DNA from: Aestuariivivens sediminicola
GTDB lineage: Bacteria > Bacteroidota > Bacteroidia > Flavobacteriales > Flavobacteriaceae
Length of the DNA: 64,000 nucleotides
Assembly: GCF_022662015.1 (NCBI RefSeq)
Contig: NZ_JAKMCM010000003.1
Coordinates: forward strand, 372,001-436,000
Direction of reading: 5' to 3'
The notes beneath the pieces were generated by a model. It was not told the DNA's origin. It did not search any database and worked only from the letters and a program-made list of their open reading frames with translations. Numbering within the stretch: position 1 is the first letter of the stretch; every line of letters starts with the position of its first letter. This document shows, one piece after another, positions 1 to 64,000 of the stretch. Made by a program: the position numbers and the translations under genes.

Positions 1-254
1 AATTTATGTTTTTGCATAAAGATTCGGAATATACAATAGAATTAATAAAAAAAGGGATTCGGCTTTTTGCGGAAAACATGATTCTGCAGTTTAAGGATCA
101 TTTGAAAACAGTTCCCGTCCATTTTGCCGGTTCAATAGCCTTTTTTGCGCAGAATGAAATCAAGGAAGTAGCAGAAGAAATGGGCTTTACAACAGGAAAT
201 TTTATACGAAGACCTATCGACCGGTTAATTCCGTTCCACACCAAAGACTTATAA
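1..254 (+). CDS. BadF/BadG-type sugar kinase-like ATPase, C-terminal end only
   Basis: The reading frame is open from the window edge, so the N-terminus lies outside; about 84 residues remain. The tail with HFAGSIAFFAQ followed by a helix and GNFIRRPIDRL resembles the end of the BadF/BadG/BcrA/BcrD ATPase family, whose flavobacterial members are usually called N-acetylglucosamine or glucosamine kinase-like. In this family the GSIA region closes the ATP site of an actin-like fold. No substrate residue is visible in this fragment, so the substrate is unknown. A strong terminator 27 bases downstream ends the transcript. The family call is moderately sure and the function is inferred. Confidence 0.7.
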   Translation, partial: FMFLHKDSEYTIELIKKGIRLFAENMILQFKDHLKTVPVHFAGSIAFFAQNEIKEVAEEMGFTTGNFIRRPIDRLIPFHTKDL

Positions 255-280
255 TGTAAAAAACGATCAAGTATTTTAAT

Positions 281-313
281 GAGGTTTAACGAAATGGTTA
301 AACCTCTTTTTTT
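281..313 (+). terminator. Rho-independent terminator
   Basis: A perfect 10-bp stem (GAGGTTTAAC at 281-290 with GTTAAACCTC at 297-306), a 6-base loop and seven T residues at 307-313. It follows the kinase-like gene and separates it from the DUF2911 gene. Confidence 0.9.
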
Positions 314-450
314 ATGCATCATGACAGGATCATGGATGCTTTTCTTAAAGGAACGTTAATTAACACTACCCAAGTTTCCTTTAACATATTCCTAACACCT
401 GTACGTACCTTTTTGGTCTACTTTTAAACAACTAATTCAAATCAATCAAC

Positions 451-1542
451 ATGAAAACGAACAACATTTCCAAACTAATTTTAGGTCTATTATGTGCATT
501 GAGTATTAATTCCTTTGCCCAGTTAAATTTTCCCCGTGGAAGCCAGCAGGCTAAAGTATCCCAGCGCGTAGGCATAACCGATGTCACTATCATGTATTCC
601 CGACCCAGTGTAAAGGGTCGCGAAGTTTACGGAAAGTTAGTGCCCTACGGTATGAATAACCTGGGTTTTGGTACGGCGGAATTATCGCCATGGCGGGCTG
701 GAGCAGATGAGAATACGATCATTAAATTTTCCGATGATGTTAAGATTGAGGGGCAACCACTTCAAGCCGGAAAATATGGATTTCACATCATTGTCAACCC
801 GGATGATACCGCCACACTTATTTTCTCCAACAACCATTCGTCATGGGGCAGTTACTTCTACAAGCCTGAGGAAGATGCCTTAAGGGTCGATATTAAAACC
901 AAAACCATTCCGCATACCGAATTGTTAACCTTTGCTTTCGATGAGGTTGAGGCCAATGCCGCCACAGCGTCCTTAAAATGGGAGCGCAAAGCCTTCCCTT
1001 TTAAGATAGAAGTCGATGTTCCAACGATTGTTTTAAACGACATTAGATCCAAATTTAGTGGACAGGCCGGATTTCAACGTCAAAACTGGGAGCGTGCTGC
1101 AAATTATGCTTTGAACAATGGTGGCGATTTAGAGGAGGCCTTAGTGTGGATCGATAATGCCATATCCGGTCAGTTCTACAGTCAGAAAACCTTTAATAAC
1201 ATAGCCATTAAAGCGCAGATTTTGAATAAAATGGGAAAAGCTGAGGCCTATGCTCAACTCATGGATGAAGCTGCGGGTATGGCCAATAAAAGGCAACTCA
1301 ATACCCTGGGCTATCAGATGCTGGGAGCGAAGGACTATGAGCGTGCTTTAAAATACTTTAAACTGAATGTAGCTAACCATCCTACCGACGCCAACGCCTA
1401 TGATAGTTTGGGTGAATGTTATAAGACCATGGGCGACAAAAAGAACGCCATAAAGAATTTAAAAAAATCACTATCGCTTAACCCACCGGCAAATGTGAAG
1501 GCAAACTCAGAAAAACTTTTAGCCGAATTAGAGGCCATATAG
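451..1542 (+). CDS. DUF2911 domain protein with C-terminal TPR repeats, exported
   Basis: A 363-residue protein with a signal peptide (lysine near the N-terminus, hydrophobic core, cleavage near SFAQ at residue 24), so periplasmic or surface. Residues of roughly 26-170 match my recollection of the Bacteroidota DUF2911 family (repeated RPSVKGREVYG and GADENTII elements; a compact beta domain). The C-terminal third carries tetratricopeptide helices, clearest at about 290-355 (YERALKYFKLNV, then NAYDSLGECYKTMGDKKNAI). The function of DUF2911 is not established; the TPR part suggests protein binding. The gene stands alone between two terminators. The domain call is fairly sure and no biochemical role is claimed. 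Confidence 0.85.
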   Translation: MKTNNISKLILGLLCALSINSFAQLNFPRGSQQAKVSQRVGITDVTIMYSRPSVKGREVYGKLVPYGMNNLGFGTAELSPWRAGADENTIIKFSDDVKIEGQPLQAGKYGFHIIVNPDDTATLIFSNNHSSWGSYFYKPEEDALRVDIKTKTIPHTELLTFAFDEVEANAATASLKWERKAFPFKIEVDVPTIVLNDIRSKFSGQAGFQRQNWERAANYALNNGGDLEEALVWIDNAISGQFYSQKTFNNIAIKAQILNKMGKAEAYAQLMDEAAGMANKRQLNTLGYQMLGAKDYERALKYFKLNVANHPTDANAYDSLGECYKTMGDKKNAIKNLKKSLSLNPPANVKANSEKLLAELEAI

Positions 1543-1576
1543 GAACTGTCATCAATCAAACTACAGCAGTTTTCCA

Positions 1577-1606
1577 AAACGCCCGGCACACTCGTGTTGG
1601 GCGTTT
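1577..1606. terminator. Bidirectional terminator between convergent genes
   Basis: A 13-bp stem with two G-U pairs (AAACGCCCGGCAC at 1577-1589, GTGTTGGGCGTTT at 1594-1606) and a 4-base loop. A-rich and T-rich flanks serve both directions. It partly overlaps the stop codon of recG (1605-1607). Confidence 0.8.
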
Positions 1607-3767
1607 AACTTATATAATTCCAGATATTCTTGTATTTGCCCATAGATCGGTAGGTGCTTAATATTACAGCATGATCCGATTTTGAAAGAGAAGGGTCATC
1701 CCTTAGGACTTTCTTGGCATAGTAGCGTGCGGTCTGCAGAATGTCCCTATCTTTTACAATATCTGCAATTCTAAGATTTAAAACACCACTCTGTTGTGTG
1801 CCCATTAAATCTCCAGGTCCCCGAAGTTTTAAATCGACCTCCGCAATTTCAAATCCGTCATTGGTGCTCACCATGGTCTGAAGACGGGTTCGGCTATCAT
1901 TGCTCAATTTATGTCCGGTCATTAAAATGCAATAACTCTGGTCTGCACCACGTCCTACGCGACCTCGTAATTGATGCAATTGCGATAAACCGAAACGCTC
2001 GGCGCTTTCAACTACCATGACAGTAGCATTGGGTACGTTTACACCCACTTCAATGACAGTGGTAGATACCATGATTTGCGTTTCGCCTTTCGTGAAGCGT
2101 TGCATTTCATAATCTTTATCGGCCGGTTTCATTTTTCCGTGTACAATGGAAATCTGATACTCCGGTGGCGGAAAATCCCTCGCAATACTCTCATATCCAT
2201 CCATGAGATCTTTATAATCGAGAGCCTCACTTTCCTGAATTAACGGATAGACGATATAAATTTGTCGGCCTTTGGCAATTTCATCTTTAATGAATCGGAA
2301 TACCTTAAGGCGGTTCTTGTCATAACGATGTACTGTTTTTACCGGCTTTCTTCCCGGAGGGAGTTCGTCGATAATCGAAATATCTAAATCGCCATAAACC
2401 GACATCGCCAGGGTACGTGGAATAGGAGTGGCCGACATCACCAGAATATGAGGCGGAATAGAAGGGCCATCTACCTGCTTGGCCTCCTCCATTTGGGTAG
2501 CATGAGAAGGGCTTACAGGTCCCTTTTTCCATAATTTACTGCGTTGTGCAACACCAAAACGGTGTTGTTCGTCTATTACCGCAAGTCCTAAGTTCTTGAA
2601 CTTCACTTTTTCTTCAAGTAGGGCATGGGTGCCGATTAGAATTTGCAGGTCACCATTTTCCAGTGTTTCCTGAATGTCTTTTCTTTCTGAAGCCGATGTT
2701 GAACCCGTTAACAACTTTATACGGATGTTCAAGGTATTACAATAGGACACTAAATTCGTATAATGTTGAATGGACAAAATTTCAGTGGGGGCCATCATAC
2801 AGGCTTGAAAACCATTATCAAGGGCAATTAGCATGGCCATCAAGGCCACAACCGTCTTACCCGATCCGACATCGCCCTGTAGAAGGCGATTCATCTGTGC
2901 CCGGCTGCCCAGATCAGACCGTATTTCCTTTAAAACCCGCTTTTGTGCACGGGTCAGTTCGAATGGTAAATGCTTATTATAGAAGGTGTTGAAATAGTGT
3001 CCTACATGGTTAAATGAAAGCCCTTTAATCTTCGATTTGTGCATTAAGTTCTTCAGGATTAACTGCAATTGAATATAGAATAATTCTTCAAATTTTAGCC
3101 TGTATTGTGCCTTAGACAATTCGTTTTGACTCTTTGGAAAATGGATATTGAACAGGGCGTCGCTTTTAGGAATGAGCTTTAGTTCGGAGAGGAGGAATTC
3201 CGGTAAGGTTTCAACAAATTTACCCTTGGTCTCCATAAACAAGGTCTGCATTATTTTATTGATTACCTTATTGGTGATCCCTTTAGTGCTTAATTTTTCG
3301 GTCGACGGGTAAATAGGCTGCATAGCAGAACGCAAACTCTTTTCGTGATCTTCCAGGAGTTCCAGTTCAGGGTGAGGCATATTGAATGTTCCATTGAACC
3401 AATTGACCCTTCCAAAGGCTACATAAGGGGTATTGAGCTTTAACTGCTCTCGAATCCATTTATGGCCTCGAAACCAGACCAAATCCATCGTACCTGTAGC
3501 GTCCTGAAAGGTGGCTACCAGACGTTTACCACGATGGGTGCCCACCTCCTTAAATGCAGTGATACTTCCAATAATCTGTAATTCAGAACTGTTCTGCTGT
3601 AACTGGTTAATCTTATAGTATGTGGTGCGATCTAAGTACCTGTTGGGGAATAAATTGATTAAATCCTGGTAGGTGTGAATACCAAGTTCCTTACTCAGTA
3701 AATCGGCTCGGTTCGGGCCAACACCTTTCAAGTAGTTGATAGGGGTTTGGAGGTTGGTGATATTCAT
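1605..3767 (-). CDS. recG: ATP-dependent DNA helicase RecG
   Basis: A 720-residue superfamily 2 helicase that remodels stalled replication forks and branched recombination intermediates. In order: an N-terminal wedge/OB region (about 60-150, YLKGVGPNRADLL at the start), Walker A GDVGSGKT at 298-305, Walker B-like DEQH at 399-402, SATPIPRT at 445-452, and near the C-terminus the RecG-typical HQLRGRVGRG. It is somewhat longer than the E. coli enzyme (693), partly because of about 20 extra residues near 415-438, between motifs II and III. ATG start at 3767; the opposite-strand aminopeptidase begins about 70 bases away. Very sure. Confidence 0.97.
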   Translation of the reverse strand: MNITNLQTPINYLKGVGPNRADLLSKELGIHTYQDLINLFPNRYLDRTTYYKINQLQQNSSELQIIGSITAFKEVGTHRGKRLVATFQDATGTMDLVWFRGHKWIREQLKLNTPYVAFGRVNWFNGTFNMPHPELELLEDHEKSLRSAMQPIYPSTEKLSTKGITNKVINKIMQTLFMETKGKFVETLPEFLLSELKLIPKSDALFNIHFPKSQNELSKAQYRLKFEELFYIQLQLILKNLMHKSKIKGLSFNHVGHYFNTFYNKHLPFELTRAQKRVLKEIRSDLGSRAQMNRLLQGDVGSGKTVVALMAMLIALDNGFQACMMAPTEILSIQHYTNLVSYCNTLNIRIKLLTGSTSASERKDIQETLENGDLQILIGTHALLEEKVKFKNLGLAVIDEQHRFGVAQRSKLWKKGPVSPSHATQMEEAKQVDGPSIPPHILVMSATPIPRTLAMSVYGDLDISIIDELPPGRKPVKTVHRYDKNRLKVFRFIKDEIAKGRQIYIVYPLIQESEALDYKDLMDGYESIARDFPPPEYQISIVHGKMKPADKDYEMQRFTKGETQIMVSTTVIEVGVNVPNATVMVVESAERFGLSQLHQLRGRVGRGADQSYCILMTGHKLSNDSRTRLQTMVSTNDGFEIAEVDLKLRGPGDLMGTQQSGVLNLRIADIVKDRDILQTARYYAKKVLRDDPSLSKSDHAVILSTYRSMGKYKNIWNYIS

Positions 3768-3837
3768 ATAACTAAATTAATTCTTTTGAATGTATTATCA
3801 AGTGGCATTTTGGATTAAAGTTTGCTATATTCGAAGT

Positions 3838-5862
3838 ATGAAGGCCCTGCTCCATTATTTTTTTTACTTCTCCGCTATGCTGTGTTGGGCACAGCAAACT
3901 GAATGGGTTGATTTTAGGTCCGTTAAGGCCAGGATTCAAATCTATCCTGAGAGCAAAAAGGTGGAGGGTCAAATGACAGTGGCTTTCGACATTCTAAAAT
4001 CTACCGATTCTATCTTTCTGGATGCCGTGGAAATGGAATTGGATGAGGTCAATCTAACCATGTCAGGACAAGATTTAAATTCCAGACCTGAAGCTGTAAA
4101 ATTTAAAAACAACAAAAAACAGCTCATAATTTTTAATGCGTTTAAAAAAGACAGACATTACGAATTAAGGCTGCATTATGTTGCCTATCCTGCCAAGGCC
4201 ATGTATTTTATTGATTGGGATACCGATCTGACAGATAAACAGAATCCATTCAATTTGAAAGAACACGTTATCAGAAAGCAGGTATGGACACAAGGTCAGG
4301 GAAAATATACCAGCAATTGGTTGCCGAGTATTGATGATATGAACGATAAAATAGAATTTGATCTTACCATTAGATTTAACAAAGGCTATGAGGTAATCGC
4401 CAATGGTCATCTGAATTCCAAACACAGCAGTGATTCGACAGTTACCTGGCATTACGATATGCAGCAACCCATGTCCAGTTATCTGGTGGCCCTGGCGATA
4501 GGGAAGTACGATAAAAAAGTTGTGCATTCTAAATCCGGGGTCCCTTTGGAGATGTATTATTATCCTGAGGATTCTTTCAAGGTTGAACCTACCTACCGTT
4601 ATACCAAACAGATTTTTGATTTTTTAGAGGATGAGATCGGCCTGCCGTACCCTTGGCAGAACTATAAACAGGTACCCGTTAAGGACTTTTTATATGCAGG
4701 TATGGAAAATACGGGAACTACCATTTTTACCGACAGCTATATAACCGATTCCCTAGGGTTTATGGATAAGAACTATGTTAATGTGAACGCCCATGAATTG
4801 GCGCATCAGTGGTTTGGTAATTTAGTGACAGAAACCTCCGGAACCCACCATTGGTTGCAAGAAGGGTTTGCCACCTATTATGCACTTTTAGCCGAAAAGG
4901 ATATTTTTGGCGAGAATTATTATTACTGGCAATTGTATGAGTATGCCCTGGAACTAGTGGCACAGGAGCGCATGGGACAAAGCACCTCGCTTTTAGACCC
5001 GAGATCTTCCAGTACCACATTTTACAAAAAGGGAGCCTGGGTACTGCATCTCTTAGCGGAAAAAGTTGGACCCACTGCGTTTAAAGAGGCAATAAGGAAT
5101 TATTTGATCAACCATCGCTTCAAGAATGTATCCACCGAAAATTTCATTGATGAACTTGAAACAGCCAGTGGCAAAGCCCTGGATGGTTTTGTTGCCCAAT
5201 GGTTGAAGGATAGCGTCTTTTACTACGACCAGGCCATGGAAAGTCTTGAAAAATCGACATTTATTCAGGAATATCTTATGGTCGATTGCGAATTGGCCTC
5301 CTCGAAATGCAGTTCCTATTTGTCTTCAGGGATTTCAGATGAGGCCAAATTAAAGGTTATCAGACAAAATAAAACGCTTCTGAAACGGGAAGATTTTAAA
5401 AATAGTCTAAGGGTACGTCAGGCCATTGCCCAGTCCTTATCTCAAATTCCTCTGGAACTAAAGACCCAGTACGAATCGCTGTTAGATGATGCATCGTACC
5501 TGACTATCGAAGCGGCTCTCTATAATCTATGGGTTAATTTTCCGGAAGACAGAGTCAGATATCTAAAGCAAACTGATGGAATCCTTGGATTTAGCAATAA
5601 AAATATCAGAATGCTGTGGTTGACCCTGGCTCTGGTGACTCCGGAGTTTGAACAGGATAACAAAGAACAATTTTTAAGAGAATTGAGAGGCTATACGGAT
5701 CCAAGGTTTCATTTCGAGGTAAGACAGAATGCATTTCAATATCTTAATTCTATACAGGCCTGCGATGCGGTTTGTAAAAATAATTTAAAGCAGGCGGAGC
5801 AACATCACGTCTGGCAGTTCTCAAAATTTGCGAAACAGTTGTTAAAAGAAATGAAGGAATGA
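3838..5862 (+). CDS. M1 family zinc aminopeptidase, exported
   Basis: The ATG at 3838 is chosen over an in-frame ATG at 3790 because it directly opens a signal peptide (MKALLHYFFYFSAMLCWAQ); 674 residues result. It is a gluzincin: HELAH at residues 319-323 and the third zinc ligand Glu342 (HExxH-x18-E), with the substrate-anchoring exopeptidase loop AGMEN at 287-291. It should remove N-terminal amino acids from peptides in the periplasm. An all-beta N-terminal domain precedes the catalytic domain, and a helical C-terminal part follows. Its stop overlaps the start of the patatin gene (ATGA at 5859-5862), implying translational coupling. The family is certain and the specificity unknown. Confidence 0.93.
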   Translation: MKALLHYFFYFSAMLCWAQQTEWVDFRSVKARIQIYPESKKVEGQMTVAFDILKSTDSIFLDAVEMELDEVNLTMSGQDLNSRPEAVKFKNNKKQLIIFNAFKKDRHYELRLHYVAYPAKAMYFIDWDTDLTDKQNPFNLKEHVIRKQVWTQGQGKYTSNWLPSIDDMNDKIEFDLTIRFNKGYEVIANGHLNSKHSSDSTVTWHYDMQQPMSSYLVALAIGKYDKKVVHSKSGVPLEMYYYPEDSFKVEPTYRYTKQIFDFLEDEIGLPYPWQNYKQVPVKDFLYAGMENTGTTIFTDSYITDSLGFMDKNYVNVNAHELAHQWFGNLVTETSGTHHWLQEGFATYYALLAEKDIFGENYYYWQLYEYALELVAQERMGQSTSLLDPRSSSTTFYKKGAWVLHLLAEKVGPTAFKEAIRNYLINHRFKNVSTENFIDELETASGKALDGFVAQWLKDSVFYYDQAMESLEKSTFIQEYLMVDCELASSKCSSYLSSGISDEAKLKVIRQNKTLLKREDFKNSLRVRQAIAQSLSQIPLELKTQYESLLDDASYLTIEAALYNLWVNFPEDRVRYLKQTDGILGFSNKNIRMLWLTLALVTPEFEQDNKEQFLRELRGYTDPRFHFEVRQNAFQYLNSIQACDAVCKNNLKQAEQHHVWQFSKFAKQLLKEMKE

Positions 5863-6770
5863 AAGCACTGGTAATTTCAGGAGGTGGAAGTAAGGGCGCC
5901 TACGCGGGAGGTGTGGCGCAATACCTCATTCAAGAGATGGGGTACGAATATGATCTATTTTTAGGGACATCGACAGGCAGTTTGCTCGTACCCCATTTGG
6001 CTGCGGGAAAAATTGAGAAGTTATATCATATCTACACCAATGTTCAGCAGCATAATATTTTTAGCGTAAATCCCTTTATAATACGGAAGAAGGGTAAACG
6101 GGAGTTTGTTTCCATAGATTTTATCAATACGCTCTGGCAGTTCATTAAAATGAAACGCACTTTTGGTGAAAGCAAATCCTTAAGGAGACATATTAGAAAG
6201 AACTTCACACCCGAGGAATACCATGTTGTGAAAGACACCAAAGATGATGTCGTGGTCACGGTCTCAAATTTATCCAGAAATAGGGTCGAATATAAGTCCA
6301 TAAAGGAATTTACCTATGATGAATTCTGCGATTGGATCTGGATATCTTGCAATTATATCCCGTTCATGTCTCTGGTGAAAAAGAACGGTTTTGAGTATGC
6401 CGATGGTGGATTGGGCTGTGTGGTTCCCATTCGGGAGGCCATATTAAGAGGCGCGACTGAAGTTGATGCCATCGTTTTAGAATCGGAATCCATGGAATAC
6501 AACAAGATTCTGGGTAAAAATCCCTTTTCGCTTCTGATCAATCTTTTCGGTCACCTTTCCGATCAAATAGAGCGCAATGATATCACCATAGGAAAATTGG
6601 CCGCTAAGAATAACAATGTAAGACTGAACCTGTATTATACGCCATCTAAACTTACCGAGAACTCCCTGATTTTTAACAAAAAATTGATGACCTCATGGTG
6701 GCAGCAGGGATTTGATTATGCCAAAGACAAGCTGTCTCAGGCAAAGCACAATGAGTTACGAATCGATTAG
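5859..6770 (+). CDS. Patatin-like phospholipase
   Basis: A 303-residue lipid acyl hydrolase. The oxyanion loop GGGSKGAY lies at 8-15, the nucleophile elbow GTSTG at 36-40 (Ser38) and the dyad aspartate in DGG at Asp182, all expected for the Ser-Asp patatin fold. No signal peptide, so probably cytoplasmic or peripheral to the inner membrane. The start overlaps the aminopeptidase stop by four bases, so the two genes are co-transcribed. The stop overlaps the stop of the convergent gene at 6767. It may act in phospholipid turnover (inference); the substrate is not readable from the sequence. Confidence 0.9.
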   Translation: MKALVISGGGSKGAYAGGVAQYLIQEMGYEYDLFLGTSTGSLLVPHLAAGKIEKLYHIYTNVQQHNIFSVNPFIIRKKGKREFVSIDFINTLWQFIKMKRTFGESKSLRRHIRKNFTPEEYHVVKDTKDDVVVTVSNLSRNRVEYKSIKEFTYDEFCDWIWISCNYIPFMSLVKKNGFEYADGGLGCVVPIREAILRGATEVDAIVLESESMEYNKILGKNPFSLLINLFGHLSDQIERNDITIGKLAAKNNNVRLNLYYTPSKLTENSLIFNKKLMTSWWQQGFDYAKDKLSQAKHNELRID

Positions 6771-7288
6771 AATAAGTCGCGTATTTCCTCCTTGATAAAA
6801 GATAAAGCAGCATCACTTGGTGCACGACGCTCCATCATTTCAGTTAAGATAACCTCCCGAAGTTTATCTGCATTTTCCGTTTTTTTCAATAAGCTCGCCT
6901 TTCTAATCAACTGAATGGTAGCATTCTTTGCCGCTGAGATAATACTCCAGCATTTCTCACTGATATAGATTTGCTGGGCCAGATTGTGTTCAAACTCTTG
7001 TTCGATGGCCTGAATGAGTAAAGCCTCGTATTCCTCTTTATTTGAGGATGCAGGCACTACCCGGATGAGCAGTTTATTTGGTGAAATACGTTCCAGGTAC
7101 AAGGCCATTCTTTCATAGGCTTGCAAGCGCAGAGGAAGTGCCGTCACTTCTAAATCCTTTTTGAGTAAATAGCGTCTTCGGCCATCTTCATTTTTGGTGT
7201 GTTCCTTAAAAAAATAATAAGCTAAAATTCCAACCACCAGTGATGGAATCATAAACATAAATAAATCAACTACGCGATCGGCATCCAT
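6767..7288 (-). CDS. Conserved flavobacterial membrane-anchored protein, unknown function
   Basis: A 173-residue protein with one N-terminal transmembrane helix (about 8-27) followed by a charged, mostly helical cytoplasmic part, including the pattern LPLRLQAYERMALYLERI near 50-70. I recognise it as a recurring uncharacterised Bacteroidota protein but know no function. ATG at 7288. It is followed on the same strand, toward lower coordinates, by nothing, and its stop is interlocked with the patatin stop (6767-6770). The upstream gene on the same strand is the glutamate-synthase-like gene, 84 bases away, so they may share a transcript. Confidence 0.75.
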   Translation of the reverse strand: MDADRVVDLFMFMIPSLVVGILAYYFFKEHTKNEDGRRRYLLKKDLEVTALPLRLQAYERMALYLERISPNKLLIRVVPASSNKEEYEALLIQAIEQEFEHNLAQQIYISEKCWSIISAAKNATIQLIRKASLLKKTENADKLREVILTEMMERRAPSDAALSFIKEEIRDLF

Positions 7289-7372
7289 AGGCCTTTAATT
7301 TTTTAATTCATTAATTTTATTAATGCAAGAGCTCAATGTGCTCTTCTGTATGTTTCGCTTCTGTTCGGCATC

Positions 7373-8956
7373 TCAATTACCATCCAGAACAATCCTGTTG
7401 AGGTCCCTTTGGTAGTTACCTCCCAAATATACACAATCTTTTAGGTTTTGCATCCCATCGAAGGGGACCGGACTTTTGTCGTAAATATAGGTCTTATTCA
7501 GGGGTTTGGCTAAATTTTGATCGTCGACGTTCATTTCAATATCGGACATTCTAAACTGACAGGGATGCTCATAGCCTGCGGCATGCGTAATTTCTATCAA
7601 CTCTTTTCTAAAGGTTTTAAAATACTGTGCCAGCCGAATGGATTTTAAGTTAGGATCTATGCCATTTTGAAGCCATTTGCTTTGTGTCGCCACACCGCTG
7701 GGACAGCGATTGGTATGGCATACCTGGGCCTGAATGCATCCTATACTCATCATGGCTTCGCGGGCCACATTGATGCAATCTGCACCCATGGCGAAGGCCA
7801 TGGCTGCCTTAGCGGGGAATCCGAGTTTTCCACTGCCAATGAAAACGATTCGATCGGTAAGCCCTCTGTTCAAGAATACTCGGTATAAGTCGCTAAACCC
7901 ATATACCCAGGGCAGTGACACATGATCGGCAAAACTCGGAGGTGCCGCACCCGTGCCACCTTCACCACCGTCTATACTGATAAAATCTGGACCCTTCCCG
8001 GTGTGCTTCATGATATCTGCAAGCGCTTCCCATTCATCTAATTTTCCGATAGCCGCCTTTATGCCCACCGGCAATCCGGTTTCAGAGGCAATGGCCTCAA
8101 TAAAATCGACCATCTCCTGTACATTGGAAAAGGCCCTGTGATAAGGCGGCGATATCACATCTTTACCCACCTCAACACCCCTTATTTTGGCAATTTGTTT
8201 CGTTATTTTGGCCCCCGGCAGAACACCGCCCTTACCCGGTTTGGCCCCCTGGGACAATTTAATCTCTATGGCGCGAATAAAGGAATTGCCTTGCACAAGT
8301 TCTTTGAGCTTGTCCATTGAAAAATCACCCGCCTCATTACGCACCCCAAAGTATCCCGTTCCAAACTGGAAGATAACATCTGAACCATAGCTATGATAAG
8401 GCGACAGGCCGCCTTCACCGGTATTGTGAAAGGCGTGCGCCATTTTAACGCCTTTGTTAAGAGACGCAATGGCCCTGGCTGAAAGCGAACCGAAACTCAT
8501 GGCAGACACATTAATGACAGAGGCCGGACGATAGGGTCTTTTGCGCTTGTTGAACGCCCCCATTATTTTAGCACAGGGTAAAAAGGTTTTATCGATACTG
8601 TTAGGGTGATCGGCCTCTAATTTGAAGGGCATCATGGCATTGTTGATAAAAATATGGTGATGGGCATAGATGTCCTGATCCGTTCCAAACCCCTCATAGT
8701 TATTTTCTTTTTTGGCAGAAGCATAGATCCATCCTCGTTCAATGCGGTTAAAGGGCAACTCCTCTCTGTTATTAGCCACCAGATACTGACGCAGTTCGGG
8801 GCCAATTTTTTCAAGTAAGTACCGCAAATGACCTACAACAGGATAATTATGGATTATGGTGTGTTTGCGTTGTAAAAAAATATCCCTGATCCCGATGAGC
8901 ACTAAAATGATGATGACCCAGACCCACCAGGGCATATTTAAAAGATCTGCAAGCAT
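7373..8956 (-). CDS. FMN-binding glutamate synthase family protein, membrane-anchored
   Basis: A 527-residue protein with an N-terminal hydrophobic helix (about 8-25) and then the FMN/synthase barrel of the glutamate synthase large subunit. Visible elements: SAMSFGSLS (151-159), KPGKGGVLPGAKI (239-251), SIDGGEGGTGAAP (327-339) and a CxxxxxCxxxxC cluster motif at Cys407, Cys413 and Cys418, the pattern used for the 3Fe-4S cluster. It lacks the glutamine amidotransferase domain of true GltB, and no small-subunit gene is nearby. It may be an FMN oxidoreductase of unknown substrate. Starts 12 bases from the end of the M20 gene, so likely co-transcribed with it. Family sure, reaction unsure. Confidence 0.92.
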   Translation of the reverse strand: MLADLLNMPWWVWVIIILVLIGIRDIFLQRKHTIIHNYPVVGHLRYLLEKIGPELRQYLVANNREELPFNRIERGWIYASAKKENNYEGFGTDQDIYAHHHIFINNAMMPFKLEADHPNSIDKTFLPCAKIMGAFNKRKRPYRPASVINVSAMSFGSLSARAIASLNKGVKMAHAFHNTGEGGLSPYHSYGSDVIFQFGTGYFGVRNEAGDFSMDKLKELVQGNSFIRAIEIKLSQGAKPGKGGVLPGAKITKQIAKIRGVEVGKDVISPPYHRAFSNVQEMVDFIEAIASETGLPVGIKAAIGKLDEWEALADIMKHTGKGPDFISIDGGEGGTGAAPPSFADHVSLPWVYGFSDLYRVFLNRGLTDRIVFIGSGKLGFPAKAAMAFAMGADCINVAREAMMSIGCIQAQVCHTNRCPSGVATQSKWLQNGIDPNLKSIRLAQYFKTFRKELIEITHAAGYEHPCQFRMSDIEMNVDDQNLAKPLNKTYIYDKSPVPFDGMQNLKDCVYLGGNYQRDLNRIVLDGN

Positions 8957-8968
8957 GAGGCGTTAATT

Positions 8969-10240
8969 TTAATGATTCAAATAGTCCATCGTAATCTGGG
9001 TAAAGGCTTTAACACCGAGTAATAATCCGCTTTCATCAATGTAAAAGTCCGGCGTATGATGAGGAAAGGCCTGTGTACTTCCCTTCGCCATTCCACCTAA
9101 ATAAAAATAAAAACCGGGAACCAGTTCTTGAAAATAAGAAAAGTCCTCTCCAATAGTTTCTGCTTTAATTTGTTGCACATGGGCATCACCTGCTACTTTT
9201 TTTAATGAAGGCAACATAGCGGCGACCAACTGGTGATCGTTGTAGGTAATTGCCGTTTCGTTGGAAAATGAAATACTCGCCGTACCTCCATAGGCCTTGG
9301 CAATGGTTTCCGTCATTTCGGTCATACGCCTTATGATATGCGACTTCATTTTGGGATCCAAAGTCCTCACCGTACCAATGAGTTCGGCTGATTCCGGAAT
9401 GATATTAAATCGAACACCACTGGTTATTTTACCTACTGAAATGACGGCAGCTTCGTTAATTAATTCGCTTTCACGACTCACTATGGTTTGAAGCCCGTCT
9501 ATGATCTTTGCAGAAATAAGGATGGGATCGATACCGTTCCAGGGTTCCGAACCGTGGGTCTGTTTGCCGTTTACCTCTATTACGAAGCGTTCTACAGCTG
9601 CCATGGCACCCCCCGGTTTATAATGGATTTCACCAACAGGAACACCCGAGCGTATGTGCAAACCGAAAATAGCGTCTACTTTTGGATTGTCCAGCACACC
9701 TTCTTTAATCATAAGCCTGGAACCGCCTTCTTCACCCGGTGGGGCCGTTTCTTCTGCAGGTTGAAAAATGAATTTTACCGTACCTTTAATCTTGTCCTTG
9801 TTTTTCGATAATACTTCAGCAACACCCATTAATATCGCCGTATGGGCATCGTGTCCACAAGCGTGCATAACACCGGTTTCCGTACCTAAAAATGTTGCTG
9901 TAACTGTCGATTTAAATGGGAGATCGTTGCGCTCCGATACAGGCAGGGCATCCATATCGGCACGGAGGGCAATGACTTTACCGGGCATGTCTCCATGCAA
10001 CAGACCAACCACCCCGGTGTGGGCGACACCCGTCTGTACATCGAGGCCTAAAGCCCTGAGATGTGCTGCGACTTTCGCTGCTGTTTTGAACTCTCTGTTG
10101 GATAACTCCGGATTTTCATGAAAATGACGACGCCATTCGATAACCTTTGGTTCTATGTCCTTGTATGCTTCCTCTGTGAGGGTTTGTCCATAAATACTAA
10201 TCGTTCCAATAAGAATAAAAAAGGGCAAAATGTGTTTCAT
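8969..10240 (-). CDS. M20 family amidohydrolase (M20D type), exported
   Basis: A 423-residue metallo-amidohydrolase with a signal peptide ending near IYGQ (residue 19). Catalytic core: RADMDALP at 93-100, CGHDAH at 128-133, PAEE at 161-164, GLHIRSG and the C-terminal PHHTPDF, which supply the dinuclear metal ligands. Cys128 in the CGHD motif is typical of the M20D branch (N-acyl amino acid, hippurate or IAA-amino acid hydrolases). It probably releases amino acids from N-acyl conjugates in the periplasm. It is the first gene of a leftward run with the glutamate-synthase-like gene 12 bases downstream. Substrate not determinable. Confidence 0.92.
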   Translation of the reverse strand: MKHILPFFILIGTISIYGQTLTEEAYKDIEPKVIEWRRHFHENPELSNREFKTAAKVAAHLRALGLDVQTGVAHTGVVGLLHGDMPGKVIALRADMDALPVSERNDLPFKSTVTATFLGTETGVMHACGHDAHTAILMGVAEVLSKNKDKIKGTVKFIFQPAEETAPPGEEGGSRLMIKEGVLDNPKVDAIFGLHIRSGVPVGEIHYKPGGAMAAVERFVIEVNGKQTHGSEPWNGIDPILISAKIIDGLQTIVSRESELINEAAVISVGKITSGVRFNIIPESAELIGTVRTLDPKMKSHIIRRMTEMTETIAKAYGGTASISFSNETAITYNDHQLVAAMLPSLKKVAGDAHVQQIKAETIGEDFSYFQELVPGFYFYLGGMAKGSTQAFPHHTPDFYIDESGLLLGVKAFTQITMDYLNH

Positions 10241-11002
10241 AATTCGTGATCTCTTACAATATATTTCGCTTAAAGATATTCAAAATTTATCGGTAGTCTC
10301 GAAAAGATTCTAAAGATTGACAGGACCTCCCATGATATGGGTAAATTTTTCTTCCTTTTGGAATGGATCTCTCCGATCTCGGGTAGAAGGACCGTATGAA
10401 GACCGGGACTGCAACCGCCGTTATATGTCGTACGGCAAGAAATGCGGTCAGGTATGAGCAACTGTATCAAAGAACCTTAAAGAGTTGTTCCAGCGTCAAC
10501 ATGTTTTGATGAGGTTGTAACTACCAATTTTCAGAAATATAAGCAGGCTATTCTAAAATTGTCCTGTGAATTTTCAAAATTCACAGGACAATTTTGAAAA
10601 TTCACAGGACAATTTCAACGATTCATGCTTACAAAATTTTAAAGTTTTAGGTACAAAACACATGGTTTATAACCGGACGTTTTATGGCTTATGGCTACGC
10701 GATGCTTATGTGATATCTCTGCGTGGTTACCCGGGCTTTTACAATTCGTTCATGTAACGCTTTGATTAAAAGTTTTACGCTTGTGAGGACCATAGCGTGG
10801 GAGGTAAAAAATATGAGGTCCTATATAGGGACTTTACATAGATTTGGATTATGATAAGTAACAGGCCAAGTTGCACAGGCATTCTAAATCGGTACATTTT
10901 TTTAAATACAGATCACCCTTCAAGATTGTTTATAATTATTCATAAATAGACTTATTTAAAAGCGGAACATTAGTTATTTTCACTTCTTAAAATGAAAACG
11001 AT
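10241..11002. other. 762-base gap without a convincing gene
   Basis: Lies between two divergent genes. It holds a strong inverted/direct repeat at 10555-10615 and two short segments with related GC-richer words (AACCGCCGTTATATG near 10412 and AACCGGACGTTTTATG near 10671). Open frames of 63-66 codons occur on both strands, but one is built from the repeat and neither has a recognisable fold, promoter or start context. The last 100 bases are AT-rich and should contain the uvrD promoter. It could be the remains of a lost gene or a mobile fragment. Confidence 0.6.
10555..10615. repeat. 20-bp perfect inverted repeat plus a third direct copy
   Basis: The arm AAAATTGTCCTGTGAATTTT (10555-10574) is followed after one base by its exact reverse complement (10576-10595). 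After one more base a second copy of the right arm follows (10597-10615, 19 bases), giving a 21-base period. DNA here could extrude a cruciform, or RNA could form a 15-20 bp hairpin. It lies between divergent genes, so a terminator role is not expected. Confidence 0.9.
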
Positions 11003-13357
11003 TTGAAGGAGTTTTTAGATCAGTTAAATGAAGCGCAGTTGGCACCCACCATGCAGATTGATGGGCCCATGATTGTAATTGCAGGTGCCGGCTCAGGAAA
11101 AACACGCGTATTAACGTTTCGAATAGCCTACTTGATGAGTAAGGGGATAGATCCTTTTAATATTTTGGCATTAACCTTTACGAACAAGGCAGCTCGTGAG
11201 ATGAAGGAACGCATTGCGGGTATAGTGGGTTCCAGTGAGGCAAAGAATCTATGGATGGGGACATTCCATTCTGTCTTTGCCAAGATATTACGAATTGAAG
11301 CCGATAAGTTAGGATACCCGAGTAATTTTACCATTTATGATACACAGGATTCCGATCGTTTAATTGCATCCATTATCAAAGAAATGCGACTTGACAAGGA
11401 TATTTACAAGTACAAGCAGATCCGTTCTCGCATTTCATCCTATAAAAACAGTTTGATTACCGTTCGTGCTTATTTTCAAAATCCCGAACTCATTGAGGCC
11501 GATACTATGGCACGACGGCCCAGGATGGGAGATATATATAAAGCCTATGTTGAGCGGTGTTTTAAGGCTGGTGCCATGGATTTCGATGATTTATTGTTAA
11601 AAACAAATGAATTGCTAACCCGTTTTCCTGAAGTCCTGGCGAAATATCAGAATCGGTTTAAATATATTCTGGTCGATGAGTACCAGGACACCAACCATTC
11701 GCAATATTTAATTGTGAGAGCATTATCCGATAAATTCCAGAACATTTGCGTTGTGGGCGACGATGCACAGAGCATCTATGCTTTCCGTGGTGCCAATATC
11801 AATAACATTCTCAATTTTCAAAAAGATTATGACGATGTCAGTGTTTACCGGCTTGAACAAAATTACCGATCTACCAAAAATATCGTTAACGCAGCCAATT
11901 CCATTATTGATAAGAACCAGACGAAGCTGGACAAGATTGTTTGGACGGCCAATGAAGAGGGTTCAAAAATAAAGGTAAACCGCTCATTAACTGATAGTGA
12001 CGAAGGACGCTATGTAGCCAGTACAATTTTCGAGAATAAGATGCAGCATCAGCTTAAGAATAGCGATTTTGCTGTTTTATACCGTACAAATGCGCAATCA
12101 CGCGCCATAGAGGATGCCTTGCGAAAACGTGATATAAAATATCGTATTTACGGCGGTCTTTCCTTTTACCAAAGAAAAGAAATAAAGGATGTCTTGTGTT
12201 ATCTGCGTCTTGTTTTGAATCCGGCAGACGAAGAAGCCCTGAAACGGGTCATTAATTTTCCGGCACGTGGTATCGGACAGACCACGATCGATAAACTGAT
12301 CGTTGCCGCGAATGGTTATGATAAGTCTATTTTTGAGATCATGGAGAACATCGACAGCCTGGATTTGAAAATTAACAGTGGTACAAAAACGAAATTACAG
12401 GATTTTGTGACGCTTATTAAAAGTTACCAGGTGATGAATCAGTCCGCCGACGTATTTGAGTTGGCCGAACATGTCACCAAAACCAGTGGGTTGATAAGGG
12501 AGTACAATAAGGACGGTACACCTGAAGGTGTTACCAGGATGGAAAATATTGAGGAACTCCTGAATGGAATGAAGGATTTTGTTGAGGGACAGAAGGAGTT
12601 GGTAGACTCTACGGGATCTCTGGCCGAATTTCTGGAAGATGTGGCCCTGGCCACGGATTTAGATAATGACAAGGACACAGGAGATAGTGTTGCTTTAATG
12701 ACCATTCATTTGGCGAAGGGTTTGGAATTCCCCTATGTTTATATCGTCGGTCTGGAGGAGGATTTATTCCCCAGCGCCATGAGCATGAACACTCGAAGTG
12801 AGTTGGAGGAGGAACGACGCCTATTTTATGTCGCATTAACACGAGCTGAAAAGCAGGCCTATTTAACCTATGCGCTGTCGAGATACCGTTGGGGAAAATT
12901 GATTGATTCGGAACCGAGTCGTTTTATAGAGGAGATTGATGAAACCTATCTGGACGTTGTAACACCCATTGAAGAGCGTCGATTTAATCCTATGTTGGAT
13001 GCCGATATTTTTGGAGATGTGCTTCCTGATAAAGGGCGAAGTTCAACAGCTCATACCTTCAGATATAAACCTGCGAAAAGCCGTAACATAAAAAGTGGGG
13101 ACTCTAAGAAGACATCCGGGGAATTTAAGCTGCGTACACCTAAACATTTAAAGCCGGTTTCCAAAGTAAGTGGACATTCAAATGTAGTCGCTACTGATCT
13201 GGCCATTGGGAATCGGGTAGAGCACCTGCGTTTTGGAACGGGCGAGGTGCTGAAAATTGAAGGGACGGGTCCCGATACGAAAGCCGAAATTAAGTTCAGT
13301 CATGGTGGCGTAAAAAAGTTGTTATTACGCTTTGCCAAACTCAAGGTCATTGGTTAA
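11003..13357 (+). CDS. uvrD: UvrD/PcrA-type superfamily 1 DNA helicase
   Basis: A 784-residue 3'-5' helicase for excision repair and clearing of recombination or transcription obstacles. Q motif LNEAQ at 8-12, Walker A AGAGSGKT at 27-34, DEYQDTN at 225-231, then the QNYRS, YRTNAQSR and VALMTIHLAKGLEF motifs, and a C-terminal Tudor-like tail (about 736-784) as in PcrA. The only usable start is TTG at 11003: an in-frame TAA lies at 10988, and the next ATG (11054) would remove the Q motif. The stop is interlocked with the convergent gene (TTAA at 13354-13357). Very sure of family; uvrD versus pcrA naming is arbitrary. Confidence 0.95.
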   Translation: MKEFLDQLNEAQLAPTMQIDGPMIVIAGAGSGKTRVLTFRIAYLMSKGIDPFNILALTFTNKAAREMKERIAGIVGSSEAKNLWMGTFHSVFAKILRIEADKLGYPSNFTIYDTQDSDRLIASIIKEMRLDKDIYKYKQIRSRISSYKNSLITVRAYFQNPELIEADTMARRPRMGDIYKAYVERCFKAGAMDFDDLLLKTNELLTRFPEVLAKYQNRFKYILVDEYQDTNHSQYLIVRALSDKFQNICVVGDDAQSIYAFRGANINNILNFQKDYDDVSVYRLEQNYRSTKNIVNAANSIIDKNQTKLDKIVWTANEEGSKIKVNRSLTDSDEGRYVASTIFENKMQHQLKNSDFAVLYRTNAQSRAIEDALRKRDIKYRIYGGLSFYQRKEIKDVLCYLRLVLNPADEEALKRVINFPARGIGQTTIDKLIVAANGYDKSIFEIMENIDSLDLKINSGTKTKLQDFVTLIKSYQVMNQSADVFELAEHVTKTSGLIREYNKDGTPEGVTRMENIEELLNGMKDFVEGQKELVDSTGSLAEFLEDVALATDLDNDKDTGDSVALMTIHLAKGLEFPYVYIVGLEEDLFPSAMSMNTRSELEEERRLFYVALTRAEKQAYLTYALSRYRWGKLIDSEPSRFIEEIDETYLDVVTPIEERRFNPMLDADIFGDVLPDKGRSSTAHTFRYKPAKSRNIKSGDSKKTSGEFKLRTPKHLKPVSKVSGHSNVVATDLAIGNRVEHLRFGTGEVLKIEGTGPDTKAEIKFSHGGVKKLLLRFAKLKVIG

Positions 13358-14322
13358 CGTACCATATAGACTGAATTGATATGCCCGTCACCATCATATT
13401 CCTTCACCGGATTTTCCGGATCGACCAGCCATTCACCGTCAACTATAAATTTATAATGGTGTTTCCCTCCGGAAAGTCGTATGGTGTAGCGCCAGCCTTC
13501 CTCGGTTTTTTCCATTTTGAGTTCGTCTTCAGACCAATTATTAAATGACCCGGCCAATATGACCCGGCTCGCGTTATCGTGGTTGGGCAGAAAAAAGGTG
13601 ATCGCTTTTTTGATATCAATTACAGAATTGTACTCATCAAATTCATTTTTAACCTTGTTGTCGTTATGTGGATCCTCCATCCAGTGTCCATCAACAATGA
13701 ATCTGTAGGTATAGACTCCCGGTTTCATGTTTAAGGTGAGTTCCCAGCCATCTGCCACCTTATTCATTTTAAATAAAGAGGGATGCCATTTATTAAAGCT
13801 CCCCGCCACAATTACCGCTTCGGCGCTCGTATGGCCTTTTAGCTTAAAATCCGCATTACCGTTGATGTCCGGGTAGGCCATGTACATTTTCAAGTTATAA
13901 ATACCTCCGAGTGGTAATCCGTATTTCGTAGCCTTGGCAATGTTAGGGTCATGCCGCGACGGTTCAGCCCAATAGGCATTATTGATAACGTATTTGAATT
14001 CCCAGGAAAAAGCATCCGAAAAGGCGCTTATGTTTTTCCGCAGTTCATAGATAGTGTCATTAATCTTGGTCATGCGCCATGCCTTCATGGACCAATCATT
14101 GAACTCGCCCGACACCACTACATTCTCAATATCTAAATCGTTAAAATCCATTTTCAGTCTGGAAGCGTCCTTGGTCACTTTATCATAGTCCCGACGGTCG
14201 AAAGTGAACACCACCTCATCACCTTCAAGGCGGTAACCTTTGAACGGGCTGTCCTGTGAAAGCACCATTAGGGGTACGGTCAAAAGGATGAATATTAGGG
14301 TATGTAATCTCAAGCTATTCAA
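13354..14322 (-). CDS. Exported protein of three tandem glycogen-binding-type E-set domains
   Basis: A 322-residue protein with a signal peptide (cleavage near MVLSQ, residue 23). Three repeats of the AMPK/CBM48 E-set fold are visible: VVVSGEFNDW (68-77), VIVAGSFNKW (170-179) and VILAGSFNNW (254-263), the last two ending in YRFIVDGHWMEDP and YKFIVDGEWLVDP. There is no catalytic domain, so it probably binds an alpha-glucan or another protein outside the cytoplasm. The start is TTG at 14322, inside a TTGA overlap with the stop of the protease-like gene, so the pair is translationally coupled. No glycogen or starch gene is in the window. Domain call sure, ligand inferred. Confidence 0.85.
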   Translation of the reverse strand: MNSLRLHTLIFILLTVPLMVLSQDSPFKGYRLEGDEVVFTFDRRDYDKVTKDASRLKMDFNDLDIENVVVSGEFNDWSMKAWRMTKINDTIYELRKNISAFSDAFSWEFKYVINNAYWAEPSRHDPNIAKATKYGLPLGGIYNLKMYMAYPDINGNADFKLKGHTSAEAVIVAGSFNKWHPSLFKMNKVADGWELTLNMKPGVYTYRFIVDGHWMEDPHNDNKVKNEFDEYNSVIDIKKAITFFLPNHDNASRVILAGSFNNWSEDELKMEKTEEGWRYTIRLSGGKHHYKFIVDGEWLVDPENPVKEYDGDGHINSVYMVR

Positions 14323-15284
14323 AATCGTTTTACGGGATAATTTATAAAATATAATTTTTCTTTTTTATAGTTTATGATGGTTCTTTTCTGAATGAAGAAC
14401 TCATAACCAAGAACACCATCCAATGGCGTTCCAAATGCTGCATTCAATTGTTCCAAATTCGTCAATACCGTATCCATTGGTCCGAAATAAAGGGTATGGC
14501 TCAGTTTAACACGATGTAATTTTCCCGCCAGCACTTCAATTTCCTTTTGGCCGGCACCCAGAAGGTTCAGGCGTTTGGTCGGAATAAAATATTTCAGTGC
14601 CTTGCGGCTGATGTTTTTATTGATTTGGTTGAATTCTGCAGCGGTATCGAGGCCTAATTTTACACTCTGGTTATTTATACGCGCCTGAAGCACAATAGTA
14701 TGGTTTTTTAAGGTAAAATCAATGCTGTCGGTTATTTTTTCCAGATAGACCTTATCGGTGCGTTTTATGCCCAGGTGATCTGTTTTTGTAAGGGTGATCT
14801 GGTTGAGGTACAAATCGATAAAAACTTCATAATCCTTTAAAATAGTGTATCCGATGACACCCAATAACTTTATCTTTTTTGCCTCTTCGATATGTGATAA
14901 ATCGATGACATCCGAGGTGGTGTCTTCAAGTTTAAAATGGCTTAAAAAAAATGCCTTAATTTGCTTTTCGTAGGGATTGTCGATCGTATTTATGACTCCG
15001 GATGTTGCATTCTTCTTTTTTTGATGCTCATAAAGTTTTGGAAAGTGAACCCTATTGAGTATCATACGCTCTGAACCGGTATCGATTATAAAATTGCCCT
15101 TCTTGTCTAACAATTGCCCCTCAATGACCATAAGGTGATCTACCACTTTAAACGGAATTCTGGTGGTGTATTCGTTTATTATTTCTGCGTTGGTAAGTTG
15201 AATGGGGAAATGCGTATCATCTTTGGCAATGGCCAGATGAAAACTGAAAAATAGAAGGATTAGGATAAATAGGTACCTATTCAT
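14319..15284 (-). CDS. Retropepsin-like aspartic protease family protein, exported
   Basis: A 321-residue protein with a signal peptide (residues 1-20, ending AIA). It has two pepsin-like half-units: FIIDTGSERMIL with the catalytic DTG at 68-70 and LLGVIGY at 140-146, then LGLDTAAEFNQI with DTA at 213-215 and GVLGYEFF at 290-297. The second active-site triad is DTA, not DTG, but DTA occurs in active retroviral-type proteases. It may be a single-chain periplasmic protease. It is co-transcribed with the triple E-set gene through a four-base overlap. The substrate is unknown and activity is an inference. Confidence 0.82.
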   Translation of the reverse strand: MNRYLFILILLFFSFHLAIAKDDTHFPIQLTNAEIINEYTTRIPFKVVDHLMVIEGQLLDKKGNFIIDTGSERMILNRVHFPKLYEHQKKKNATSGVINTIDNPYEKQIKAFFLSHFKLEDTTSDVIDLSHIEEAKKIKLLGVIGYTILKDYEVFIDLYLNQITLTKTDHLGIKRTDKVYLEKITDSIDFTLKNHTIVLQARINNQSVKLGLDTAAEFNQINKNISRKALKYFIPTKRLNLLGAGQKEIEVLAGKLHRVKLSHTLYFGPMDTVLTNLEQLNAAFGTPLDGVLGYEFFIQKRTIINYKKEKLYFINYPVKRF

Positions 15285-15357
15285 ATCATTAAGACTGCAT
15301 TTAAACGTAATTGTTACAACTTATGGCGCGAGAAATCTTATTCATGCAAACCTTAAG

Positions 15358-15383
15358 TTGTTAAAAATTAGTGCGTAATTTTG
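15358..15383 (+). promoter_or_regulatory. Bacteroidota-type promoter of the tsaC gene
   Basis: TTG at 15358-15360 and an exact TAnnTTTG box (TAATTTTG) at 15376-15383. The 15-base spacing is shorter than the usual 17-23, so the -33 assignment is weak. The start codon is 14 bases downstream. Confidence 0.5.
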
Positions 15384-15396
15384 CAGGTATACTGAT

Positions 15397-16017
15397 ATGG
15401 CAAAATTTTTTAGAATATTTGAAGAGAACCCTAATCCGAGAGAAATAACCAAGGTGGTTAACATTCTTAAGGAGGGGGGATTGATTATTTATCCCACCGA
15501 TACGGTCTATGGTTTGGGTTGTGATATTACAAATGTAAAGGCTTTGGAACGGATCGCACGGATTAAGGGTATAAAATTAGAGAAAGCTAATTTTTCTTTT
15601 GTGTGTCACGATTTAAGTAATTTAAGTGATTATGTAAAGCAAATAGACACGGGAACATTTAAAATATTGAAACGGGCTTTACCGGGCCCTTATACCTTTG
15701 TGTTGCCAGGTTCCCGAACCCTGCCAAATCCATTCAAAAAGAAAAAGACGGTGGGGATCCGTATCCCTAAAAATGCCATTGCACTGGAAATTGTCAGACA
15801 ATTGGGGAATCCCATTGTTTCGACTTCCATTCGTGATGAAGATGAAGTCCTGGAATACACCACCGACCCCGAACTTATTCTTGAAAAATGGGGCGATAAG
15901 GTAGATTGCGTCATCGATGGGGGCTATGGGGACAATGAACCCTCCACAATTATAGATTTATCAGGTGATGAACCAATGGTCTTGCGAGAGGGTAAAGGGA
16001 GTTTAGAAATATTCTAG
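15397..16017 (+). CDS. tsaC: L-threonylcarbamoyladenylate synthase (Sua5/YciO/YrdC family)
   Basis: A 206-residue protein of the YrdC fold. It converts threonine, bicarbonate and ATP to threonylcarbamoyl-AMP, the first step of t6A formation at position 37 of ANN-decoding tRNAs. The signature YPTDTVYGLGCD near 30-41, KRALPGPYTFVLPG near 90-103 and VGIRIPKN near 118-125 are characteristic. It lacks the C-terminal Sua5 domain, matching the short TsaC form. ATG at 15397. YciO paralogues share the fold, so a YciO-like role cannot be fully excluded. No partner gene (tsaB, tsaD, tsaE) is nearby. Confidence 0.88.
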   Translation: MAKFFRIFEENPNPREITKVVNILKEGGLIIYPTDTVYGLGCDITNVKALERIARIKGIKLEKANFSFVCHDLSNLSDYVKQIDTGTFKILKRALPGPYTFVLPGSRTLPNPFKKKKTVGIRIPKNAIALEIVRQLGNPIVSTSIRDEDEVLEYTTDPELILEKWGDKVDCVIDGGYGDNEPSTIIDLSGDEPMVLREGKGSLEIF

Positions 16018-16093
16018 ATTTAAAACACCTTAGTACCACTGGCTCATCGTTCATCCTGTGTTCAGATGGCAGTTAATGTCATGTTGCCTGGAA

Positions 16094-17071
16094 TTAGTCC
16101 TCGTGATAGATGCCTGTACCAATAAAATAATCGGTCCCCGGAATTTTCATGGCGAATGCGGTTTTCGGTTCTATCTTGTCTTTTGAAGGGTTCCACCAGT
16201 AGTAGCTGTAATACCCGCCATCTGTGTTAGAGTTGACGACATCAATGATGTCCCGCAACACATAGTTGTCTTTTACATCTTTTAAATCCCATTGATTTTC
16301 ACCTTCCTGTTCTTTTTGTGTGCCATGGGCAATGCACAGACCTTCCGTATTATAAATAAAAAAATATCCGGACCTGTCATCGAAAAAGCGAATGCGGTCG
16401 ATAAAAGAACGGCAAAATGCAGTGGCATCGGTTTCGGAGCTGAGGTAAGCATTGATAACACTGCCTATGCCACCGGCCATAGTTCGGGTTAGATCCTTGA
16501 TCAACAGGCTCTTGGATTCCTTTTCCGTATAATAGGGTGCAGAATGGTGTCCATAATAGCCAGAACCGATAAACCAAGGCACATCTCTGATCCCGGAAAC
16601 AAAGCTCGTTTTGGCTTCAATAAGGCCTGTCGCCGGGTTTTCCAGATAATATTGTGAAAAACCAAAACCAGACGTATTGATAATTTCAAGGAGTTCCTGA
16701 ACGTGATATTTGCCATTGGCGTCCTGAGCATGTATTCTTGAAGTGCCTATCCAATCTTCTTTTATATGGGCGATAACATAGGCCTCATCAAGTGTCTCAA
16801 TGAAAAGATATCCGGAATTATCATCGAAAAAACGAGCCCCTTTTATAAAATGTCGGCTTATATCCTCTAGTGCAGACCCCGTGTTAAATGATGACTGATA
16901 GATAGCGTGCAGGCCGGTCGCAACATTGATGACATTGGTCTTTACGATAGCTTTATTCAATTCGGTTTGAGAAACAAGGGTATGTTGGTCGTCGTCAGAG
17001 CAATCACAGGATGCTAGTGCGATTAGTATAAAGGACAAGAATAGTTGGCGGAAATATGGGATGCGTTTCAT
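16094..17071 (-). CDS. Lipoprotein with two tandem Cache domains
   Basis: A 325-residue lipoprotein: hydrophobic N-terminus ending in LASC (Cys at about 22), followed by acidic residues. Two similar halves follow, each with the small-molecule sensor pattern of single Cache type 2 domains: RFFDDNSGYLFI (about 80-91) and RFFDDRSGYFFI (about 230-241), a glycine- and tyrosine-rich stretch (FGFSQYYLENP; GGYYSYYWWNP) and a closing WFIGSGYY or YFIGTGIY. Cache domains normally sense ligands ahead of a kinase or chemoreceptor, but no signalling domain follows here. It may be a free periplasmic ligand binder. The gene is isolated between convergent tsaC and the OmpA gene. Confidence 0.85.
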   Translation of the reverse strand: MKRIPYFRQLFLSFILIALASCDCSDDDQHTLVSQTELNKAIVKTNVINVATGLHAIYQSSFNTGSALEDISRHFIKGARFFDDNSGYLFIETLDEAYVIAHIKEDWIGTSRIHAQDANGKYHVQELLEIINTSGFGFSQYYLENPATGLIEAKTSFVSGIRDVPWFIGSGYYGHHSAPYYTEKESKSLLIKDLTRTMAGGIGSVINAYLSSETDATAFCRSFIDRIRFFDDRSGYFFIYNTEGLCIAHGTQKEQEGENQWDLKDVKDNYVLRDIIDVVNSNTDGGYYSYYWWNPSKDKIEPKTAFAMKIPGTDYFIGTGIYHED

Positions 17072-17407
17072 TTGTGTCGTTTTTATTTAAAAAATATGCT
17101 GCGAAGATAGCTGCACAAGAATTGTGAACCCTGCATAGGTATTGGGAATATGTTTGAATTCACAAATCAGAACTATTTTTTAATAAAAATCAGGTTTTAC
17201 AGTGGATTAACCGTGTTATAGGTTGCAAGGGGTAACGGTGGGTTATCAGATCTGTACGGTTTTGGTCGTGTCAGATTATTAATGATTTGCTTAGCAAGTT
17301 TCGTGGTATTTGTGCTGCGCCTTGGCCTGCAGTACAAAGGTGTATATAAAGGCAATAAAAAAACCCAACTTTATGAAGTTGGGTTTTAAACTGTATGATA
17401 CCTTTAA
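17072..17407. other. 336-base intergenic region
   Basis: Contains the upstream sequence of the Cache lipoprotein gene (right next to 17071) and, at its far end, the terminator of the OmpA gene (17360-17387). I see no ORF of useful length, no RNA gene and no other structured element. Confidence 0.6.
17360..17387 (-). terminator. Rho-independent terminator of the OmpA-type gene
   Basis: A perfect 12-bp stem (AAAACCCAACTT at 17360-17371, AAGTTGGGTTTT at 17376-17387) with a 4-base loop. On the minus strand it ends in a T-rich run. It lies 21 bases past the OmpA stop. Confidence 0.9.
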
Positions 17408-18247
17408 TTAATTACCACCGGCGGCTAAATTTTTCATTTCTTTCTCGATCATATCGTAGAACTGATCGATTTTTGGAAGAATGACGATGCGGGTACGTCT
17501 GTTTTTAGCTCTGTTTTCGGCTGTGTCATTTTCAACCAATGGCACATAGAAACTACGTCCTGCAGCAATTAACTGGCTGGATTTAACACCCAGTTCCTCT
17601 AAAACTCTTATGATTGAGGTAGATCGTTTTACACTTAAATCCCAGTTGTCCAATAATGGTTCTTTTCGATAAGGGACATTATCCGTATGACCCTCCACCA
17701 TGCATTCGAAATCAGGCTTACTATTCACCACTTTGGCGACTTTGGCCAGGACATCTTTGGCTTGAGAGGTTACGATATAGCTGCCACTTTTAAATAGTAA
17801 CTTGTCTGCTATGGAAATGAACACCACGCCTTTTTCAACATTTACCTCGATATCAGGATCGTTGATTCCTACTTCCCGTTTCAGACTGGTCACCAATGCC
17901 AATGTCACACTGTCCTTTTTAGTTATCGCATCCTGCAAGCGCGAAATCTTTAAGTCTTTTTCCCGGATGCTCTCTAATGTTTTTTCAACATTGCTGGCTC
18001 CCTTGGCAGACAGAACTTGTAAATTATCGTTGCTCTTTCTTAAATCGGCAACTTGTTCTTCAAGCGTAGTTGCTCGTGCAGTTGCTGCTGCTCTCTCTTC
18101 CAAACACGCATTTAACTTAACTGTTGCTGAGTTAAGTAAATCTTGTGTTTCTTGTTGTTTTTCTTGAAGGGCTTTAAATTCTTTTTGTGATACACATGAA
18201 CTCAGAAATATAGCTGATAATAAACTGAGTAATACAACTTTCTTCAT
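17408..18247 (-). CDS. OmpA family lipoprotein with coiled coil
   Basis: A 279-residue lipoprotein: lipobox LSSC with Cys18, a long coiled-coil segment (about 22-120), then an OmpA/MotB peptidoglycan-binding domain (about 148-270) with EGHTDNVPYRKE and NRAKNRRTRIVI, the elements that contact diaminopimelate. It probably tethers the outer membrane to the cell wall. A TAnnTTTG box (TACTTTTG, minus strand, 18286-18293) lies about 40 bases before the start, and a strong terminator follows, so it is a single-gene unit. MotB-like similarity is only in the peptidoglycan domain; it lacks a transmembrane stator helix. Confidence 0.92.
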   Translation of the reverse strand: MKKVVLLSLLSAIFLSSCVSQKEFKALQEKQQETQDLLNSATVKLNACLEERAAATARATTLEEQVADLRKSNDNLQVLSAKGASNVEKTLESIREKDLKISRLQDAITKKDSVTLALVTSLKREVGINDPDIEVNVEKGVVFISIADKLLFKSGSYIVTSQAKDVLAKVAKVVNSKPDFECMVEGHTDNVPYRKEPLLDNWDLSVKRSTSIIRVLEELGVKSSQLIAAGRSFYVPLVENDTAENRAKNRRTRIVILPKIDQFYDMIEKEMKNLAAGGN

Positions 18248-18285
18248 AATTGTCTTTAGGATTAATTTTAAAAATAAGGTTTGAA

Positions 18286-18293
18286 CAAAAGTA
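18286..18293 (-). promoter_or_regulatory. Promoter -7 box of the OmpA-type gene
   Basis: An exact TAnnTTTG match (TACTTTTG read on the minus strand), 39 bases upstream of the ATG. No clear TTG at the expected -33 distance. Confidence 0.45.
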
Positions 18294-18342
18294 TATAAAA
18301 TTCAGCTGTTTTAAACATTTTAACAGAACTTTTACGAATATT

Positions 18343-19332
18343 TCATAAACTTTCGTAATGTTTTTTCCCATTTACGAAATAGCGAATCACTATGGATCTT
18401 ATTTTGAAGTAGACGATTCTGTTTTTTGAGGATTTTCTCTGCTTTAAAAGCGTGTTTAAGCGGCCGTAAAACGACAGGTGGGCGTAGATGATGGCCATGC
18501 AGTGTCGCAGTTTTAGCGCCAACAGGAATTTGAGTCCGGCTAAACCATCCATAAGGAGTCTTGGGAGTAAAATTGCAATTAAGTTTCCCTTGGCATTTTT
18601 TACGAGTGTTGATAGACTATTCCGAAAATTCAGATAGGTCTTTTTAGGATTCTGATGATCTAATGTCGCTCCACCCACATGATAGACCAATGAATCAGAG
18701 CAAAATTTTACTTTAAATCCGGTATTCTGAATGCGCCAGCATAAATCTATTTCCTCCATATGAGCAAAGAAAGATTCATCAAAACCTCCAAGGCTATGAA
18801 AATTGGCACTTCTGATAAAAAGGCAGGCACCAGAGGCCCAGAAAATAGAAGCATGGTCATCATATTGACCCTGATCTTCTTCGATGGTATTGAAAATTCT
18901 TCCCCGGCAATAGGGATAACCAAGTTGGTCTATAAATCCACCGGCGGCTCCTGCATATTCAAAATAGGTCTTGTTATTATAATCGCGTATTTTTGGTTGA
19001 ACCACGGCAGTCCCGGGTTCGGAATCGAATAATGTCATTACCGGATCCAACCAGCCCTGTGTTACTTCAACATCACTGTTAATCAGACAAAATACATCCG
19101 CTTTTATCTGTTTTAATGCCACGTTATAGCCTCCCGCATAACCATAATTCTTGTTGTTATGAATAAGCGTAACCTCGGGAAATTGCTGTTGGATAAAGCT
19201 TACGGAATCATCTGTGGAGGCATTATCAACGACATAAATGTCCGCTGCCTTGGAATGCGCTACAATTATTGGAACAAACTGTTGTAACAGAGGCCTTCCA
19301 TTCCAGTTTAATATGACAACCGCTATTTTCAT
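18343..19332 (-). CDS. Family 2 glycosyltransferase
   Basis: A 329-residue GT-A enzyme of the rhamnosyltransferase-like GT2 group. Features: VVILNWNG at 5-12, VVDNASTDDS at 34-43, the metal/nucleotide-sugar motif NSD at 85-87, WASGACLFIRS, and HMEEIDLCWR near 190, a substrate-site motif of this group. A hydrophobic, basic C-terminal part (about 240-285) suggests membrane association. The ATG overlaps the stop of the HsdR_N gene by four bases (ATGA), so they form one operon. It probably adds a sugar to a surface glycan; the sugar is unknown. Confidence 0.9.
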   Translation of the reverse strand: MKIAVVILNWNGRPLLQQFVPIIVAHSKAADIYVVDNASTDDSVSFIQQQFPEVTLIHNNKNYGYAGGYNVALKQIKADVFCLINSDVEVTQGWLDPVMTLFDSEPGTAVVQPKIRDYNNKTYFEYAGAAGGFIDQLGYPYCRGRIFNTIEEDQGQYDDHASIFWASGACLFIRSANFHSLGGFDESFFAHMEEIDLCWRIQNTGFKVKFCSDSLVYHVGGATLDHQNPKKTYLNFRNSLSTLVKNAKGNLIAILLPRLLMDGLAGLKFLLALKLRHCMAIIYAHLSFYGRLNTLLKQRKSSKNRIVYFKIRSIVIRYFVNGKKHYESL

Positions 19333-19775
19333 CGTTGATAGTTTGGAATCGCTTTCAAAAAGTTATAGCATTTCCGATTGAAATCGATAGTGCAATAATA
19401 ATGATTAATTCCATTTGTTACCATTAAATAGGTGGCCTTTAATGCGAGGTTATACTGGGCTATTTGATCAAAAACACTTTGGTTTATGGTAACTTCAGGT
19501 GCTTTGCATTCAACAATTAAATGGATACTGCCATCTGGATTAAAAACAACAATATCATAACGTTTCCGAATGTTGTTTACCTTTAACTCCTTTTCCACAT
19601 TTATTAATGACTTGGGAAATCCCTTATCATAAATCAGAAAGTGAAGACAATGTTGCCGCACCCATTCTTCCGGCTGTAAAACCACATATTTTTTGCGAAT
19701 GATATCAAAAATAGAACGTTTATTTTCGCTATTTTTGAAACGGAAGTTGTATCGGGGAAAATGGAGTGCTTGCAA
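19329..19775 (-). CDS. HsdR N-terminal (PD-(D/E)XK) domain protein
   Basis: A 148-residue protein with the nuclease-fold core RYDIVVF (Asp74) and IVECKAP (Glu89, Lys91), the D...ExK triad of PD-(D/E)XK enzymes, as in the N-terminal domain of type I restriction subunit HsdR. There is no helicase motor, methylase or specificity gene, so this is not a restriction system. The start is placed at TTG 19775: a longer frame starting at TTG 19799 would begin inside the -7 box of the promoter at 19797-19827, and alignment from memory places the family start at QALHFPRYNF. It is coupled to the GT2 gene and divergent from holA. Function unknown. Confidence 0.85.
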   Translation of the reverse strand: MQALHFPRYNFRFKNSENKRSIFDIIRKKYVVLQPEEWVRQHCLHFLIYDKGFPKSLINVEKELKVNNIRKRYDIVVFNPDGSIHLIVECKAPEVTINQSVFDQIAQYNLALKATYLMVTNGINHYYCTIDFNRKCYNFLKAIPNYQR

Positions 19776-19796
19776 GATGTGGTTATCGTATTTTTT

Positions 19797-19827
19797 CAAA
19801 GTTAGTTTACTGAATCCTAAATTACAA
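19797..19827 (-). promoter_or_regulatory. Bacteroidota-type promoter of the HsdR_N-GT2 operon
   Basis: On the minus strand, TTG at 19827-19825, 20 bases, then an exact TAnnTTTG box (TAACTTTG) at 19804-19797. Its position sets the translation start downstream, at 19775. Confidence 0.75.
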
Positions 19828-19911
19828 TTATCACATCATTAATTGTCATATCCGGAGGCGCTGCGCTCTCGGTGTTTCTACCTTGATTTTTTATTTGTAA
19901 ATGCGTACGAT

Positions 19912-20913
19912 TTGGACGAAGTAAAGCAGTTGGTTTTAGATATTAAGAATGGGAATTTAAAACCCATCTATTTTTTGATGGGAGAGGAACCCTATTATAT
20001 CGACAAGATATCAGATTTTATAGAGGATAATGTCTTATCTGAGGAGGAGCGTGGGTTTAACCAGGTGGTGCTTTACGGTCGGGACGTCACCATTGAAGAT
20101 ATTGTGAGCAATGCCAAGCGCTACCCAATGATGGCAGAATATCAGGTTGTGATCGTTAAGGAGGCTCAGGACTTATCACGTACCATCGAAAAATTAGTCT
20201 CCTATGTACAACATCCGCAGCCAACCACTATTCTGGTTATCAATTATAAATACAAGAAAATAGACAAGCGAAAGGGACTTTATAAAGCCATTAACAAGGC
20301 TGGTGTGGTTTTCGAAAGCAAAAAGCTCTATGAAAATCAGGTTGCCGATTGGATTCGACGTGTACTGTCCAACAAGAAATACACGATTACGCCCAAGGCG
20401 GCCCAAATGCTTGTCGAGTTTTTGGGCACGGACCTGGGTAAAATCAACAATGAACTGGAAAAGCTGCAGATTGTATTACCTGAGGGCAGTCAAATCACTC
20501 CGGAAGCTATTGAAGAAAATATAGGAATTAGTAAGGACTTTAACAATTTTGAGCTCAGAAAGGCCATTGGTCAAAAGGATGTCATTAAGGCATATCAAAT
20601 CGTAAAGTACTTTTCCGAAAACCCTAAGGACAACCCCATAGTGGTAACCATTTCCTTGTTATTCAGTTTTTTTTCCCAGTTATTGCATTTTCACGGACTG
20701 CATGATAAATCCCCGCGCAGTGTGTCTTCGGCCTTAAAAATAAACCCCTACTTTGTGAATGAGTATATAACAGCGGCTAGAAATTATCCGATGAAAAAAG
20801 CCAGTGCCATTGTAGCCACCCTCAGAGAATTTGATGTTAAAAGTAAAGGGGTGGGCTCTAATGCGGTTTCTCAAGGTGACTTACTCAAAGAGTTATTGGT
20901 TAAAATCTTGTAA
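19912..20913 (+). CDS. holA: DNA polymerase III subunit delta
   Basis: A 333-residue clamp-loader subunit that opens the sliding clamp. The N-terminal segment KPIYFLMGEEPYYIDKISD is the standard delta opening. The middle has an AAA+-like fold without a working Walker A, as expected for delta, and the C-terminal helical domain includes FNNFELRKAIG. The start is set at TTG 19912 (LDEVKQLV, aligned from memory with family members beginning MDEVKQL). An earlier in-frame TTG at 19843 would add 23 residues unlike the family. It is divergent from the HsdR_N gene. Family very sure, start moderately sure. Confidence 0.92.
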   Translation: MDEVKQLVLDIKNGNLKPIYFLMGEEPYYIDKISDFIEDNVLSEEERGFNQVVLYGRDVTIEDIVSNAKRYPMMAEYQVVIVKEAQDLSRTIEKLVSYVQHPQPTTILVINYKYKKIDKRKGLYKAINKAGVVFESKKLYENQVADWIRRVLSNKKYTITPKAAQMLVEFLGTDLGKINNELEKLQIVLPEGSQITPEAIEENIGISKDFNNFELRKAIGQKDVIKAYQIVKYFSENPKDNPIVVTISLLFSFFSQLLHFHGLHDKSPRSVSSALKINPYFVNEYITAARNYPMKKASAIVATLREFDVKSKGVGSNAVSQGDLLKELLVKIL

Positions 20914-20942
20914 ACCAAAAATGATCGGATACAGGGCTATTT

Positions 20943-22436
20943 TCACATAAAAACCAATACTGTCATCATTAGCATTGTAAACAGCGTAAGCACAATGAGG
21001 AGTGGTGTAACAAATTTAAGCCATCTGTTAAAGCCAACCTTGACGATGGCCAGGGAGGGAAGTATCAACCCGGTGGGATTAATGAAGGCAAAGAGGCCCA
21101 TACCATATTGGTACGCATTCACAACAACCTCACGGCTTACACCAATGCCATCCGACAATGGGGCCATTATTGGCATGGTTAGGACGGCCATTCCGGATGA
21201 CGAGGGTATAAAAAAGGATAGGCCGCTATACACGAAGATCATCGCATTGGCAAATATCCCTTTGTTCATGTTGTCCGTCAATTGACTGCCATAGTAGAGC
21301 ATCGTGTCGCTTATCAGACCATTATCCATGAGTACCGAAATGCCACGGGCGATACCTATAATTAATGCCACACCAAGCAAATCGCCAGCTCCCCGAACAA
21401 AGACATCAACAAATTCAGATTCTTTAATATGGGAAATCAGGCCAATTAATACAGCGCCAACAAAAAAGACACTGGTCATTTCAATAAACCACCAGCCCAA
21501 TCTGGAAACCCCATAGATCATAACAATAAAACAGGATATGAAAATAAGGAGTATGAATCGCATCCGATGATTCAGTTTTGCATTTGAATGCACTACAGTT
21601 CCAAAAAGCTGTTCAATTTCAGTTTTCTGATTGTAAATGATAGATACTGAAGGATTTTGTTTGACACGTCTGGCATATCGCAGAATATAAATTAAACAGA
21701 TCGCCGTACATAAGACGAACATGACAAGTCTGAAATTTAAACCCGCAGTCCAATTGATCCCGGCAGCATCTGAAGCAATAATGGAACTAAAAGGGTTAAC
21801 CGTGGAGCACATGGTGCCGACACTGGATCCCAGGTAAATCGATGCCAAAGGGACCATGGCATCGTATTTTGCGGCTAGAAAAACGGGAATAAGAATCGGG
21901 TAGAAGGCAATGGTCTCTTCGGCTAAACCAAAGGACGTTCCTCCAAGCGCGATTAAAAAGGTAACTGAAATAATAAGCCAGTATTCTCTTCCCCTTAATG
22001 TCACAGATAACCAGGAAATTCCCGCTTCAAAGGCACCTGTATGGTTAATGATGCCAATTAAACCACCAATGATGAGAACAAGAAAAATAATATCAGAGGC
22101 CTCAATAATACCCTGTATGGGCGATTTTATCAGTGCTATCAGTCCCTGAGGTCTGGATTCAAGTCTTTTATAAGTATTCGGAATGCCAATGGGTTTCCAG
22201 AGATCGCCACTGGTAAATTTTTCCAAGGGAATCTTAATTTGTAAACTGTCTAACGTGTTTTGTGTAGCCGGAAGCACAACTGTTGTCGAGGCAGCTGTTT
22301 TGAGAAATGTGTTTTCAGTTTTATTGTAGGATAGGGTATCATATTGTCCTGCCGGGACCATATAGGTCAGTAAGGCAACACATCCGGCAATAATTAACAA
22401 AATACTCTGGGCAGTAGGAAATTTTAAATTTTTCAA
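20943..22436 (-). CDS. YfcC family membrane transporter
   Basis: A 497-residue polytopic inner-membrane protein with roughly 12 hydrophobic segments. The N-terminal LTYMVPAGQYDTL motif, IIGGLIGIINHTGAFEAGI, ALGGTSFGLAEETIAFYPI and the C-terminal PSSSGMAVLTMPIMAPLSD stretch are typical of the YfcC/DcuC-related group (Dcu/ArsB-like superfamily). It probably moves dicarboxylates, amino acids or peptides; the substrate is not readable. The start is TTG at 22436 and no ATG is available before the first membrane segment. Convergent with holA, 29 bases apart, and divergent from ung. Confidence 0.88.
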   Translation of the reverse strand: MKNLKFPTAQSILLIIAGCVALLTYMVPAGQYDTLSYNKTENTFLKTAASTTVVLPATQNTLDSLQIKIPLEKFTSGDLWKPIGIPNTYKRLESRPQGLIALIKSPIQGIIEASDIIFLVLIIGGLIGIINHTGAFEAGISWLSVTLRGREYWLIISVTFLIALGGTSFGLAEETIAFYPILIPVFLAAKYDAMVPLASIYLGSSVGTMCSTVNPFSSIIASDAAGINWTAGLNFRLVMFVLCTAICLIYILRYARRVKQNPSVSIIYNQKTEIEQLFGTVVHSNAKLNHRMRFILLIFISCFIVMIYGVSRLGWWFIEMTSVFFVGAVLIGLISHIKESEFVDVFVRGAGDLLGVALIIGIARGISVLMDNGLISDTMLYYGSQLTDNMNKGIFANAMIFVYSGLSFFIPSSSGMAVLTMPIMAPLSDGIGVSREVVVNAYQYGMGLFAFINPTGLILPSLAIVKVGFNRWLKFVTPLLIVLTLFTMLMMTVLVFM

Positions 22437-22448
22437 AGGAATACATTT

Positions 22449-22477
22449 TTGCAGAACTAAATATAAGATTATTTTAG
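22449..22477 (+). promoter_or_regulatory. Likely promoter of ung
   Basis: TTG at 22449-22451, 18 bases, then TATTTTAG at 22470-22477 (one mismatch to TAnnTTTG). The ATG of ung is 21 bases further. Confidence 0.55.
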
Positions 22478-22497
22478 TCTGATATAAGAAATTATGT

Positions 22498-23166
22498 ATG
22501 AATGTTGCTATAGAAACGAGCTGGAAAATATACCTGGAGGAGGAATTTAGCAGACCTTATTTTGGTCAGTTGGCTGAGTTTGTTAGAAACGAATATCGAA
22601 ATTATACTTGTTACCCTCCCGGCGGACTCATTTTTAATGCCTTTAACCAGTGTCCCTTTAGTGATACCAAGGTCGTTATTATTGGTCAGGATCCTTATCA
22701 TGGGAATGGTCAGGCAAATGGGCTTTGCTTTTCGGTGAATGAAGGTGTGACGCACCCGCCTTCCCTGATTAATATTTTTAAAGAAATTGAATCTGATTTG
22801 GGACTTCCATACCCCAAAAGCGGTAATCTCTTGCGATGGGCCAATCAAGGTGTACTTTTATTGAATGCTACCTTGACAGTCAGGGCCAACCAGGCCGGAA
22901 GTCATCACAACAAAGGGTGGGAAACCTTTACCGATACTGTGATTAAAACAATCAGTGAACAAAAACAGGAACCTGTCGTGTTTTTACTGTGGGGCGGCTA
23001 TGCGAAGAAAAAACAATCCTTAATCAATACGGCAAAACATCATGTTTTAACAGCCGGGCATCCTTCACCTTTAAGTGCAAACCGAGGCTATTGGTTCGGT
23101 AACCGGCATTTTAGTAAGACTAACTCCCTGTTGGAGCAAGCGTCTCTTCCGACAATACTTTGGTGA
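22498..23166 (+). CDS. ung: Uracil-DNA glycosylase
   Basis: A 222-residue family 1 UDG that removes uracil from DNA. The water-activating loop GQDPYHG lies at 63-69 (Asp65), LLLNATLTV carries the uracil-recognition Asn, and the minor-groove loop HPSPLSANRGYWFG starts with the catalytic His188. Length matches the family. ATG at 22498 with a promoter just upstream. The 3' end overlaps, on the opposite strand, a short ORF (23120-23299). Very sure. Confidence 0.97.
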   Translation: MNVAIETSWKIYLEEEFSRPYFGQLAEFVRNEYRNYTCYPPGGLIFNAFNQCPFSDTKVVIIGQDPYHGNGQANGLCFSVNEGVTHPPSLINIFKEIESDLGLPYPKSGNLLRWANQGVLLLNATLTVRANQAGSHHNKGWETFTDTVIKTISEQKQEPVVFLLWGGYAKKKQSLINTAKHHVLTAGHPSPLSANRGYWFGNRHFSKTNSLLEQASLPTILW

Positions 23167-23299
23167 GTGTAGGTCGAATAACAACAGGTTTTTTACTTTC
23201 GGATGTAGTGACTTTCGTTGTTTTGGAACAACTGAAAAAGAGCAATAAAAAATTCAGCGCAACTAAGGCCAGAAGACAAATGGTAATAGTTAGAAACAT
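23120..23299 (-). CDS. Small membrane or lipoprotein peptide, unknown
   Basis: A 59-residue ORF too short for usual cut-offs. ATG at 23299, TAG at 23120. It has a long hydrophobic N-terminus (MFLTITICLLALVALNFLLL then FFSCSKTTK) that could be a single transmembrane helix or a lipoprotein signal with Cys24, followed by a basic, polar tail ending in LAPTGS. The last 47 bases of coding sequence run antisense to the end of ung. Such a well-formed signal or membrane segment with an in-frame ATG in otherwise empty sequence argues for a real gene, but there is no family match I can name. Confidence 0.5.
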   Translation of the reverse strand: MFLTITICLLALVALNFLLLFFSCSKTTKVTTSESKKPVVIRPTLTKVLSEETLAPTGS

Positions 23300-23677
23300 A
23301 GGTAGTTGGGTTTAATTTGGTCGACAAAATACATAAAAATCAGATAAAATGCAAAAATTAAATGATTGATGTAACTTTATTACAATAATAATGAATAATT
23401 ATTACATAATATGGGTCTGCATTAAGAAAATCATTAACAAACTTTTAACAGATAACGAGGTTAATCGGATGCTCAGAACATAGGTAAATGGTATCACCGT
23501 GTTGTGCTCCGTTCGAACTGTTAACAGGGGTAAAGTACTGCAGCGCCATGATCTGTTAAAAATTAGGGTCTGAACGTTTCGTGATTCCGATAAAGGAACA
23601 ATTACAAAGCTGATATTGTAAAGTAAAATCAATAATTTATTTTAGCATCGGAAGGACGTTATTTATGAAATAAGAAT
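23300..23677. other. 378-base AT-rich intergenic region
   Basis: Lies between the small ORF and the menB promoter. Contains a perfect 7-bp inverted repeat (TAATAAT at 23386-23392, ATTATTA at 23398-23404), too AT-rich to be convincing as an operator. No RNA gene seen. Confidence 0.55.
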
Positions 23678-23685
23678 TATTTTTG
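23678..23685 (+). promoter_or_regulatory. Promoter -7 box of menB
   Basis: An exact TAnnTTTG box (TATTTTTG), 15 bases before the menB ATG at 23701. An apparent in-frame TTG start at 23683 is the end of this box, so it is rejected. The -33 TTG is not clear. Confidence 0.55.
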
Positions 23686-23700
23686 GTTAAAATAACACAT

Positions 23701-24540
23701 ATGAAAGAAGCGCATTGGGTTACCGCAAAAGAATACGAAGATATTACTTATAAAAAAAGTAATGGCGTTGCTAGAATAGCATTTAATAGACCAAATGTGC
23801 GCAACGCATTTAGACCGAAAACAACGAGCGAACTATACGATGCCTTTTATGATGCCAACGAAGATGTCAACATTGGAGTGGTGCTCTTATCGGCCGAAGG
23901 CCCGTCAACTAAGGACGGGGTATATTCGTTTTGTAGTGGAGGAGATCAAAAAGCAAGAGGGCATCAGGGCTATGTAGGCGAAGATGGCTACCATCGTCTC
24001 AATATTCTCGAGGTTCAAAGGCTGATTCGATTCATGCCAAAAGTAGTCATTGCCGTTGTACCGGGATGGGCCGTTGGTGGAGGACATAGTCTTCATGTGG
24101 TATGTGATTTGACTCTGGCAAGCAAGGAGCATGCGGTATTTAAACAAACTGATGCTGATGTAACCAGTTTTGATGGCGGTTATGGATCTGCGTATCTGGC
24201 GAAAATGGTAGGTCAAAAAAAGGCACGGGAAATATTTTTTTTAGGACGTAATTATTCTGCTCAGGATGCCTTTGAAATGGGGATGGTAAATGCTGTGGTA
24301 CCTCATGATGAATTAGAATCGACAGCCTATGAATGGGCCCAGGAAATATTGGCAAAATCCCCTACTTCAATAAAAATGCTGAAGTTTGCAATGAATTTAA
24401 CGGATGATGGTATGGTTGGTCAGCAGGTCTTTGCCGGGGAGGCCACACGTTTGGCCTATATGACCGATGAAGCGGTTGAAGGTAGAAATGCCTTCCTGGA
24501 GAAACGAAAACCTAACTTCGAAAAAAAATGGATTCCTTAA
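23701..24540 (+). CDS. menB: 1,4-dihydroxy-2-naphthoyl-CoA synthase
   Basis: A 279-residue crotonase-fold enzyme that cyclises o-succinylbenzoyl-CoA in menaquinone synthesis. Visible: GVYSFCSGGDQKARG (oxyanion-hole loop), AVVPGWAVGGGHSLHVVCDL, and TSFDGGYGSAYLAKMVG, the MenB-specific active-site segment. The ATG at 23701 follows a promoter box; the apparent earlier start at TTG 23683 lies inside that box. One base separates its stop from the menA ATG, so the two are co-transcribed. Very sure. Confidence 0.96.
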   Translation: MKEAHWVTAKEYEDITYKKSNGVARIAFNRPNVRNAFRPKTTSELYDAFYDANEDVNIGVVLLSAEGPSTKDGVYSFCSGGDQKARGHQGYVGEDGYHRLNILEVQRLIRFMPKVVIAVVPGWAVGGGHSLHVVCDLTLASKEHAVFKQTDADVTSFDGGYGSAYLAKMVGQKKAREIFFLGRNYSAQDAFEMGMVNAVVPHDELESTAYEWAQEILAKSPTSIKMLKFAMNLTDDGMVGQQVFAGEATRLAYMTDEAVEGRNAFLEKRKPNFEKKWIP

Positions 24541-24541
24541 T

Positions 24542-25444
24542 ATGAAAAAGTCATTATTGTGGATATCCGCCATGCGTTTAAGGACGCTGCCCTTGTCGGT
24601 TTCAGGTATCCTATTGGCCTCGTGTTTGGCAGCCTATAACGGATATTTTGAATGGCCCATTTTTATACTTGCCATACTTACCACCTTGAGCTTTCAGATA
24701 TTATCGAATATTGCCAATGATTACGGCGACGGCATTAAAGGTACCGATAACGAGGACAGGGTAGGTCCGGAGCGGGCTATTCAAAGTGGTAGAATAACAC
24801 CCGATGAAATGTTTAATGCCATAAAGATAAATATACTCATCGCTATCGGACTTTCATTTTTACTGATTTTTACCGCTTTTGGTGTGAAGCATTTTTTTCT
24901 TACCCTATTATTTTTTCTTTTGGGAATCGCCTCCATTGCCGCAGCATTGCGCTACACCATCGGTACTAGTGCCTACGGATACAGAGCATTAGGCGATTTA
25001 TTTGTTTTTATATTTTTTGGTCTTATCAGTGTTGCTGGTTGCTATGTGCTCTATGCCAAAACCATCGATCATGTGGTCTTTCTGCCAGCCTGTACCATAG
25101 GACTTTTGAGTGTGGCCGTATTGAACCTGAATAATATGCGGGATATGAAGTCCGATGAACTGTCAGGGAAGATTACCATGGCGGTTAAATTAGGACCGAA
25201 ACAGGTAAGATTTTATCATTATGCCCTGGTCGTTATGGCTATTGTGCTTTCGGCATTGTTTGGTATTCTATATTACACCAATATTTTAAATTTTATTTTT
25301 ATTGTGGCTTATATACCCCTGATTAGCCACCTTGTTAAGGTCAGTAAAACTGAAGCGTTACAGTTGTTGGATCCGGAATTAAAAAAAATTGCACTTTCCA
25401 CCTTTTTATTGGCCATACTTATGGGTATAGGTCATTTATTATAA
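24542..25444 (+). CDS. menA: 1,4-dihydroxy-2-naphthoate prenyltransferase
   Basis: A 300-residue UbiA-family integral membrane enzyme that attaches the polyprenyl tail to DHNA, giving demethylmenaquinone. The first aspartate-rich motif NDYGDGIKGTDNEDR and the second with NNMRDMKSDELSGK are present, between about eight or nine membrane segments. The start ATG lies one base past menB; an in-frame TTG inside menB (24467) would give an extension without family support. The order menB-menA is common in flavobacteria. Very sure. Confidence 0.95.
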   Translation: MKKSLLWISAMRLRTLPLSVSGILLASCLAAYNGYFEWPIFILAILTTLSFQILSNIANDYGDGIKGTDNEDRVGPERAIQSGRITPDEMFNAIKINILIAIGLSFLLIFTAFGVKHFFLTLLFFLLGIASIAAALRYTIGTSAYGYRALGDLFVFIFFGLISVAGCYVLYAKTIDHVVFLPACTIGLLSVAVLNLNNMRDMKSDELSGKITMAVKLGPKQVRFYHYALVVMAIVLSALFGILYYTNILNFIFIVAYIPLISHLVKVSKTEALQLLDPELKKIALSTFLLAILMGIGHLL

Positions 25445-25542
25445 TGAGACTTTCCGTATTGGATAGAGTGAAAGATTTTCCAAAAGGGCAATTTTTAATT
25501 TTAAACTAAAATCAGTATTTTTCTAAATAAAACTGTATCACA

Positions 25543-26220
25543 ATGAAAATCACATATCTTGGACACGCGAGTTTGGGAATAGAAGTAAATCAGGTTTCTA
25601 TTTTAGTGGATCCCTTTATTACAGGAAACCCAAAGGCTTCACATATCGATATTAACACCCTTAAAGCAGATTATATTCTGATTACGCATGCGCATCAGGA
25701 TCATATTTTGGATGTTGAAGCTATAGCCAAACGTACCGACGCCGTGCTCATTTCCAACTTTGAAATTATTTCACATTTTGAAAAACTGGGATTGGAAGGC
25801 CATCCGATGAACCATGGGGGACAATGGGATTTTGAGTTCGGTAATGTAAAATATGTCAACGCCATTCATACCTCATCTTTTCCGGATGGAAGTTATGGCG
25901 GACAACCTGGAGGATTTGTAATTGAAGGGGAACACAAAAATATTTATATCGCCGGGGATACTGCTCTGACTTATGACATGAAATTAATCCCGTTACAAAC
26001 TACATTGGATTTGGCGATCTTCCCCATTGGGGACAATTTTACCATGGGGATTGATGATGCCATTATGGCCAGTGATTTTGTGGGTTGTGATAAGGTATTA
26101 GGTTCCCATTATGATACCTTCGGTTATATAGAAATAGATCATGAAGAGGCCAAGCGTAAATTTTTTGATAAAAATAAGGATTTGATGTTACTGGACATAG
26201 GTTCCAGCATCGAATTGTAA
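25543..26220 (+). CDS. UPF0173-type metal-dependent hydrolase (beta-lactamase fold)
   Basis: A 225-residue metallo-beta-lactamase-fold protein. The metal motif THAHQDH gives His49, His51, Asp53 and His54; IAGDTALT supplies a bridging aspartate and GSHYDTF the last histidine. It matches the YtkL/UPF0173 group, whose substrate is unknown. It lies 98 bases after menA and before menC, a position I recall as conserved in flavobacterial menaquinone clusters, so a role in that pathway (for example hydrolysis of an ester or thioester) is plausible but unproven. Confidence 0.9.
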   Translation: MKITYLGHASLGIEVNQVSILVDPFITGNPKASHIDINTLKADYILITHAHQDHILDVEAIAKRTDAVLISNFEIISHFEKLGLEGHPMNHGGQWDFEFGNVKYVNAIHTSSFPDGSYGGQPGGFVIEGEHKNIYIAGDTALTYDMKLIPLQTTLDLAIFPIGDNFTMGIDDAIMASDFVGCDKVLGSHYDTFGYIEIDHEEAKRKFFDKNKDLMLLDIGSSIEL

Positions 26221-26452
26221 ATTGCGTTTCTTCAACCCGCCTTTTTCTTTAAAACCTGCGCATGTTTCTGTTGATAATAGGCCGACATCGCGCGGGATTA
26301 AATAAATAAAACCAGCTGTCTTATAGCGTTTTCTTTCCTGTACGACGAATTTTGGGCTTCACATTATAAATCGGATGTGTACCACAAGGCATGTCGGGAA
26401 ATGGGGTCAGGTTTAATTGCGTTTATGGTTCTAAATTGCAAAATTAATTGAG

Positions 26453-26460
26453 TATTTTTG
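26453..26460 (+). promoter_or_regulatory. Promoter -7 box of menC
   Basis: An exact TAnnTTTG box (TATTTTTG). It lies 8 bases before the ATG at 26469, so the transcript would be nearly leaderless. No TTG at standard distance. Confidence 0.4.
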
Positions 26461-26468
26461 GAACCGTT

Positions 26469-27524
26469 ATGACCGCCAGTTATAGAAAATACACCTTAGA
26501 ATTCAAGCAACCCAGCGGTACTTCCAGGGGCATTTTAAGGACGAAGGATACGTTTTATCTCGTGCTGTTCGAGGACGATAAATTTGGTATCGGGGAATGT
26601 GGCCTGTTTAGAGGCCTTTCGATTGATGACAGATCAGATTATGAGGAAAAGCTTCAGTGGGTTTGTGATAATATAAATCTAGGCCGCGATAGTTTGACGA
26701 TGGCGCTGGATGCGTTTCCCAGTATTCAAATAGGCCTCGAAATGGCCTTTAATTCGTTTCACGCTGAAAATCCCTACCTGTTATATCCGTCTGCCTTTAC
26801 AGATGGACAGGATCATATCCCAATAAACGGCTTGATCTGGATGGGGAGCGAGGCATTTATGAAGCAACAGATAAAAAGTAAAATCGAAGCGGGCTTTTCC
26901 TGTTTAAAAATGAAAATTGGAGCTATCGACTTTCAAACTGAAGTTAATCTTTTAAAATCCATACGTAAGGAATATACCTCAGGAGATATCGAATTAAGGG
27001 TAGATGCCAATGGTGCATTCTCACCGGAAGAGGCACTGGAAAAATTAAAAATATTATCGGAGTATCAAATACATTCCATTGAGCAACCTATACAACAGGG
27101 GCAGAGGTATGAAATGGCCCGTTTATGTGAGTATAGTCCGTTACCCATTGCTTTGGATGAAGAATTAATTGGGGTTTTTTCTGTAACGGAACAACACAAA
27201 TTGTTACAAACAATAAGTCCGGATTATATTATTTTAAAACCGAGCCTCATTGGTGGGTTTTTGGGAAGCGATATGTGGATACAATTGGCGGAGCAACAGG
27301 GTATAGGTTGGTGGATTACAAGTGCTCTGGAGAGCAATATAGGCTTAAATGCCATTGCGCAGTATACCTATACCAAATCAATTAAAAGACCTCAGGGCTT
27401 AGGTACTGGAGGGCTTTTTACAAATAATATTGAGTGTCCGTTACAAGTAAAAAATGGTACCTTGCAATATAATATTAAAAAGGACTGGATTTTCAATCTT
27501 AAAATGTTAAACTTAGATCTCTGA
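26469..27524 (+). CDS. menC: o-Succinylbenzoate synthase
   Basis: A 351-residue enolase-superfamily dehydratase making o-succinylbenzoate from SHCHC. Catalytic features: LKMKIGAI (catalytic lysine pair), RVDANGAFS (metal Asp), SIEQPI (metal Glu), ALDEELIG (metal Asp) and YIILKPSLIGG (second-face lysine). The ATG at 26469 is chosen because MTASYRKYTLEF aligns from memory with family N-termini; an upstream in-frame TTG (26448) would lie before the -7 box. It is followed 16 bases later by a CPBP protease gene. MenC is confirmed by the neighbouring men genes; N-acylamino acid racemase is the main alternative in this superfamily. Confidence 0.93.
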   Translation: MTASYRKYTLEFKQPSGTSRGILRTKDTFYLVLFEDDKFGIGECGLFRGLSIDDRSDYEEKLQWVCDNINLGRDSLTMALDAFPSIQIGLEMAFNSFHAENPYLLYPSAFTDGQDHIPINGLIWMGSEAFMKQQIKSKIEAGFSCLKMKIGAIDFQTEVNLLKSIRKEYTSGDIELRVDANGAFSPEEALEKLKILSEYQIHSIEQPIQQGQRYEMARLCEYSPLPIALDEELIGVFSVTEQHKLLQTISPDYIILKPSLIGGFLGSDMWIQLAEQQGIGWWITSALESNIGLNAIAQYTYTKSIKRPQGLGTGGLFTNNIECPLQVKNGTLQYNIKKDWIFNLKMLNLDL

Positions 27525-27540
27525 ACTTAAAACTTATAAT

Positions 27541-28497
27541 ATGTACATAGGACAAGCATTTAAAGTATTACACGACTGGTGGCGCTATTTAATAGGTATT
27601 TTTATTGTGATTGGCGCTGTTTTAATTGGTCAATTGCCGTTTACAGCAGCAGTATTGTTTCAGGCCTTTAAGAATGGTGAAGGGTTAAGTGATTTGAATG
27701 AAACGCGTATGATGCAGTTGTTGGAGCCAAATTTAAATCTGTTTTTAATGTTGATTCCCTTTGCGGTTGGTCTGGTTGCGGTGCTTTTGGTGAGTAAATA
27801 CCTGCACAAGCAATCTATAACCAATTTGTCAACCACGAGACCAAAAATCGATTGGAGTAGGTTTTGGTTCGTTTTCGTTCTTTGGGGTGTGACGTCTAGT
27901 AGTTTGGTGCTTTTGGACTATGGTTTTAATCCTGATCATTATGAACTTAATTTTAAACTGGTTCCATTTATTATTCTTTGTTTCATTGCAATTTTGTTGG
28001 TGCCCTTGCAAACGAGTTTTGAGGAGTATTTGTTCAGGGGCTATCTAATGCAGGGTATAGGCGTACTCGTCAAAAACAAATGGATACCCCTTGTGATAAC
28101 CTCTCTTATATTTGGTTTATTGCATATTGCAAACCCGGAAGTGGATAAGCTCGGTCATGTCATTATGGTGTATTACATAGGGACAGGCCTGTTTTTGGGT
28201 ATTATGACCCTGATGGATGAAGGTCTTGAGTTAGCACTTGGTTTTCACGCCGCCAATAATTTATTCACTGCGCTTTTGGTAACCGCAGATTGGACCGCAT
28301 TTCAAACGCACTCCATTTTAAAGGATATGAACGATCCGGAAACGATGGGAATGGGTGAAATTTTTGTCCCTGTTTTTGTGATATTTCCTATTTTATTATT
28401 CATATTATCCAAAAAGTATAAATGGTCCAATTGGAAGGAGAAACTTTTCGGAAAAGTCGAAGTGATTCAAAATTCACGGGATGACATTGTGGAATGA
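27541..28497 (+). CDS. CPBP family intramembrane metalloprotease
   Basis: A 318-residue polytopic protein of the CAAX protease/bacteriocin-processing (CPBP, Abi) family. Motif 1 EEYLFR at Glu161-Glu162 to Arg166 (EExxxR), motif 2 FGLLHIANP (His) and motif 3 GFHAANN (His/Asn) mark the membrane-embedded zinc site. It is tightly linked to menC (16-base gap). Why a protease sits in the menaquinone cluster is unclear; I recall the same arrangement in other flavobacteria. Family sure, substrate unknown. Confidence 0.9.
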   Translation: MYIGQAFKVLHDWWRYLIGIFIVIGAVLIGQLPFTAAVLFQAFKNGEGLSDLNETRMMQLLEPNLNLFLMLIPFAVGLVAVLLVSKYLHKQSITNLSTTRPKIDWSRFWFVFVLWGVTSSSLVLLDYGFNPDHYELNFKLVPFIILCFIAILLVPLQTSFEEYLFRGYLMQGIGVLVKNKWIPLVITSLIFGLLHIANPEVDKLGHVIMVYYIGTGLFLGIMTLMDEGLELALGFHAANNLFTALLVTADWTAFQTHSILKDMNDPETMGMGEIFVPVFVIFPILLFILSKKYKWSNWKEKLFGKVEVIQNSRDDIVE

Positions 28498-28573
28498 CGT
28501 CATCCTGAACCTGTGATATATGTATTCGGGATTGGTGATGTTTAAGGGATGATCTAATTTAAGTTTTACTTTT

Positions 28574-29497
28574 ATGAGGCTTATAATCACGCTTTTTACA
28601 ATTCTAATCGTACTGCTTGGCTGTAAAAAAGATGTTCACCAGGTAAGGTTCAAAGTTATGGCCTGGAACATTTTACATGGGGCCAATGATATCCCGAATG
28701 GCATTGCGCATGCTATCGATATCATAGAGGCCATCAATCCAGATGTCATATTGATGGTTGAAACCTATGGCTCAGGTAAAAAAATAGCTGATGCCTTAGG
28801 TTACAATTTTCATTTGATTGCGCCGGAAGGCACCGCATTGAACGACAAGCATGTGAATCTGTCCATCATGTCAAAATTTCCCTTTGGCAGAAGAATTGAC
28901 ACAGATTTTCCGTTTTATCTGGGTGGAAGAGAGGTTGTAATTGACCATCAAACGATTCGCTTTTTCTCAAATTGGTTTCATTATTTACCCTGGAATGATG
29001 CGCCTGAAACTATGGGCATGACCACTGAAGAACTATTAGTTTGGGAAAGGACATCGGGTACCCGATACGAAATGATTCAGAAGGTTTTACCAGAACTAAA
29101 GGCATATGCCGCTGAAACGGACTCTATTCCAATGGTCTTAGGTGGCGATATGAACTCTCCATCGCATTTGGATTGGTCCGAAAATACGGCCTCTATGCAC
29201 AATAATTTAGTCGTACCATGGTATGCAACAAAAATATTAGAGGACATCGGATTAACTGATAGTTATCGGTTATTACATCCAAATCCAACAACCCATCCCG
29301 GGATAACCTGGGATACGAAAGGTAAAAGAGACGAACATAGAATTGATTACATCTATTTCAAGGGGCCCAAAATTAAAGCTCTGAAATCGGAATCATATAA
29401 AGCATTTTTAGGAGATACCTTAAGCATTAAAAATCAAGGCATACCTTTTCCTTCAGATCATGGTATTGTAGTAACCTCCTTTGAACTTACAAAATAG
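28574..29497 (+). CDS. Endonuclease/exonuclease/phosphatase-fold lipoprotein
   Basis: A 307-residue protein with a lipoprotein signal (LIVLLGC, Cys17). The body has the EEP fold: MAWNILHGAND near the start (metal Asn), VETYGSG (metal Glu), LGGDMNSPSHLDW (catalytic Asp/Asn) and the terminal PSDHGIVVTSF (Asp-His pair). Such proteins cleave phosphodiester or phosphomonoester bonds in nucleic acids, lipids or inositol phosphates. As a surface or periplasmic lipoprotein it probably acts on an external substrate. It sits between menC-CPBP and menE but no pathway link is evident. Confidence 0.88.
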   Translation: MRLIITLFTILIVLLGCKKDVHQVRFKVMAWNILHGANDIPNGIAHAIDIIEAINPDVILMVETYGSGKKIADALGYNFHLIAPEGTALNDKHVNLSIMSKFPFGRRIDTDFPFYLGGREVVIDHQTIRFFSNWFHYLPWNDAPETMGMTTEELLVWERTSGTRYEMIQKVLPELKAYAAETDSIPMVLGGDMNSPSHLDWSENTASMHNNLVVPWYATKILEDIGLTDSYRLLHPNPTTHPGITWDTKGKRDEHRIDYIYFKGPKIKALKSESYKAFLGDTLSIKNQGIPFPSDHGIVVTSFELTK

Positions 29498-29696
29498 GAG
29501 CTACGACCTTATTATATGGGTTAGATTTGCCCTATTATTTTTTATAATTCTGAATCTTGAGGTAACGATGGCTTAAAACAGCTCCATAATTTTATTCTCC
29601 TTTTAAAATTCCTTAATTTCGAAGCACAAACACGTTTAAAGCCCATCTTTAGGTCTACGGAATGAACTGTTTTAAATTGATAAGCTTAAAATTACC

Positions 29697-30764
29697 ATGA
29701 CACCAGAATATAATAAAGTTCACAACAGGTTTAAACTCAATAATCATCACTATAATTTTAATGATTTAATGGAAGTGGCCTACAGTTTTGTAAAGGAAGG
29801 GGAACCATTCGAACGGGCCCTGGGTAATTTTTTACTGGACTGGCTTGACAACAACGATTTTCTTATCACCCAGACCTCGGGTTCAACAGGGTCACCCAAG
29901 AAATTGAAAATTAAAAAACAACACATGGTCAATTCGGCTATAATGACAGGTGATTTCTTTGGTCTGGAGCCGGGTAATACGGTATTGAGCTGTTTGCCAT
30001 CCAATTTTATTGCGGGTAAAATGATGATCATCAGAGCTATTATCTTAGGAATGGAATTAGATTTAATCCGACCTTCTGCCTTTCCTTTGATAGATTATGA
30101 AAAGAAATATGATTTCTGTGCGATGACACCCATGCAGCTTAAAAACTTTTTGAAGTACAGTGATAATTTGAAAATTATAATTGTTGGGGGTTCGAAAGTG
30201 CCGCAATCCTTGATTGATGACATGCAACATGTGAAGGCCAATGTTTATGAAACCTTCGGGATGACTGAAACCATAACGCATATCGCAGTAAAAAAGTTAA
30301 ATAATTTTAAAGACGGCGATATATCGAACGCTCACTTTAAGGTTTTACCGGATATAAAAATAAGTCAGGATAAAAGAGGCTGCCTGGTTATTGATGCACC
30401 TAAACTTTCGGATGATATTATTGTGACCAATGATATCATCAAACTTCATGACGATCGTTCTTTTGAATGGATGGGACGATATGATAACGTGATCAATTCA
30501 GGAGGTGTGAAGTTGCACCCTGAGAGGATAGAGTCTAAATTAAGGAGTAGGATAGAAGAACAATTTTTTATAGCCTCAGAGGATGATGATACACTCGGAT
30601 CACGATTAATTTTAGTTTTGGAGAGTGACGCGAATACCTTGGATGAATCGGTATTCGAAGGTCTTGGAAAATATGAGGTACCCAAAAAGATATATACCCT
30701 GAATAAATTCATTCTAACCAAGTCTGGTAAAATACATCGAAAGAAGACTTTAGCATTGCTGTAA
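29697..30764 (+). CDS. menE: o-Succinylbenzoate-CoA ligase, short form
   Basis: A 355-residue ANL adenylating enzyme. AMP loop QTSGSTGSPKKL, adenine-site ETFGMTETITH, and C-terminal RYDNVINSGGVKLHP, with a final lysine in TKSGKIHRKK, the catalytic C-terminal lysine. It is about 100 residues shorter than E. coli-type MenE: the N-terminal subdomain is reduced. It should make OSB-CoA, the substrate of MenB. Assignment rests on the men neighbours as well as motifs; other acyl-CoA ligases share the fold. A 199-base gap with a weak -7 box precedes it. Confidence 0.88.
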   Translation: MTPEYNKVHNRFKLNNHHYNFNDLMEVAYSFVKEGEPFERALGNFLLDWLDNNDFLITQTSGSTGSPKKLKIKKQHMVNSAIMTGDFFGLEPGNTVLSCLPSNFIAGKMMIIRAIILGMELDLIRPSAFPLIDYEKKYDFCAMTPMQLKNFLKYSDNLKIIIVGGSKVPQSLIDDMQHVKANVYETFGMTETITHIAVKKLNNFKDGDISNAHFKVLPDIKISQDKRGCLVIDAPKLSDDIIVTNDIIKLHDDRSFEWMGRYDNVINSGGVKLHPERIESKLRSRIEEQFFIASEDDDTLGSRLILVLESDANTLDESVFEGLGKYEVPKKIYTLNKFILTKSGKIHRKKTLALL

Positions 30765-30941
30765 TCATTGAAAAATAATTTAGAACAATGACCTTAATCT
30801 GAACGACGGAATTAAGGTAAAAAAACAGCAAAGCGATTACCATAAGAGCTTGGTGTTCTTTTATGCAAATAATCTTATTTCCTGTTGTCTTCTTAGTCTT
30901 ACCGGTTTAATAATGGCTCAGTATTCCGTAAAGTTGGGATA

Positions 30942-31364
30942 CTATTGCTGCATCTTAAGATAATAATCAGCAGAGTGTCTTCCCGAACCGTAAAAAATAA
31001 AAAAGATGGAAACCAAAAGTGTAATACTTGCCATGATCAAATTATTTACAATCATCTCACCGGCAAAATTAATAACTACGGCACCGATTAAAATAGGTAT
31101 TTGAGCAAGAATAGCCCATCTCGTTAAAAGACCAAATGCAATTAATGTACCTCCAACAAAATGAGCTGGAGCAACATAATGCACAATGAGCATAACCCCC
31201 GTCATACTATTGAAAGGTTTGAAGAGATTCATAAGTATTTCAGAATCGGACATAAAATTAACCCCTTTGATAAATAAAAATACACCCAGGGCAATTCGCA
31301 GCAAATCAAGTGGCAAATAGGTGTGTGCATTTGCCCATTTGTTTAAAGATTTAATTGTTCCCAT
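30942..31364 (-). CDS. DoxX family membrane protein
   Basis: A 140-residue protein with four hydrophobic segments. The N-terminal LRIALGVFLFIKGVNF and the central VAPAHFVGGTLIAFGLLTRW follow the DoxX/DoxD pattern (a small subunit of quinone-linked oxidoreductases). No catalytic residues or partner gene are visible, so the role is open; redox membrane function is inferred. Starts 58 bases downstream of the carboxyltransferase stop on the same strand, so they may be co-transcribed. Confidence 0.85.
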   Translation of the reverse strand: MGTIKSLNKWANAHTYLPLDLLRIALGVFLFIKGVNFMSDSEILMNLFKPFNSMTGVMLIVHYVAPAHFVGGTLIAFGLLTRWAILAQIPILIGAVVINFAGEMIVNNLIMASITLLVSIFFIFYGSGRHSADYYLKMQQ

Positions 31365-31421
31365 GACTAAAGTTGTTGATTTATACTTTAAAAGGTACGA
31401 AAAATCAATGGGAAACTAAAA

Positions 31422-33050
31422 TCAAACTTGCAGGACACCCATGTTAAAGGATCGTTCAATTGGAGCATGATTAGCAGCTTCAATGCCCAAACTGAGCCAT
31501 TTTCGCGTCTCTAAGGGATCTATTATGGCATCTGTCCATATGCGCGCCGCTGCATAATAAGGAGAAACCTGGTTGTCATAGCGGGCTTTTATTTTATTGA
31601 AAAGCTCCTCTTCCTTATCCGGTGTGATTTTTTCACCTCTTTTTTCCAATGTCGCTTTTTCAATTTGCAGCAATACTTTAGCCGCACTGTTACCACTCAT
31701 CACCGCTAATTCTGCACTAGGCCATGACACAATAAGTCTCGGATCATAAGCCTTGCCACACATGGCGTAGTTTCCAGCGCCATAACTATTACCGACGATT
31801 ACTGTAAATTTTGGTATAACCGAGTTGCTCACGGCATTTACCATTTTAGCGCCGTCTTTAATAATACCGCTGTGTTCACTCTTACTTCCAACCATAAATC
31901 CGGTAACATCTTGGAGAAAAACCAAGGGTATCTTTTTTTGATTGCAATTGGCAATAAATCGTGTGGCTTTATCCGCACTATCGTTATAAATCACGCCGCC
32001 AAATTGCAGTTCACCCTTTTTCGTTTTTACCATTTTACGTTGATTTGCGACGAAACCAACGGCCCATCCATCTATTCTGGCATAGCCGGTTATCAAGGTT
32101 TGTCCATACCCCGCTTTGTACTCCTCAAAATCTGAATTATCGACTAAGCGTTTAATAACCTCATACATGTCGTATTGGTCGGCTCTGGATTTTGGGATAA
32201 TCCCGTAGATTTCTTCAGGATTCTCTTTGGGTTTCATAGGAAGGGCGCGATTAAATCCTGCAGGATTATAATCACCAATCTTATCTACAATATTTTTGAT
32301 GGTATCTAAGGCATGTTTATCGTTTTTTGCTTTGTAATCCGTTACTCCGGAAATTTCACAGTGCGTCGTGGCACCTCCTAAGGTTTCATTATCAATAGTT
32401 TCACCAATAGCTGCCTTGACCAGATAACTTCCCGCAAGGAATATGCTTCCTGTTTTGTCTACAATCAGAGCTTCATCGCTCATAATGGGTAAGTAGGCAC
32501 CACCGGCAACACAGCTTCCCATTACCGCTGAAATTTGGGTAATACCCTTGCTACTCATAACGGCATTATTCCTGAAAATACGTCCGAAATGCTCTTTATC
32601 CGGAAATATTTCGTCCTGTAAGGGTAAATATACCCCCGCTGAATCGACTAAATATATTATAGGTAATTTGTTTTCGATGGCTATTTCCTGGGCTCTTAAA
32701 TTTTTTTTACCTGTAATGGGAAACCATGCACCCGCTTTAACCGTAGCATCATTAGCAACTACGATACACATTTTCTTCTTGATATAGCCTATTTTTACAA
32801 CGACACCACCAGAAGGACACCCGCCATGATCGCTATACATATCATCTCCTGCGAAAGCCGCAATTTCAATAGAGGGGGTACCCTCATCGAATAGATAGGC
32901 AATGCGCTCTCTTGCAGTCATTTTTCCTTTAGCGTGATGTTTTTCAATTCGCGATTTTCCACCACCCAATTGTAACTTATTAAATTTCGATTTTAAATCG
33001 GAAAGTAATAACTTATTATGGTCTTCATTTTTGTTGAAGTTTATATCCAT
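31422..33050 (-). CDS. Acyl-CoA carboxylase beta (carboxyltransferase) subunit
   Basis: A 542-residue carboxyltransferase of the propionyl/methylcrotonyl-CoA carboxylase group. It moves carboxyl from biotin to an acyl-CoA. Motifs: KMTARERIAYLFDEGT, GGCPSGGVVVKIG, a crotonase-like MGSCVAGGAYLPIMSD oxyanion segment, GGATTHCEISGVTDYKA and NSYGAGNYAMCGKAYDP. The last features resemble methylcrotonyl-CoA carboxylase beta (leucine breakdown) more than propionyl-CoA carboxylase. No biotin carboxylase/biotin carrier gene is in the window, so its partner must be elsewhere. Substrate assignment is moderate. Confidence 0.9.
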   Translation of the reverse strand: MDINFNKNEDHNKLLLSDLKSKFNKLQLGGGKSRIEKHHAKGKMTARERIAYLFDEGTPSIEIAAFAGDDMYSDHGGCPSGGVVVKIGYIKKKMCIVVANDATVKAGAWFPITGKKNLRAQEIAIENKLPIIYLVDSAGVYLPLQDEIFPDKEHFGRIFRNNAVMSSKGITQISAVMGSCVAGGAYLPIMSDEALIVDKTGSIFLAGSYLVKAAIGETIDNETLGGATTHCEISGVTDYKAKNDKHALDTIKNIVDKIGDYNPAGFNRALPMKPKENPEEIYGIIPKSRADQYDMYEVIKRLVDNSDFEEYKAGYGQTLITGYARIDGWAVGFVANQRKMVKTKKGELQFGGVIYNDSADKATRFIANCNQKKIPLVFLQDVTGFMVGSKSEHSGIIKDGAKMVNAVSNSVIPKFTVIVGNSYGAGNYAMCGKAYDPRLIVSWPSAELAVMSGNSAAKVLLQIEKATLEKRGEKITPDKEEELFNKIKARYDNQVSPYYAAARIWTDAIIDPLETRKWLSLGIEAANHAPIERSFNMGVLQV

Positions 33051-33137
33051 GCGGTAATTAGTTTGTTGCTAATGTACAAAAGTTTCAAATTTTTAATTCG
33101 ATTATGTTAACTAAATCATAAAATAATTAACATGGTA

Positions 33138-33157
33138 TTATTTACCTTGGTAAATAA
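33138..33157. promoter_or_regulatory. Perfect 20-bp palindromic operator, probably MarR-binding
   Basis: TTATTTACC (33138-33146), two T residues, then GGTAAATAA (33149-33157): perfect 9-bp arms. The dyad is centred on the -33 TTG of the promoter of the FMN reductase-MarR-pirin operon, so a bound dimer would block RNA polymerase. A MarR gene is the second gene of that operon, which suggests autoregulation (inferred). Confidence 0.75.
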
Positions 33158-33177
33158 AATTATTTATACTATCTTTG
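33147..33177 (+). promoter_or_regulatory. Bacteroidota-type promoter of the FMN reductase-MarR-pirin operon
   Basis: TTG at 33147-33149, 20 bases, then exact TATCTTTG at 33170-33177. It fixes the translation start at ATG 33199, since an in-frame TTG at 33175 lies within the -7 box. Confidence 0.85.
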
Positions 33178-33198
33178 CGTAATAAAATAATAGCACAA

Positions 33199-33750
33199 AT
33201 GAATAGAATTATAGCTTTTGCAGGGAGTAACAGTCAAAACTCCATCAATAAACAGTTGGCAACATATGCTGCGAGTTTAGTAGAACAATCTGAAGTTGAG
33301 GTTTTAGATTTGAACGATTATGAGTTACCTATTTTCGGTGTTGATCTGGAAAGGAAACTCGGTGGTCAGCCTGAGAACGCCCACAGATTCCTGGATCAAC
33401 TAAGAAAGGCCGACGGTCTTATTATTTCTTTGGCCGAGCACAACGGTGCTTATGCAGCAGTTTTTAAAAATTTGTTGGACTGGATGTCGCGGATTGAGGG
33501 TAAAACTTTTTTAGGGAAACCTATGTTGCTCATGGCAACATCGACCGGTGGTCGAGGAGGTAAGTCTGTATTGGAAATTGCTGAAAGCAGATTTCCGAGA
33601 CATGGTGCGCATATCATTGAGACCTTTTCACTGCCTTCCTTTAAGGATAAGTTTGAAGATGGAAAAATAACAGATGTCGATTTAAATAATGCGCTAATCG
33701 GCAAAATAAAAAAGTTTCAGGCATCCTTGGAGGCAGTTATTGAATCCTAA
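33199..33750 (+). CDS. NAD(P)H-dependent FMN reductase-like flavoprotein
   Basis: A 183-residue flavodoxin-fold protein of the NADPH-dependent FMN reductase family. The FMN phosphate loop GSNSQNSINKQLA lies near 8-20 and the family sequence SLAEHNGAYAAVFKNLLDW near 84-102. It may reduce flavins, quinones or azo compounds in the cytosol. The ATG at 33199 is set by the promoter just upstream. It is the first gene of an operon with MarR (30 bases on) and pirin (26 bases further), a set typical of a redox- or phenolic-compound response. Confidence 0.9.
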   Translation: MNRIIAFAGSNSQNSINKQLATYAASLVEQSEVEVLDLNDYELPIFGVDLERKLGGQPENAHRFLDQLRKADGLIISLAEHNGAYAAVFKNLLDWMSRIEGKTFLGKPMLLMATSTGGRGGKSVLEIAESRFPRHGAHIIETFSLPSFKDKFEDGKITDVDLNNALIGKIKKFQASLEAVIES

Positions 33751-33780
33751 TACCATTTTTAGATTGTAAAGTTTAATCGT

Positions 33781-34218
33781 ATGGGGAATATTTCAGAAGA
33801 TATAAAATCAACCTTTCAAAATAATAGGACGAAGGCCTTATTGAATATCATATACACTGCGAATTGGATTAATACGAAACGCAATGCATTTTTTAAGCCC
33901 TATGGAATATCACCGCAACAGTACAATATCTTAAGGATTCTGAGAGGTGCAAAGAAACCACTGAAAGTACAGACTGTCAAAGATCGTATGTTAGAACGAT
34001 CACCAAATACGACGCGGCTCATGGATAAACTTTGTGACAAACAGTTGATCAAACGAATACCCTGTCCAACCGACAGACGTGTTGTACACGTTAAAATTAG
34101 TGACTCGGGTTTAAGTCTCTTAGAAGAGATTGACGCGCACTTGAGTCATGATTACATTGACAAGTTAACAGAAGAAGAAGCATCTCAGTTAAGTGATCTT
34201 CTTGATAAAATGAGATAA
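33781..34218 (+). CDS. MarR family transcriptional regulator
   Basis: A 145-residue winged-helix regulator. The core has QYNILRILRGAKKPLKVQTVKDRM (helix 3 region), RSPNTTRLMDKLCDKQLI (recognition helix) and RIPCPTDRRVVHVKIS with the wing arginines typical of MarR. It should bind a palindrome as a dimer; the 20-bp palindrome at 33138-33157 in its own operon promoter is the obvious site. No ligand or redox cysteine can be assigned with certainty (Cys residues near the wing could sense oxidants). Second gene of its operon. Confidence 0.92.
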   Translation: MGNISEDIKSTFQNNRTKALLNIIYTANWINTKRNAFFKPYGISPQQYNILRILRGAKKPLKVQTVKDRMLERSPNTTRLMDKLCDKQLIKRIPCPTDRRVVHVKISDSGLSLLEEIDAHLSHDYIDKLTEEEASQLSDLLDKMR

Positions 34219-34244
34219 ACATTTAAGACAAAGGAAACATTAAA

Positions 34245-34967
34245 ATGAAAACGGTAGTTCATAAATCAGATAGCAGGGGTTACGCAAACCACGGGTGGTT
34301 ACAGGCCAATCACTCTTTTAGCTTTGCCAATTTTTATAACCCAGAGAAAATTCATTTTGGGGCACTTCGAGTCCTTAATGACGATGTGATAGCACCAAAA
34401 ATGGGCTTTGGTACCCATCCGCATGATAATATGGAAATAATAACCATTCCATTAAAAGGAGTCCTGAAGCATAGAGATAACATGCACAATACCTGGCAGC
34501 CTATACTGCCCGGAGAAGTACAGGTTATGAGTGCAGGCACCGGTGTTCAGCATTCAGAAATCAATGGTTCTAACGATGAGCATTTAAGTTTGTTCCAGAT
34601 TTGGATCATCCCGAATAAGCAACACGTGGCACCGCGATATGATCAAAAACAATTTAACGCATCAGATCGAAAAAATAAGCTCCAAATATTGGTAACTTCT
34701 ATGGATCAAGATCATGAGGGGAGTTTGAAAATTCATCAGGATGCAGTGATTTCAAGAATAGATTTAGATAAGGGCAAGTCATTTGAATATGAAATAAAAC
34801 ATCCGAATTCCGGTGTTTATGTGATGAATATTCATGGTCTTGTTCGTATTGATGAGCATTTGTTAGAAACACGCGATGCGGTCGGAATTACAGAAACAGA
34901 TAGGTTCACTTTAAATGCGGAAGACGATTCTGGTCTACTGTTCATTGAAGTTCCTATGCATTTTTAA
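34245..34967 (+). CDS. Pirin family bicupin protein
   Basis: A 240-residue bicupin. The N-terminal cupin has metal ligands in GTHPHDNMEIITIPLKG and the paired AGTGVQHSEINGS near 100-112; the C-terminal cupin is degenerate. Related E. coli YhhW has quercetinase activity, but the bacterial role is varied (redox sensing, dehydrogenase control). Third gene of the operon; a terminator follows 24 bases after its stop. The operon context of FMN reductase and MarR suggests response to electrophiles or phenolics (inferred). Confidence 0.92.
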   Translation: MKTVVHKSDSRGYANHGWLQANHSFSFANFYNPEKIHFGALRVLNDDVIAPKMGFGTHPHDNMEIITIPLKGVLKHRDNMHNTWQPILPGEVQVMSAGTGVQHSEINGSNDEHLSLFQIWIIPNKQHVAPRYDQKQFNASDRKNKLQILVTSMDQDHEGSLKIHQDAVISRIDLDKGKSFEYEIKHPNSGVYVMNIHGLVRIDEHLLETRDAVGITETDRFTLNAEDDSGLLFIEVPMHF

Positions 34968-34991
34968 GATGTGATACCATTTATTACCATT

Positions 34992-35019
34992 AAACATCCG
35001 ATATCCGGATGTTTTTTTT
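34992..35019 (+). terminator. Terminator of the FMN reductase-MarR-pirin operon
   Basis: Perfect 9-bp stem (AAACATCCG at 34992-35000, CGGATGTTT at 35006-35014), 5-base loop and a run of T residues to 35019. Confidence 0.88.
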
Positions 35020-35071
35020 ATTTAAAAATGCGATATTTGCTTTTAGGTAACTAAGGAAAAACGAATATATT

Positions 35072-35254
35072 ATGGCGATGAATAAAAATACAGTGTTGGC
35101 CTGGGCCACGTGGATAATGATTTTTGTAGGTCTGGCATTAATTGCTTTAGGGGCATTTCGATACGATGAAATTGCAGGTTGGGGATTTGCTTCTGTTGGC
35201 ATAGGTTTTCTGGCGAATGCATGGGTGTTTAATGCATTAAAAGGCAGGGTATAA
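35072..35254 (+). CDS. CAL67264-type small membrane protein
   Basis: A 60-residue protein with two hydrophobic helices (about 8-28 and 34-53) separated by AFRYDEIAGWGFA. I recognise it as the CAL67264 family, named from Gramella, small membrane proteins of unknown role largely found in flavobacteria. Its stop overlaps the ATG of ettA by one base (TAATG), so translation of ettA is likely coupled to it. An MNKN start at 35078 is an equally good alternative. Family fairly sure, function unknown. Confidence 0.82.
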   Translation: MAMNKNTVLAWATWIMIFVGLALIALGAFRYDEIAGWGFASVGIGFLANAWVFNALKGRV

Positions 35255-36945
35255 TGAGCGATGATAAAAAGGTAATTTTCTCGATGTCCGGAGTTACCAA
35301 AACATTTCAAAATGCCAACACTCCTATACTTAAGAACATTTACCTCAGCTTTTTTTACGGTGCTAAAATTGGCATATTAGGGCTCAATGGATCCGGTAAG
35401 TCAACACTTTTGAAAATAATAGCCGGGATTGATAAAAATCATCAAGGAAACGTTGTCTTCTCACCGGGATATTCTGTCGGATATTTGGAACAGGATCCTC
35501 AATTAGATGATGATAAAACAGTTTTGGAAGTGGTAAAGGAAGGGGCTGCCGAAACTGTAGCGATACTGGAGGAGTACAATAAAATAAATGAAATGTTCGG
35601 GCTTGAAGAAGTCTATTCCGATCCGGATAGAATGGAAAAGTTAATGAATCGTCAAGCCGAACTTCAGGACCAAATAGATGCTACAGATGCCTGGGAATTA
35701 GAGACTAAACTTGAAATAGCTATGGATGCGCTTCGCACTCCGGAAGGCGATAAAAAAATTCAGGTTTTATCGGGTGGTGAGCGTCGTCGCGTAGCGCTTT
35801 GCAGATTACTGCTTCAAGAACCGGATGTCTTGCTGTTGGATGAACCTACTAATCATTTGGATGCCGAATCCGTGCATTGGCTGGAACATCATTTAGCTCA
35901 ATATAAAGGAACTGTTATCGCTGTGACGCACGATAGGTATTTTTTGGATAATGTAGCCGGGTGGATTTTAGAATTGGATAGAGGTGAGGGTATTCCATGG
36001 AAAGGCAATTATTCATCCTGGTTAGAGCAAAAGTCACAGCGTTTAGCCTCAGAACAAAAACAGGCCAGTAAACGCCAGAAAACTCTTGAGAGGGAATTAG
36101 AATGGGTGCGTATGGCGCCTAAAGGTAGGCAAACAAAGCAAAAGGCCCGATTAAGTAATTATGATAAGTTACTCAATCAGGACCAAAAGCAACTGGATGA
36201 TAAACTGGAAATTTATATTCCTAATGGACCCCGATTAGGAACCAATGTTATAGAAGCTCGAAATGTTTCTAAAGGTTATGGTGATAAATTATTATACGAG
36301 AATTTAAATTTTAAATTACCTCAGGCGGGAATAGTAGGTATTATTGGACCTAACGGGGCCGGTAAAACGACGATATTCAGAATGATTATGGGAGAGGAGA
36401 GCCCGGATAGAGGTGAGTTTATCGTTGGGGATACCGTCAAAATAGCCTATGTCGATCAAAGCCATTCCAATATCGATCCCGAAAAGACCATTTGGCAAAA
36501 TTTCAGTGAGGAGCAAGAATTGATCATGATGGGAGGCAGGCAGGTCAATTCGCGTGCCTATCTCAGTCGATTCAATTTTTCGGGAAGTGAACAAAATAAA
36601 AAGGTCAAATTGCTTTCCGGTGGTGAGCGTAACCGCTTGCATTTGGCAATTACCTTGAAGGAAGAGGGCAATGTACTGCTCTTGGATGAACCTACAAACG
36701 ACCTTGATGTTAATACCTTACGTGCTCTCGAGGAAGGGTTAGAGAATTTCGCAGGATGTGCTGTAGTAATTAGTCATGATCGTTGGTTTTTAGACAGGAT
36801 TTGTACCCATATCCTCGCTTTTGAAGGAGATAGTCAGGTGTATTTCTTTGAAGGCAGTTTCAGTGATTATGAAGAAAACAAAAAGAAGAGACTTGGAGGA
36901 GATTTGATTCCAAAACGGATAAAATATAAGAAATTGGTAAGGTAA
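35254..36945 (+). CDS. ettA: Energy-dependent translational throttle protein EttA
   Basis: A 563-residue ABC-F ATPase that binds the ribosomal E site and gates the first peptide bonds according to ATP/ADP. Two ABC cassettes: Walker A GLNGSGKST (43-51) with LSGGERRR and LLLDEPTNHLD, and GPNGAGKTT with LSGGERNR and LLLDEPTNDLD. Between them lies the linker carrying the tRNA-contacting arm (about 245-320, KRQKTLERELEWVR). Length and tail match EttA rather than Uup or antibiotic-resistance ABC-F proteins. Preceded by a coupled CAL67264 gene. Very sure. Confidence 0.95.
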   Translation: MSDDKKVIFSMSGVTKTFQNANTPILKNIYLSFFYGAKIGILGLNGSGKSTLLKIIAGIDKNHQGNVVFSPGYSVGYLEQDPQLDDDKTVLEVVKEGAAETVAILEEYNKINEMFGLEEVYSDPDRMEKLMNRQAELQDQIDATDAWELETKLEIAMDALRTPEGDKKIQVLSGGERRRVALCRLLLQEPDVLLLDEPTNHLDAESVHWLEHHLAQYKGTVIAVTHDRYFLDNVAGWILELDRGEGIPWKGNYSSWLEQKSQRLASEQKQASKRQKTLERELEWVRMAPKGRQTKQKARLSNYDKLLNQDQKQLDDKLEIYIPNGPRLGTNVIEARNVSKGYGDKLLYENLNFKLPQAGIVGIIGPNGAGKTTIFRMIMGEESPDRGEFIVGDTVKIAYVDQSHSNIDPEKTIWQNFSEEQELIMMGGRQVNSRAYLSRFNFSGSEQNKKVKLLSGGERNRLHLAITLKEEGNVLLLDEPTNDLDVNTLRALEEGLENFAGCAVVISHDRWFLDRICTHILAFEGDSQVYFFEGSFSDYEENKKKRLGGDLIPKRIKYKKLVR

Positions 36946-36966
36946 TTTTAGCACATTAATGACATG

Positions 36967-37206
36967 CTATTCCTTATTTTTAGGACTGTGGTCTTGGTAC
37001 ATGTGACCTTCTGTGAAATCTTGATAGGGTTTATTCTCATCAATTTCTAAATCCTTTACCTCATTGAGGCGATCGTTTTCCTTTTTTAGCTTATAAGACT
37101 TTCTTACCCCCAGGAATAATAGAATTCCAAAGAAAATCAAAACCACTGTTAAAATGGTAACAATATCACTTTGGTTAATGAGAAAAATAATTTGAAAACA
37201 ATACAT
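36967..37206 (-). CDS. Small single-pass membrane protein, unknown
   Basis: A 79-residue protein with a transmembrane helix around residues 15-35 (VTILTVVLIFFGILLFLGV), a basic stretch RKSYKLKKEN and an acidic cytoplasmic tail. ATG at 37206. The sequence after the helix (VKDLEIDENKPYQDFTEGHMY) looks like a conserved flavobacterial pattern, but I know no function. It faces ettA with 21 bases between the stops. Confidence 0.68.
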   Translation of the reverse strand: MYCFQIIFLINQSDIVTILTVVLIFFGILLFLGVRKSYKLKKENDRLNEVKDLEIDENKPYQDFTEGHMYQDHSPKNKE

Positions 37207-37284
37207 TGTAATTATTTAAAAGTGGTTGAAAGTTAAAACAAATATAGATTATTATTAAGGCTTAAACAACATAAAAATTTAGAG

Positions 37285-37866
37285 ATGAAAAGCACAAGAA
37301 TTAAGAACATGAAAATTGAACTTCTATCAAAAAAGGCATATACCCTTAATAATATTACCTTCGATTATAAACTGAGTAAAGGAAAATGGGTAACGCAGTC
37401 CAGAGAATGCTATGACAGAGGAGATGGAGCAGCGATATTATTATATAATAAAAGCAAAGAAACAATTATTCTTGTGAGACAGTTTCGAATGCCAACATTA
37501 TTAAATGGCAATGAGGATGGATTTTTGGTTGAAGTGTGTGCGGGACTTTTGGACAATCAAGACCCGATAGCATGTATTACAAGAGAAACAGAGGAAGAAA
37601 CAGGATATAGGGTTTCTCATGTTAAAAAAGTATATGAGGCCTATTCATCTCCCGGAGTGATGACCGAAAAGATGCATTTTTTTATCGGAGAATATACCAG
37701 TGATATGAAAGTTAATGAGGGAGGAGGGCTGGAAGCCGAGCATGAAGACATTGAGGTCTTGGAATTTTCATTTAAAGAGGCTGTATCCATGTTGCATAAA
37801 GGGGAAATAAAAGATTCCAGGACTATAGTCTTGTTGCAATATGCGATCATTCACGAACTGTTATAA
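37285..37866 (+). CDS. Nudix hydrolase of the NudK/ADP-ribose-type group
   Basis: A 193-residue Nudix protein. The box is GLLDNQDPIACITRETEEETGY near 93-114: relative to the classic GX5EX7REUXEEXGU it is one residue shorter, as in E. coli NudK (GDP-mannose hydrolase), with Asp in place of the first Glu. The preceding beta strands (RDGDGAAILLYN, VRQFRMPTLLNGN) and AGLLD also match NudK. It should hydrolyse a nucleoside diphosphate sugar, possibly GDP-mannose. The stop overlaps the convergent GNAT gene by six bases. Family sure, substrate moderate. Confidence 0.88.
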   Translation: MKSTRIKNMKIELLSKKAYTLNNITFDYKLSKGKWVTQSRECYDRGDGAAILLYNKSKETIILVRQFRMPTLLNGNEDGFLVEVCAGLLDNQDPIACITRETEEETGYRVSHVKKVYEAYSSPGVMTEKMHFFIGEYTSDMKVNEGGGLEAEHEDIEVLEFSFKEAVSMLHKGEIKDSRTIVLLQYAIIHELL

Positions 37867-38325
37867 ATACAATTCCATTTTAATGTTACTCCTTTTATAA
37901 GGACTTTCGGGCTCGAGAAAAACCTCTTTAAAACCGTATTTCTTATAAATGTATATCGCATTCTTTAACCGGGTATTGGAATATAGAACAAGCTTATCAA
38001 TTCCTTTATTTCGAGAGAATTCAATACAATATTGCATCAGCCTCTGGCCAATTTTTTGGCCTCTGTATTGCGTTGAAACCGCCATTTTTGTAAGTTCATA
38101 TGTGCCGTTTCTATCAAAAGCCATTAATGCAACTGTTCCTACGACCTTGCTGTTTTGAAGTGCGAAAAAAATGATTCCACCTTTATCTATAATGAAATCT
38201 TCAGGGTTTTTAAGAACAATTTCGTCATAGGGTTCAAGATAAAAATAGCTTTTAAGCCATTCTATATTTAAATCATAAAATGATTTTGCATACTTTTTAT
38301 CATAAGGAACAATATCAATTGTCAT
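37861..38325 (-). CDS. GNAT family N-acetyltransferase
   Basis: A 154-residue GNAT. The acetyl-CoA pyrophosphate loop is QYRGQKIGQRLM (Q/RxxGxG/A) near 92-103, after the strand ELTKMAVS, and the C-terminal YKKYGFKEV motif follows. The acceptor is unknown. Its ATG region overlaps the end of the formimidoylglutamase-like gene by 11 bases, so the two are translationally coupled. The stop overlaps the Nudix gene. Confidence 0.88.
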   Translation of the reverse strand: MTIDIVPYDKKYAKSFYDLNIEWLKSYFYLEPYDEIVLKNPEDFIIDKGGIIFFALQNSKVVGTVALMAFDRNGTYELTKMAVSTQYRGQKIGQRLMQYCIEFSRNKGIDKLVLYSNTRLKNAIYIYKKYGFKEVFLEPESPYKRSNIKMELYL

Positions 38326-39334
38326 GAGCCCTAATAAAATCTGTTATGAAATAAGAAATGAGTTTACCGATTTGAGTATTGGTTCTTTTAGTCGGAGCGG
38401 CCTCACAAATATGAAGATAAGATGCGTTAACATGTTGAGCAAAATAGGTTAAAAATGTGCGTGTCTTATTCACACTAAAACCACTAGGTGTCGCGGCGCT
38501 ACTGGGAATATTCTGTATGGCATCACAGTCAATTTCGATACCAAAAGAATTTTCAGATACAAAATTTAACGCGCGATTCATTTCTGCTTTAAATTTCAGT
38601 TCTTTTCTTATTTCAATGGATTCAAAAGTGTTGAATCGAATAAACTTAAACTTTTTTAACGATTCAAATAATTTGGCTGAGGTATAATTTTCATGTAGTC
38701 CAAAAACAAAATATTTCTCTAAAAATCCTTCAGCATAGGCATAACTGAATCCATTTCCACTATGTCTGCCTTCCTCGGGTCTGAAATCAGAATGGGCATC
38801 AAAATTAATCGCGTTAATGGCTTTATTCAGACCGAGGGAAGTGCCTTTGATGTTTCCATAGGCATTATTATGACCTCCACCAATAATAATCGGTATTTTA
38901 CCTGCTCGAACAATTTGATACACCAAATTCGAAACATGATTGTCGATATTTTCGACAATGGATCTAGCTATTTTAATGTGTTTTTTTTTAGATGGGTTCA
39001 ATTGGGAAACACGCTCTAATTCTTCACTAAAGTCTAAATGGCCCAATAATAAAACGGATTTTGGGTTGGTATAAGCATTACTCTGGATGTTCAACAAAGC
39101 GTTTAGGGTGGCATCCCATGCTTTTGAAGAGCCACTTTTTCCATGGTTGCCGAACACACCAATATCTTCGGGGATACCAAAAATGACATACTTAACATCT
39201 AAATTTTTAAGTTGTTCGTATATAGGGGTAATGTTAGGTAGTATTTGAACATGTTCACCAAACTTGGATTCACCGATACGCTTATTAATGAGTTTATTTT
39301 TAAACTGTTTGTTAATTAAAATGAGTTTATCCAC
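38315..39334 (-). CDS. hutG: Arginase-fold hydrolase, formimidoylglutamase-like
   Basis: A 339-residue ureohydrolase. Metal-binding motifs: GGGH at 152-155, DAHSD at 179-183, and the last pair in IEIDCDAI (Asp269, Asp271; arginases have SxDxD here, so Glu replaces Ser). Flavobacterial proteins of this type are called formimidoylglutamase, converting formimidoylglutamate to glutamate and formamide in histidine breakdown. hutI lies 1 kb away on the same strand, which supports the call. GTG start at 39334. Agmatinase or arginase are weaker alternatives. Confidence 0.82.
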   Translation of the reverse strand: MDKLILINKQFKNKLINKRIGESKFGEHVQILPNITPIYEQLKNLDVKYVIFGIPEDIGVFGNHGKSGSSKAWDATLNALLNIQSNAYTNPKSVLLLGHLDFSEELERVSQLNPSKKKHIKIARSIVENIDNHVSNLVYQIVRAGKIPIIIGGGHNNAYGNIKGTSLGLNKAINAINFDAHSDFRPEEGRHSGNGFSYAYAEGFLEKYFVFGLHENYTSAKLFESLKKFKFIRFNTFESIEIRKELKFKAEMNRALNFVSENSFGIEIDCDAIQNIPSSAATPSGFSVNKTRTFLTYFAQHVNASYLHICEAAPTKRTNTQIGKLISYFITDFIRAHDN

Positions 39335-39441
39335 AGGTAATGGTTAATTAAATTATTGATAAAATAAAAATACATCAATTATTACGTTTACATTAAAATT
39401 TAGAAAACATTTATCAATTTAAAGATTAAAACAAAAGAATT

Positions 39442-40320
39442 ATGGAAAGTAACAAAAGTAGCATGGGGTTAAAAGTAGCTTTGGGAATAGCCCTGGTATT
39501 GTTTTTAGGCACAGCCTTTTACACAATGAATCTGTATAAGGAAAGTAACGATACCAGAAAACAATTAACTGAGGAAAAACAATTGGTTATGAACGATTTA
39601 AACGCCATGGCCAAGCAATATGATGAAGCAATTAGTGAAAATGAAATAGCCAATGCCGACTTGGTCGAGGCCAGAGCCCGTATACAGGGATTAATTGATT
39701 CTTTAAAGATTTCTGAAACGAACGTTAAAAGTTTGTGGCGATATAAGAGTAAATATCTGGCCCTGCAGAAAGAAATGGATGTTCTTCTAGCCCAGAACGA
39801 TTCTTTGCGAGTTGAGAACTCATACCTTGCAACATCACTTGACAGCACACGTGTACGATTGGAGGAGCGTACGGTATTCACAGATTCCTTATTGGTTCAA
39901 AATACGGCCCTGGCTGAAGTCATGGAGAATGCAGCTGTTTTGTCGACCGTTGGTTTAAAAGGCTTTGGTGTTATTGAGAGAACAACAGGAAAATTAATCC
40001 CTACAGAAAGAGCAAGACGCACAGATAAGATAAGAGTTTGCTTTACAGTAGCCAAAAATAAACTGGTTCAGGCTGGTGATCAGGAATTATACGTACAGGT
40101 TATTGATCCTAAAAATAACACGCTTGGTTTAAATGAGCAGGTTCAGTTTGGTGAAAAGACACTTAACTATAGCATTGTTAGTAAATTTAATTACGAAAAT
40201 AGTAATCTGAATATTTGTGAATTTGTGACTTCGAAAAGTGAATTTGAAAAAGGACGTTATGTTGTGAATGTGTTTAACGAGAAAGATTTAGTTTCTTCAA
40301 CAGAGTTCACACTTAAATAG
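39442..40320 (+). CDS. Membrane-anchored coiled-coil protein, unknown
   Basis: A 292-residue protein: short cytoplasmic N-terminus, one transmembrane helix (about 11-30), a long coiled coil (about 32-160) rich in Leu/Asp/Glu heptads and a C-terminal beta-rich domain (about 165-292) with GFGVIERTTGKLIPTE and VQVIDPKNNTLG. The topology suggests the C-terminal domain lies in the periplasm. I recognise it as a recurring flavobacterial protein without known function. It lies between the two hut genes on the opposite strand and is followed by a strong terminator. Confidence 0.75.
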   Translation: MESNKSSMGLKVALGIALVLFLGTAFYTMNLYKESNDTRKQLTEEKQLVMNDLNAMAKQYDEAISENEIANADLVEARARIQGLIDSLKISETNVKSLWRYKSKYLALQKEMDVLLAQNDSLRVENSYLATSLDSTRVRLEERTVFTDSLLVQNTALAEVMENAAVLSTVGLKGFGVIERTTGKLIPTERARRTDKIRVCFTVAKNKLVQAGDQELYVQVIDPKNNTLGLNEQVQFGEKTLNYSIVSKFNYENSNLNICEFVTSKSEFEKGRYVVNVFNEKDLVSSTEFTLK

Positions 40321-40351
40321 AGAAATAAAAAATTTGATTATAATTCTTAAG

Positions 40352-40385
40352 AAAAGACCTCAGACTTTGAGTTTGGGGTCTTTTT
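40352..40385. terminator. Bidirectional terminator
   Basis: A 14-bp stem (40352-40365 with 40371-40384, three G-U pairs) and a TTTGA loop, ending in TTTTT. It ends the coiled-coil gene (+) and overlaps the stop of hutI (-). Confidence 0.85.
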
Positions 40386-41622
40386 AATTTATTAATTGAC
40401 CATTAATGATAACCTTTTCAATATGGTTATCTCCAAATGCATAGGGTAAATAATTATAACTTGGTATGTCTTTGGTAATTATGAGATTGGCCTTTTTACC
40501 AATACTTATACTGCCATATTCATTAGAGCATCCCATGGCATAGGCACCATTAATTGTGGCTGCGTTGATCGCCTCTTCAGGTGTCATCTTCATTTTAATA
40601 CAAGCCGTACTGACCACAAAGTTCATGTTTCCACTTGGAGTAGAACCCGGATTATAATCGGTCGCCAAAGCAAGGGGCAAACCGGCATCAATAATTTGCC
40701 TGGCCGGTGTATAGGGGATGCCCAAAAAATAAGAACATGTGGGCAAGGCCACAGGCATTGTTTTCGAACCTGTCAGGGCCAAAATATCATCATCTATTAG
40801 TTCTTCAAGGTGATCCACAGATAGCGCACCATGTTTAACGGCAAGAGCAACACCTCCAAAGGCATTAAATTGATTTACATGTATTTTAGGGGTCAGTCCA
40901 AATTGTTTTCCCGCAACCAACAATCGCTCGGTATCTTCCAAGGAAAAGTAGCCTTTTTCACAAAAGACATCAATGTAATCGGCTAAATTCTCCTTACATA
41001 TAACAGGAAGCATATCGTTTATAATATGATCAACATAGGCCCTTTTAGTATTCTTGAATTTCAATGGAAGCGCATGTGCACCCAAAAATGTAGCCTTAAT
41101 CTTAATGGGTACAGTGTTTTTTATTCTTTTTATGACGCGTAACATTTTTAGTTCAGATTCGAGTGTAAGCCCGTAACCGGATTTTATTTCTAAAATGCCT
41201 GTTCCCATTTTCATCACCTCATGGACTCTTTTAAGGGACTGGTTAAACAAATCATCCTCATCGGTGCGTCCAAGTATTTTTGCTGAATTCAAAATTCCTC
41301 CGCCACGATTGGCGATTTCTTCATAGCTCAAGCCATTTATTCTATCGACAAATTCCTGTTCTCTATTTCCGGCAAAAACGATATGACTGTGTGAATCACA
41401 CCAGGTTGGTAAAACGATTTTTCCACGAGCATCAATAGTTTGATCAAATTTTTTGATTACACAATTTTCCATTGCTCCAAAATCGGCAATCCGATCATTC
41501 TCAATTAAAAGATATGCATCTTTTATTGTTGGTAGTTCCTTCATGGATTTACCTGCAATCAGAGACACATTTTCCTCCCTAACCTGCAGTAACTCTTTAA
41601 TGTTGGTTATTAGAATAGTCAC
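40384..41622 (-). CDS. hutI: Imidazolonepropionase
   Basis: A 412-residue amidohydrolase-superfamily enzyme that opens imidazolone propionate to formiminoglutamate in histidine degradation. Metal site HSH at 78-80 in WCDSHSHIVFAGNREQEF, the family-specific GYGLTLESELKMLRVI, DVFCEKGYF and ATDYNPGSTPSGNM follow. Start is GTG at 41622 (MTILITNIKELLQVR), which matches the family N-terminus. The downstream terminator is shared with the coiled-coil gene. Very sure. Confidence 0.95.
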   Translation of the reverse strand: MTILITNIKELLQVREENVSLIAGKSMKELPTIKDAYLLIENDRIADFGAMENCVIKKFDQTIDARGKIVLPTWCDSHSHIVFAGNREQEFVDRINGLSYEEIANRGGGILNSAKILGRTDEDDLFNQSLKRVHEVMKMGTGILEIKSGYGLTLESELKMLRVIKRIKNTVPIKIKATFLGAHALPLKFKNTKRAYVDHIINDMLPVICKENLADYIDVFCEKGYFSLEDTERLLVAGKQFGLTPKIHVNQFNAFGGVALAVKHGALSVDHLEELIDDDILALTGSKTMPVALPTCSYFLGIPYTPARQIIDAGLPLALATDYNPGSTPSGNMNFVVSTACIKMKMTPEEAINAATINGAYAMGCSNEYGSISIGKKANLIITKDIPSYNYLPYAFGDNHIEKVIINGQLIN

Positions 41623-41740
41623 AACTTTTAATTTAAAAACATTCGCGTCTAATAATTAATCGAAGCAATAAAATCACTAAATTTAACTATTGTAGTGACA
41701 AAGGTCTTATTTGGCTCTTAAAATACAACTCTAAAGTCAC

Positions 41741-42319
41741 ATGAAGAATAGAAATTTTCAATATTTAAACTCTATCGCTGACATCTCTGAGGACGTTTTT
41801 GACTTGCTTAAAGATATTTCCGAGCTAAAAATTATGACAGAAGGCACTCAACTTGTTAAGTTTAATGAAGTTCCAACAAAAGTCTATATGTTGGTTTCCG
41901 GATTGGTGAGATGTTATTTAACTACAGAAGAAGGCCGGGAGTACAATAAAAGTTTTTATCTGCCCTTAAGTTTTGTTGCTTCTCTTACAGCATTGATGAA
42001 TAAGAAGCCATCAAAATTTGTTTTTGAGTGTCTGTCCGATTGTGAATTATTTGAGATCGACTACTGTCGACTCATGGAATTGTGTAAGCAAAGCAGCCAA
42101 GTCAATAGACTTTATACGAAAGTATTGGAAATGTTATATACCAAATATGAAAGGCGTTTGGTAGAACTTATATCCCTCAATGCAAGAGATCGCTATCTGG
42201 CTTTAAGGGCACAAATACCAGAATTGGATGTCATAATTCCGCAGTACCATATTGCCTCATACTTAGGTATAACAGCGGTTCAATTAAGTAGAATCAGGAA
42301 GAAAATGGGTGGACATTAA
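41741..42319 (+). CDS. Crp/Fnr family transcriptional regulator
   Basis: A 192-residue protein with a cyclic-nucleotide-binding-like beta barrel (about 25-120: FNEVPTKVYMLVSGLVRCYL) and a short C-terminal helix-turn-helix (about 163-190: IPQYHIASYLGITAVQLSRIRKKM). The phosphate-binding residues of true cAMP sites are not clear. Divergent from hutI (118 bases between starts), so it might act on hutI (speculative). Confidence 0.87.
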   Translation: MKNRNFQYLNSIADISEDVFDLLKDISELKIMTEGTQLVKFNEVPTKVYMLVSGLVRCYLTTEEGREYNKSFYLPLSFVASLTALMNKKPSKFVFECLSDCELFEIDYCRLMELCKQSSQVNRLYTKVLEMLYTKYERRLVELISLNARDRYLALRAQIPELDVIIPQYHIASYLGITAVQLSRIRKKMGGH

Positions 42320-42408
42320 CAAATGTTAACGAATTTCTAGTTTATAAACTATAATTTTATCTTGATTTCTTTTTAGATTAAAAAAGATTGATAGCTAACC
42401 AACCAAAA

Positions 42409-42440
42409 AAAACAGGCACTATATGAATACTGCCTGTTTT
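42409..42440. terminator. Bidirectional terminator of fumC and the Crp gene
   Basis: Perfect 10-bp stem (AAAACAGGCA at 42409-42418, TGCCTGTTTT at 42431-42440) with 12-base loop. Poly-T on both strands (T run to 42441 on plus; eight T on minus). Confidence 0.85.
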
Positions 42441-42456
42441 TGTTTGTTAGGATACC

Positions 42457-43854
42457 TTATTTCAAACTGCCAACCATATCCTCAGGTTTCACCCATGCAT
42501 CGTATTCTTCTTCAGAAACATAACCTAAATTAATAGCTTCCTCTTTTAGCGTTGTGCCATTTTTATGTGCAGTGTTAGCAATTTCTGCTGCTTTGTAATA
42601 CCCAATTTTAGTATTAAGTGCCGTAACAAGCATTAAAGAATTATTCAGTAATTTCCTGATAACCTCATGATTAGGTTCTATACCAATCGCACAATTAATA
42701 TCGAAACTAACACAAGCGTCTCCCAATAACTGGGCTGATTGTAAAACATTAGCAGCCATTACGGGTTTAAATACGTTGAGCTCATAATGGCCTTGTAAAC
42801 CGCCAACTGAAACTGCCATATCATTACCGATAACTTGGGCACAGACCATTGTTAAGGCCTCGCATTGCGTAGGATTAACTTTACCAGGCATTATGGAACT
42901 TCCAGGTTCGTTGGCCGGAATCGTTATTTCACCAATTCCAGAACGCGGTCCCGATGCCATTAGGCGTATGTCATTTGCGATTTTATTTAAAGAAACTGCC
43001 AGCTGCTTTAAAGCCCCATGTGTTTCCACGAGAGCATCATGTGCTGCCAGAGCCTCAAATTTGTTCGGAGCTGTTATAAAGGGCAGATCTGTAAATTTAG
43101 CGATATACTCGGCAACTCTTTTTGCGTACCCTTTTGGAGTATTCAAGCCTGTCCCAACTGCTGTTCCTCCAAGCGCCAGTTCACTTAAATGAGGCAAGGT
43201 GTTTTCGAGTGCCTTTAATCCGTGATCCAATTGAGCTACATATCCGGACAATTCCTGACCCAAGGTTAGGGGGGTTGCGTCCATGAGGTGTGTTCGACCA
43301 ATCTTCACTACATTTTTAAACGCTTCAGCCTTTGCATGTAGGGTAGTTCTTAATTGCTTTATACCGGGAATAGTCGTTTCTACAACTTTTTTGTAAACGG
43401 CAATGTGCATACCTGTTGGAAAGGTGTCGTTTGAGGATTGTGATTTGTTAACATCATCATTGGGCAATACAAATTTTTCACCTTCTCCAATCACATGCCC
43501 AGCCAATTGGTGGGCTCTGTTAGCAATAACTTCATTGACATTCATATTGCTTTGGGTACCAGATCCCGTTTGCCATATTACCAATGGGAACTGGTCATCA
43601 TGCATACCTTCTAATATCTCATCGCATACTTTCGAAATTAAATCACGTTTTTCAATCGGTAAAACGCCTAACTCGCAATTCGTAAAAGCTGCGGCTTTTT
43701 TTAAATAGGCGAAGCCATATATAATTTCCAGCGGCATGGATGCCGGCTGTCCTATTTTAAAGTTGTTCCTGGAACGCTCTGTCTGAGCACCCCATAATTT
43801 ATCGGCAGGTACTTTTACCTCGCCCATAGTATCCTTTTCTATTCTATATTTCAT
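42457..43854 (-). CDS. fumC: Class II fumarate hydratase
   Basis: A 465-residue fumarase of the aspartase/fumarase superfamily; interconverts fumarate and malate in the TCA cycle. Signature [11 protein letters not shown] at 318-328, catalytic His189 in [10 protein letters not shown], and [19 protein letters not shown] near 97-113. Start ATG at 43854 ([16 protein letters not shown]) is preferred to an in-frame TTG at 43875, because an exact -7 box (TAACTTTG, minus) lies at 43887-43880. Very sure. Confidence 0.95.
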
Positions 43855-43879
43855 TTTGTAAATGCTTAAAGTCAATATA

Positions 43880-43887
43880 CAAAGTTA
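43880..43887 (-). promoter_or_regulatory. Promoter -7 box of fumC
   Basis: Exact TAnnTTTG (TAACTTTG on the minus strand). It lies 25 bases upstream of the ATG at 43854. No TTG at standard distance. Confidence 0.5.
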
Positions 43888-43965
43888 AAGTTTTGAAATG
43901 TTTTGATTGCTGATTTAGTCTAGTTTTTTAATGAAAGTTTAACAGAGATTAGACCCTTCATTCTT

Positions 43966-43995
43966 TTGTTAAACCAATTAAATATACTAATTTAG
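43966..43995 (+). promoter_or_regulatory. Promoter of the 1-Cys peroxiredoxin gene
   Basis: TTG at 43966-43968, 19 bases, then TAATTTAG at 43988-43995 (one mismatch). The ATG is 22 bases on. Confidence 0.6.
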
Positions 43996-44016
43996 TAGGA
44001 TTAAAAAAATTATATT

Positions 44017-44658
44017 ATGGCAGCAATTAGATTGGGAGATGTAGCTCCAAATTTTACAGCAAATTCTACAGAAGGCGAGATTAATTTTCACGAGTGGCTA
44101 GGAGATAGTTGGGGCGTTTTATTTTCGCATCCGGCAGACTATACCCCGGTATGTACCACAGAGTTGGGGACGGTGGCAAAATACAAGGCTGAATTTGATA
44201 AAAGGAATGTTAAAGTTGTCGCTTTAAGTGTTGATGGAATTGCATCCCATAATGGATGGATCAAGGATATTAACGAAACTCAGGGCACAATTGTCAATTT
44301 TCCGATTATTGCTGATGAGGACCGTAAGGTGTCCGTATTGTATGATATGATTCATCCGAATGCGGATAGCCAGTTAACGGTACGATCTGTATTTGTTATC
44401 GCTCCGGACAAAACAGTTAAGCTTATCATCACCTATCCTGCCTCAACAGGCCGAAATTTTGATGAGTTATTGCGCGTTATTGACTCTCTGCAGTTAACCG
44501 CATACCATAAGGTGGCCACTCCTGCCAATTGGAATAATGGTGATGACTGTGTTGTTGTTCCTGCAGTGGCTACTGAAGACATACCTAATTTTTTTCCAAA
44601 GGGGTATAAGGAGGTAAAACCGTATTTGCGATTGACACCACAACCAAATTTGAATTAG
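44017..44658 (+). CDS. 1-Cys (Prx6-type) peroxiredoxin
   Basis: A 213-residue thiol peroxidase. The peroxidatic Cys46 lies in FSHPADYTPVCTTELG, with Thr43 and the downstream RSVFVIAPD (Arg) completing the site. The C-terminal arm with WNNGDDCVVVPAV and FPKGYKEVKPYLRLTPQP matches the Prx6 class, and no resolving Cys is placed as in 2-Cys enzymes. Reduces hydrogen peroxide or lipid peroxides in the cytosol. Own promoter; the electron donor gene is not in the window. Confidence 0.94.
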   Translation: MAAIRLGDVAPNFTANSTEGEINFHEWLGDSWGVLFSHPADYTPVCTTELGTVAKYKAEFDKRNVKVVALSVDGIASHNGWIKDINETQGTIVNFPIIADEDRKVSVLYDMIHPNADSQLTVRSVFVIAPDKTVKLIITYPASTGRNFDELLRVIDSLQLTAYHKVATPANWNNGDDCVVVPAVATEDIPNFFPKGYKEVKPYLRLTPQPNLN

Positions 44659-44691
44659 TTAAAAATACTGTTGATAAAATTTGAATTGATA

Positions 44692-44722
44692 TTGTGAAAG
44701 CCATAGCTTTGCATTATCTTTG
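44692..44722 (+). promoter_or_regulatory. Bacteroidota-type promoter of the small membrane protein gene
   Basis: TTG at 44692-44694, 20 bases, then exact TATCTTTG at 44715-44722. It rules out starts upstream (the in-frame GTG at 44694 falls inside it) and supports ATG 44751. Confidence 0.8.
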
Positions 44723-44750
44723 CAAAATATCTTTAAAGACAGTACCTATT

Positions 44751-44918
44751 ATGTTTGAATTTGATCAATACTTAGGCTTTTTAGCATTTTTAACCATATT
44801 AACTATAGGTTTTTGGTTAATGATCTTTTTAATCACTTTTGTTATTCCTTATTGGATCGGTGGTTCGTTAATGGAACGATTGAAGGAAATAAAGGAGGCA
44901 AAAAAAGCTAAGAAATAA
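44751..44918 (+). CDS. Small two-helix membrane protein, unknown
   Basis: A 55-residue protein: MFEFDQYLG, then one or two hydrophobic helices (about 9-40, ending VIPYWIGGSLM), and a basic tail KEIKEAKKAKK. The start is fixed by the promoter just upstream, 28 bases before the ATG. Followed by a strong terminator, so it is a single small transcription unit. No family I can name; a membrane-associated regulatory peptide is possible (inference). Confidence 0.7.
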   Translation: MFEFDQYLGFLAFLTILTIGFWLMIFLITFVIPYWIGGSLMERLKEIKEAKKAKK

Positions 44919-44940
44919 GTTTGATATAAAATAAATATAA

Positions 44941-44970
44941 AAAAAGGAAACCCGAAGGTTTCCTTTTTTT
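44941..44970. terminator. Bidirectional terminator
   Basis: Perfect 12-bp stem (44941-44952, 44957-44968), loop CGAA and T residues to 44970. It serves the small gene (+) and the outer-membrane barrel gene (-). Confidence 0.9.
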
Positions 44971-44979
44971 ATAGGTATA

Positions 44980-47394
44980 TTACATTTCCATATCACCTCC
45001 ATCGAAGTTTCTCTGAAAGGTTCTCTTTTTCTTCTGATTAAATCTGTAAGTAAAGGATAAATTATAGGTACGCACGCCTCTGTATCTTATTTCTCTATCA
45101 TTGATAAAATCTTCAGTTTCAACCTGTCCAGTGTATGCCCGTGAATTAAATAAATCACTAATATTAAATGCGAGAGAGGCCTTTTCTTTAAATAAATCTT
45201 TGCTGAACGCAAGATTGGCTGAAAACACCCCATCTCTTCTGTTTTGGGCATCTTCACTGGGACCCCTGTAATTTATATTGGTCTGCCAATCAATCATTCC
45301 GGGTAAAGTGAGCTTATTATTAAGTCGTATGTTCCAGGTTAAGTTTTCAGAATCGAAATTCGTGTCTTCAAAATTGCCTTCTATAATTGAATTGTAAATA
45401 TTGAAGTCGGTATTCACACGCCACTTTCTATTCGGACTGTAAGACAGATTAAATTCCAAACCATAGCGATCCTCTGTCGCTATATTAGCCGGTCCTCTCA
45501 GTATAACAGGTATGGGCTGTCCATCAATATTTACAGTTTCACCGGTTTCCCTGCTTATAAACTTTATAACATTTATGGAATGCTGGTAATATATCGATGA
45601 CGTCAATACAAAATTATTGAATCGATTTAAGTAGCCCAGATCAAATGACCCGGTATAAGTCGGTATTAACCCGGGATTTCCTTGAAATATATTGGTTAAA
45701 CTGCTTCTGTTTGGATACGGATTTAAGAAAAAAGAATATGGTCTTCTTAACCGTCTGTTATATCCAAAAGTCAAACTTTCATTTTCGTCGAATTCGTAGG
45801 TCAAGTTAATGGATGGAAATAATCCGGTAAAATTTCTTTTCTCAAAATCACCCGAAGTGGGTTGGTCCAATGTTAATTGTGTGTTTTCCATGCGAAGCCC
45901 TAGTAAATAAGAAAACTTATTTTTTTTGCTACCAAATTGCATGTAAGCCGCATGAATGTAATTTCGAAAATTAAATACGTTGGTTAAACCTCTGTCTATT
46001 TCGAATTCCCCTGTATTTTCATTCAATAACTCAACTTTGTAATCTGTTACGCTATCGTCATAATCACCGCGGTATCCCATTTCAAACTGACTGTTTTCAC
46101 CAATGGGTAAAACGTAATCCGTTCTCAAGAATATTTTGGAATTGTCCACGAGCTGGGTAAGAATATCCGTATCAATGCCATCCACATTTATTAATGAAAA
46201 TTCATCATTATTATTATCTTCAAACTGGAAATCGAATGTCAATCTATGACCATCATTTTTGAAATCCTTGGTATAATTGAAGGAATACTGTATGTTTTTG
46301 GAGTCATTTAACTGTGGATCCAATCTTAGATTTTCACTTAGGAGATTGCCATTGGAGTCGTATTGCAGCAATCTGTTTGTAGAATTTCGATCGCCACTAT
46401 TATCACTATATACCATGGCCGTCGTAATGGAAGAGGTCTCGTTAATATACCACTCAATCCCCAAGTTGTTGGTAATACCTTTAGAGGTGTCAATCCAATC
46501 TCTTTTTTCGTCATTTACATTGCCACTGTTTTTAAAGGTTGTGTAGGTGTACCATAGACCGGGAGATTCGTTATATCTGTAGGACAAGGTGTTAAATAAA
46601 TTCACCTGACCCGTCCGGAAGTTAATATTTCCTGATACTCCTGCGCGATCCGGATGTCCGACATTGGCCGTGACAGCGCCATTAAGGCCTAACAACTTGC
46701 TTCTTCTTAAGATAATGTTGAGTATACCCGCTGTTCCTTCTGCCTCATATCGCGCGGAGGGTGAGGTTATAACCTCTACCTTTTCAATGGCCTCAGCCGG
46801 TAACTGCTTCAAAGCATCACTGGAATCCAATCCAACCAAACCAGAGGGTTTCCCATTGATTAAAATCCTGACATTCTCGTTTCCACGCAATGCAATATTT
46901 CCTTCGGCATCAACCGAAACAGAGGGCACATTATCCAAAACATCGCTCACATTACCGCCTCTCACAGTCAGGTCCTTACCCACATTATAAATTTTCTTAT
47001 CCAATCTAATTTCGACTGTAGTTCGTTCGGCAATGACTTCTACTTCATCTAAAGATTCGAGGTTGATCGACAGTTCAATCGTTCCCAGATCTATATCGGA
47101 ATCAATCTTTCTATTCTTAAATTCGATTGGGGAGTAGGAGATGTATTCAATTTTTATATTATAGATATCTTCTGATACTTTGATTTCAAAATTACCATTG
47201 ATGTCTGTAATCGTTCCATCCACCATTTTCTGTTTGGTTATACTATAAAATGAAATCGTGGCATATTCGAGAGGCAACTTGTTATCCTTATCTATAACGG
47301 TCCCTTTTACGGTACGGTTTTTATAATTTTCCGGGTCCGCATGAACGGAACTCAAAATAAAGAGAGAAAGGGCAAGGGAGCAGAATATCTTCAT
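44980..47394 (-). CDS. Outer-membrane beta-barrel receptor with carboxypeptidase-like and plug domains
   Basis: An 804-residue TonB-dependent-receptor-like protein: signal peptide (to SVHA, residue 19), a CarboxypepD_reg beta domain (about 28-110, with GTVIDKDNKLPLEYATISFYS), a plug (about 125-230: VPSVSVDAEGNIALRGNENV, then INGKPSG and SPSARYEAEGTAGILNIIL) and a C-terminal barrel of the OMP_b-brl_3 type. It ends GGDMEM. Paralogue of the 852-residue gene just upstream. Ligand unknown. A -7 box (TAATTTTG) lies at 47424-47417. Confidence 0.88.
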   Translation of the reverse strand: MKIFCSLALSLFILSSVHADPENYKNRTVKGTVIDKDNKLPLEYATISFYSITKQKMVDGTITDINGNFEIKVSEDIYNIKIEYISYSPIEFKNRKIDSDIDLGTIELSINLESLDEVEVIAERTTVEIRLDKKIYNVGKDLTVRGGNVSDVLDNVPSVSVDAEGNIALRGNENVRILINGKPSGLVGLDSSDALKQLPAEAIEKVEVITSPSARYEAEGTAGILNIILRRSKLLGLNGAVTANVGHPDRAGVSGNINFRTGQVNLFNTLSYRYNESPGLWYTYTTFKNSGNVNDEKRDWIDTSKGITNNLGIEWYINETSSITTAMVYSDNSGDRNSTNRLLQYDSNGNLLSENLRLDPQLNDSKNIQYSFNYTKDFKNDGHRLTFDFQFEDNNNDEFSLINVDGIDTDILTQLVDNSKIFLRTDYVLPIGENSQFEMGYRGDYDDSVTDYKVELLNENTGEFEIDRGLTNVFNFRNYIHAAYMQFGSKKNKFSYLLGLRMENTQLTLDQPTSGDFEKRNFTGLFPSINLTYEFDENESLTFGYNRRLRRPYSFFLNPYPNRSSLTNIFQGNPGLIPTYTGSFDLGYLNRFNNFVLTSSIYYQHSINVIKFISRETGETVNIDGQPIPVILRGPANIATEDRYGLEFNLSYSPNRKWRVNTDFNIYNSIIEGNFEDTNFDSENLTWNIRLNNKLTLPGMIDWQTNINYRGPSEDAQNRRDGVFSANLAFSKDLFKEKASLAFNISDLFNSRAYTGQVETEDFINDREIRYRGVRTYNLSFTYRFNQKKKRTFQRNFDGGDMEM

Positions 47395-47416
47395 ATGTGA
47401 GATTAAATTTTCGGAA

Positions 47417-47424
47417 CAAAATTA
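47417..47424 (-). promoter_or_regulatory. Promoter -7 box of the 804-residue receptor gene
   Basis: Exact TAnnTTTG (TAATTTTG on the minus strand), 22 bases before the ATG. It suggests this paralogue has its own promoter. Confidence 0.45.
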
Positions 47425-47521
47425 TGAATAAGGCCTATGTGGTACGGTTAAAGAAAAGTTAAATAAAAACTGTGAACATTTACGTAAATAGAAGAGGGCA
47501 TAGCTTCTTCGCCATTTCGTA

Positions 47522-50080
47522 TTACCCCTCGAAGTCCATATCATCATTTCCGCCTCCATTGTTATAATTCGACCGTCCATTACGTTTTTTTTGTTGATTA
47601 AATCGAATTAATAAAGACAAGTTGACCTGACGCTGTCTCCATTGGGATTCACTGTAGCGTTCAAAAAATTCCGTATTGGTTAGGGATTTTCTCTTTCTTG
47701 AATTAAAAACATCTCTAATATTCAAGGAGAGCGTCGCATCATCCTTAAATATTTCTTTACTAACAGCCAGGTCCATGGAAAAAATACCTTCTCTTCGGGT
47801 TTGGGCATTTTCGTATACGCCATTATAATAGGCATTCGTTTGCCAATCTATATCCGACGGTAAGGTTATTTTACTGCTTAACCTGGCAAACCAACTCGTA
47901 TTGCTCGCTCCGTAGTCCACACCATTGAATTCCCCTTCAGTTTTAAACTGGAAAATATTAAAACTCGAATTCAGCCTGAGCCAGTCATTCGGATTGTATA
48001 GAATACCTAATTCACCTCCAGATCTTTCATTAGTCGATAAATTCACAGGAATGGTTCTTATAATATCAATGCCATCTGTCGTTTGTTGTCCTGTATTTTC
48101 TTGTATACGTTCAAAAGAATCGGTTTCGTACTGATAATATACTGAAGTGGACAAGGTTAATTTTTCCCAACGTTTCAAATAGCCGATATCAAAAGCACTT
48201 GAAAACGCCGGATTCAAATTCGGGTTTCCCTGAAAAACAGTGGTTCTACTGGATCGTGTTGGAAATGGATTAATGTACCAGCCTCTGGGTCTGTTTATCC
48301 TTCGATTATAACCCAGTGTAACACTTTCTTCCGAACCCGCATCCGATTCAGCCAAATTATAAATAAGATTCAGGGTAGGGAAGAGGCCCAAATAATTATT
48401 GTCAAATTCAGTATCTATCGGAAAACCAAAAGCCTCAATGAGCTCTGATTCTGTTAATCGCGAATCGATTTTTCCCTTGAGCTGTGTATTTTCCAGTCGC
48501 AGTCCCAATAGAAAAGAGAATTTTCCAATTTTCGTACCGTATTGCGAATAGAGGGCATTGACATTCTCAGAGTAATCAAAACGATTGGATATGGTATCAT
48601 TTATGAAAAAACTACCATCATTAAGATCTTCCTGCTCTAACACATAATCCGTCACGTCATTTTCAAAATCACCTCTATATCCGGCTTCAAACCGGGCGTC
48701 TTCTCCTATTGGAAGCACGTAATCGATTTGAAACAAGGATTCTTTTTCATCTTCCGTTTCTGCTACGAGTTCCTGTTGAAATGGTTCCGGGCTGTTTTGA
48801 CTGGTTACCGTATAGTCTTCATTGATGAATGTGGATTTGTCTTCAGCGCCTTCCCCAAATTGAATATCGGCAGTGAGCTGATGGCCTACTTCATTGAATT
48901 TGGTGATATAATTTAAGGCGAATTGATAATTGTTACCCGCTTCATCCTGTTTTTCCTTTCTCAAGGTGCGTTCTTCGATACTGCCATTATTAAAGCGTTC
49001 ACTATTGTTTCTTATCTCGTCAGCATCTTCACCGTATCGATAGAAGAAATTCCCTGTTATGGACGTTTTCTTAGATAGAAAGTATTCCAATCCTAAACTG
49101 GCATTATAATTCCTGTTCAACCGTGTAACTTTCTGGTCTTCCCTTATTCTTTCAAATTCCGGTGAAATGAGTGTGCCATTATCGTTGATATCAAAATATC
49201 GTGCATCACTGAAACTATTCCTGGGCGCATCGAAATAGCGGTAACCCAAATTTGAAAAAAGATTGAATTTATCGGTACGATAATTAAGACTTGTGGCAAT
49301 ACCTGCGTTGTCAGGGTTTCCCACTGTTAGATTCAAGGATCCATTGAAGCCCAGGGTCTCTTTTTGCCTCAAAATGATATTCAGTATGCCTGCAGTACCT
49401 TCTGCATCATATCTGGCGGAAGGGGAGGTAATGACTTCAACCCGTTCAATGGCTTCGGCCGGCAACTGACTTAAAACCCTGGTATCTCCGAACCCTGCCA
49501 TGGCCGAAGGCTTTCCATTAATCAGTATTCTTACATTTTCATTTCCCCTGAGACTTATAGCGCCTTCGATATCAACCGATACGGATGGAACATTGTTTAA
49601 GGCGTCACTTACAGTACCACCGGCAGTGGTCAGGTCTTTACCTATATTGTATATTTTTTTATCCAGTTTAATTTCAACCGTGGTACGTTCTGCTATGACC
49701 TCGACGGCATCTAAAGCCGCAATATTAAGCTCAAGTGCAACGCTGCCCAAACTCAGGTCTGATTCAATGTTTTGATTTAGGAGTATATAAGGTTTGTATG
49801 AAATATATTCTACTTTTATATCATACACACCCGCCGTTGTAATTAATTCGAAGGCCCCATTGATGTCGGTTATCGTACCATCTACAATTTTTTCTTTCTT
49901 GTGACTGTAAATGGAGACTGTGGCGTATTCAAGCGGCTGTTGTGTTTCCTTATCAAGAACGATACCCGAGATGCTTACTTTTTTAACATTGGATGAGCTG
50001 GTCACTGGATTACTTGGTTGGGCACAGACATTGCCGAAGGAAAATAGAAGTAAAAGTATACCGTAAAAATGTTGATGCAT
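47522..50080 (-). CDS. Outer-membrane beta-barrel receptor, paralogue of the neighbour
   Basis: An 852-residue protein with the same plan: signal peptide (cleavage near VCAQ, residue 21), CarboxypepD_reg domain (about 35-118), plug (about 130-240) and barrel. It shares long near-identical segments with the 804-residue protein (for example VIAERTTVEI, LRGNENVRILINGKPS, SPSARY-EGTAGILNIILR), so the pair arose by duplication. Divergence is greatest in the barrel strands and loops, where ligand specificity lies. Ends in GGGNDDMDFEG. A -7 box (TATTTTTG) is at 50110-50103. Confidence 0.88.
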   Translation of the reverse strand: MHQHFYGILLLLFSFGNVCAQPSNPVTSSSNVKKVSISGIVLDKETQQPLEYATVSIYSHKKEKIVDGTITDINGAFELITTAGVYDIKVEYISYKPYILLNQNIESDLSLGSVALELNIAALDAVEVIAERTTVEIKLDKKIYNIGKDLTTAGGTVSDALNNVPSVSVDIEGAISLRGNENVRILINGKPSAMAGFGDTRVLSQLPAEAIERVEVITSPSARYDAEGTAGILNIILRQKETLGFNGSLNLTVGNPDNAGIATSLNYRTDKFNLFSNLGYRYFDAPRNSFSDARYFDINDNGTLISPEFERIREDQKVTRLNRNYNASLGLEYFLSKKTSITGNFFYRYGEDADEIRNNSERFNNGSIEERTLRKEKQDEAGNNYQFALNYITKFNEVGHQLTADIQFGEGAEDKSTFINEDYTVTSQNSPEPFQQELVAETEDEKESLFQIDYVLPIGEDARFEAGYRGDFENDVTDYVLEQEDLNDGSFFINDTISNRFDYSENVNALYSQYGTKIGKFSFLLGLRLENTQLKGKIDSRLTESELIEAFGFPIDTEFDNNYLGLFPTLNLIYNLAESDAGSEESVTLGYNRRINRPRGWYINPFPTRSSRTTVFQGNPNLNPAFSSAFDIGYLKRWEKLTLSTSVYYQYETDSFERIQENTGQQTTDGIDIIRTIPVNLSTNERSGGELGILYNPNDWLRLNSSFNIFQFKTEGEFNGVDYGASNTSWFARLSSKITLPSDIDWQTNAYYNGVYENAQTRREGIFSMDLAVSKEIFKDDATLSLNIRDVFNSRKRKSLTNTEFFERYSESQWRQRQVNLSLLIRFNQQKKRNGRSNYNNGGGNDDMDFEG

Positions 50081-50102
50081 GGTCAGTTTCTCTGTTAGAC
50101 CA

Positions 50103-50110
50103 CAAAAATA
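50103..50110 (-). promoter_or_regulatory. Promoter -7 box of the 852-residue receptor gene
   Basis: Exact TAnnTTTG (TATTTTTG on the minus strand), 22 bases upstream of the ATG, the same spacing as in front of the neighbouring paralogue. Confidence 0.45.
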
Positions 50111-50224
50111 GGATTTAGTTTAATCACTTCCAGTTAATACTTTGTTAAAAGAATTAGGAATAAGGTTAAACAAAATAAAAACATCATAATTAAGGCTCGT
50201 ATCGCTAAGGCTACTGGATATCCC

Positions 50225-50566
50225 CTAGAAAAGAGACTTTATACGTTCAGGGGGCCTTCCAATGACTCCTTTATCATTATGAATAACAATCGGACGTTCG
50301 ATTAGCTTTGGAAATGCAACCATCGCCTCTATAATTTGATCATCACTGAGCGCCTTTCCCTTGAAGTTAGCTTTCCAGATAGCCTCATTTTTTCTTACCA
50401 GTTCCAAAGGTAGGATCCCCAGGGTGTCAATTATTTTTTCTAATGCTTCAAACGACAAAGGGTCATCCAGGTATTTAACAATTTGAAATGGTTCATTTGA
50501 ATCTTCGAGTATTTGCAAACCTTCACGAGATTTTCTGCATCTTGGGTTGTGGTAAATTGTTATCAT
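50225..50566 (-). CDS. ArsC/Spx-family thioredoxin-fold protein (arsenate reductase-like)
   Basis: A 113-residue protein with HNPRCRKSREG (Cys10 and the CxxS-type loop), a central KYLDDPLSFEALEKII helix and the C-terminal RPIVIHNDKGVIGRPPE, as in ArsC-type reductases. It lacks arsenic-operon neighbours, so arsenate may not be its substrate. Its start overlaps the stop of the HAD gene (ATGA), making it the third gene of the prfB operon. Confidence 0.85.
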   Translation of the reverse strand: MITIYHNPRCRKSREGLQILEDSNEPFQIVKYLDDPLSFEALEKIIDTLGILPLELVRKNEAIWKANFKGKALSDDQIIEAMVAFPKLIERPIVIHNDKGVIGRPPERIKSLF

Positions 50567-51186
50567 GACACTTCAATATTAAATTTTTTCAACTCCTGTT
50601 TTAACTGTCCTGGATTATCAAACTTAATTCCCTTAATGTTCATTTGTCTTGCTGCTTCAACGTTTCTTAGATTATCATCAATAAAAATGGTATGTTCAGG
50701 AGTAAGGTCAAATCGGTTCAAGGTGATGTCGTATATGTCCTTAAATGGTTTTCTGGTTTGTTCTTCTCCTGAAACCACTATGCCTTCAAACCATTGCAGA
50801 AACTCAAATCTATCTAAAGCAATGGGAAAGGTTTCTGCACTCCAATTGGTCAGCGCTACAACCTTGTGTCGCTTCAGATTAATTAATTCCTTTAAAATGG
50901 TTACCGATTCCTCTATGGCGCCTCCCAACATGTCCACCCAGCGTCCGTAGAACATTCTAATCTCATTCTCAAATTCAGGAAACATTGCGACACGATCCTC
51001 AGTGGCTTTTGCCAATGGATAGCCGGCATCTTGATTCTCGTTCCAGTCGTGTGTACAAATGGTGTCAAAAAACCATTGCATTTTTTTTCGGTCATGATCA
51101 AAGACATCAAGAAAGACATATTCCGGATTCCAATCTATGAGCACCCCGCCCAAATCGAATATAACAGCGTCTATCTTGGTCGTCAT
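50563..51186 (-). CDS. HAD family hydrolase
   Basis: A 207-residue haloacid-dehalogenase-like phosphatase. Motif [12 protein letters not shown] (nucleophile Asp11), motif II ALTNWS, motif III Lys in [12 protein letters not shown] and motif [14 protein letters not shown]. The C1 cap is helical, like YihX/YjjG-type sugar-phosphate or nucleotide phosphatases. It overlaps prfB (ATGA at 51183-51186) and ArsC-like (50563-50566). Substrate unknown. Confidence 0.9.
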
Positions 51187-52293
51187 AAGGTATTGTGATC
51201 TTCTTGTTTTTGTCCCATCATCATAAGATATGCCTTCAGGAAAGCATGTATATCGCCATCCATGACGGCATCGACATTTCCTGTTTCGTAATTGGTGCGA
51301 ACGTCCTTCACCAGTTTATAGGGATGCATGACGTAATTCCTAATTTGACTGCCCCATTCTATTTTCATTTTACTGGCCTCAATATCGTCGCGTTGTTCCA
51401 GTTGTTTTTGTAATTCAATCTCGTAGAGTTGTGATTTTAGCATTTGTAAAGCACGAGCCCTGTTGTCATGTTGGGATCGCGTTTCGGAACACGATATCTG
51501 TATGCCCGTTGGTTTATGGGTTAACTGCACCTTTGTCTCTACTTTGTTAACGTTTTGGCCACCGGCACCACTCGAACGTGCCGTGGTAATTTCAATATCG
51601 GCAGGGTTAATTTCTATTTCTATGGTATCATCCACCAAGGGATACACATAAACAGAGGCAAAGCTCGTGTGCCTTTTGGCATTACTGTCGAACGGCGATA
51701 TACGCACCAATCTGTGCACACCGTTTTCACCCTTTAACCAACCAAATGCAAAATCACCTTCAATTTCAAGGGTCACTGTTTTAATACCGGCTACATCACC
51801 TTCCTGAAAGTTCAATTCTTTCACCTTGAATCCACTTTTCTCAGCATACATAAGATACATGCGCATGAGCATGCTGGCCCAATCACAACTTTCGGTTCCA
51901 CCGGCACCAGCGGTGATCTGTAGTACAGCACTTAAGCTATCCCCATCGCCTGACAACATGTTCTTAAACTCAATATTTTCCAAAAAAGTAGAAGCCTTCT
52001 CAAATTGTTGCTCAACTTCTTCAAGCGACGATTCATCCTCTTTATAAAACTCGTAAAGGACCTCTAAATCTTCTACAAGTGTTTTGACCGTTTCGTAGTC
52101 TTCTACCCATTTTTTCTTTACCCTAAGCGACTTCATAATAGCTTCTGCCTCTTTCGAGTCATTCCAGAAATCGGGATCGAAGGTCTGTTCTTCTTCGTTT
52201 TGAATTTCTATGAGCTTCGCATCTATGTCAAAGATAGTGCCTTAGTTTGTCAAGGCGGGTATTAAGGGTCTTTATCTGATCTGAAGTTATCAT
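51183..52293 (-). CDS. prfB: Peptide chain release factor 2, needing a programmed +1 frameshift
   Basis: The release factor for UAA and UGA codons. The main frame (51183-52136) is only 317 residues and lacks the N-terminus. Reading from ATG 52293 gives 21 codons ([21 protein letters not shown]), then an in-frame UGA at 52230-52228. The sequence CTTTGAC at 52233-52227 is the classic RF2 slippery site: sliding +1 over CTT gives [10 protein letters not shown] and continues in the main frame, total 369 residues. An AGG at an E. coli-like spacing precedes it. GGQ lies at 244-246 and SPF at 199-201 of the joined protein. Followed by coupled HAD and ArsC-like genes. Confidence 0.95.
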
Positions 52294-52311
52294 TGGCCAG
52301 TTTATTTTGAG

Positions 52312-52319
52312 CAAAAATA
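52312..52319 (-). promoter_or_regulatory. Promoter -7 box of prfB
   Basis: Exact TAnnTTTG (TATTTTTG on the minus strand), 18 bases before the ATG at 52293. This placement independently supports the upstream start used in the frameshift reading. Confidence 0.5.
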
Positions 52320-52387
52320 GGATTTATCGAAGGAGGAGAAAATAAATTTAGGTATAATTTTATAGCTTTACATTCAAAACTAAAAAA

Positions 52388-53416
52388 ATGACCATCGACC
52401 TTCGAAGTGATACGGTAACAAAGCCATCGACCGAAATGCTTAATGCCATGATGGCGGCAAAAGTAGGAGATGATGTGTTTAGAGAAGACCCCACGGTCAG
52501 GGAATTAGAAGAGCGCGTAGCTGCGCTGTTTGGCATGGACAGGGCGCTGTTTTTTCCAAGTGGAACCATGGCAAATCAGACTGCCATTAAATTGCACACC
52601 CAGCCGGGCGAGCAACTGATTTGCGATAAATACGCACATGTATATAATTACGAATCCGGAGGCCTTTCGTTCAACAGTGGCGTGTCCTGCAAATTGATTG
52701 ATGGAGAGAAGGGGATGTTTACTGCGCAACAGGTTTCTGACGCCATCAATCCGTCTGAATACTGGTACGCCAAAACAAGCATGGTTGAAATTGAAAACAC
52801 CACAAACAAAGGAGGAGGGGCTTGCTGGGATTTTCAGGAAATTTTGAATATCAAGGAAGTTTGCATCAGGCATGACCTTCGATTTCACCTTGATGGCGCA
52901 CGAATATGGAATGCTTTGGTGGCCAAAAATGAATCGGCAAGACAATACGGCGACATTTTTGATAGTATTTCGGTTTGTTTTAGCAAGGGATTGGGTTGTC
53001 CTGTCGGTTCTATTTTGTTGGGTGATGAAGTGAAGATGCAACAGGCGCTTAGGATACGAAAGGTTTTCGGTGGTAACATGCGACAAGCAGGTTATTTGGC
53101 CGCGGCAGCACTGTATGCTTTGGACAACAATATGGAACGACTGGCAGAAGACCATCGTAAAGCGAAAGAAATCGGAGCGGCTCTGGGGCGTCTTCCGGTG
53201 GTTAAAACCATTGATCCCATAGAGACCAATATTGTGATTTTTGAATTAAAAGATACTATTGATGAATTGGAATTTATAAAACTATTAGACAGTCAGAAGG
53301 TTCAAATTATCGCTATGGGAGGAGGAAAGCTAAGAATGGTTACCCATTTAGATTACACCCAGACCATGCATGAGCGCTTATTGGCCATCCTAAGCACCAT
53401 TACTTTTGATACCTAG
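52388..53416 (+). CDS. Low-specificity threonine aldolase-type PLP enzyme
   Basis: A 342-residue fold-type I PLP enzyme that splits threonine/allo-threonine to glycine and acetaldehyde. N-terminal LRSDTVTKPS and VGDDVFREDPTV are typical; FPSGTMANQTAI forms the cofactor phosphate site; HLDGARIWNA and FSKGLGCPVGS carry the PLP aspartate and Schiff-base lysine (Lys near 201). ATG at 52388. Convergent with YbaB, five bases apart. Beta-eliminating lyase family annotation also applies. Confidence 0.93.
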   Translation: MTIDLRSDTVTKPSTEMLNAMMAAKVGDDVFREDPTVRELEERVAALFGMDRALFFPSGTMANQTAIKLHTQPGEQLICDKYAHVYNYESGGLSFNSGVSCKLIDGEKGMFTAQQVSDAINPSEYWYAKTSMVEIENTTNKGGGACWDFQEILNIKEVCIRHDLRFHLDGARIWNALVAKNESARQYGDIFDSISVCFSKGLGCPVGSILLGDEVKMQQALRIRKVFGGNMRQAGYLAAAALYALDNNMERLAEDHRKAKEIGAALGRLPVVKTIDPIETNIVIFELKDTIDELEFIKLLDSQKVQIIAMGGGKLRMVTHLDYTQTMHERLLAILSTITFDT

Positions 53417-53421
53417 CAGGA

Positions 53422-53745
53422 TCATTTAAATAGGTCCATACCCGGGATGTCCGGCATGCCCTCCTTAGCAACAGATGCGAGCTCGGTTTCATTTATCTTT
53501 GTGGCCTTTTCAATGGCCTTATTCAAAGTAATAATTAAATAGTCCTCCAATTGTTCCTTATCTTGTAATAGTGCATCACTTATGTCGATGCTTTTTAGCG
53601 TTCTGTTCGCGGTCAATGTAACTTTTAGTTTACCATCGGTAGTCATTTCATCAATTAAAACCGTTTCCAGGCGCTTTCTGGTTTCGTCTACTTTTTGTTG
53701 GGTTTCTTTGAGCTTACCCATCATTTTCATCATTTCTCCAAACAT
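53422..53745 (-). CDS. YbaB/EbfC family nucleoid-associated protein
   Basis: A 107-residue DNA-binding protein. The [27 protein letters not shown] opening helix, followed by a three-stranded sheet ([14 protein letters not shown]) and a long C-terminal helix, is the YbaB fold; it forms tweezers-like dimers. In many bacteria it is linked to dnaX/recR, but not here. Interlocked downstream (five bases) with the aldolase gene. Very sure of family. Confidence 0.92.
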
Positions 53746-53793
53746 AATTGTTCTTTTATTATTAAATTCACAAATTTACCATAATCAGCCGAA

Positions 53794-55956
53794 ATGATTT
53801 GTGTTTTACAATTAAAATATCAAAATGTACTATGTATTATATGCCTAAATTTTATTTTTGCAGTTTCCTGCAAAGGAGATCATTCTATGAATCATATGAA
53901 AAATGATATTACAGCTCCGATGGCTAAAATGATTCCAAAGGAACTTGAAATCCATGGAGACAAAAGGACTGATAACTACTACTGGTTGAACGACAGGGAC
54001 AATCCGGATGTTTTGACCTATTTAACTGCGGAGAACGACTACACAAAGCGATTAATGCAACATACCGAAACCTTTCAGAAAACGCTTTTTGAAGAAATGA
54101 AAGGAAGGATTAAAGAGGACGATACCACTGTTCCCTATAAATTAAACGGTTATTGGTATTCAACACGATATGAAACTGGAAAGGATTATCCTGTTTTTGT
54201 TCGCAAAAAAGAATCTTTGGAGGCACCGGAGGAGATACTTTTCGATTGTAATGTCATGGCCAGGGAGCATGCCTATTTTAATCTTGGTGCAATTGCCATC
54301 AGTCCCGATAATACCTTAGCGGCTTTTTCAACGGATATTGTGAGCAGGAGGCAATATACCATTCAAATAAAGAATTTAAGGACCGGAGAAATTTATGCCG
54401 ACAAGATTTTAAATACCACAGGAAGTGCGACATGGGCAAATGACAACAAGACCTTGTTTTATGCGCGTAAGGACGAACAGACACTGCGCTCACACAAAAT
54501 CTTTAAACATCAATTAAACGCTCCTGAAACCGAGGACGTTGAGGTGTATCATGAAAAGGACGAAACCTTCAATACCTTTGTTTATAAATCAAAATCCAAA
54601 AAATTCATTGTCATTGGTTCATCAAGCACCTTAACGACGGAATATCGCTTTCTTGATGCCGATACACCTGATGCCGAGTTTAATTTATTTCAAAAACGGA
54701 TAAGGGAACTGGATTACAGCATATCGCATTACGGAGATCACTTTTATATTATTGCCAATAGCGACGGGGCCACTAATTTTAAACTTTTAAAGACCAAACT
54801 AAATGCAACTGAAAAGGAGCATTGGGAGGAAGTGCTTCCGCATCGTGATGATGTGCTGATTGAGGATATTGAAATTTTTAAAAGCCATTTGGTCATCAAT
54901 GAGCGTGAAAATGGGTTGAATCGATTACGAATTAGGAGTTGGAATGGTAAAGAGGACTATTATTTGCCATTTAATAGTGAAACTTATACCGTTTTTATAG
55001 GGAATAACCCCGATTTTGAAAGTGATTCCCTGCGTTATGGATTTAATTCCTTAACCTCTCCAAGTGCCATCATAGATTATAATCTAAAGACCAAAAAAAG
55101 TGAAGTAAAAAAGGAGCAAATCGTATTAGGCGGTACCTTTAAAAAGGAGAATTATGTGTCCGAACGGATTTGGGCAACGGCTCGTGACGGTACAAGAATT
55201 CCGATGTCGCTGGTTTATAAAAAAGGGATGAAGCGCAATGGTAAAAATCCATTATTACAATATGGGTATGGATCTTACGGTTCGACCATAGATCCGTCTT
55301 TTTCGAGTATTCGTTTGAGTCTGCTAGATCGTGGATTTATTTATGTCATTGCTCACATCAGAGGAGGAGAGTATTTAGGGCGGCAGTGGTATGAGAATGG
55401 AAAACTTCTAAAAAAGCGAAACACGTTTACCGATTTCATAGATTGTTCCAGGCATTTAATTGAGCAGTCCTACACCTCGAAAGAACATCTGTATGCCTAT
55501 GGCGGATCGGCGGGAGGATTGCTCATGGGGGCTGTAATTAATATGAATCCGGAATTATACCATGGGGTGTTGGCCGCTGTGCCATTCGTGGATGTCGTAA
55601 CGACCATGTTGGACGATAGCATTCCCTTAACCACAGGGGAGTACGATGAATGGGGAGATCCGAATAGGCCGGTATATTACAATTATATGAAATCGTATTC
55701 GCCTTATGATAATGTTGAAGCAAAGGCCTATCCGAATCTACTGGTAACAGCGGGACTGCACGATTCGCAAGTGCAATATTGGGAACCGGCCAAATGGGTG
55801 GCTAAACTGAGAGCCTTAAAGACAGATGCGAATAGACTCCTGTTACACACTGACATGGATTCAGGGCATAGTGGGGCCTCAGGCCGTTTTGAAAGTTTAA
55901 AAGAAGTGGCTTTGGAATATGCTTTTTTATTAGATTTGGAAGGAATCGGTAACTAA
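53794..55956 (+). CDS. S9 family peptidase (oligopeptidase B type), probable lipoprotein
   Basis: A 720-residue prolyl-oligopeptidase-family serine peptidase. A seven-bladed propeller (about 80-440) gates the catalytic domain, where the triad is Ser572 (GGSAGG), Asp657 (GLHDSQV) and His692 (DSGHSG). The oligopeptidase B group cuts after basic residues. The N-terminus from 53794 contains a hydrophobic stretch ending AVSC, a lipobox, so the mature protein may be anchored in the periplasm. An ATG at 53887 with AAAGGAG before it could give a shorter, cytosolic form. Start moderate, family very sure. Confidence 0.93.
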   Translation: MICVLQLKYQNVLCIICLNFIFAVSCKGDHSMNHMKNDITAPMAKMIPKELEIHGDKRTDNYYWLNDRDNPDVLTYLTAENDYTKRLMQHTETFQKTLFEEMKGRIKEDDTTVPYKLNGYWYSTRYETGKDYPVFVRKKESLEAPEEILFDCNVMAREHAYFNLGAIAISPDNTLAAFSTDIVSRRQYTIQIKNLRTGEIYADKILNTTGSATWANDNKTLFYARKDEQTLRSHKIFKHQLNAPETEDVEVYHEKDETFNTFVYKSKSKKFIVIGSSSTLTTEYRFLDADTPDAEFNLFQKRIRELDYSISHYGDHFYIIANSDGATNFKLLKTKLNATEKEHWEEVLPHRDDVLIEDIEIFKSHLVINERENGLNRLRIRSWNGKEDYYLPFNSETYTVFIGNNPDFESDSLRYGFNSLTSPSAIIDYNLKTKKSEVKKEQIVLGGTFKKENYVSERIWATARDGTRIPMSLVYKKGMKRNGKNPLLQYGYGSYGSTIDPSFSSIRLSLLDRGFIYVIAHIRGGEYLGRQWYENGKLLKKRNTFTDFIDCSRHLIEQSYTSKEHLYAYGGSAGGLLMGAVINMNPELYHGVLAAVPFVDVVTTMLDDSIPLTTGEYDEWGDPNRPVYYNYMKSYSPYDNVEAKAYPNLLVTAGLHDSQVQYWEPAKWVAKLRALKTDANRLLLHTDMDSGHSGASGRFESLKEVALEYAFLLDLEGIGN

Positions 55957-56063
55957 TAAAAAAAAATGTACTATTTTTGCAAGGTTTTAGAGTATCTTTA
56001 TTTTTAGAAAGAAATTGGCTCTGTAAAAGCTTTTTTGAAATTACCATAATTATTGAATTCGTT

Positions 56064-56094
56064 TTGAATTGATAATTGCGAATACTTCAATTTG
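56064..56094 (+). promoter_or_regulatory. Likely promoter of the cysteine-synthase-fold gene
   Basis: TTG at 56064-56066, 20 bases, TCAATTTG at 56087-56094 (one mismatch to TAnnTTTG). ATG 26 bases on. Confidence 0.5.
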
Positions 56095-56119
56095 CTTTTA
56101 GAAACAATAAAGCGAACTA

Positions 56120-57157
56120 ATGAAACATAGCAACCAAGTTTATGATAGCGTCCTAGATTTAGTTGGTCAGACACCTTTAGTAAGACTTAATAAATTTACG
56201 GCGGACTTCAAAGGGAGTTACTTTGCGAAAGTAGAATCTTTTAACCCGGGCAACTCATCAAAAGATAGAATAGCACTTTACATTATTGAACAAGCTGAAA
56301 GGCAGGGTATTTTAAAGCCTGGAGATACGATTATAGAAACAACCTCTGGCAATACCGGTTTTAGCATTGCCATGGTGAGTATCATAAAGGGATACAATTG
56401 TGTTTTGGCAGTAAGTTCTAAATCCTCAGCCGACAAGATCGATATGCTTAAAACCATGGGGGCGAAGGTCTATGTTTGCCCCGCTCATGTAAGTGCAGAC
56501 GATTCGCGCTCCTATTATCAGGTTGCCAAAAGATTGCACGATGAAATAAAAGGTTCGGTCTATATCAATCAGTACTTTAACGAATTGAATATTGATGCGC
56601 ATTACCACAGTACAGGCCCTGAAATATGGAAACAAACTCAGGGAAAAATCACGCATCTGGTAGCTTGCAGTGGCACAGGGGGAACCATTTCCGGTACGGC
56701 CCGCTATCTTAAGGAACAAAATCCGAACGTGAAGGTCATTGGCGTAGACGCTTTTGGATCGGTGATAAAAAAATATCACGAAACCAAAGAGTTTGATGAA
56801 AAGGAAATTTACCCTTATCGCATTGAAGGATTAGGGAAAAATTTAATTCCTTCAGCTACAGATTTTGATGCCATTGATGCGTTCATAAAAGTTACGGATG
56901 AAGATAGTGCGCACACGGCTCGGACAATTGCAAAAACTGAAGGGTTATTCGTAGGGTATACCTCCGGAGCTGTAATGCAAGCCGTAAAACAATTAAATGA
57001 TCAGGGCGAATTTAAAAAGGGAGATCAAGTTGTTGTCATTTTTCCAGATCATGGCTCGCGGTACATGAGTAAAATTTACAGCGATAAATGGATGAGTGAA
57101 CAAGGTTTCTTCGATAGTTCTAACGAGGTTCCTGAAAAGATTCAATATATCAAATAA
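56120..57157 (+). CDS. Cysteine-synthase-fold PLP enzyme, candidate cysteate synthase
   Basis: A 345-residue fold-type II PLP enzyme. Schiff-base Lys48 is in [11 protein letters not shown], the substrate loop TSGNTG at 75-80, and the phosphate cup GTGGT at 185-189. It has no C-terminal CBS regulatory domains or heme site. Usual annotations are cysteine synthase or cystathionine beta-synthase. The next gene, 227 bases on, is an alpha-oxoamine synthase, an order shared with sulfonolipid systems, where a fold-type II enzyme makes cysteate from phosphoserine and sulfite. A cysteate role is therefore inferred from context; ordinary O-acetylserine sulfhydrylase or CBS activity is the alternative. 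Confidence 0.9.
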
Positions 57158-57277
57158 GAAATGCTATTTTCAACGCAAGAATGACCCGTATCTCTTGTGC
57201 GTCAAGCATTTTATTGCATTGTGATACATCTTCATGATTTGTCTTTTAAAAAATTATGCATAGTTCATTTAAATACT

Positions 57278-57285
57278 TAATTTTG
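57278..57285 (+). promoter_or_regulatory. Promoter -7 box of the alpha-oxoamine synthase gene
   Basis: Exact TAATTTTG about 100 bases before the ATG at 57385. The leader holds two short competing hairpins (57324-57348). Confidence 0.35.
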
Positions 57286-57384
57286 CAAATTGAAACAATG
57301 TGTGTTAAGCCGATTTCTGATTTTTGTCACGTAGCGACAATTAGTGACTTTACCTGGTATTAACCGCATTAACATTATATATAG

Positions 57385-58644
57385 ATGAAGGATTTATTCG
57401 ATAAAATTTATAAAGATAAAGGACCTTTAGGTAAATGGGCTTCGCAGGCTGAGGGATATTATGTTTTTCCGAAATTGGAAGGAGAAATTTCAAACCGGAT
57501 GAAATTCCAGGGGAAGGATGTGATCACATGGAGTATAAATGATTATCTGGGATTGGCAAATCACCCTGAAGTACGCAAAGTCGATGCAGAGGCTGCAGCG
57601 CAATATGGTTCGGCATATCCGATGGGCGCCAGAATGATGTCCGGTCACACGGATCTTCATGAGAAACTTCAGGATGAACTGGCTGCCTTTGTTAAGAAAG
57701 AGGCGGCATATTTGCTGAATTTTGGCTATCAGGGGATGGTTTCTACTATTGATGCCTTAGTGGCCAAGGACGACATTATTGTTTACGACGTTGATGCACA
57801 TGCCTGTATTATAGATGGCGTGCGCCTGCATATGGGAAAAAGATTTACCTACAAGCACAATGATGTTCAAAGTCTTGAAAAAAATCTTGAACGCGCTACG
57901 AAAATGGCAGAGCAAACCGGAGGTGGTATTTTGGTGATCTCTGAGGGTGTTTTTGGAATGCGGGGTGAGCAGGGACGGTTAAAAGAAATTGCAGCACTCA
58001 AAAAGAAATATAATTTCAGACTTTTTGTTGATGATGCTCATGGCTTTGGAACCTTGGGTGCGACCGGCGCAGGTGCCGGTGAGGAGCAGGGTGTACAGGA
58101 CGATATCGATGTGTATTTTGCAACTTTCGCGAAATCTATGGCAAGTACCGGAGCATTCATTGCCGGAGACCAGGAGATTATCGATTATTTGAAATACAAT
58201 TTAAGATCTCAGATGTTCGCTAAGTCACTACAGATGCAACTGGTGGTTGGGGCTTTAAAAAGATTGGAGATGTTAAGAACAATGCCGGAGCTAAAACAAA
58301 ATCTCTGGAAAATTGTTAATGCACTTCAATCCGGATTGAAGGCCAGAGGATTCGATATCGGAACCACACAAAGCTGTGTTACCCCAGTGTATCTAAAAGG
58401 AAGTATTCCTGAAGCTATGGCGCTAGTCAAGGACTTAAGAGAAAATTACGGAATATTCTGTTCTATAGTAGTTTACCCTGTAATACCTAGAGGATTAATT
58501 TTACTTAGAATGATTCCAACTGCCACACATACACTCCAGGATGTTGAGGAAACTTTAGATGCTTTCGACGCCATAAGAGATCGACTTGATAATGGTACTT
58601 ACAAGCGTTTGTCCGCGGCAGTGATGGCAGCTATGGGGGAATAA
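57385..58644 (+). CDS. Alpha-oxoamine synthase: cysteate acyltransferase or serine palmitoyltransferase
   Basis: A 419-residue PLP enzyme that condenses an amino acid with acyl-CoA or acyl-ACP. SINDYLGLANH near 50-60, VDAHACIIDG with His139 stacking on PLP, VDDAHG with Asp217/His219 and the Schiff-base lysine FAKSMASTG (Lys250) define the KBL/SPT/BioF family. Members in Flavobacterium make capnine from cysteate (cysteate fatty acyltransferase), others make 3-ketosphinganine from serine. The upstream cysteine-synthase-fold gene favours the capnine route; 2-amino-3-ketobutyrate ligase is less likely because threonine dehydrogenase is not nearby. Followed by a terminator. Confidence 0.9.
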   Translation: MKDLFDKIYKDKGPLGKWASQAEGYYVFPKLEGEISNRMKFQGKDVITWSINDYLGLANHPEVRKVDAEAAAQYGSAYPMGARMMSGHTDLHEKLQDELAAFVKKEAAYLLNFGYQGMVSTIDALVAKDDIIVYDVDAHACIIDGVRLHMGKRFTYKHNDVQSLEKNLERATKMAEQTGGGILVISEGVFGMRGEQGRLKEIAALKKKYNFRLFVDDAHGFGTLGATGAGAGEEQGVQDDIDVYFATFAKSMASTGAFIAGDQEIIDYLKYNLRSQMFAKSLQMQLVVGALKRLEMLRTMPELKQNLWKIVNALQSGLKARGFDIGTTQSCVTPVYLKGSIPEAMALVKDLRENYGIFCSIVVYPVIPRGLILLRMIPTATHTLQDVEETLDAFDAIRDRLDNGTYKRLSAAVMAAMGE

Positions 58645-58672
58645 CATTGAAAGCACATACAGATGATATTGC

Positions 58673-58701
58673 AACCGATTGGTCTTTCAATCGGTTTTTT
58701 T
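58673..58701 (+). terminator. Terminator after the alpha-oxoamine synthase gene
   Basis: A perfect 9-bp stem (AACCGATTG at 58673-58681, CAATCGGTT at 58688-58696) and a T run to 58701. It overlaps the stop of the convergent GNAT-like gene (58700-58702). Confidence 0.85.
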
Positions 58702-59821
58702 ATTTTAAATTTTTCCTAAAGGTCTTACGACGTCTGAATACAACCGGAGAAAAGTGTTTCCAAATCTGATGTATGGCTATATTATCCTCAAGTTCCGGTG
58801 TCCTGTAACAGGTTACAATTCCTTTTGCCTTAAACACTTTGTAATATTCATTAAAAATGACCGCATGTACCCCTTTATGCTGATAATCCGGACGGATACC
58901 TATAAGATAGAAGACTGCATCTTTGCTGTGTTTTTTAGCCTTTAGAATCTGCAGAAAACCAAAAGGATACAGCTTTCCCTTAATTTTTTGAATGGCTTTT
59001 GAAAAACCGGGCATAACAATGGCAAATCCAATAAGGTTGTCTTCGTTATCTACAATAAATTTAATGTATTCAGGATTTACAAAACTTATAAATTTCTTTT
59101 TAAAATAGGCCTTTTGAATATCGTTTATGGCTACAAATGAGGATAATGAGGCATAGGTTTCATTAAATAGATCGAACATTTTATCCACATAAGGTATAAC
59201 TTCTTTTGTTTTTGTAAAATTCAAGGCCTTAATTTGGTAACGGCGCTTTATAATCTCATTGGCCTTTGAAAATGTGTCAGGGTTTACATTTTTAAAATCG
59301 AATTTACTTTCGATATAGCCCTTTTCTATTTTATAATTTGCTGCCTCATAGTGCTTTACATAATAGGGATGGTTGTACCAGGTAATCATCGGGCCGATAG
59401 AATCAAATCCTTCCGTAAGGACGCCGACCTTGTCTAAATTTGAAAATCCGACAGGGCCTTCAACGTAATCCAACTGGTTGGCAGTTCCAATTTCTTCTAC
59501 TTTTTCAAGCAAGGTCTTCGATACTTCAAAATCATCAATAAAATCAAACCAACCAAAACGCATCTTTCGAACCTGCTGCTCATTAATTTCAATAAAGTTG
59601 GTTATGGCGGCAATTCTCCCTACAATGACCTCATCGCGGTAAGCCAGAAACAATCGGGCTTCTGCATCGTTAAAAACCGGATTTTCGCTTTTGTCAAAGG
59701 TTTTCATCTCCTGACTAATAATTGGTGGGACCCAATATTTCGAATCCTTGTACAACGAAAAAGGAAACATTACAAATGCCTTCAAATCCTTCCTGCTGTC
59801 TACTTCTTTAAGTGTAACCAT
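58700..59821 (-). CDS. GNAT-fold acyltransferase-like protein
   Basis: A 373-residue protein recurring in Bacteroidota, often next to sphingolipid-type genes as I recall. Features: FPFSLYKDSKYWVPPIISQEMKTF at the start (a conserved family opening), ARLFLAYRDEVIVGRIAAI, YVEGPVGFSNLDKVGVLTEGFDS and, in the C-terminal GNAT-like half, YLIGIRPDYQHKGVHAVIFNE with RxxYQHKG as the likely CoA-binding loop. Its function is not established. Next to a lipid-base synthase, an N-acyltransferase role (capnine or sphinganine acylation) is plausible but unproven. ATG at 59821, 9 bases after the transporter stop: same operon. Confidence 0.8.
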   Translation of the reverse strand: MVTLKEVDSRKDLKAFVMFPFSLYKDSKYWVPPIISQEMKTFDKSENPVFNDAEARLFLAYRDEVIVGRIAAITNFIEINEQQVRKMRFGWFDFIDDFEVSKTLLEKVEEIGTANQLDYVEGPVGFSNLDKVGVLTEGFDSIGPMITWYNHPYYVKHYEAANYKIEKGYIESKFDFKNVNPDTFSKANEIIKRRYQIKALNFTKTKEVIPYVDKMFDLFNETYASLSSFVAINDIQKAYFKKKFISFVNPEYIKFIVDNEDNLIGFAIVMPGFSKAIQKIKGKLYPFGFLQILKAKKHSKDAVFYLIGIRPDYQHKGVHAVIFNEYYKVFKAKGIVTCYRTPELEDNIAIHQIWKHFSPVVFRRRKTFRKNLK

Positions 59822-59830
59822 ATCCAGTAT

Positions 59831-60832
59831 TTAATCGAAATCTATAGAATCGCGTCTCTGTTTTTTTATCGTCGACCCCGATGTTTTATTCCCTTTATTA
59901 CGCCTCGATTTACGTCTGCCCCCGTCCATAACAGAAGCACCATTATCTATCTCCTCTTCTTCTTTGTCCTGATGAAAATCGAAACGATACGAGGCCCCAA
60001 AGTTGACACTAAACACCGATGGCGTATCTTTGGTATTAAAGGTGAGCGCCGTATCCAACTGAAAATTCGCATTCCATAGATAAGCCCCGCCAACCCGGAA
60101 CAGGTTATCTGCATAAAAATCGCTTTTAATACCTTGGGTTTCTCCAAAAATAACCCATTGCGGATCGAAAGAATGGGTAAGGGTCAGAATATATTGAAAA
60201 TCAGATTGATCTGTACCTATCCTATCTTTTATGAGGTTCAATACGAACACCCATCCACCGGAAAAATTATTTTGTGTTGCCAACATGACCTTTGGACTGA
60301 ATCCTTCAATGCCCGATGCGGTATATGGATTGTATTTTGTATCGTAGTTTGCTCCGACATATACTGAAACAGCAGGAATTAAAGAACGCCACTTAAATCG
60401 ATGGTTGGCTTTCCAACTATACAGATTGGGCTTGTCATCCGCATTTTTATACGGATCATAAATTAAGTATTTTGCCCCCAGAGCAACATATTTAAAATTA
60501 GAACGATCTTCCTCAAAAGGAATGCTCGAAAAATAGGTCTTCGTATCATTCTGGTAGGTCCCCTCCACGTTAAGTTCCAATTGTTCAAAAAATAACCCGT
60601 AGCGGGCGGCAAAGTCGACCCCAAAACCTGAAACTTCATTGCGTAATGGCGGCGTACGTTTTTCCTTTAGGATAAAAGGACCAACCTCGAATTGCAGAAC
60701 ATTGGTTCCAACGGAAAAAGCACTCCTGGAAACTCCCGGTCTGTTCGAGTTTATAACATCCGTGTATTGGGCCTGCAACAGGTTAAAAATGAATAACAAG
60801 ATTAAGGTTGGTGTAGATTGGATAGGCTTCAT
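59831..60832 (-). CDS. Outer-membrane channel/transporter, MetA-pathway phenol type
   Basis: A 333-residue protein with a signal peptide (to LQAQ, residue 22) and alternating amphipathic strands, the pattern of the PF13557 outer-membrane beta-barrel group (often labelled transporter). The NSNRPGVSRSAFSVGTN opening is typical. The last 45 residues are highly charged (EEEEIDNG, GGRRKSRRNKGNK), an unusual tail. It lies 9 bases ahead of the GNAT-like gene and is its first gene in the operon. It might move lipids or small hydrophobic molecules (inference). A TATATTTG box (minus) lies at 60914-60907. Confidence 0.82.
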   Translation of the reverse strand: MKPIQSTPTLILLFIFNLLQAQYTDVINSNRPGVSRSAFSVGTNVLQFEVGPFILKEKRTPPLRNEVSGFGVDFAARYGLFFEQLELNVEGTYQNDTKTYFSSIPFEEDRSNFKYVALGAKYLIYDPYKNADDKPNLYSWKANHRFKWRSLIPAVSVYVGANYDTKYNPYTASGIEGFSPKVMLATQNNFSGGWVFVLNLIKDRIGTDQSDFQYILTLTHSFDPQWVIFGETQGIKSDFYADNLFRVGGAYLWNANFQLDTALTFNTKDTPSVFSVNFGASYRFDFHQDKEEEEIDNGASVMDGGRRKSRRNKGNKTSGSTIKKQRRDSIDFD

Positions 60833-60906
60833 AAAATTACATTTAGTGGTGTCTTTGATGCATATTTAAATTAATAATAGTCATACTACCGTTGTTAATG
60901 CGTTCT

Positions 60907-60914
60907 CAAATATA
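60907..60914 (-). promoter_or_regulatory. Promoter -7 box of the transporter-GNAT operon
   Basis: Exact TAnnTTTG (TATATTTG on the minus strand), 74 bases upstream of the transporter ATG. No TTG at standard distance. Confidence 0.4.
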
Positions 60915-60992
60915 GATATTTTATACTTTTTTTATCATTTATAAACGGTTTTTAAGGCCGCAGAATTGTATTTTTACACAAAATATAGAGTT

Positions 60993-61277
60993 ATGCTACA
61001 AGAGGCTTCTGTGACGGGTTTTGTAAGAACGCTGCTTATTATTCTGCTTATCTATTTCGGTATAAAAATAATCGGGCGCCTGCTTACACCGTTTTTAATG
61101 AAATATGTTTCCAAAAAAGCAGAACAAAGATTTGGTGATCAATTTGGTCAATTTCAAAATAGAGGACAACGCGAAAAACCTGCAAAAGAAGGCGAAGTGA
61201 CCATAGATAAAATGCCAAAGACAAAAGCATCCAATAAAGATGTTGGGGACTATGTGGATTACGAAGAAATTGATTAA
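60993..61277 (+). CDS. DUF4834 family membrane protein
   Basis: A 94-residue protein with one transmembrane helix (about 7-30: FVRTLLIILLIYFGIKIIG), an RL-rich juxtamembrane part and a charged tail ending KDVGDYVDYEEID, the conserved DUF4834 terminus. The ATG at 60993 is preferred; an in-frame TTG at 60966 lies next to a TATTTTTA promoter-like box. It precedes YfhO by 31 bases, so they are probably one operon. Function unknown. Confidence 0.85.
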   Translation: MLQEASVTGFVRTLLIILLIYFGIKIIGRLLTPFLMKYVSKKAEQRFGDQFGQFQNRGQREKPAKEGEVTIDKMPKTKASNKDVGDYVDYEEID

Positions 61278-61308
61278 TTTGTCCACCGCGTAGTTTTAAA
61301 ATAGTTGT

Positions 61309-63732
61309 ATGTCGTTTACATTAAAAAAGATACTACCCCACGTAGTGGTTGTTCTGGGGTTTATATTACTTTCCTTAACGTATTTTAATCCGGTTTTAAA
61401 AGGACAGTCTATTTTCCAAAGCGATATCATGCAGTATATAGGTATGTCTAAGCAGCAATCCGACTTCAGGGAAGCTACAGGAGACGAAACCTATTGGACC
61501 AATAGTGCCTTCGGAGGCATGCCTACGTATCAATTAGGAGCGAAATACCCTCATAATTATATTAAAAAGCTCGATTTAGCGCTTCGCTTTTTACCGCGCC
61601 CGGCCGATTATTTGTTTTTATACCTCTTAGGGTTTTATATTTTTCTGCTCGTTCTTAAAGTGGATTACAGGCTCTCTGTTCTGGGAGCCATAGCTTTTGG
61701 TTTTTCTACGTATCTGATCATCATATTGGGTGTTGGCCATAACAGTAAGGCACATGCAATTGCTTACATGCCCTTAGTGTTGAGTGGTATTGTGTTGACC
61801 TTTCGAAGAAACTATGTTGCAGGATTTTTGTTAACTGCATTGGCAATGGCTCTGGAGTTGGTGGCCAATCATTTCCAAATGACCTATTATTTATTACTCC
61901 TGGTCCTGGTTTTAGGTATTGCTTATTTGGTCGATGCCTACAAAAAGGGCCTGTTAAAGCATTATTTTAAATCTCTGGGGGTATTAACCCTGGCTGTAGT
62001 TCTGGCCCTGGCCTTGAACGCCTCCGGAATTCTGGCCACCCAGGAATATGTCAAGGAAAGCTCTCGTGGAACAAGCGAACTCACCATAAACCCGGACGGC
62101 ACCACGAAGGAAATCTCCAGTGGCTTGGATAAAGCATATATCACGCAGTACAGTTATGGTTTTTTTGAGTCCTTAAACTTGTTCATTCCCAGATTGACTG
62201 GTGGCGGCAACGGGGAAGAAATGGGCAAGGGATCCCATACCTATGAGGCCTTTAGAAAACTAGGTGCTTCACCGAGTCAGGCCTTAGAGGCATCCAGACA
62301 TGCACCACTGTATTGGGGCGATCAACCCATAGTGGAGGCACCGGCCTATGTTGGCGCGGTTGTTATTTTCCTGTTTGTTATTGGATTATTTCTTGTTAGA
62401 GGCCGATTGAAATGGTGGTTGGTTGGCGGTACACTTTTATCCTTATTACTGTCCTATGGTAAGAATCTGGAATTTTTAACCGACTTCTTCATTTATAATG
62501 TGCCACTGTATAATAAGTTTAGGGCCGTAACTTCAATTCAGGTTATTTTGGAGTTATGTTTGCCCGTAATGGCTGTTTTCGCCCTGGCCCGCCTGTTTAA
62601 TGGAGAATTAAAGAAGGACGAAAAATTAAAAGCCCTGAAGTATGCGGTTTTCATTACCGGCGGCATTGCAGTTTTATTGCTGTTGTTTAAATCTTCCTTC
62701 GACTTTGCCGGTGTGAACGATGCCTTTTATCGTCAAAACTATGGTCAGGATTTTGTGGATGCCCTCAAGGCCGACAGAAGGGCCGTATTTTCATCTGATA
62801 CCTTGCGAACCTTACTATTGGTACTGGTTTCGGCTGGGCTTATATTCGCTTATATAACAAACAAATTAAAAGAGCATTGGGTAATAGTGGCCTTTGCTAT
62901 ACTTATTGGCATCGATTTAATTGGTGTCGACAGACGTTATGTTAACAATGATGATTTTGTGGCTTCCAAACAGGTAAAGCACCCCTATCAGATGCATGCG
63001 GCCGATAAAGAAATTGCTCGGGACACCACACATTTCAGAGTGCTAGATCTTACCTCGTCCGGTGCCAGAGCCTCCTATTTCCACAATTCTTTAAACGGTT
63101 ATCACGCCGCCAAGCTCAGACGGTATGAAGATGTATACGATTTTTACATTACCAAAAATCACATGGACGTTTTAAACCTGTTGAATACCAAATACATTAT
63201 AGCTCAGGATGAAAATGGAAACCCGGTGCGTTATCTCAATGAGGAGGCGAACGGAAATGCGTGGTTCATCAGGGAATTTAAAACAGTGAATTCGGTCAAT
63301 GAGGAAATTAAAACTTTAGACAGCCTGGACAATAAGAATATTGCGATTTTAAATAGTGAGGAATTCGGGGATCGTTTTGCGAACAATGGATATCCAAAGT
63401 ATGTGGTCGATTCATTGGCGACTATAGAACTGATCGATCATCAGCCGAATTATCTGAAGTACCGATCTCATAATAATCATGACGGATTTGCCGTGTTTTC
63501 AGAAATATTCTATCCAAAAGGTTGGAAAACCTATATTGACGGACAGAAAGCAGATCATATTCGCGTCAATTATACCTTAAGAGGAATGGAAATACCAAAG
63601 GGAAAACATGTCATCGAATTCAAATTCGACCCGGAGGTTGTAAAAACCGGAAGTAAAATTACCTTAGCCAGTTCGGTTTTATTTGTCGTTCTGTTTTTTG
63701 TTGGGGTTTTATATAAATTTAAAAGGCAATAA
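61309..63732 (+). CDS. YfhO family membrane protein (GT-C-like)
   Basis: An 807-residue polytopic protein. A lumenal loop follows the first helix (QSIFQSDIMQYIGMSKQQSDF, containing the SD catalytic-type pair of GT-C enzymes), then about 11-12 helices and a large periplasmic C-terminal domain (about 540-780: HFRVLDLTSSGARASYFHNSLNGYHAAKLRRYED). YfhO-type proteins glycosylate lipoteichoic acid or other surface polymers in Gram-positives; in Bacteroidota the acceptor is unknown. It is followed by a family 4 glycosyltransferase, which supports an envelope glycan role (inferred). Confidence 0.9.
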   Translation: MSFTLKKILPHVVVVLGFILLSLTYFNPVLKGQSIFQSDIMQYIGMSKQQSDFREATGDETYWTNSAFGGMPTYQLGAKYPHNYIKKLDLALRFLPRPADYLFLYLLGFYIFLLVLKVDYRLSVLGAIAFGFSTYLIIILGVGHNSKAHAIAYMPLVLSGIVLTFRRNYVAGFLLTALAMALELVANHFQMTYYLLLLVLVLGIAYLVDAYKKGLLKHYFKSLGVLTLAVVLALALNASGILATQEYVKESSRGTSELTINPDGTTKEISSGLDKAYITQYSYGFFESLNLFIPRLTGGGNGEEMGKGSHTYEAFRKLGASPSQALEASRHAPLYWGDQPIVEAPAYVGAVVIFLFVIGLFLVRGRLKWWLVGGTLLSLLLSYGKNLEFLTDFFIYNVPLYNKFRAVTSIQVILELCLPVMAVFALARLFNGELKKDEKLKALKYAVFITGGIAVLLLLFKSSFDFAGVNDAFYRQNYGQDFVDALKADRRAVFSSDTLRTLLLVLVSAGLIFAYITNKLKEHWVIVAFAILIGIDLIGVDRRYVNNDDFVASKQVKHPYQMHAADKEIARDTTHFRVLDLTSSGARASYFHNSLNGYHAAKLRRYEDVYDFYITKNHMDVLNLLNTKYIIAQDENGNPVRYLNEEANGNAWFIREFKTVNSVNEEIKTLDSLDNKNIAILNSEEFGDRFANNGYPKYVVDSLATIELIDHQPNYLKYRSHNNHDGFAVFSEIFYPKGWKTYIDGQKADHIRVNYTLRGMEIPKGKHVIEFKFDPEVVKTGSKITLASSVLFVVLFFVGVLYKFKRQ

Positions 63733-63862
63733 TTGTTTCATGCGTTGTGCCTGAATGGTATTGCGATTTTAAATAACGTATTATAGAATGACCTGTGAGG
63801 TGGGGTGCAATGTCCTGTTTTGAGTTCTTTATAGAATGCCTCCAGGTAACATTACTGTTGGG

Positions 63863-64000
63863 ATGAGTAAAAAAAAAGTGTTAATTGTTACGTATTACTG
63901 GCCTCCGGCAGGGGGTCCCGGGGTACAACGCTGGCTTAAGTTTGTAAAATACCTTCCTGATTTTAATATAGAACCGATTGTCTATGCGCCGGACAACCCA
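63863..64000 (+). CDS. Family 4 glycosyltransferase, N-terminal part only
   Basis: The ATG at 63863 opens 46 codons before the window ends. MSKKKVLIVTYYWPPAGGPGVQRWLKFVKYL is the standard start of GT-B glycosyltransferases of family 4 (the GGPG loop contacts the acceptor). No catalytic C-terminal half is in view. It follows YfhO by 130 bases. Family moderately sure. Confidence 0.75.
   Translation, partial: MSKKKVLIVTYYWPPAGGPGVQRWLKFVKYLPDFNIEPIVYAPDNP

Follow-up and report, generated by a model that had tools for sequence, protein, structure and literature searches.

The locus described here, located in a window of 64,000 nucleotides from Aestuariivivens sediminicola (the whole stretch of DNA analysed), is probably the sulfonolipid locus of a marine Flavobacteriaceae near Aestuariivivens. 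Its newer part is a protein of the bacterial ceramide synthase (bCerS) family, a good candidate for the enzyme that adds the acyl chain when sulfonolipid is made. The best explanation of the data, and one that we hold to be probable, is that CapA, CFAT (cysteate fatty-acyltransferase), a reductase encoded elsewhere and then N-acylation by the bCerS-family protein together make sulfonolipid. CapA would yield cysteate, which CFAT would join to an acyl thioester to give 3-ketocapnine; the reductase, for which a KdsR-type SDR on contig C16 is the best candidate, would convert this product into capnine; and the bCerS-family protein would add an amide-linked fatty acid to capnine, giving sulfonolipid. 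The features concerned are the following:

56120..57157, + strand: predicted CapA, cysteate synthase, a fold-type II PLP enzyme with Lys48, 345 aa (NF053679, PDB 9k2p).
57385..58644, + strand: predicted CFAT/CapB/SulA, cysteate fatty-acyltransferase, with PLP lysine Lys250 and with Lys280 equivalent to SulA Lys281, 419 aa (PDB 28eh, 7u7h).
58673..58696, + strand: putative terminator-like hairpin with a T run after it, where the convergent units meet (consensus scan).
58700..59821, − strand: bCerS-family tandem-GNAT protein of subclade A1, 373 aa, proposed capnine N-acyltransferase, with Lys131 as candidate head-group residue (YghO match, fold, neighbours, fusions, co-occurrence).
59831..60832, − strand: predicted outer-membrane beta-barrel of the PF13557 family, 12 strands modelled, 333 aa, first gene of the OMP-bCerS unit (Pfam, model, Foldseek).

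All four ORFs of the first-pass annotation were found again at these places in the window. Its grouping of the four genes in one operon has to be given up: they form two convergent units, CapA-CFAT on the + strand (gap of 227 bp) and OMP-GNAT on the − strand (gap of 9 bp), with the terminator-like hairpin between them. The consensus scan returned nine terminator-like sites versus a mean of 4.0, and promoter-like sites near chance level (21 versus a mean of 15.6); PADLOC gave no result. The same seven-gene order is kept in 60 of 80 related loci (loci from named records), so that the arrangement is not due to chance.

The first two genes are close homologues of characterised enzymes. The ORF at 56120-57157 scores 647.9 bits with the NCBIfam equivalog NF053679 (cut-off 600) and matches PDB 9k2p at 6.3e-152, and is accordingly annotated as a predicted CapA cysteate synthase, a class that turns phosphoserine into cysteate. 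PALP is the sole Pfam family above cut-off, with no CBS or heme domain, which agrees with the earlier description of a fold-type II PLP enzyme carrying Lys48 in the motif NSSKDR. The NF053679 cut-off is passed in 30 of the 296 genomes of the phylum, all 30 within the window's own family. The parallel previously drawn with Alistipes, where cysteate was said to come from a cysteine-synthase-fold enzyme, does not hold as put: in the excerpted text of PMC10191378, the enzyme that Alistipes and Odoribacter use is homologous to the cysteate synthase of archaea and is not CapA.

The ORF at 57385-58644 contains Aminotran_1_2 (Pfam), with Lys250 as PLP lysine, confirming an alpha-oxoamine synthase. Compared with characterised CFAT and SPT (serine palmitoyltransferase) enzymes, as the first-pass annotation had proposed, it is closest to solved CFATs, the best PDB match being the ‘Cysteate-C-fatty acyltransferase’ 28eh (9.8e-215), followed by 7u7h (2e-171), with SPT far weaker at 5e-72. 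In HMMER alignments, Lys280 falls opposite a lysine in 7u7h and an alanine in the SPT 8guh, that is, at the diagnostic Lys281 of SulA, where SPT has alanine according to the rule in the available part of PMC9304779. This close homology marks the ORF as a predicted CFAT/CapB/SulA. The proposal that the pair makes cysteate and then 3-ketocapnine thus draws support from the score with a curated equivalog, from relatives of solved crystal structure and from a SulA-specific lysine; the cysteate synthase and cysteate acyltransferase steps are both known already.

The same genes could be read as a sphingolipid base locus, with the synthase as SPT and the first enzyme as an ordinary cysteine synthase, since the superfamilies are the same and SPT is a homologue. 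However, the synthase reaches only 300.7 of the 640 bits of the SPT equivalog NF047600 (a threshold that no more than 10 of 296 genomes reach), the models for cysteine synthase, as far as they are among the 25 listed of 36 families, remain below cut-off while the CapA model exceeds its own, and the SulA lysine replaces the SPT alanine. On the curated cut-offs and this lysine, the sphingolipid reading was rejected as highly improbable.

As previously noted, no short-chain reductase is present at the locus; two KdsR-type SDRs are encoded elsewhere in the genome, and their scores (265.5 and 306.2 bits) do not reach the curated threshold of 400. Our best guess for the 3-keto reductase is the one at G000:C16:211214-212005; of 60 genomes of the window's family (its own included), 57 contain a match to it at E<=1e-30, the one in G324 at only 33% identity. 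The order of the last two steps may also differ. The main reading has a variant in which 3-ketocapnine would be acylated by the bCerS-like protein before reduction, an order proposed for Caulobacter ceramide in the excerpts of PMC9304779 and PMC11324152. This variant appears unlikely: the portions seen of the capnine pathway accounts PMC11211663 and PMC10191378 put reduction before N-acylation, and while KdsR-type SDRs are present, a search of the window genome for a clear homologue of E. coli B CerR yielded at best a partial stretch at 30.1 bits.

Sequence comparison places the protein at 58700-59821 in the bCerS family as a tandem-GNAT member. PDB sequence searches gave weak matches only, and Pfam Acetyltransf_1 falls narrowly below its cut-off (19.9 versus 20.7 bits). 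The AlphaFold model (pLDDT 90.3, pTM 0.88) retrieved tandem GNATs in Foldseek (5kf1 at 1.1e-13; 7q3a with TMq 0.65). The family profile matches E. coli YghO over its full length (325.6 bits, positions 2-373; hhalign probability 100), and when 150 ORFs of at least 100 aa from two E. coli stretches were searched, nothing but YghO matched at E<=100. YghO keeps 13 of 15 family-invariant residues, is 22% identical to the window protein, and scores 371 bits with the profile of clade B alone, 206 with clade A and 190 with clade C. PMC9386255 gives YghO and Caulobacter CC_1154 a single gene name, aca; YghO's own N-acyltransferase label is by homology, and our link to CC_1154 runs via YghO.

The neighbours of this family point in the same direction. 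Its members adjoin SPT-like genes on the same strand, at 17-274 bp, in 48 of 53 evaluable low-tier matches, a count covering the matches listed (150 GNAT matches of 134 genomes, 149 SPT genomes) and leaving out 31 of 84 low-tier matches, among them one in G106 (L047) with no SPT match in 13 kb. In three genomes, bCerS members are fused to SPT-like enzymes. Across the 296 genomes searched, and with ‘SPT’ taken loosely (best E under about 1e-110 rather than the curated NF047600 cut-off), a member occurs in 281 of the 287 genomes that have SPT, CFAT or both, versus four of nine with neither (Fisher 3e-6, shared ancestry ignored). Where both enzymes occur, 32 of 45 genomes contain at least two copies, versus 41 of 242 where there is one enzyme (1.4e-12, shared ancestry again ignored). 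Unlinked ‘mid’ members offer no functional hint, as the ten neighbours scanned are housekeeping or unrelated genes, few of them common between loci. Taken together, family membership, neighbours, fusions and co-occurrence make the protein a good candidate for the capnine N-acyltransferase, and the earlier suggestion that the GNAT-like protein N-acylates capnine, still inferential, gains from its bCerS membership, the SPT adjacency and fusions, and the co-occurrence with CFAT.

Adjacency to CFAT was dropped as proof of this role on its own: it is partly plain synteny, since the flanking genes POP, DUF4834 and YfhO are equally conserved around the 80 related loci. In a rival reading, CapA-CFAT would make capnine but the bCerS-like protein would N-acylate some other amine or long-chain base, such as the one made by a second alpha-oxoamine synthase cluster, its place beside CFAT being inherited synteny. 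The protein's tightest linkage is indeed to the barrel gene (79 of 80 loci) and not to CFAT (69 of 80), CFAT lies elsewhere in the genome in seven of 29 loci of the window's family, and the window's own genome has another alpha-oxoamine synthase-SDR-acyltransferase cluster, on C18. This cluster, however, has its own bCerS member, the second in that genome. Moreover, CFAT is present in the genomes of that family, whereas none of them qualifies for SPT; exactly one bCerS member occurs in 27 of 30, and is therefore the only candidate of its family there. With the clade distribution below also against it, we consider acylation of another base improbable, and retain capnine as the proposed substrate.

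In the 296 genomes searched, all 38 sequences of A1, the window's subclade, come from CFAT-positive genomes, whereas its sister A2 (25 of 25 from SPT-positive genomes) and clade B go with SPT; the A1/A2 count leaves out L038 and L178 as duplicate rows. Clade A sequences in 21 CFAT-negative genomes were withdrawn as counter-evidence, as they form A2 and not A1. Clade C occurs in 34 of 108 CFAT-positive and none of 188 CFAT-negative genomes; its genes lie away from CFAT, sharing the CFAT contig in 13 of 39 matches, of which the nearest is 32.6 kb off. A clade A or C member is present in 59 of 63 CFAT-only genomes. The four others (G041, G053, G064, G158) have no full-length member, G064 and G158 giving weak partial matches of 61 and 71 bits, so that another enzyme, or no N-acylation, is to be expected there. 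With A2 counted, 72 of 108 CFAT-positive genomes, and thus not all, have clade A or C. Among the 45 genomes with both SPT and CFAT, 32 have neither clade, and one enzyme may hence serve both lipids, or other clades may do so.

A basic residue at position 131 largely tracks this split between CFAT-tied and SPT-tied members. Lysine is present in all 38 A1 sequences and in none of 25 in A2 (one Arg, two His); in clade C, 26 of 32 sequences carry either K or R there, and in clade B 0 of 21 carry a basic residue. The position was picked by a scan of all positions, only later-added sequences being partly independent. Sulfonolipids may then be finished by dedicated bCerS-family members, with clades A1 and C separately tied to cysteate-derived bases and a basic residue 131, rare in SPT-tied clades, perhaps recognising the sulfonate; on this proposal our judgement is evenly balanced.

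The barrel is the steady partner of the bCerS-family gene. It matches PF13557 at 98.3 bits, and its 12-stranded model (pLDDT 70.5) is closest in Foldseek to FapF (1.3e-11), with the COG4313 channel 4rl8 at 5.5e-8; its profile found nothing in the PDB at E<=1.

In the outer membrane of F. johnsoniae, sulfonolipids are a dominant class of lipid (PMC12045153, in part), and the consulted portion of PMC9304779 describes them as supporting gliding, triggering choanoflagellate multicellular development and affecting inflammation. The excerpts of the capnine accounts PMC11211663, PMC10191378 and PMC9304779 name no enzyme for capnine N-acylation; with a specific gene now proposed, from a family that has biochemical precedent, this second-acyl-chain step becomes testable. 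If the proposal is true, genomes of capnine producers could be separated from those of N-acyl sulfonolipid producers, an example being G053, which keeps CapA-CFAT and in which no bCerS member was found.

Among known systems, CapA/CapB/CapC of Capnocytophaga and Chryseobacterium and SulA of Alistipes finegoldii share with the window locus a cysteate synthase, a cysteate acyltransferase and the SulA-specific lysine; the window locus differs by its bCerS-family neighbour and by having no reductase. The SPT-bCerS gene pairs of Bacteroidota likewise set an acyltransferase of the same family beside an alpha-oxoamine synthase, but with SPT-like enzymes where the window locus has CFAT and no reductase; in five of their loci an epimerase-type protein with a distant resemblance to CerR of E. 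coli is encoded nearby, and one (L043) has a myo-inositol-1-phosphate synthase. The tandem GNATs 5kf1 (glucosamine N-acetyltransferase), 2wpw (clavulanic acid tandem GNAT) and 7q3a (MAB_4324) resemble the window protein in fold, at 9-13% identity, with nothing pointing to a common substrate. Finally, the window protein shares its family over the full length with bCerS/CerS/aca (Caulobacter CC_1154, E. coli B YghO), as judged from YghO; it falls in another clade, and the enzyme that accompanies its subclade is CFAT, not SPT.

The fourth step, N-acylation of capnine, is probably performed by a branch of the bacterial ceramide synthase (bCerS) family tied to cysteate fatty-acyltransferase (CFAT), a reading that takes in the whole pathway. 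This assignment is apparently new and is testable. No capnine N-acyltransferase is named in the titles, opening lines of abstracts and excerpts covered of the literature on capnine, sulfonolipid, sulfobacin, sphingolipid and bCerS, drawn mostly from outside subscription journals, and one may already be in print. The 3.65-Mb genome holding the window is 100% complete; the closest named relatives at the locus belong to Aestuariivivens, with a GNAT-like protein 84% identical, which points to a marine member of the Flavobacteriaceae. The four genes that the first-pass annotation had read as a capnine or sphingolipid base locus are all present as described, in two convergent units separated by a terminator-like hairpin:

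56120-57157, + strand, CapA
57385-58644, + strand, CFAT
58673-58696, terminator-like hairpin between the two convergent units
58700-59821, - strand, GNAT-like protein
59831-60832, - strand, outer-membrane barrel
60966-63732, divergent, beyond the barrel, genes for DUF4834 and a YfhO-type membrane protein

CapA passes the curated equivalog model NF053679 (647.9 versus 600 bits). Within the best 25 of 36 families, no model of a cysteine synthase or cystathionine synthase reaches its cut-off; the best solved relative of CapA is 9k2p (6.3e-152). Aligned with characterised enzymes, the PLP synthase, earlier proposed to make 3-ketocapnine, is far closer to the CFATs 28eh (‘Cysteate-C-fatty acyltransferase’; 9.8e-215) and 7u7h (2e-171) than to serine palmitoyltransferase (SPT; only 5e-72). 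The 7u7h entry, titled ‘7-keto-8-aminopelargonate synthetase-like enzyme’ in the database, is presumably A. finegoldii SulA. In HMMER alignments, window Lys280 pairs with a lysine in 7u7h and with an alanine in SPT 8guh. According to excerpts of PMC9304779, the active sites differ in Lys281 of SulA, which is an alanine in SPT. These first two steps are ordinary in this group and already known biology (see also, in part, PMC11211663, PMC10191378 and PMC12927429).

No convincing CerR homolog was found in the genome (best 30.1 bits). Two KdsR-type SDRs score 306.2 and 265.5 bits, below the curated 400; the second, on contig C16, finds a counterpart (E ≤ 1e-30) in 57 of the 60 genomes of the family and would be the candidate for the 3-keto reduction. 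The gene of the first, on C3, overlaps by 8 bp that of a third alpha-oxoamine synthase (L007, G000:C3:22361-26419, 1381-3460, + strand), which is barely above the BioF cut-off (429.2 versus 426.45 bits). The same genome holds a second lipid-like cluster (L040, G000:C18:104000-123000, 3037-13823, - strand), with a 432-aa alpha-oxoamine synthase, a FemAB-like protein, an SDR, an MMPL exporter, three radical SAM proteins and a bCerS-family protein 26% identical to that of the window; it resembles a further pathway of sphingolipid type, unusually tailored.

By sequence, the GNAT-like protein belongs to the bCerS family, and a confident model predicts a tandem GNAT. Pfam returns only a sub-threshold GNAT match and NCBIfam no family match, and a profile of 26 homologs picks up YghO of E. 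coli B, the match spanning positions 2-373 (325.6 bits). YghO is the sole match at E ≤ 100 among 150 ORFs of at least 100 aa from two E. coli stretches. Of the family residues that were placed, it retains 13 of the 15 invariant ones and 10 of the 12 near-invariant ones. Within the family, it scores 371, 206 and 190 bits with profiles specific to clades B, A and C, respectively, and is about 36-38% identical to SPT-linked members (BLASTP).

Among 29 loci of the window's family (L009-L037), the barrel always adjoins the GNAT-like gene and CFAT does so in 22. Of 80 loci from named records, 79 have the barrel, 69 CFAT and 60 the full seven-gene order; four of the 11 without CFAT (L083, L101, L102, L126) stop at most 1.6 kb past the gene. 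DUF4834 and YfhO-type genes both accompany the barrel in 77 of the 80. The barrel model has 12 strands (pLDDT 70.5), with FapF as closest fold and the COG4313 channel lower; since these likenesses are general barrel ones, a role in moving lipid would be a guess.

Other CFAT contexts were also observed. Locus L177 (G053:C1:249000-266000) keeps POP-CapA-CFAT, and the bCerS-like gene and barrel are absent from this stretch; no bCerS-family member was found in that genome, whose product may be free capnine only. G064 has CFAT and lacks a full-length member; its CFAT gene stands in a row, all on one strand, with genes for an SDR, a glyoxalase-like protein, an AP_endonuc_2 protein and a GMC oxidoreductase (L186, 5178-11534). 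Elsewhere, CFAT sits inside open frames of 1158, 1113 and 1171 aa (L175 2145-5576 in G254, L176 4571-7897 in G219, and G179); the order in L175 (AMP-ligase, carrier protein, CFAT) would be compatible with acyl-ACP as donor.

A single set of 296 genomes from the phylum served for the CFAT, SPT and member searches, and 285 of these gave a full-length-profile match at E ≤ 1e-30. CFAT was called at E ≤ 2e-114 and at least 47% identity (108 genomes), and SPT at a best NF047600 E below about 1e-110 outside CFAT genomes and 1e-130 inside them; ‘SPT’ here means SPT-like, because the curated cut-off is reached in only 10 of 296 genomes. Members occur in 281 of 287 genomes with either enzyme and in four of nine with neither, and at least two copies in 32 of the 45 genomes that have both, versus 41 of the 242 that have one, the Fisher tests on co-occurrence ignoring relatedness of genomes. 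Clade A or C is carried by 59 of 63 CFAT-only genomes, the exceptions being G041, G053, G064 and G158. Clade C occurs in 34 genomes, all with CFAT, and in none of the 188 lacking it (33 called at 297 bits or more, G178, at 184.6 bits, by tree placement), but is unlinked to CFAT, sharing a contig in 13 of 39 hits, the nearest at 32.6 kb. In a tree of all 66 clade A members scoring at least 240 bits, subclade A1, which includes the window gene, comprises 38 sequences, all from CFAT genomes (support 0.944; 29 of the window's family, six of f2, three of f23), and A2 25, all from SPT genomes (21 SPT-only, four both; support 0.928); three basal sequences come from CFAT-only genomes. Against the proposed role, 32 of the 45 genomes with both enzymes carry neither clade.

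Position 131 was picked by a charge-difference scan of 83 sequences, to which 37 loci were then added. Lysine occupies it in 38 of 38 A1 sequences, Lys/Arg in 26 of 32 of clade C, and Lys/Arg/His in none of 21 of clade B; A2 has one Arg and two His among 25, and the basal sequences K, H and A. Residue 131 may follow the partner enzyme (CFAT versus SPT), a lead and no proof because the position was chosen by scanning.

The tie to Caulobacter CC_1154, named CerS in the accessible part of PMC11324152, runs through YghO, both genes being listed as aca in excerpts of PMC9386255. Of 53 low-scoring members that could be evaluated among the matches listed, 48 share a strand with SPT at a distance of 17-274 bp, and three genomes fuse the SPT-like enzyme and the member in one ORF (L171, L172, L173; 795, 820 and 830 aa). 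Near SPT, five loci encode a protein of epimerase type that shares 24-30% identity with E. coli CerR (same strand in three, divergent in two), weak evidence because such proteins are common. Locus L043 holds a myo-inositol-1-phosphate synthase. In sphingolipid-producing Bacteroidota, SPT, bCerS and CerR are described as not close together in a portion of PMC11334938 citing earlier work; for SPT and bCerS-family genes, this statement fails in the genomes compared here.
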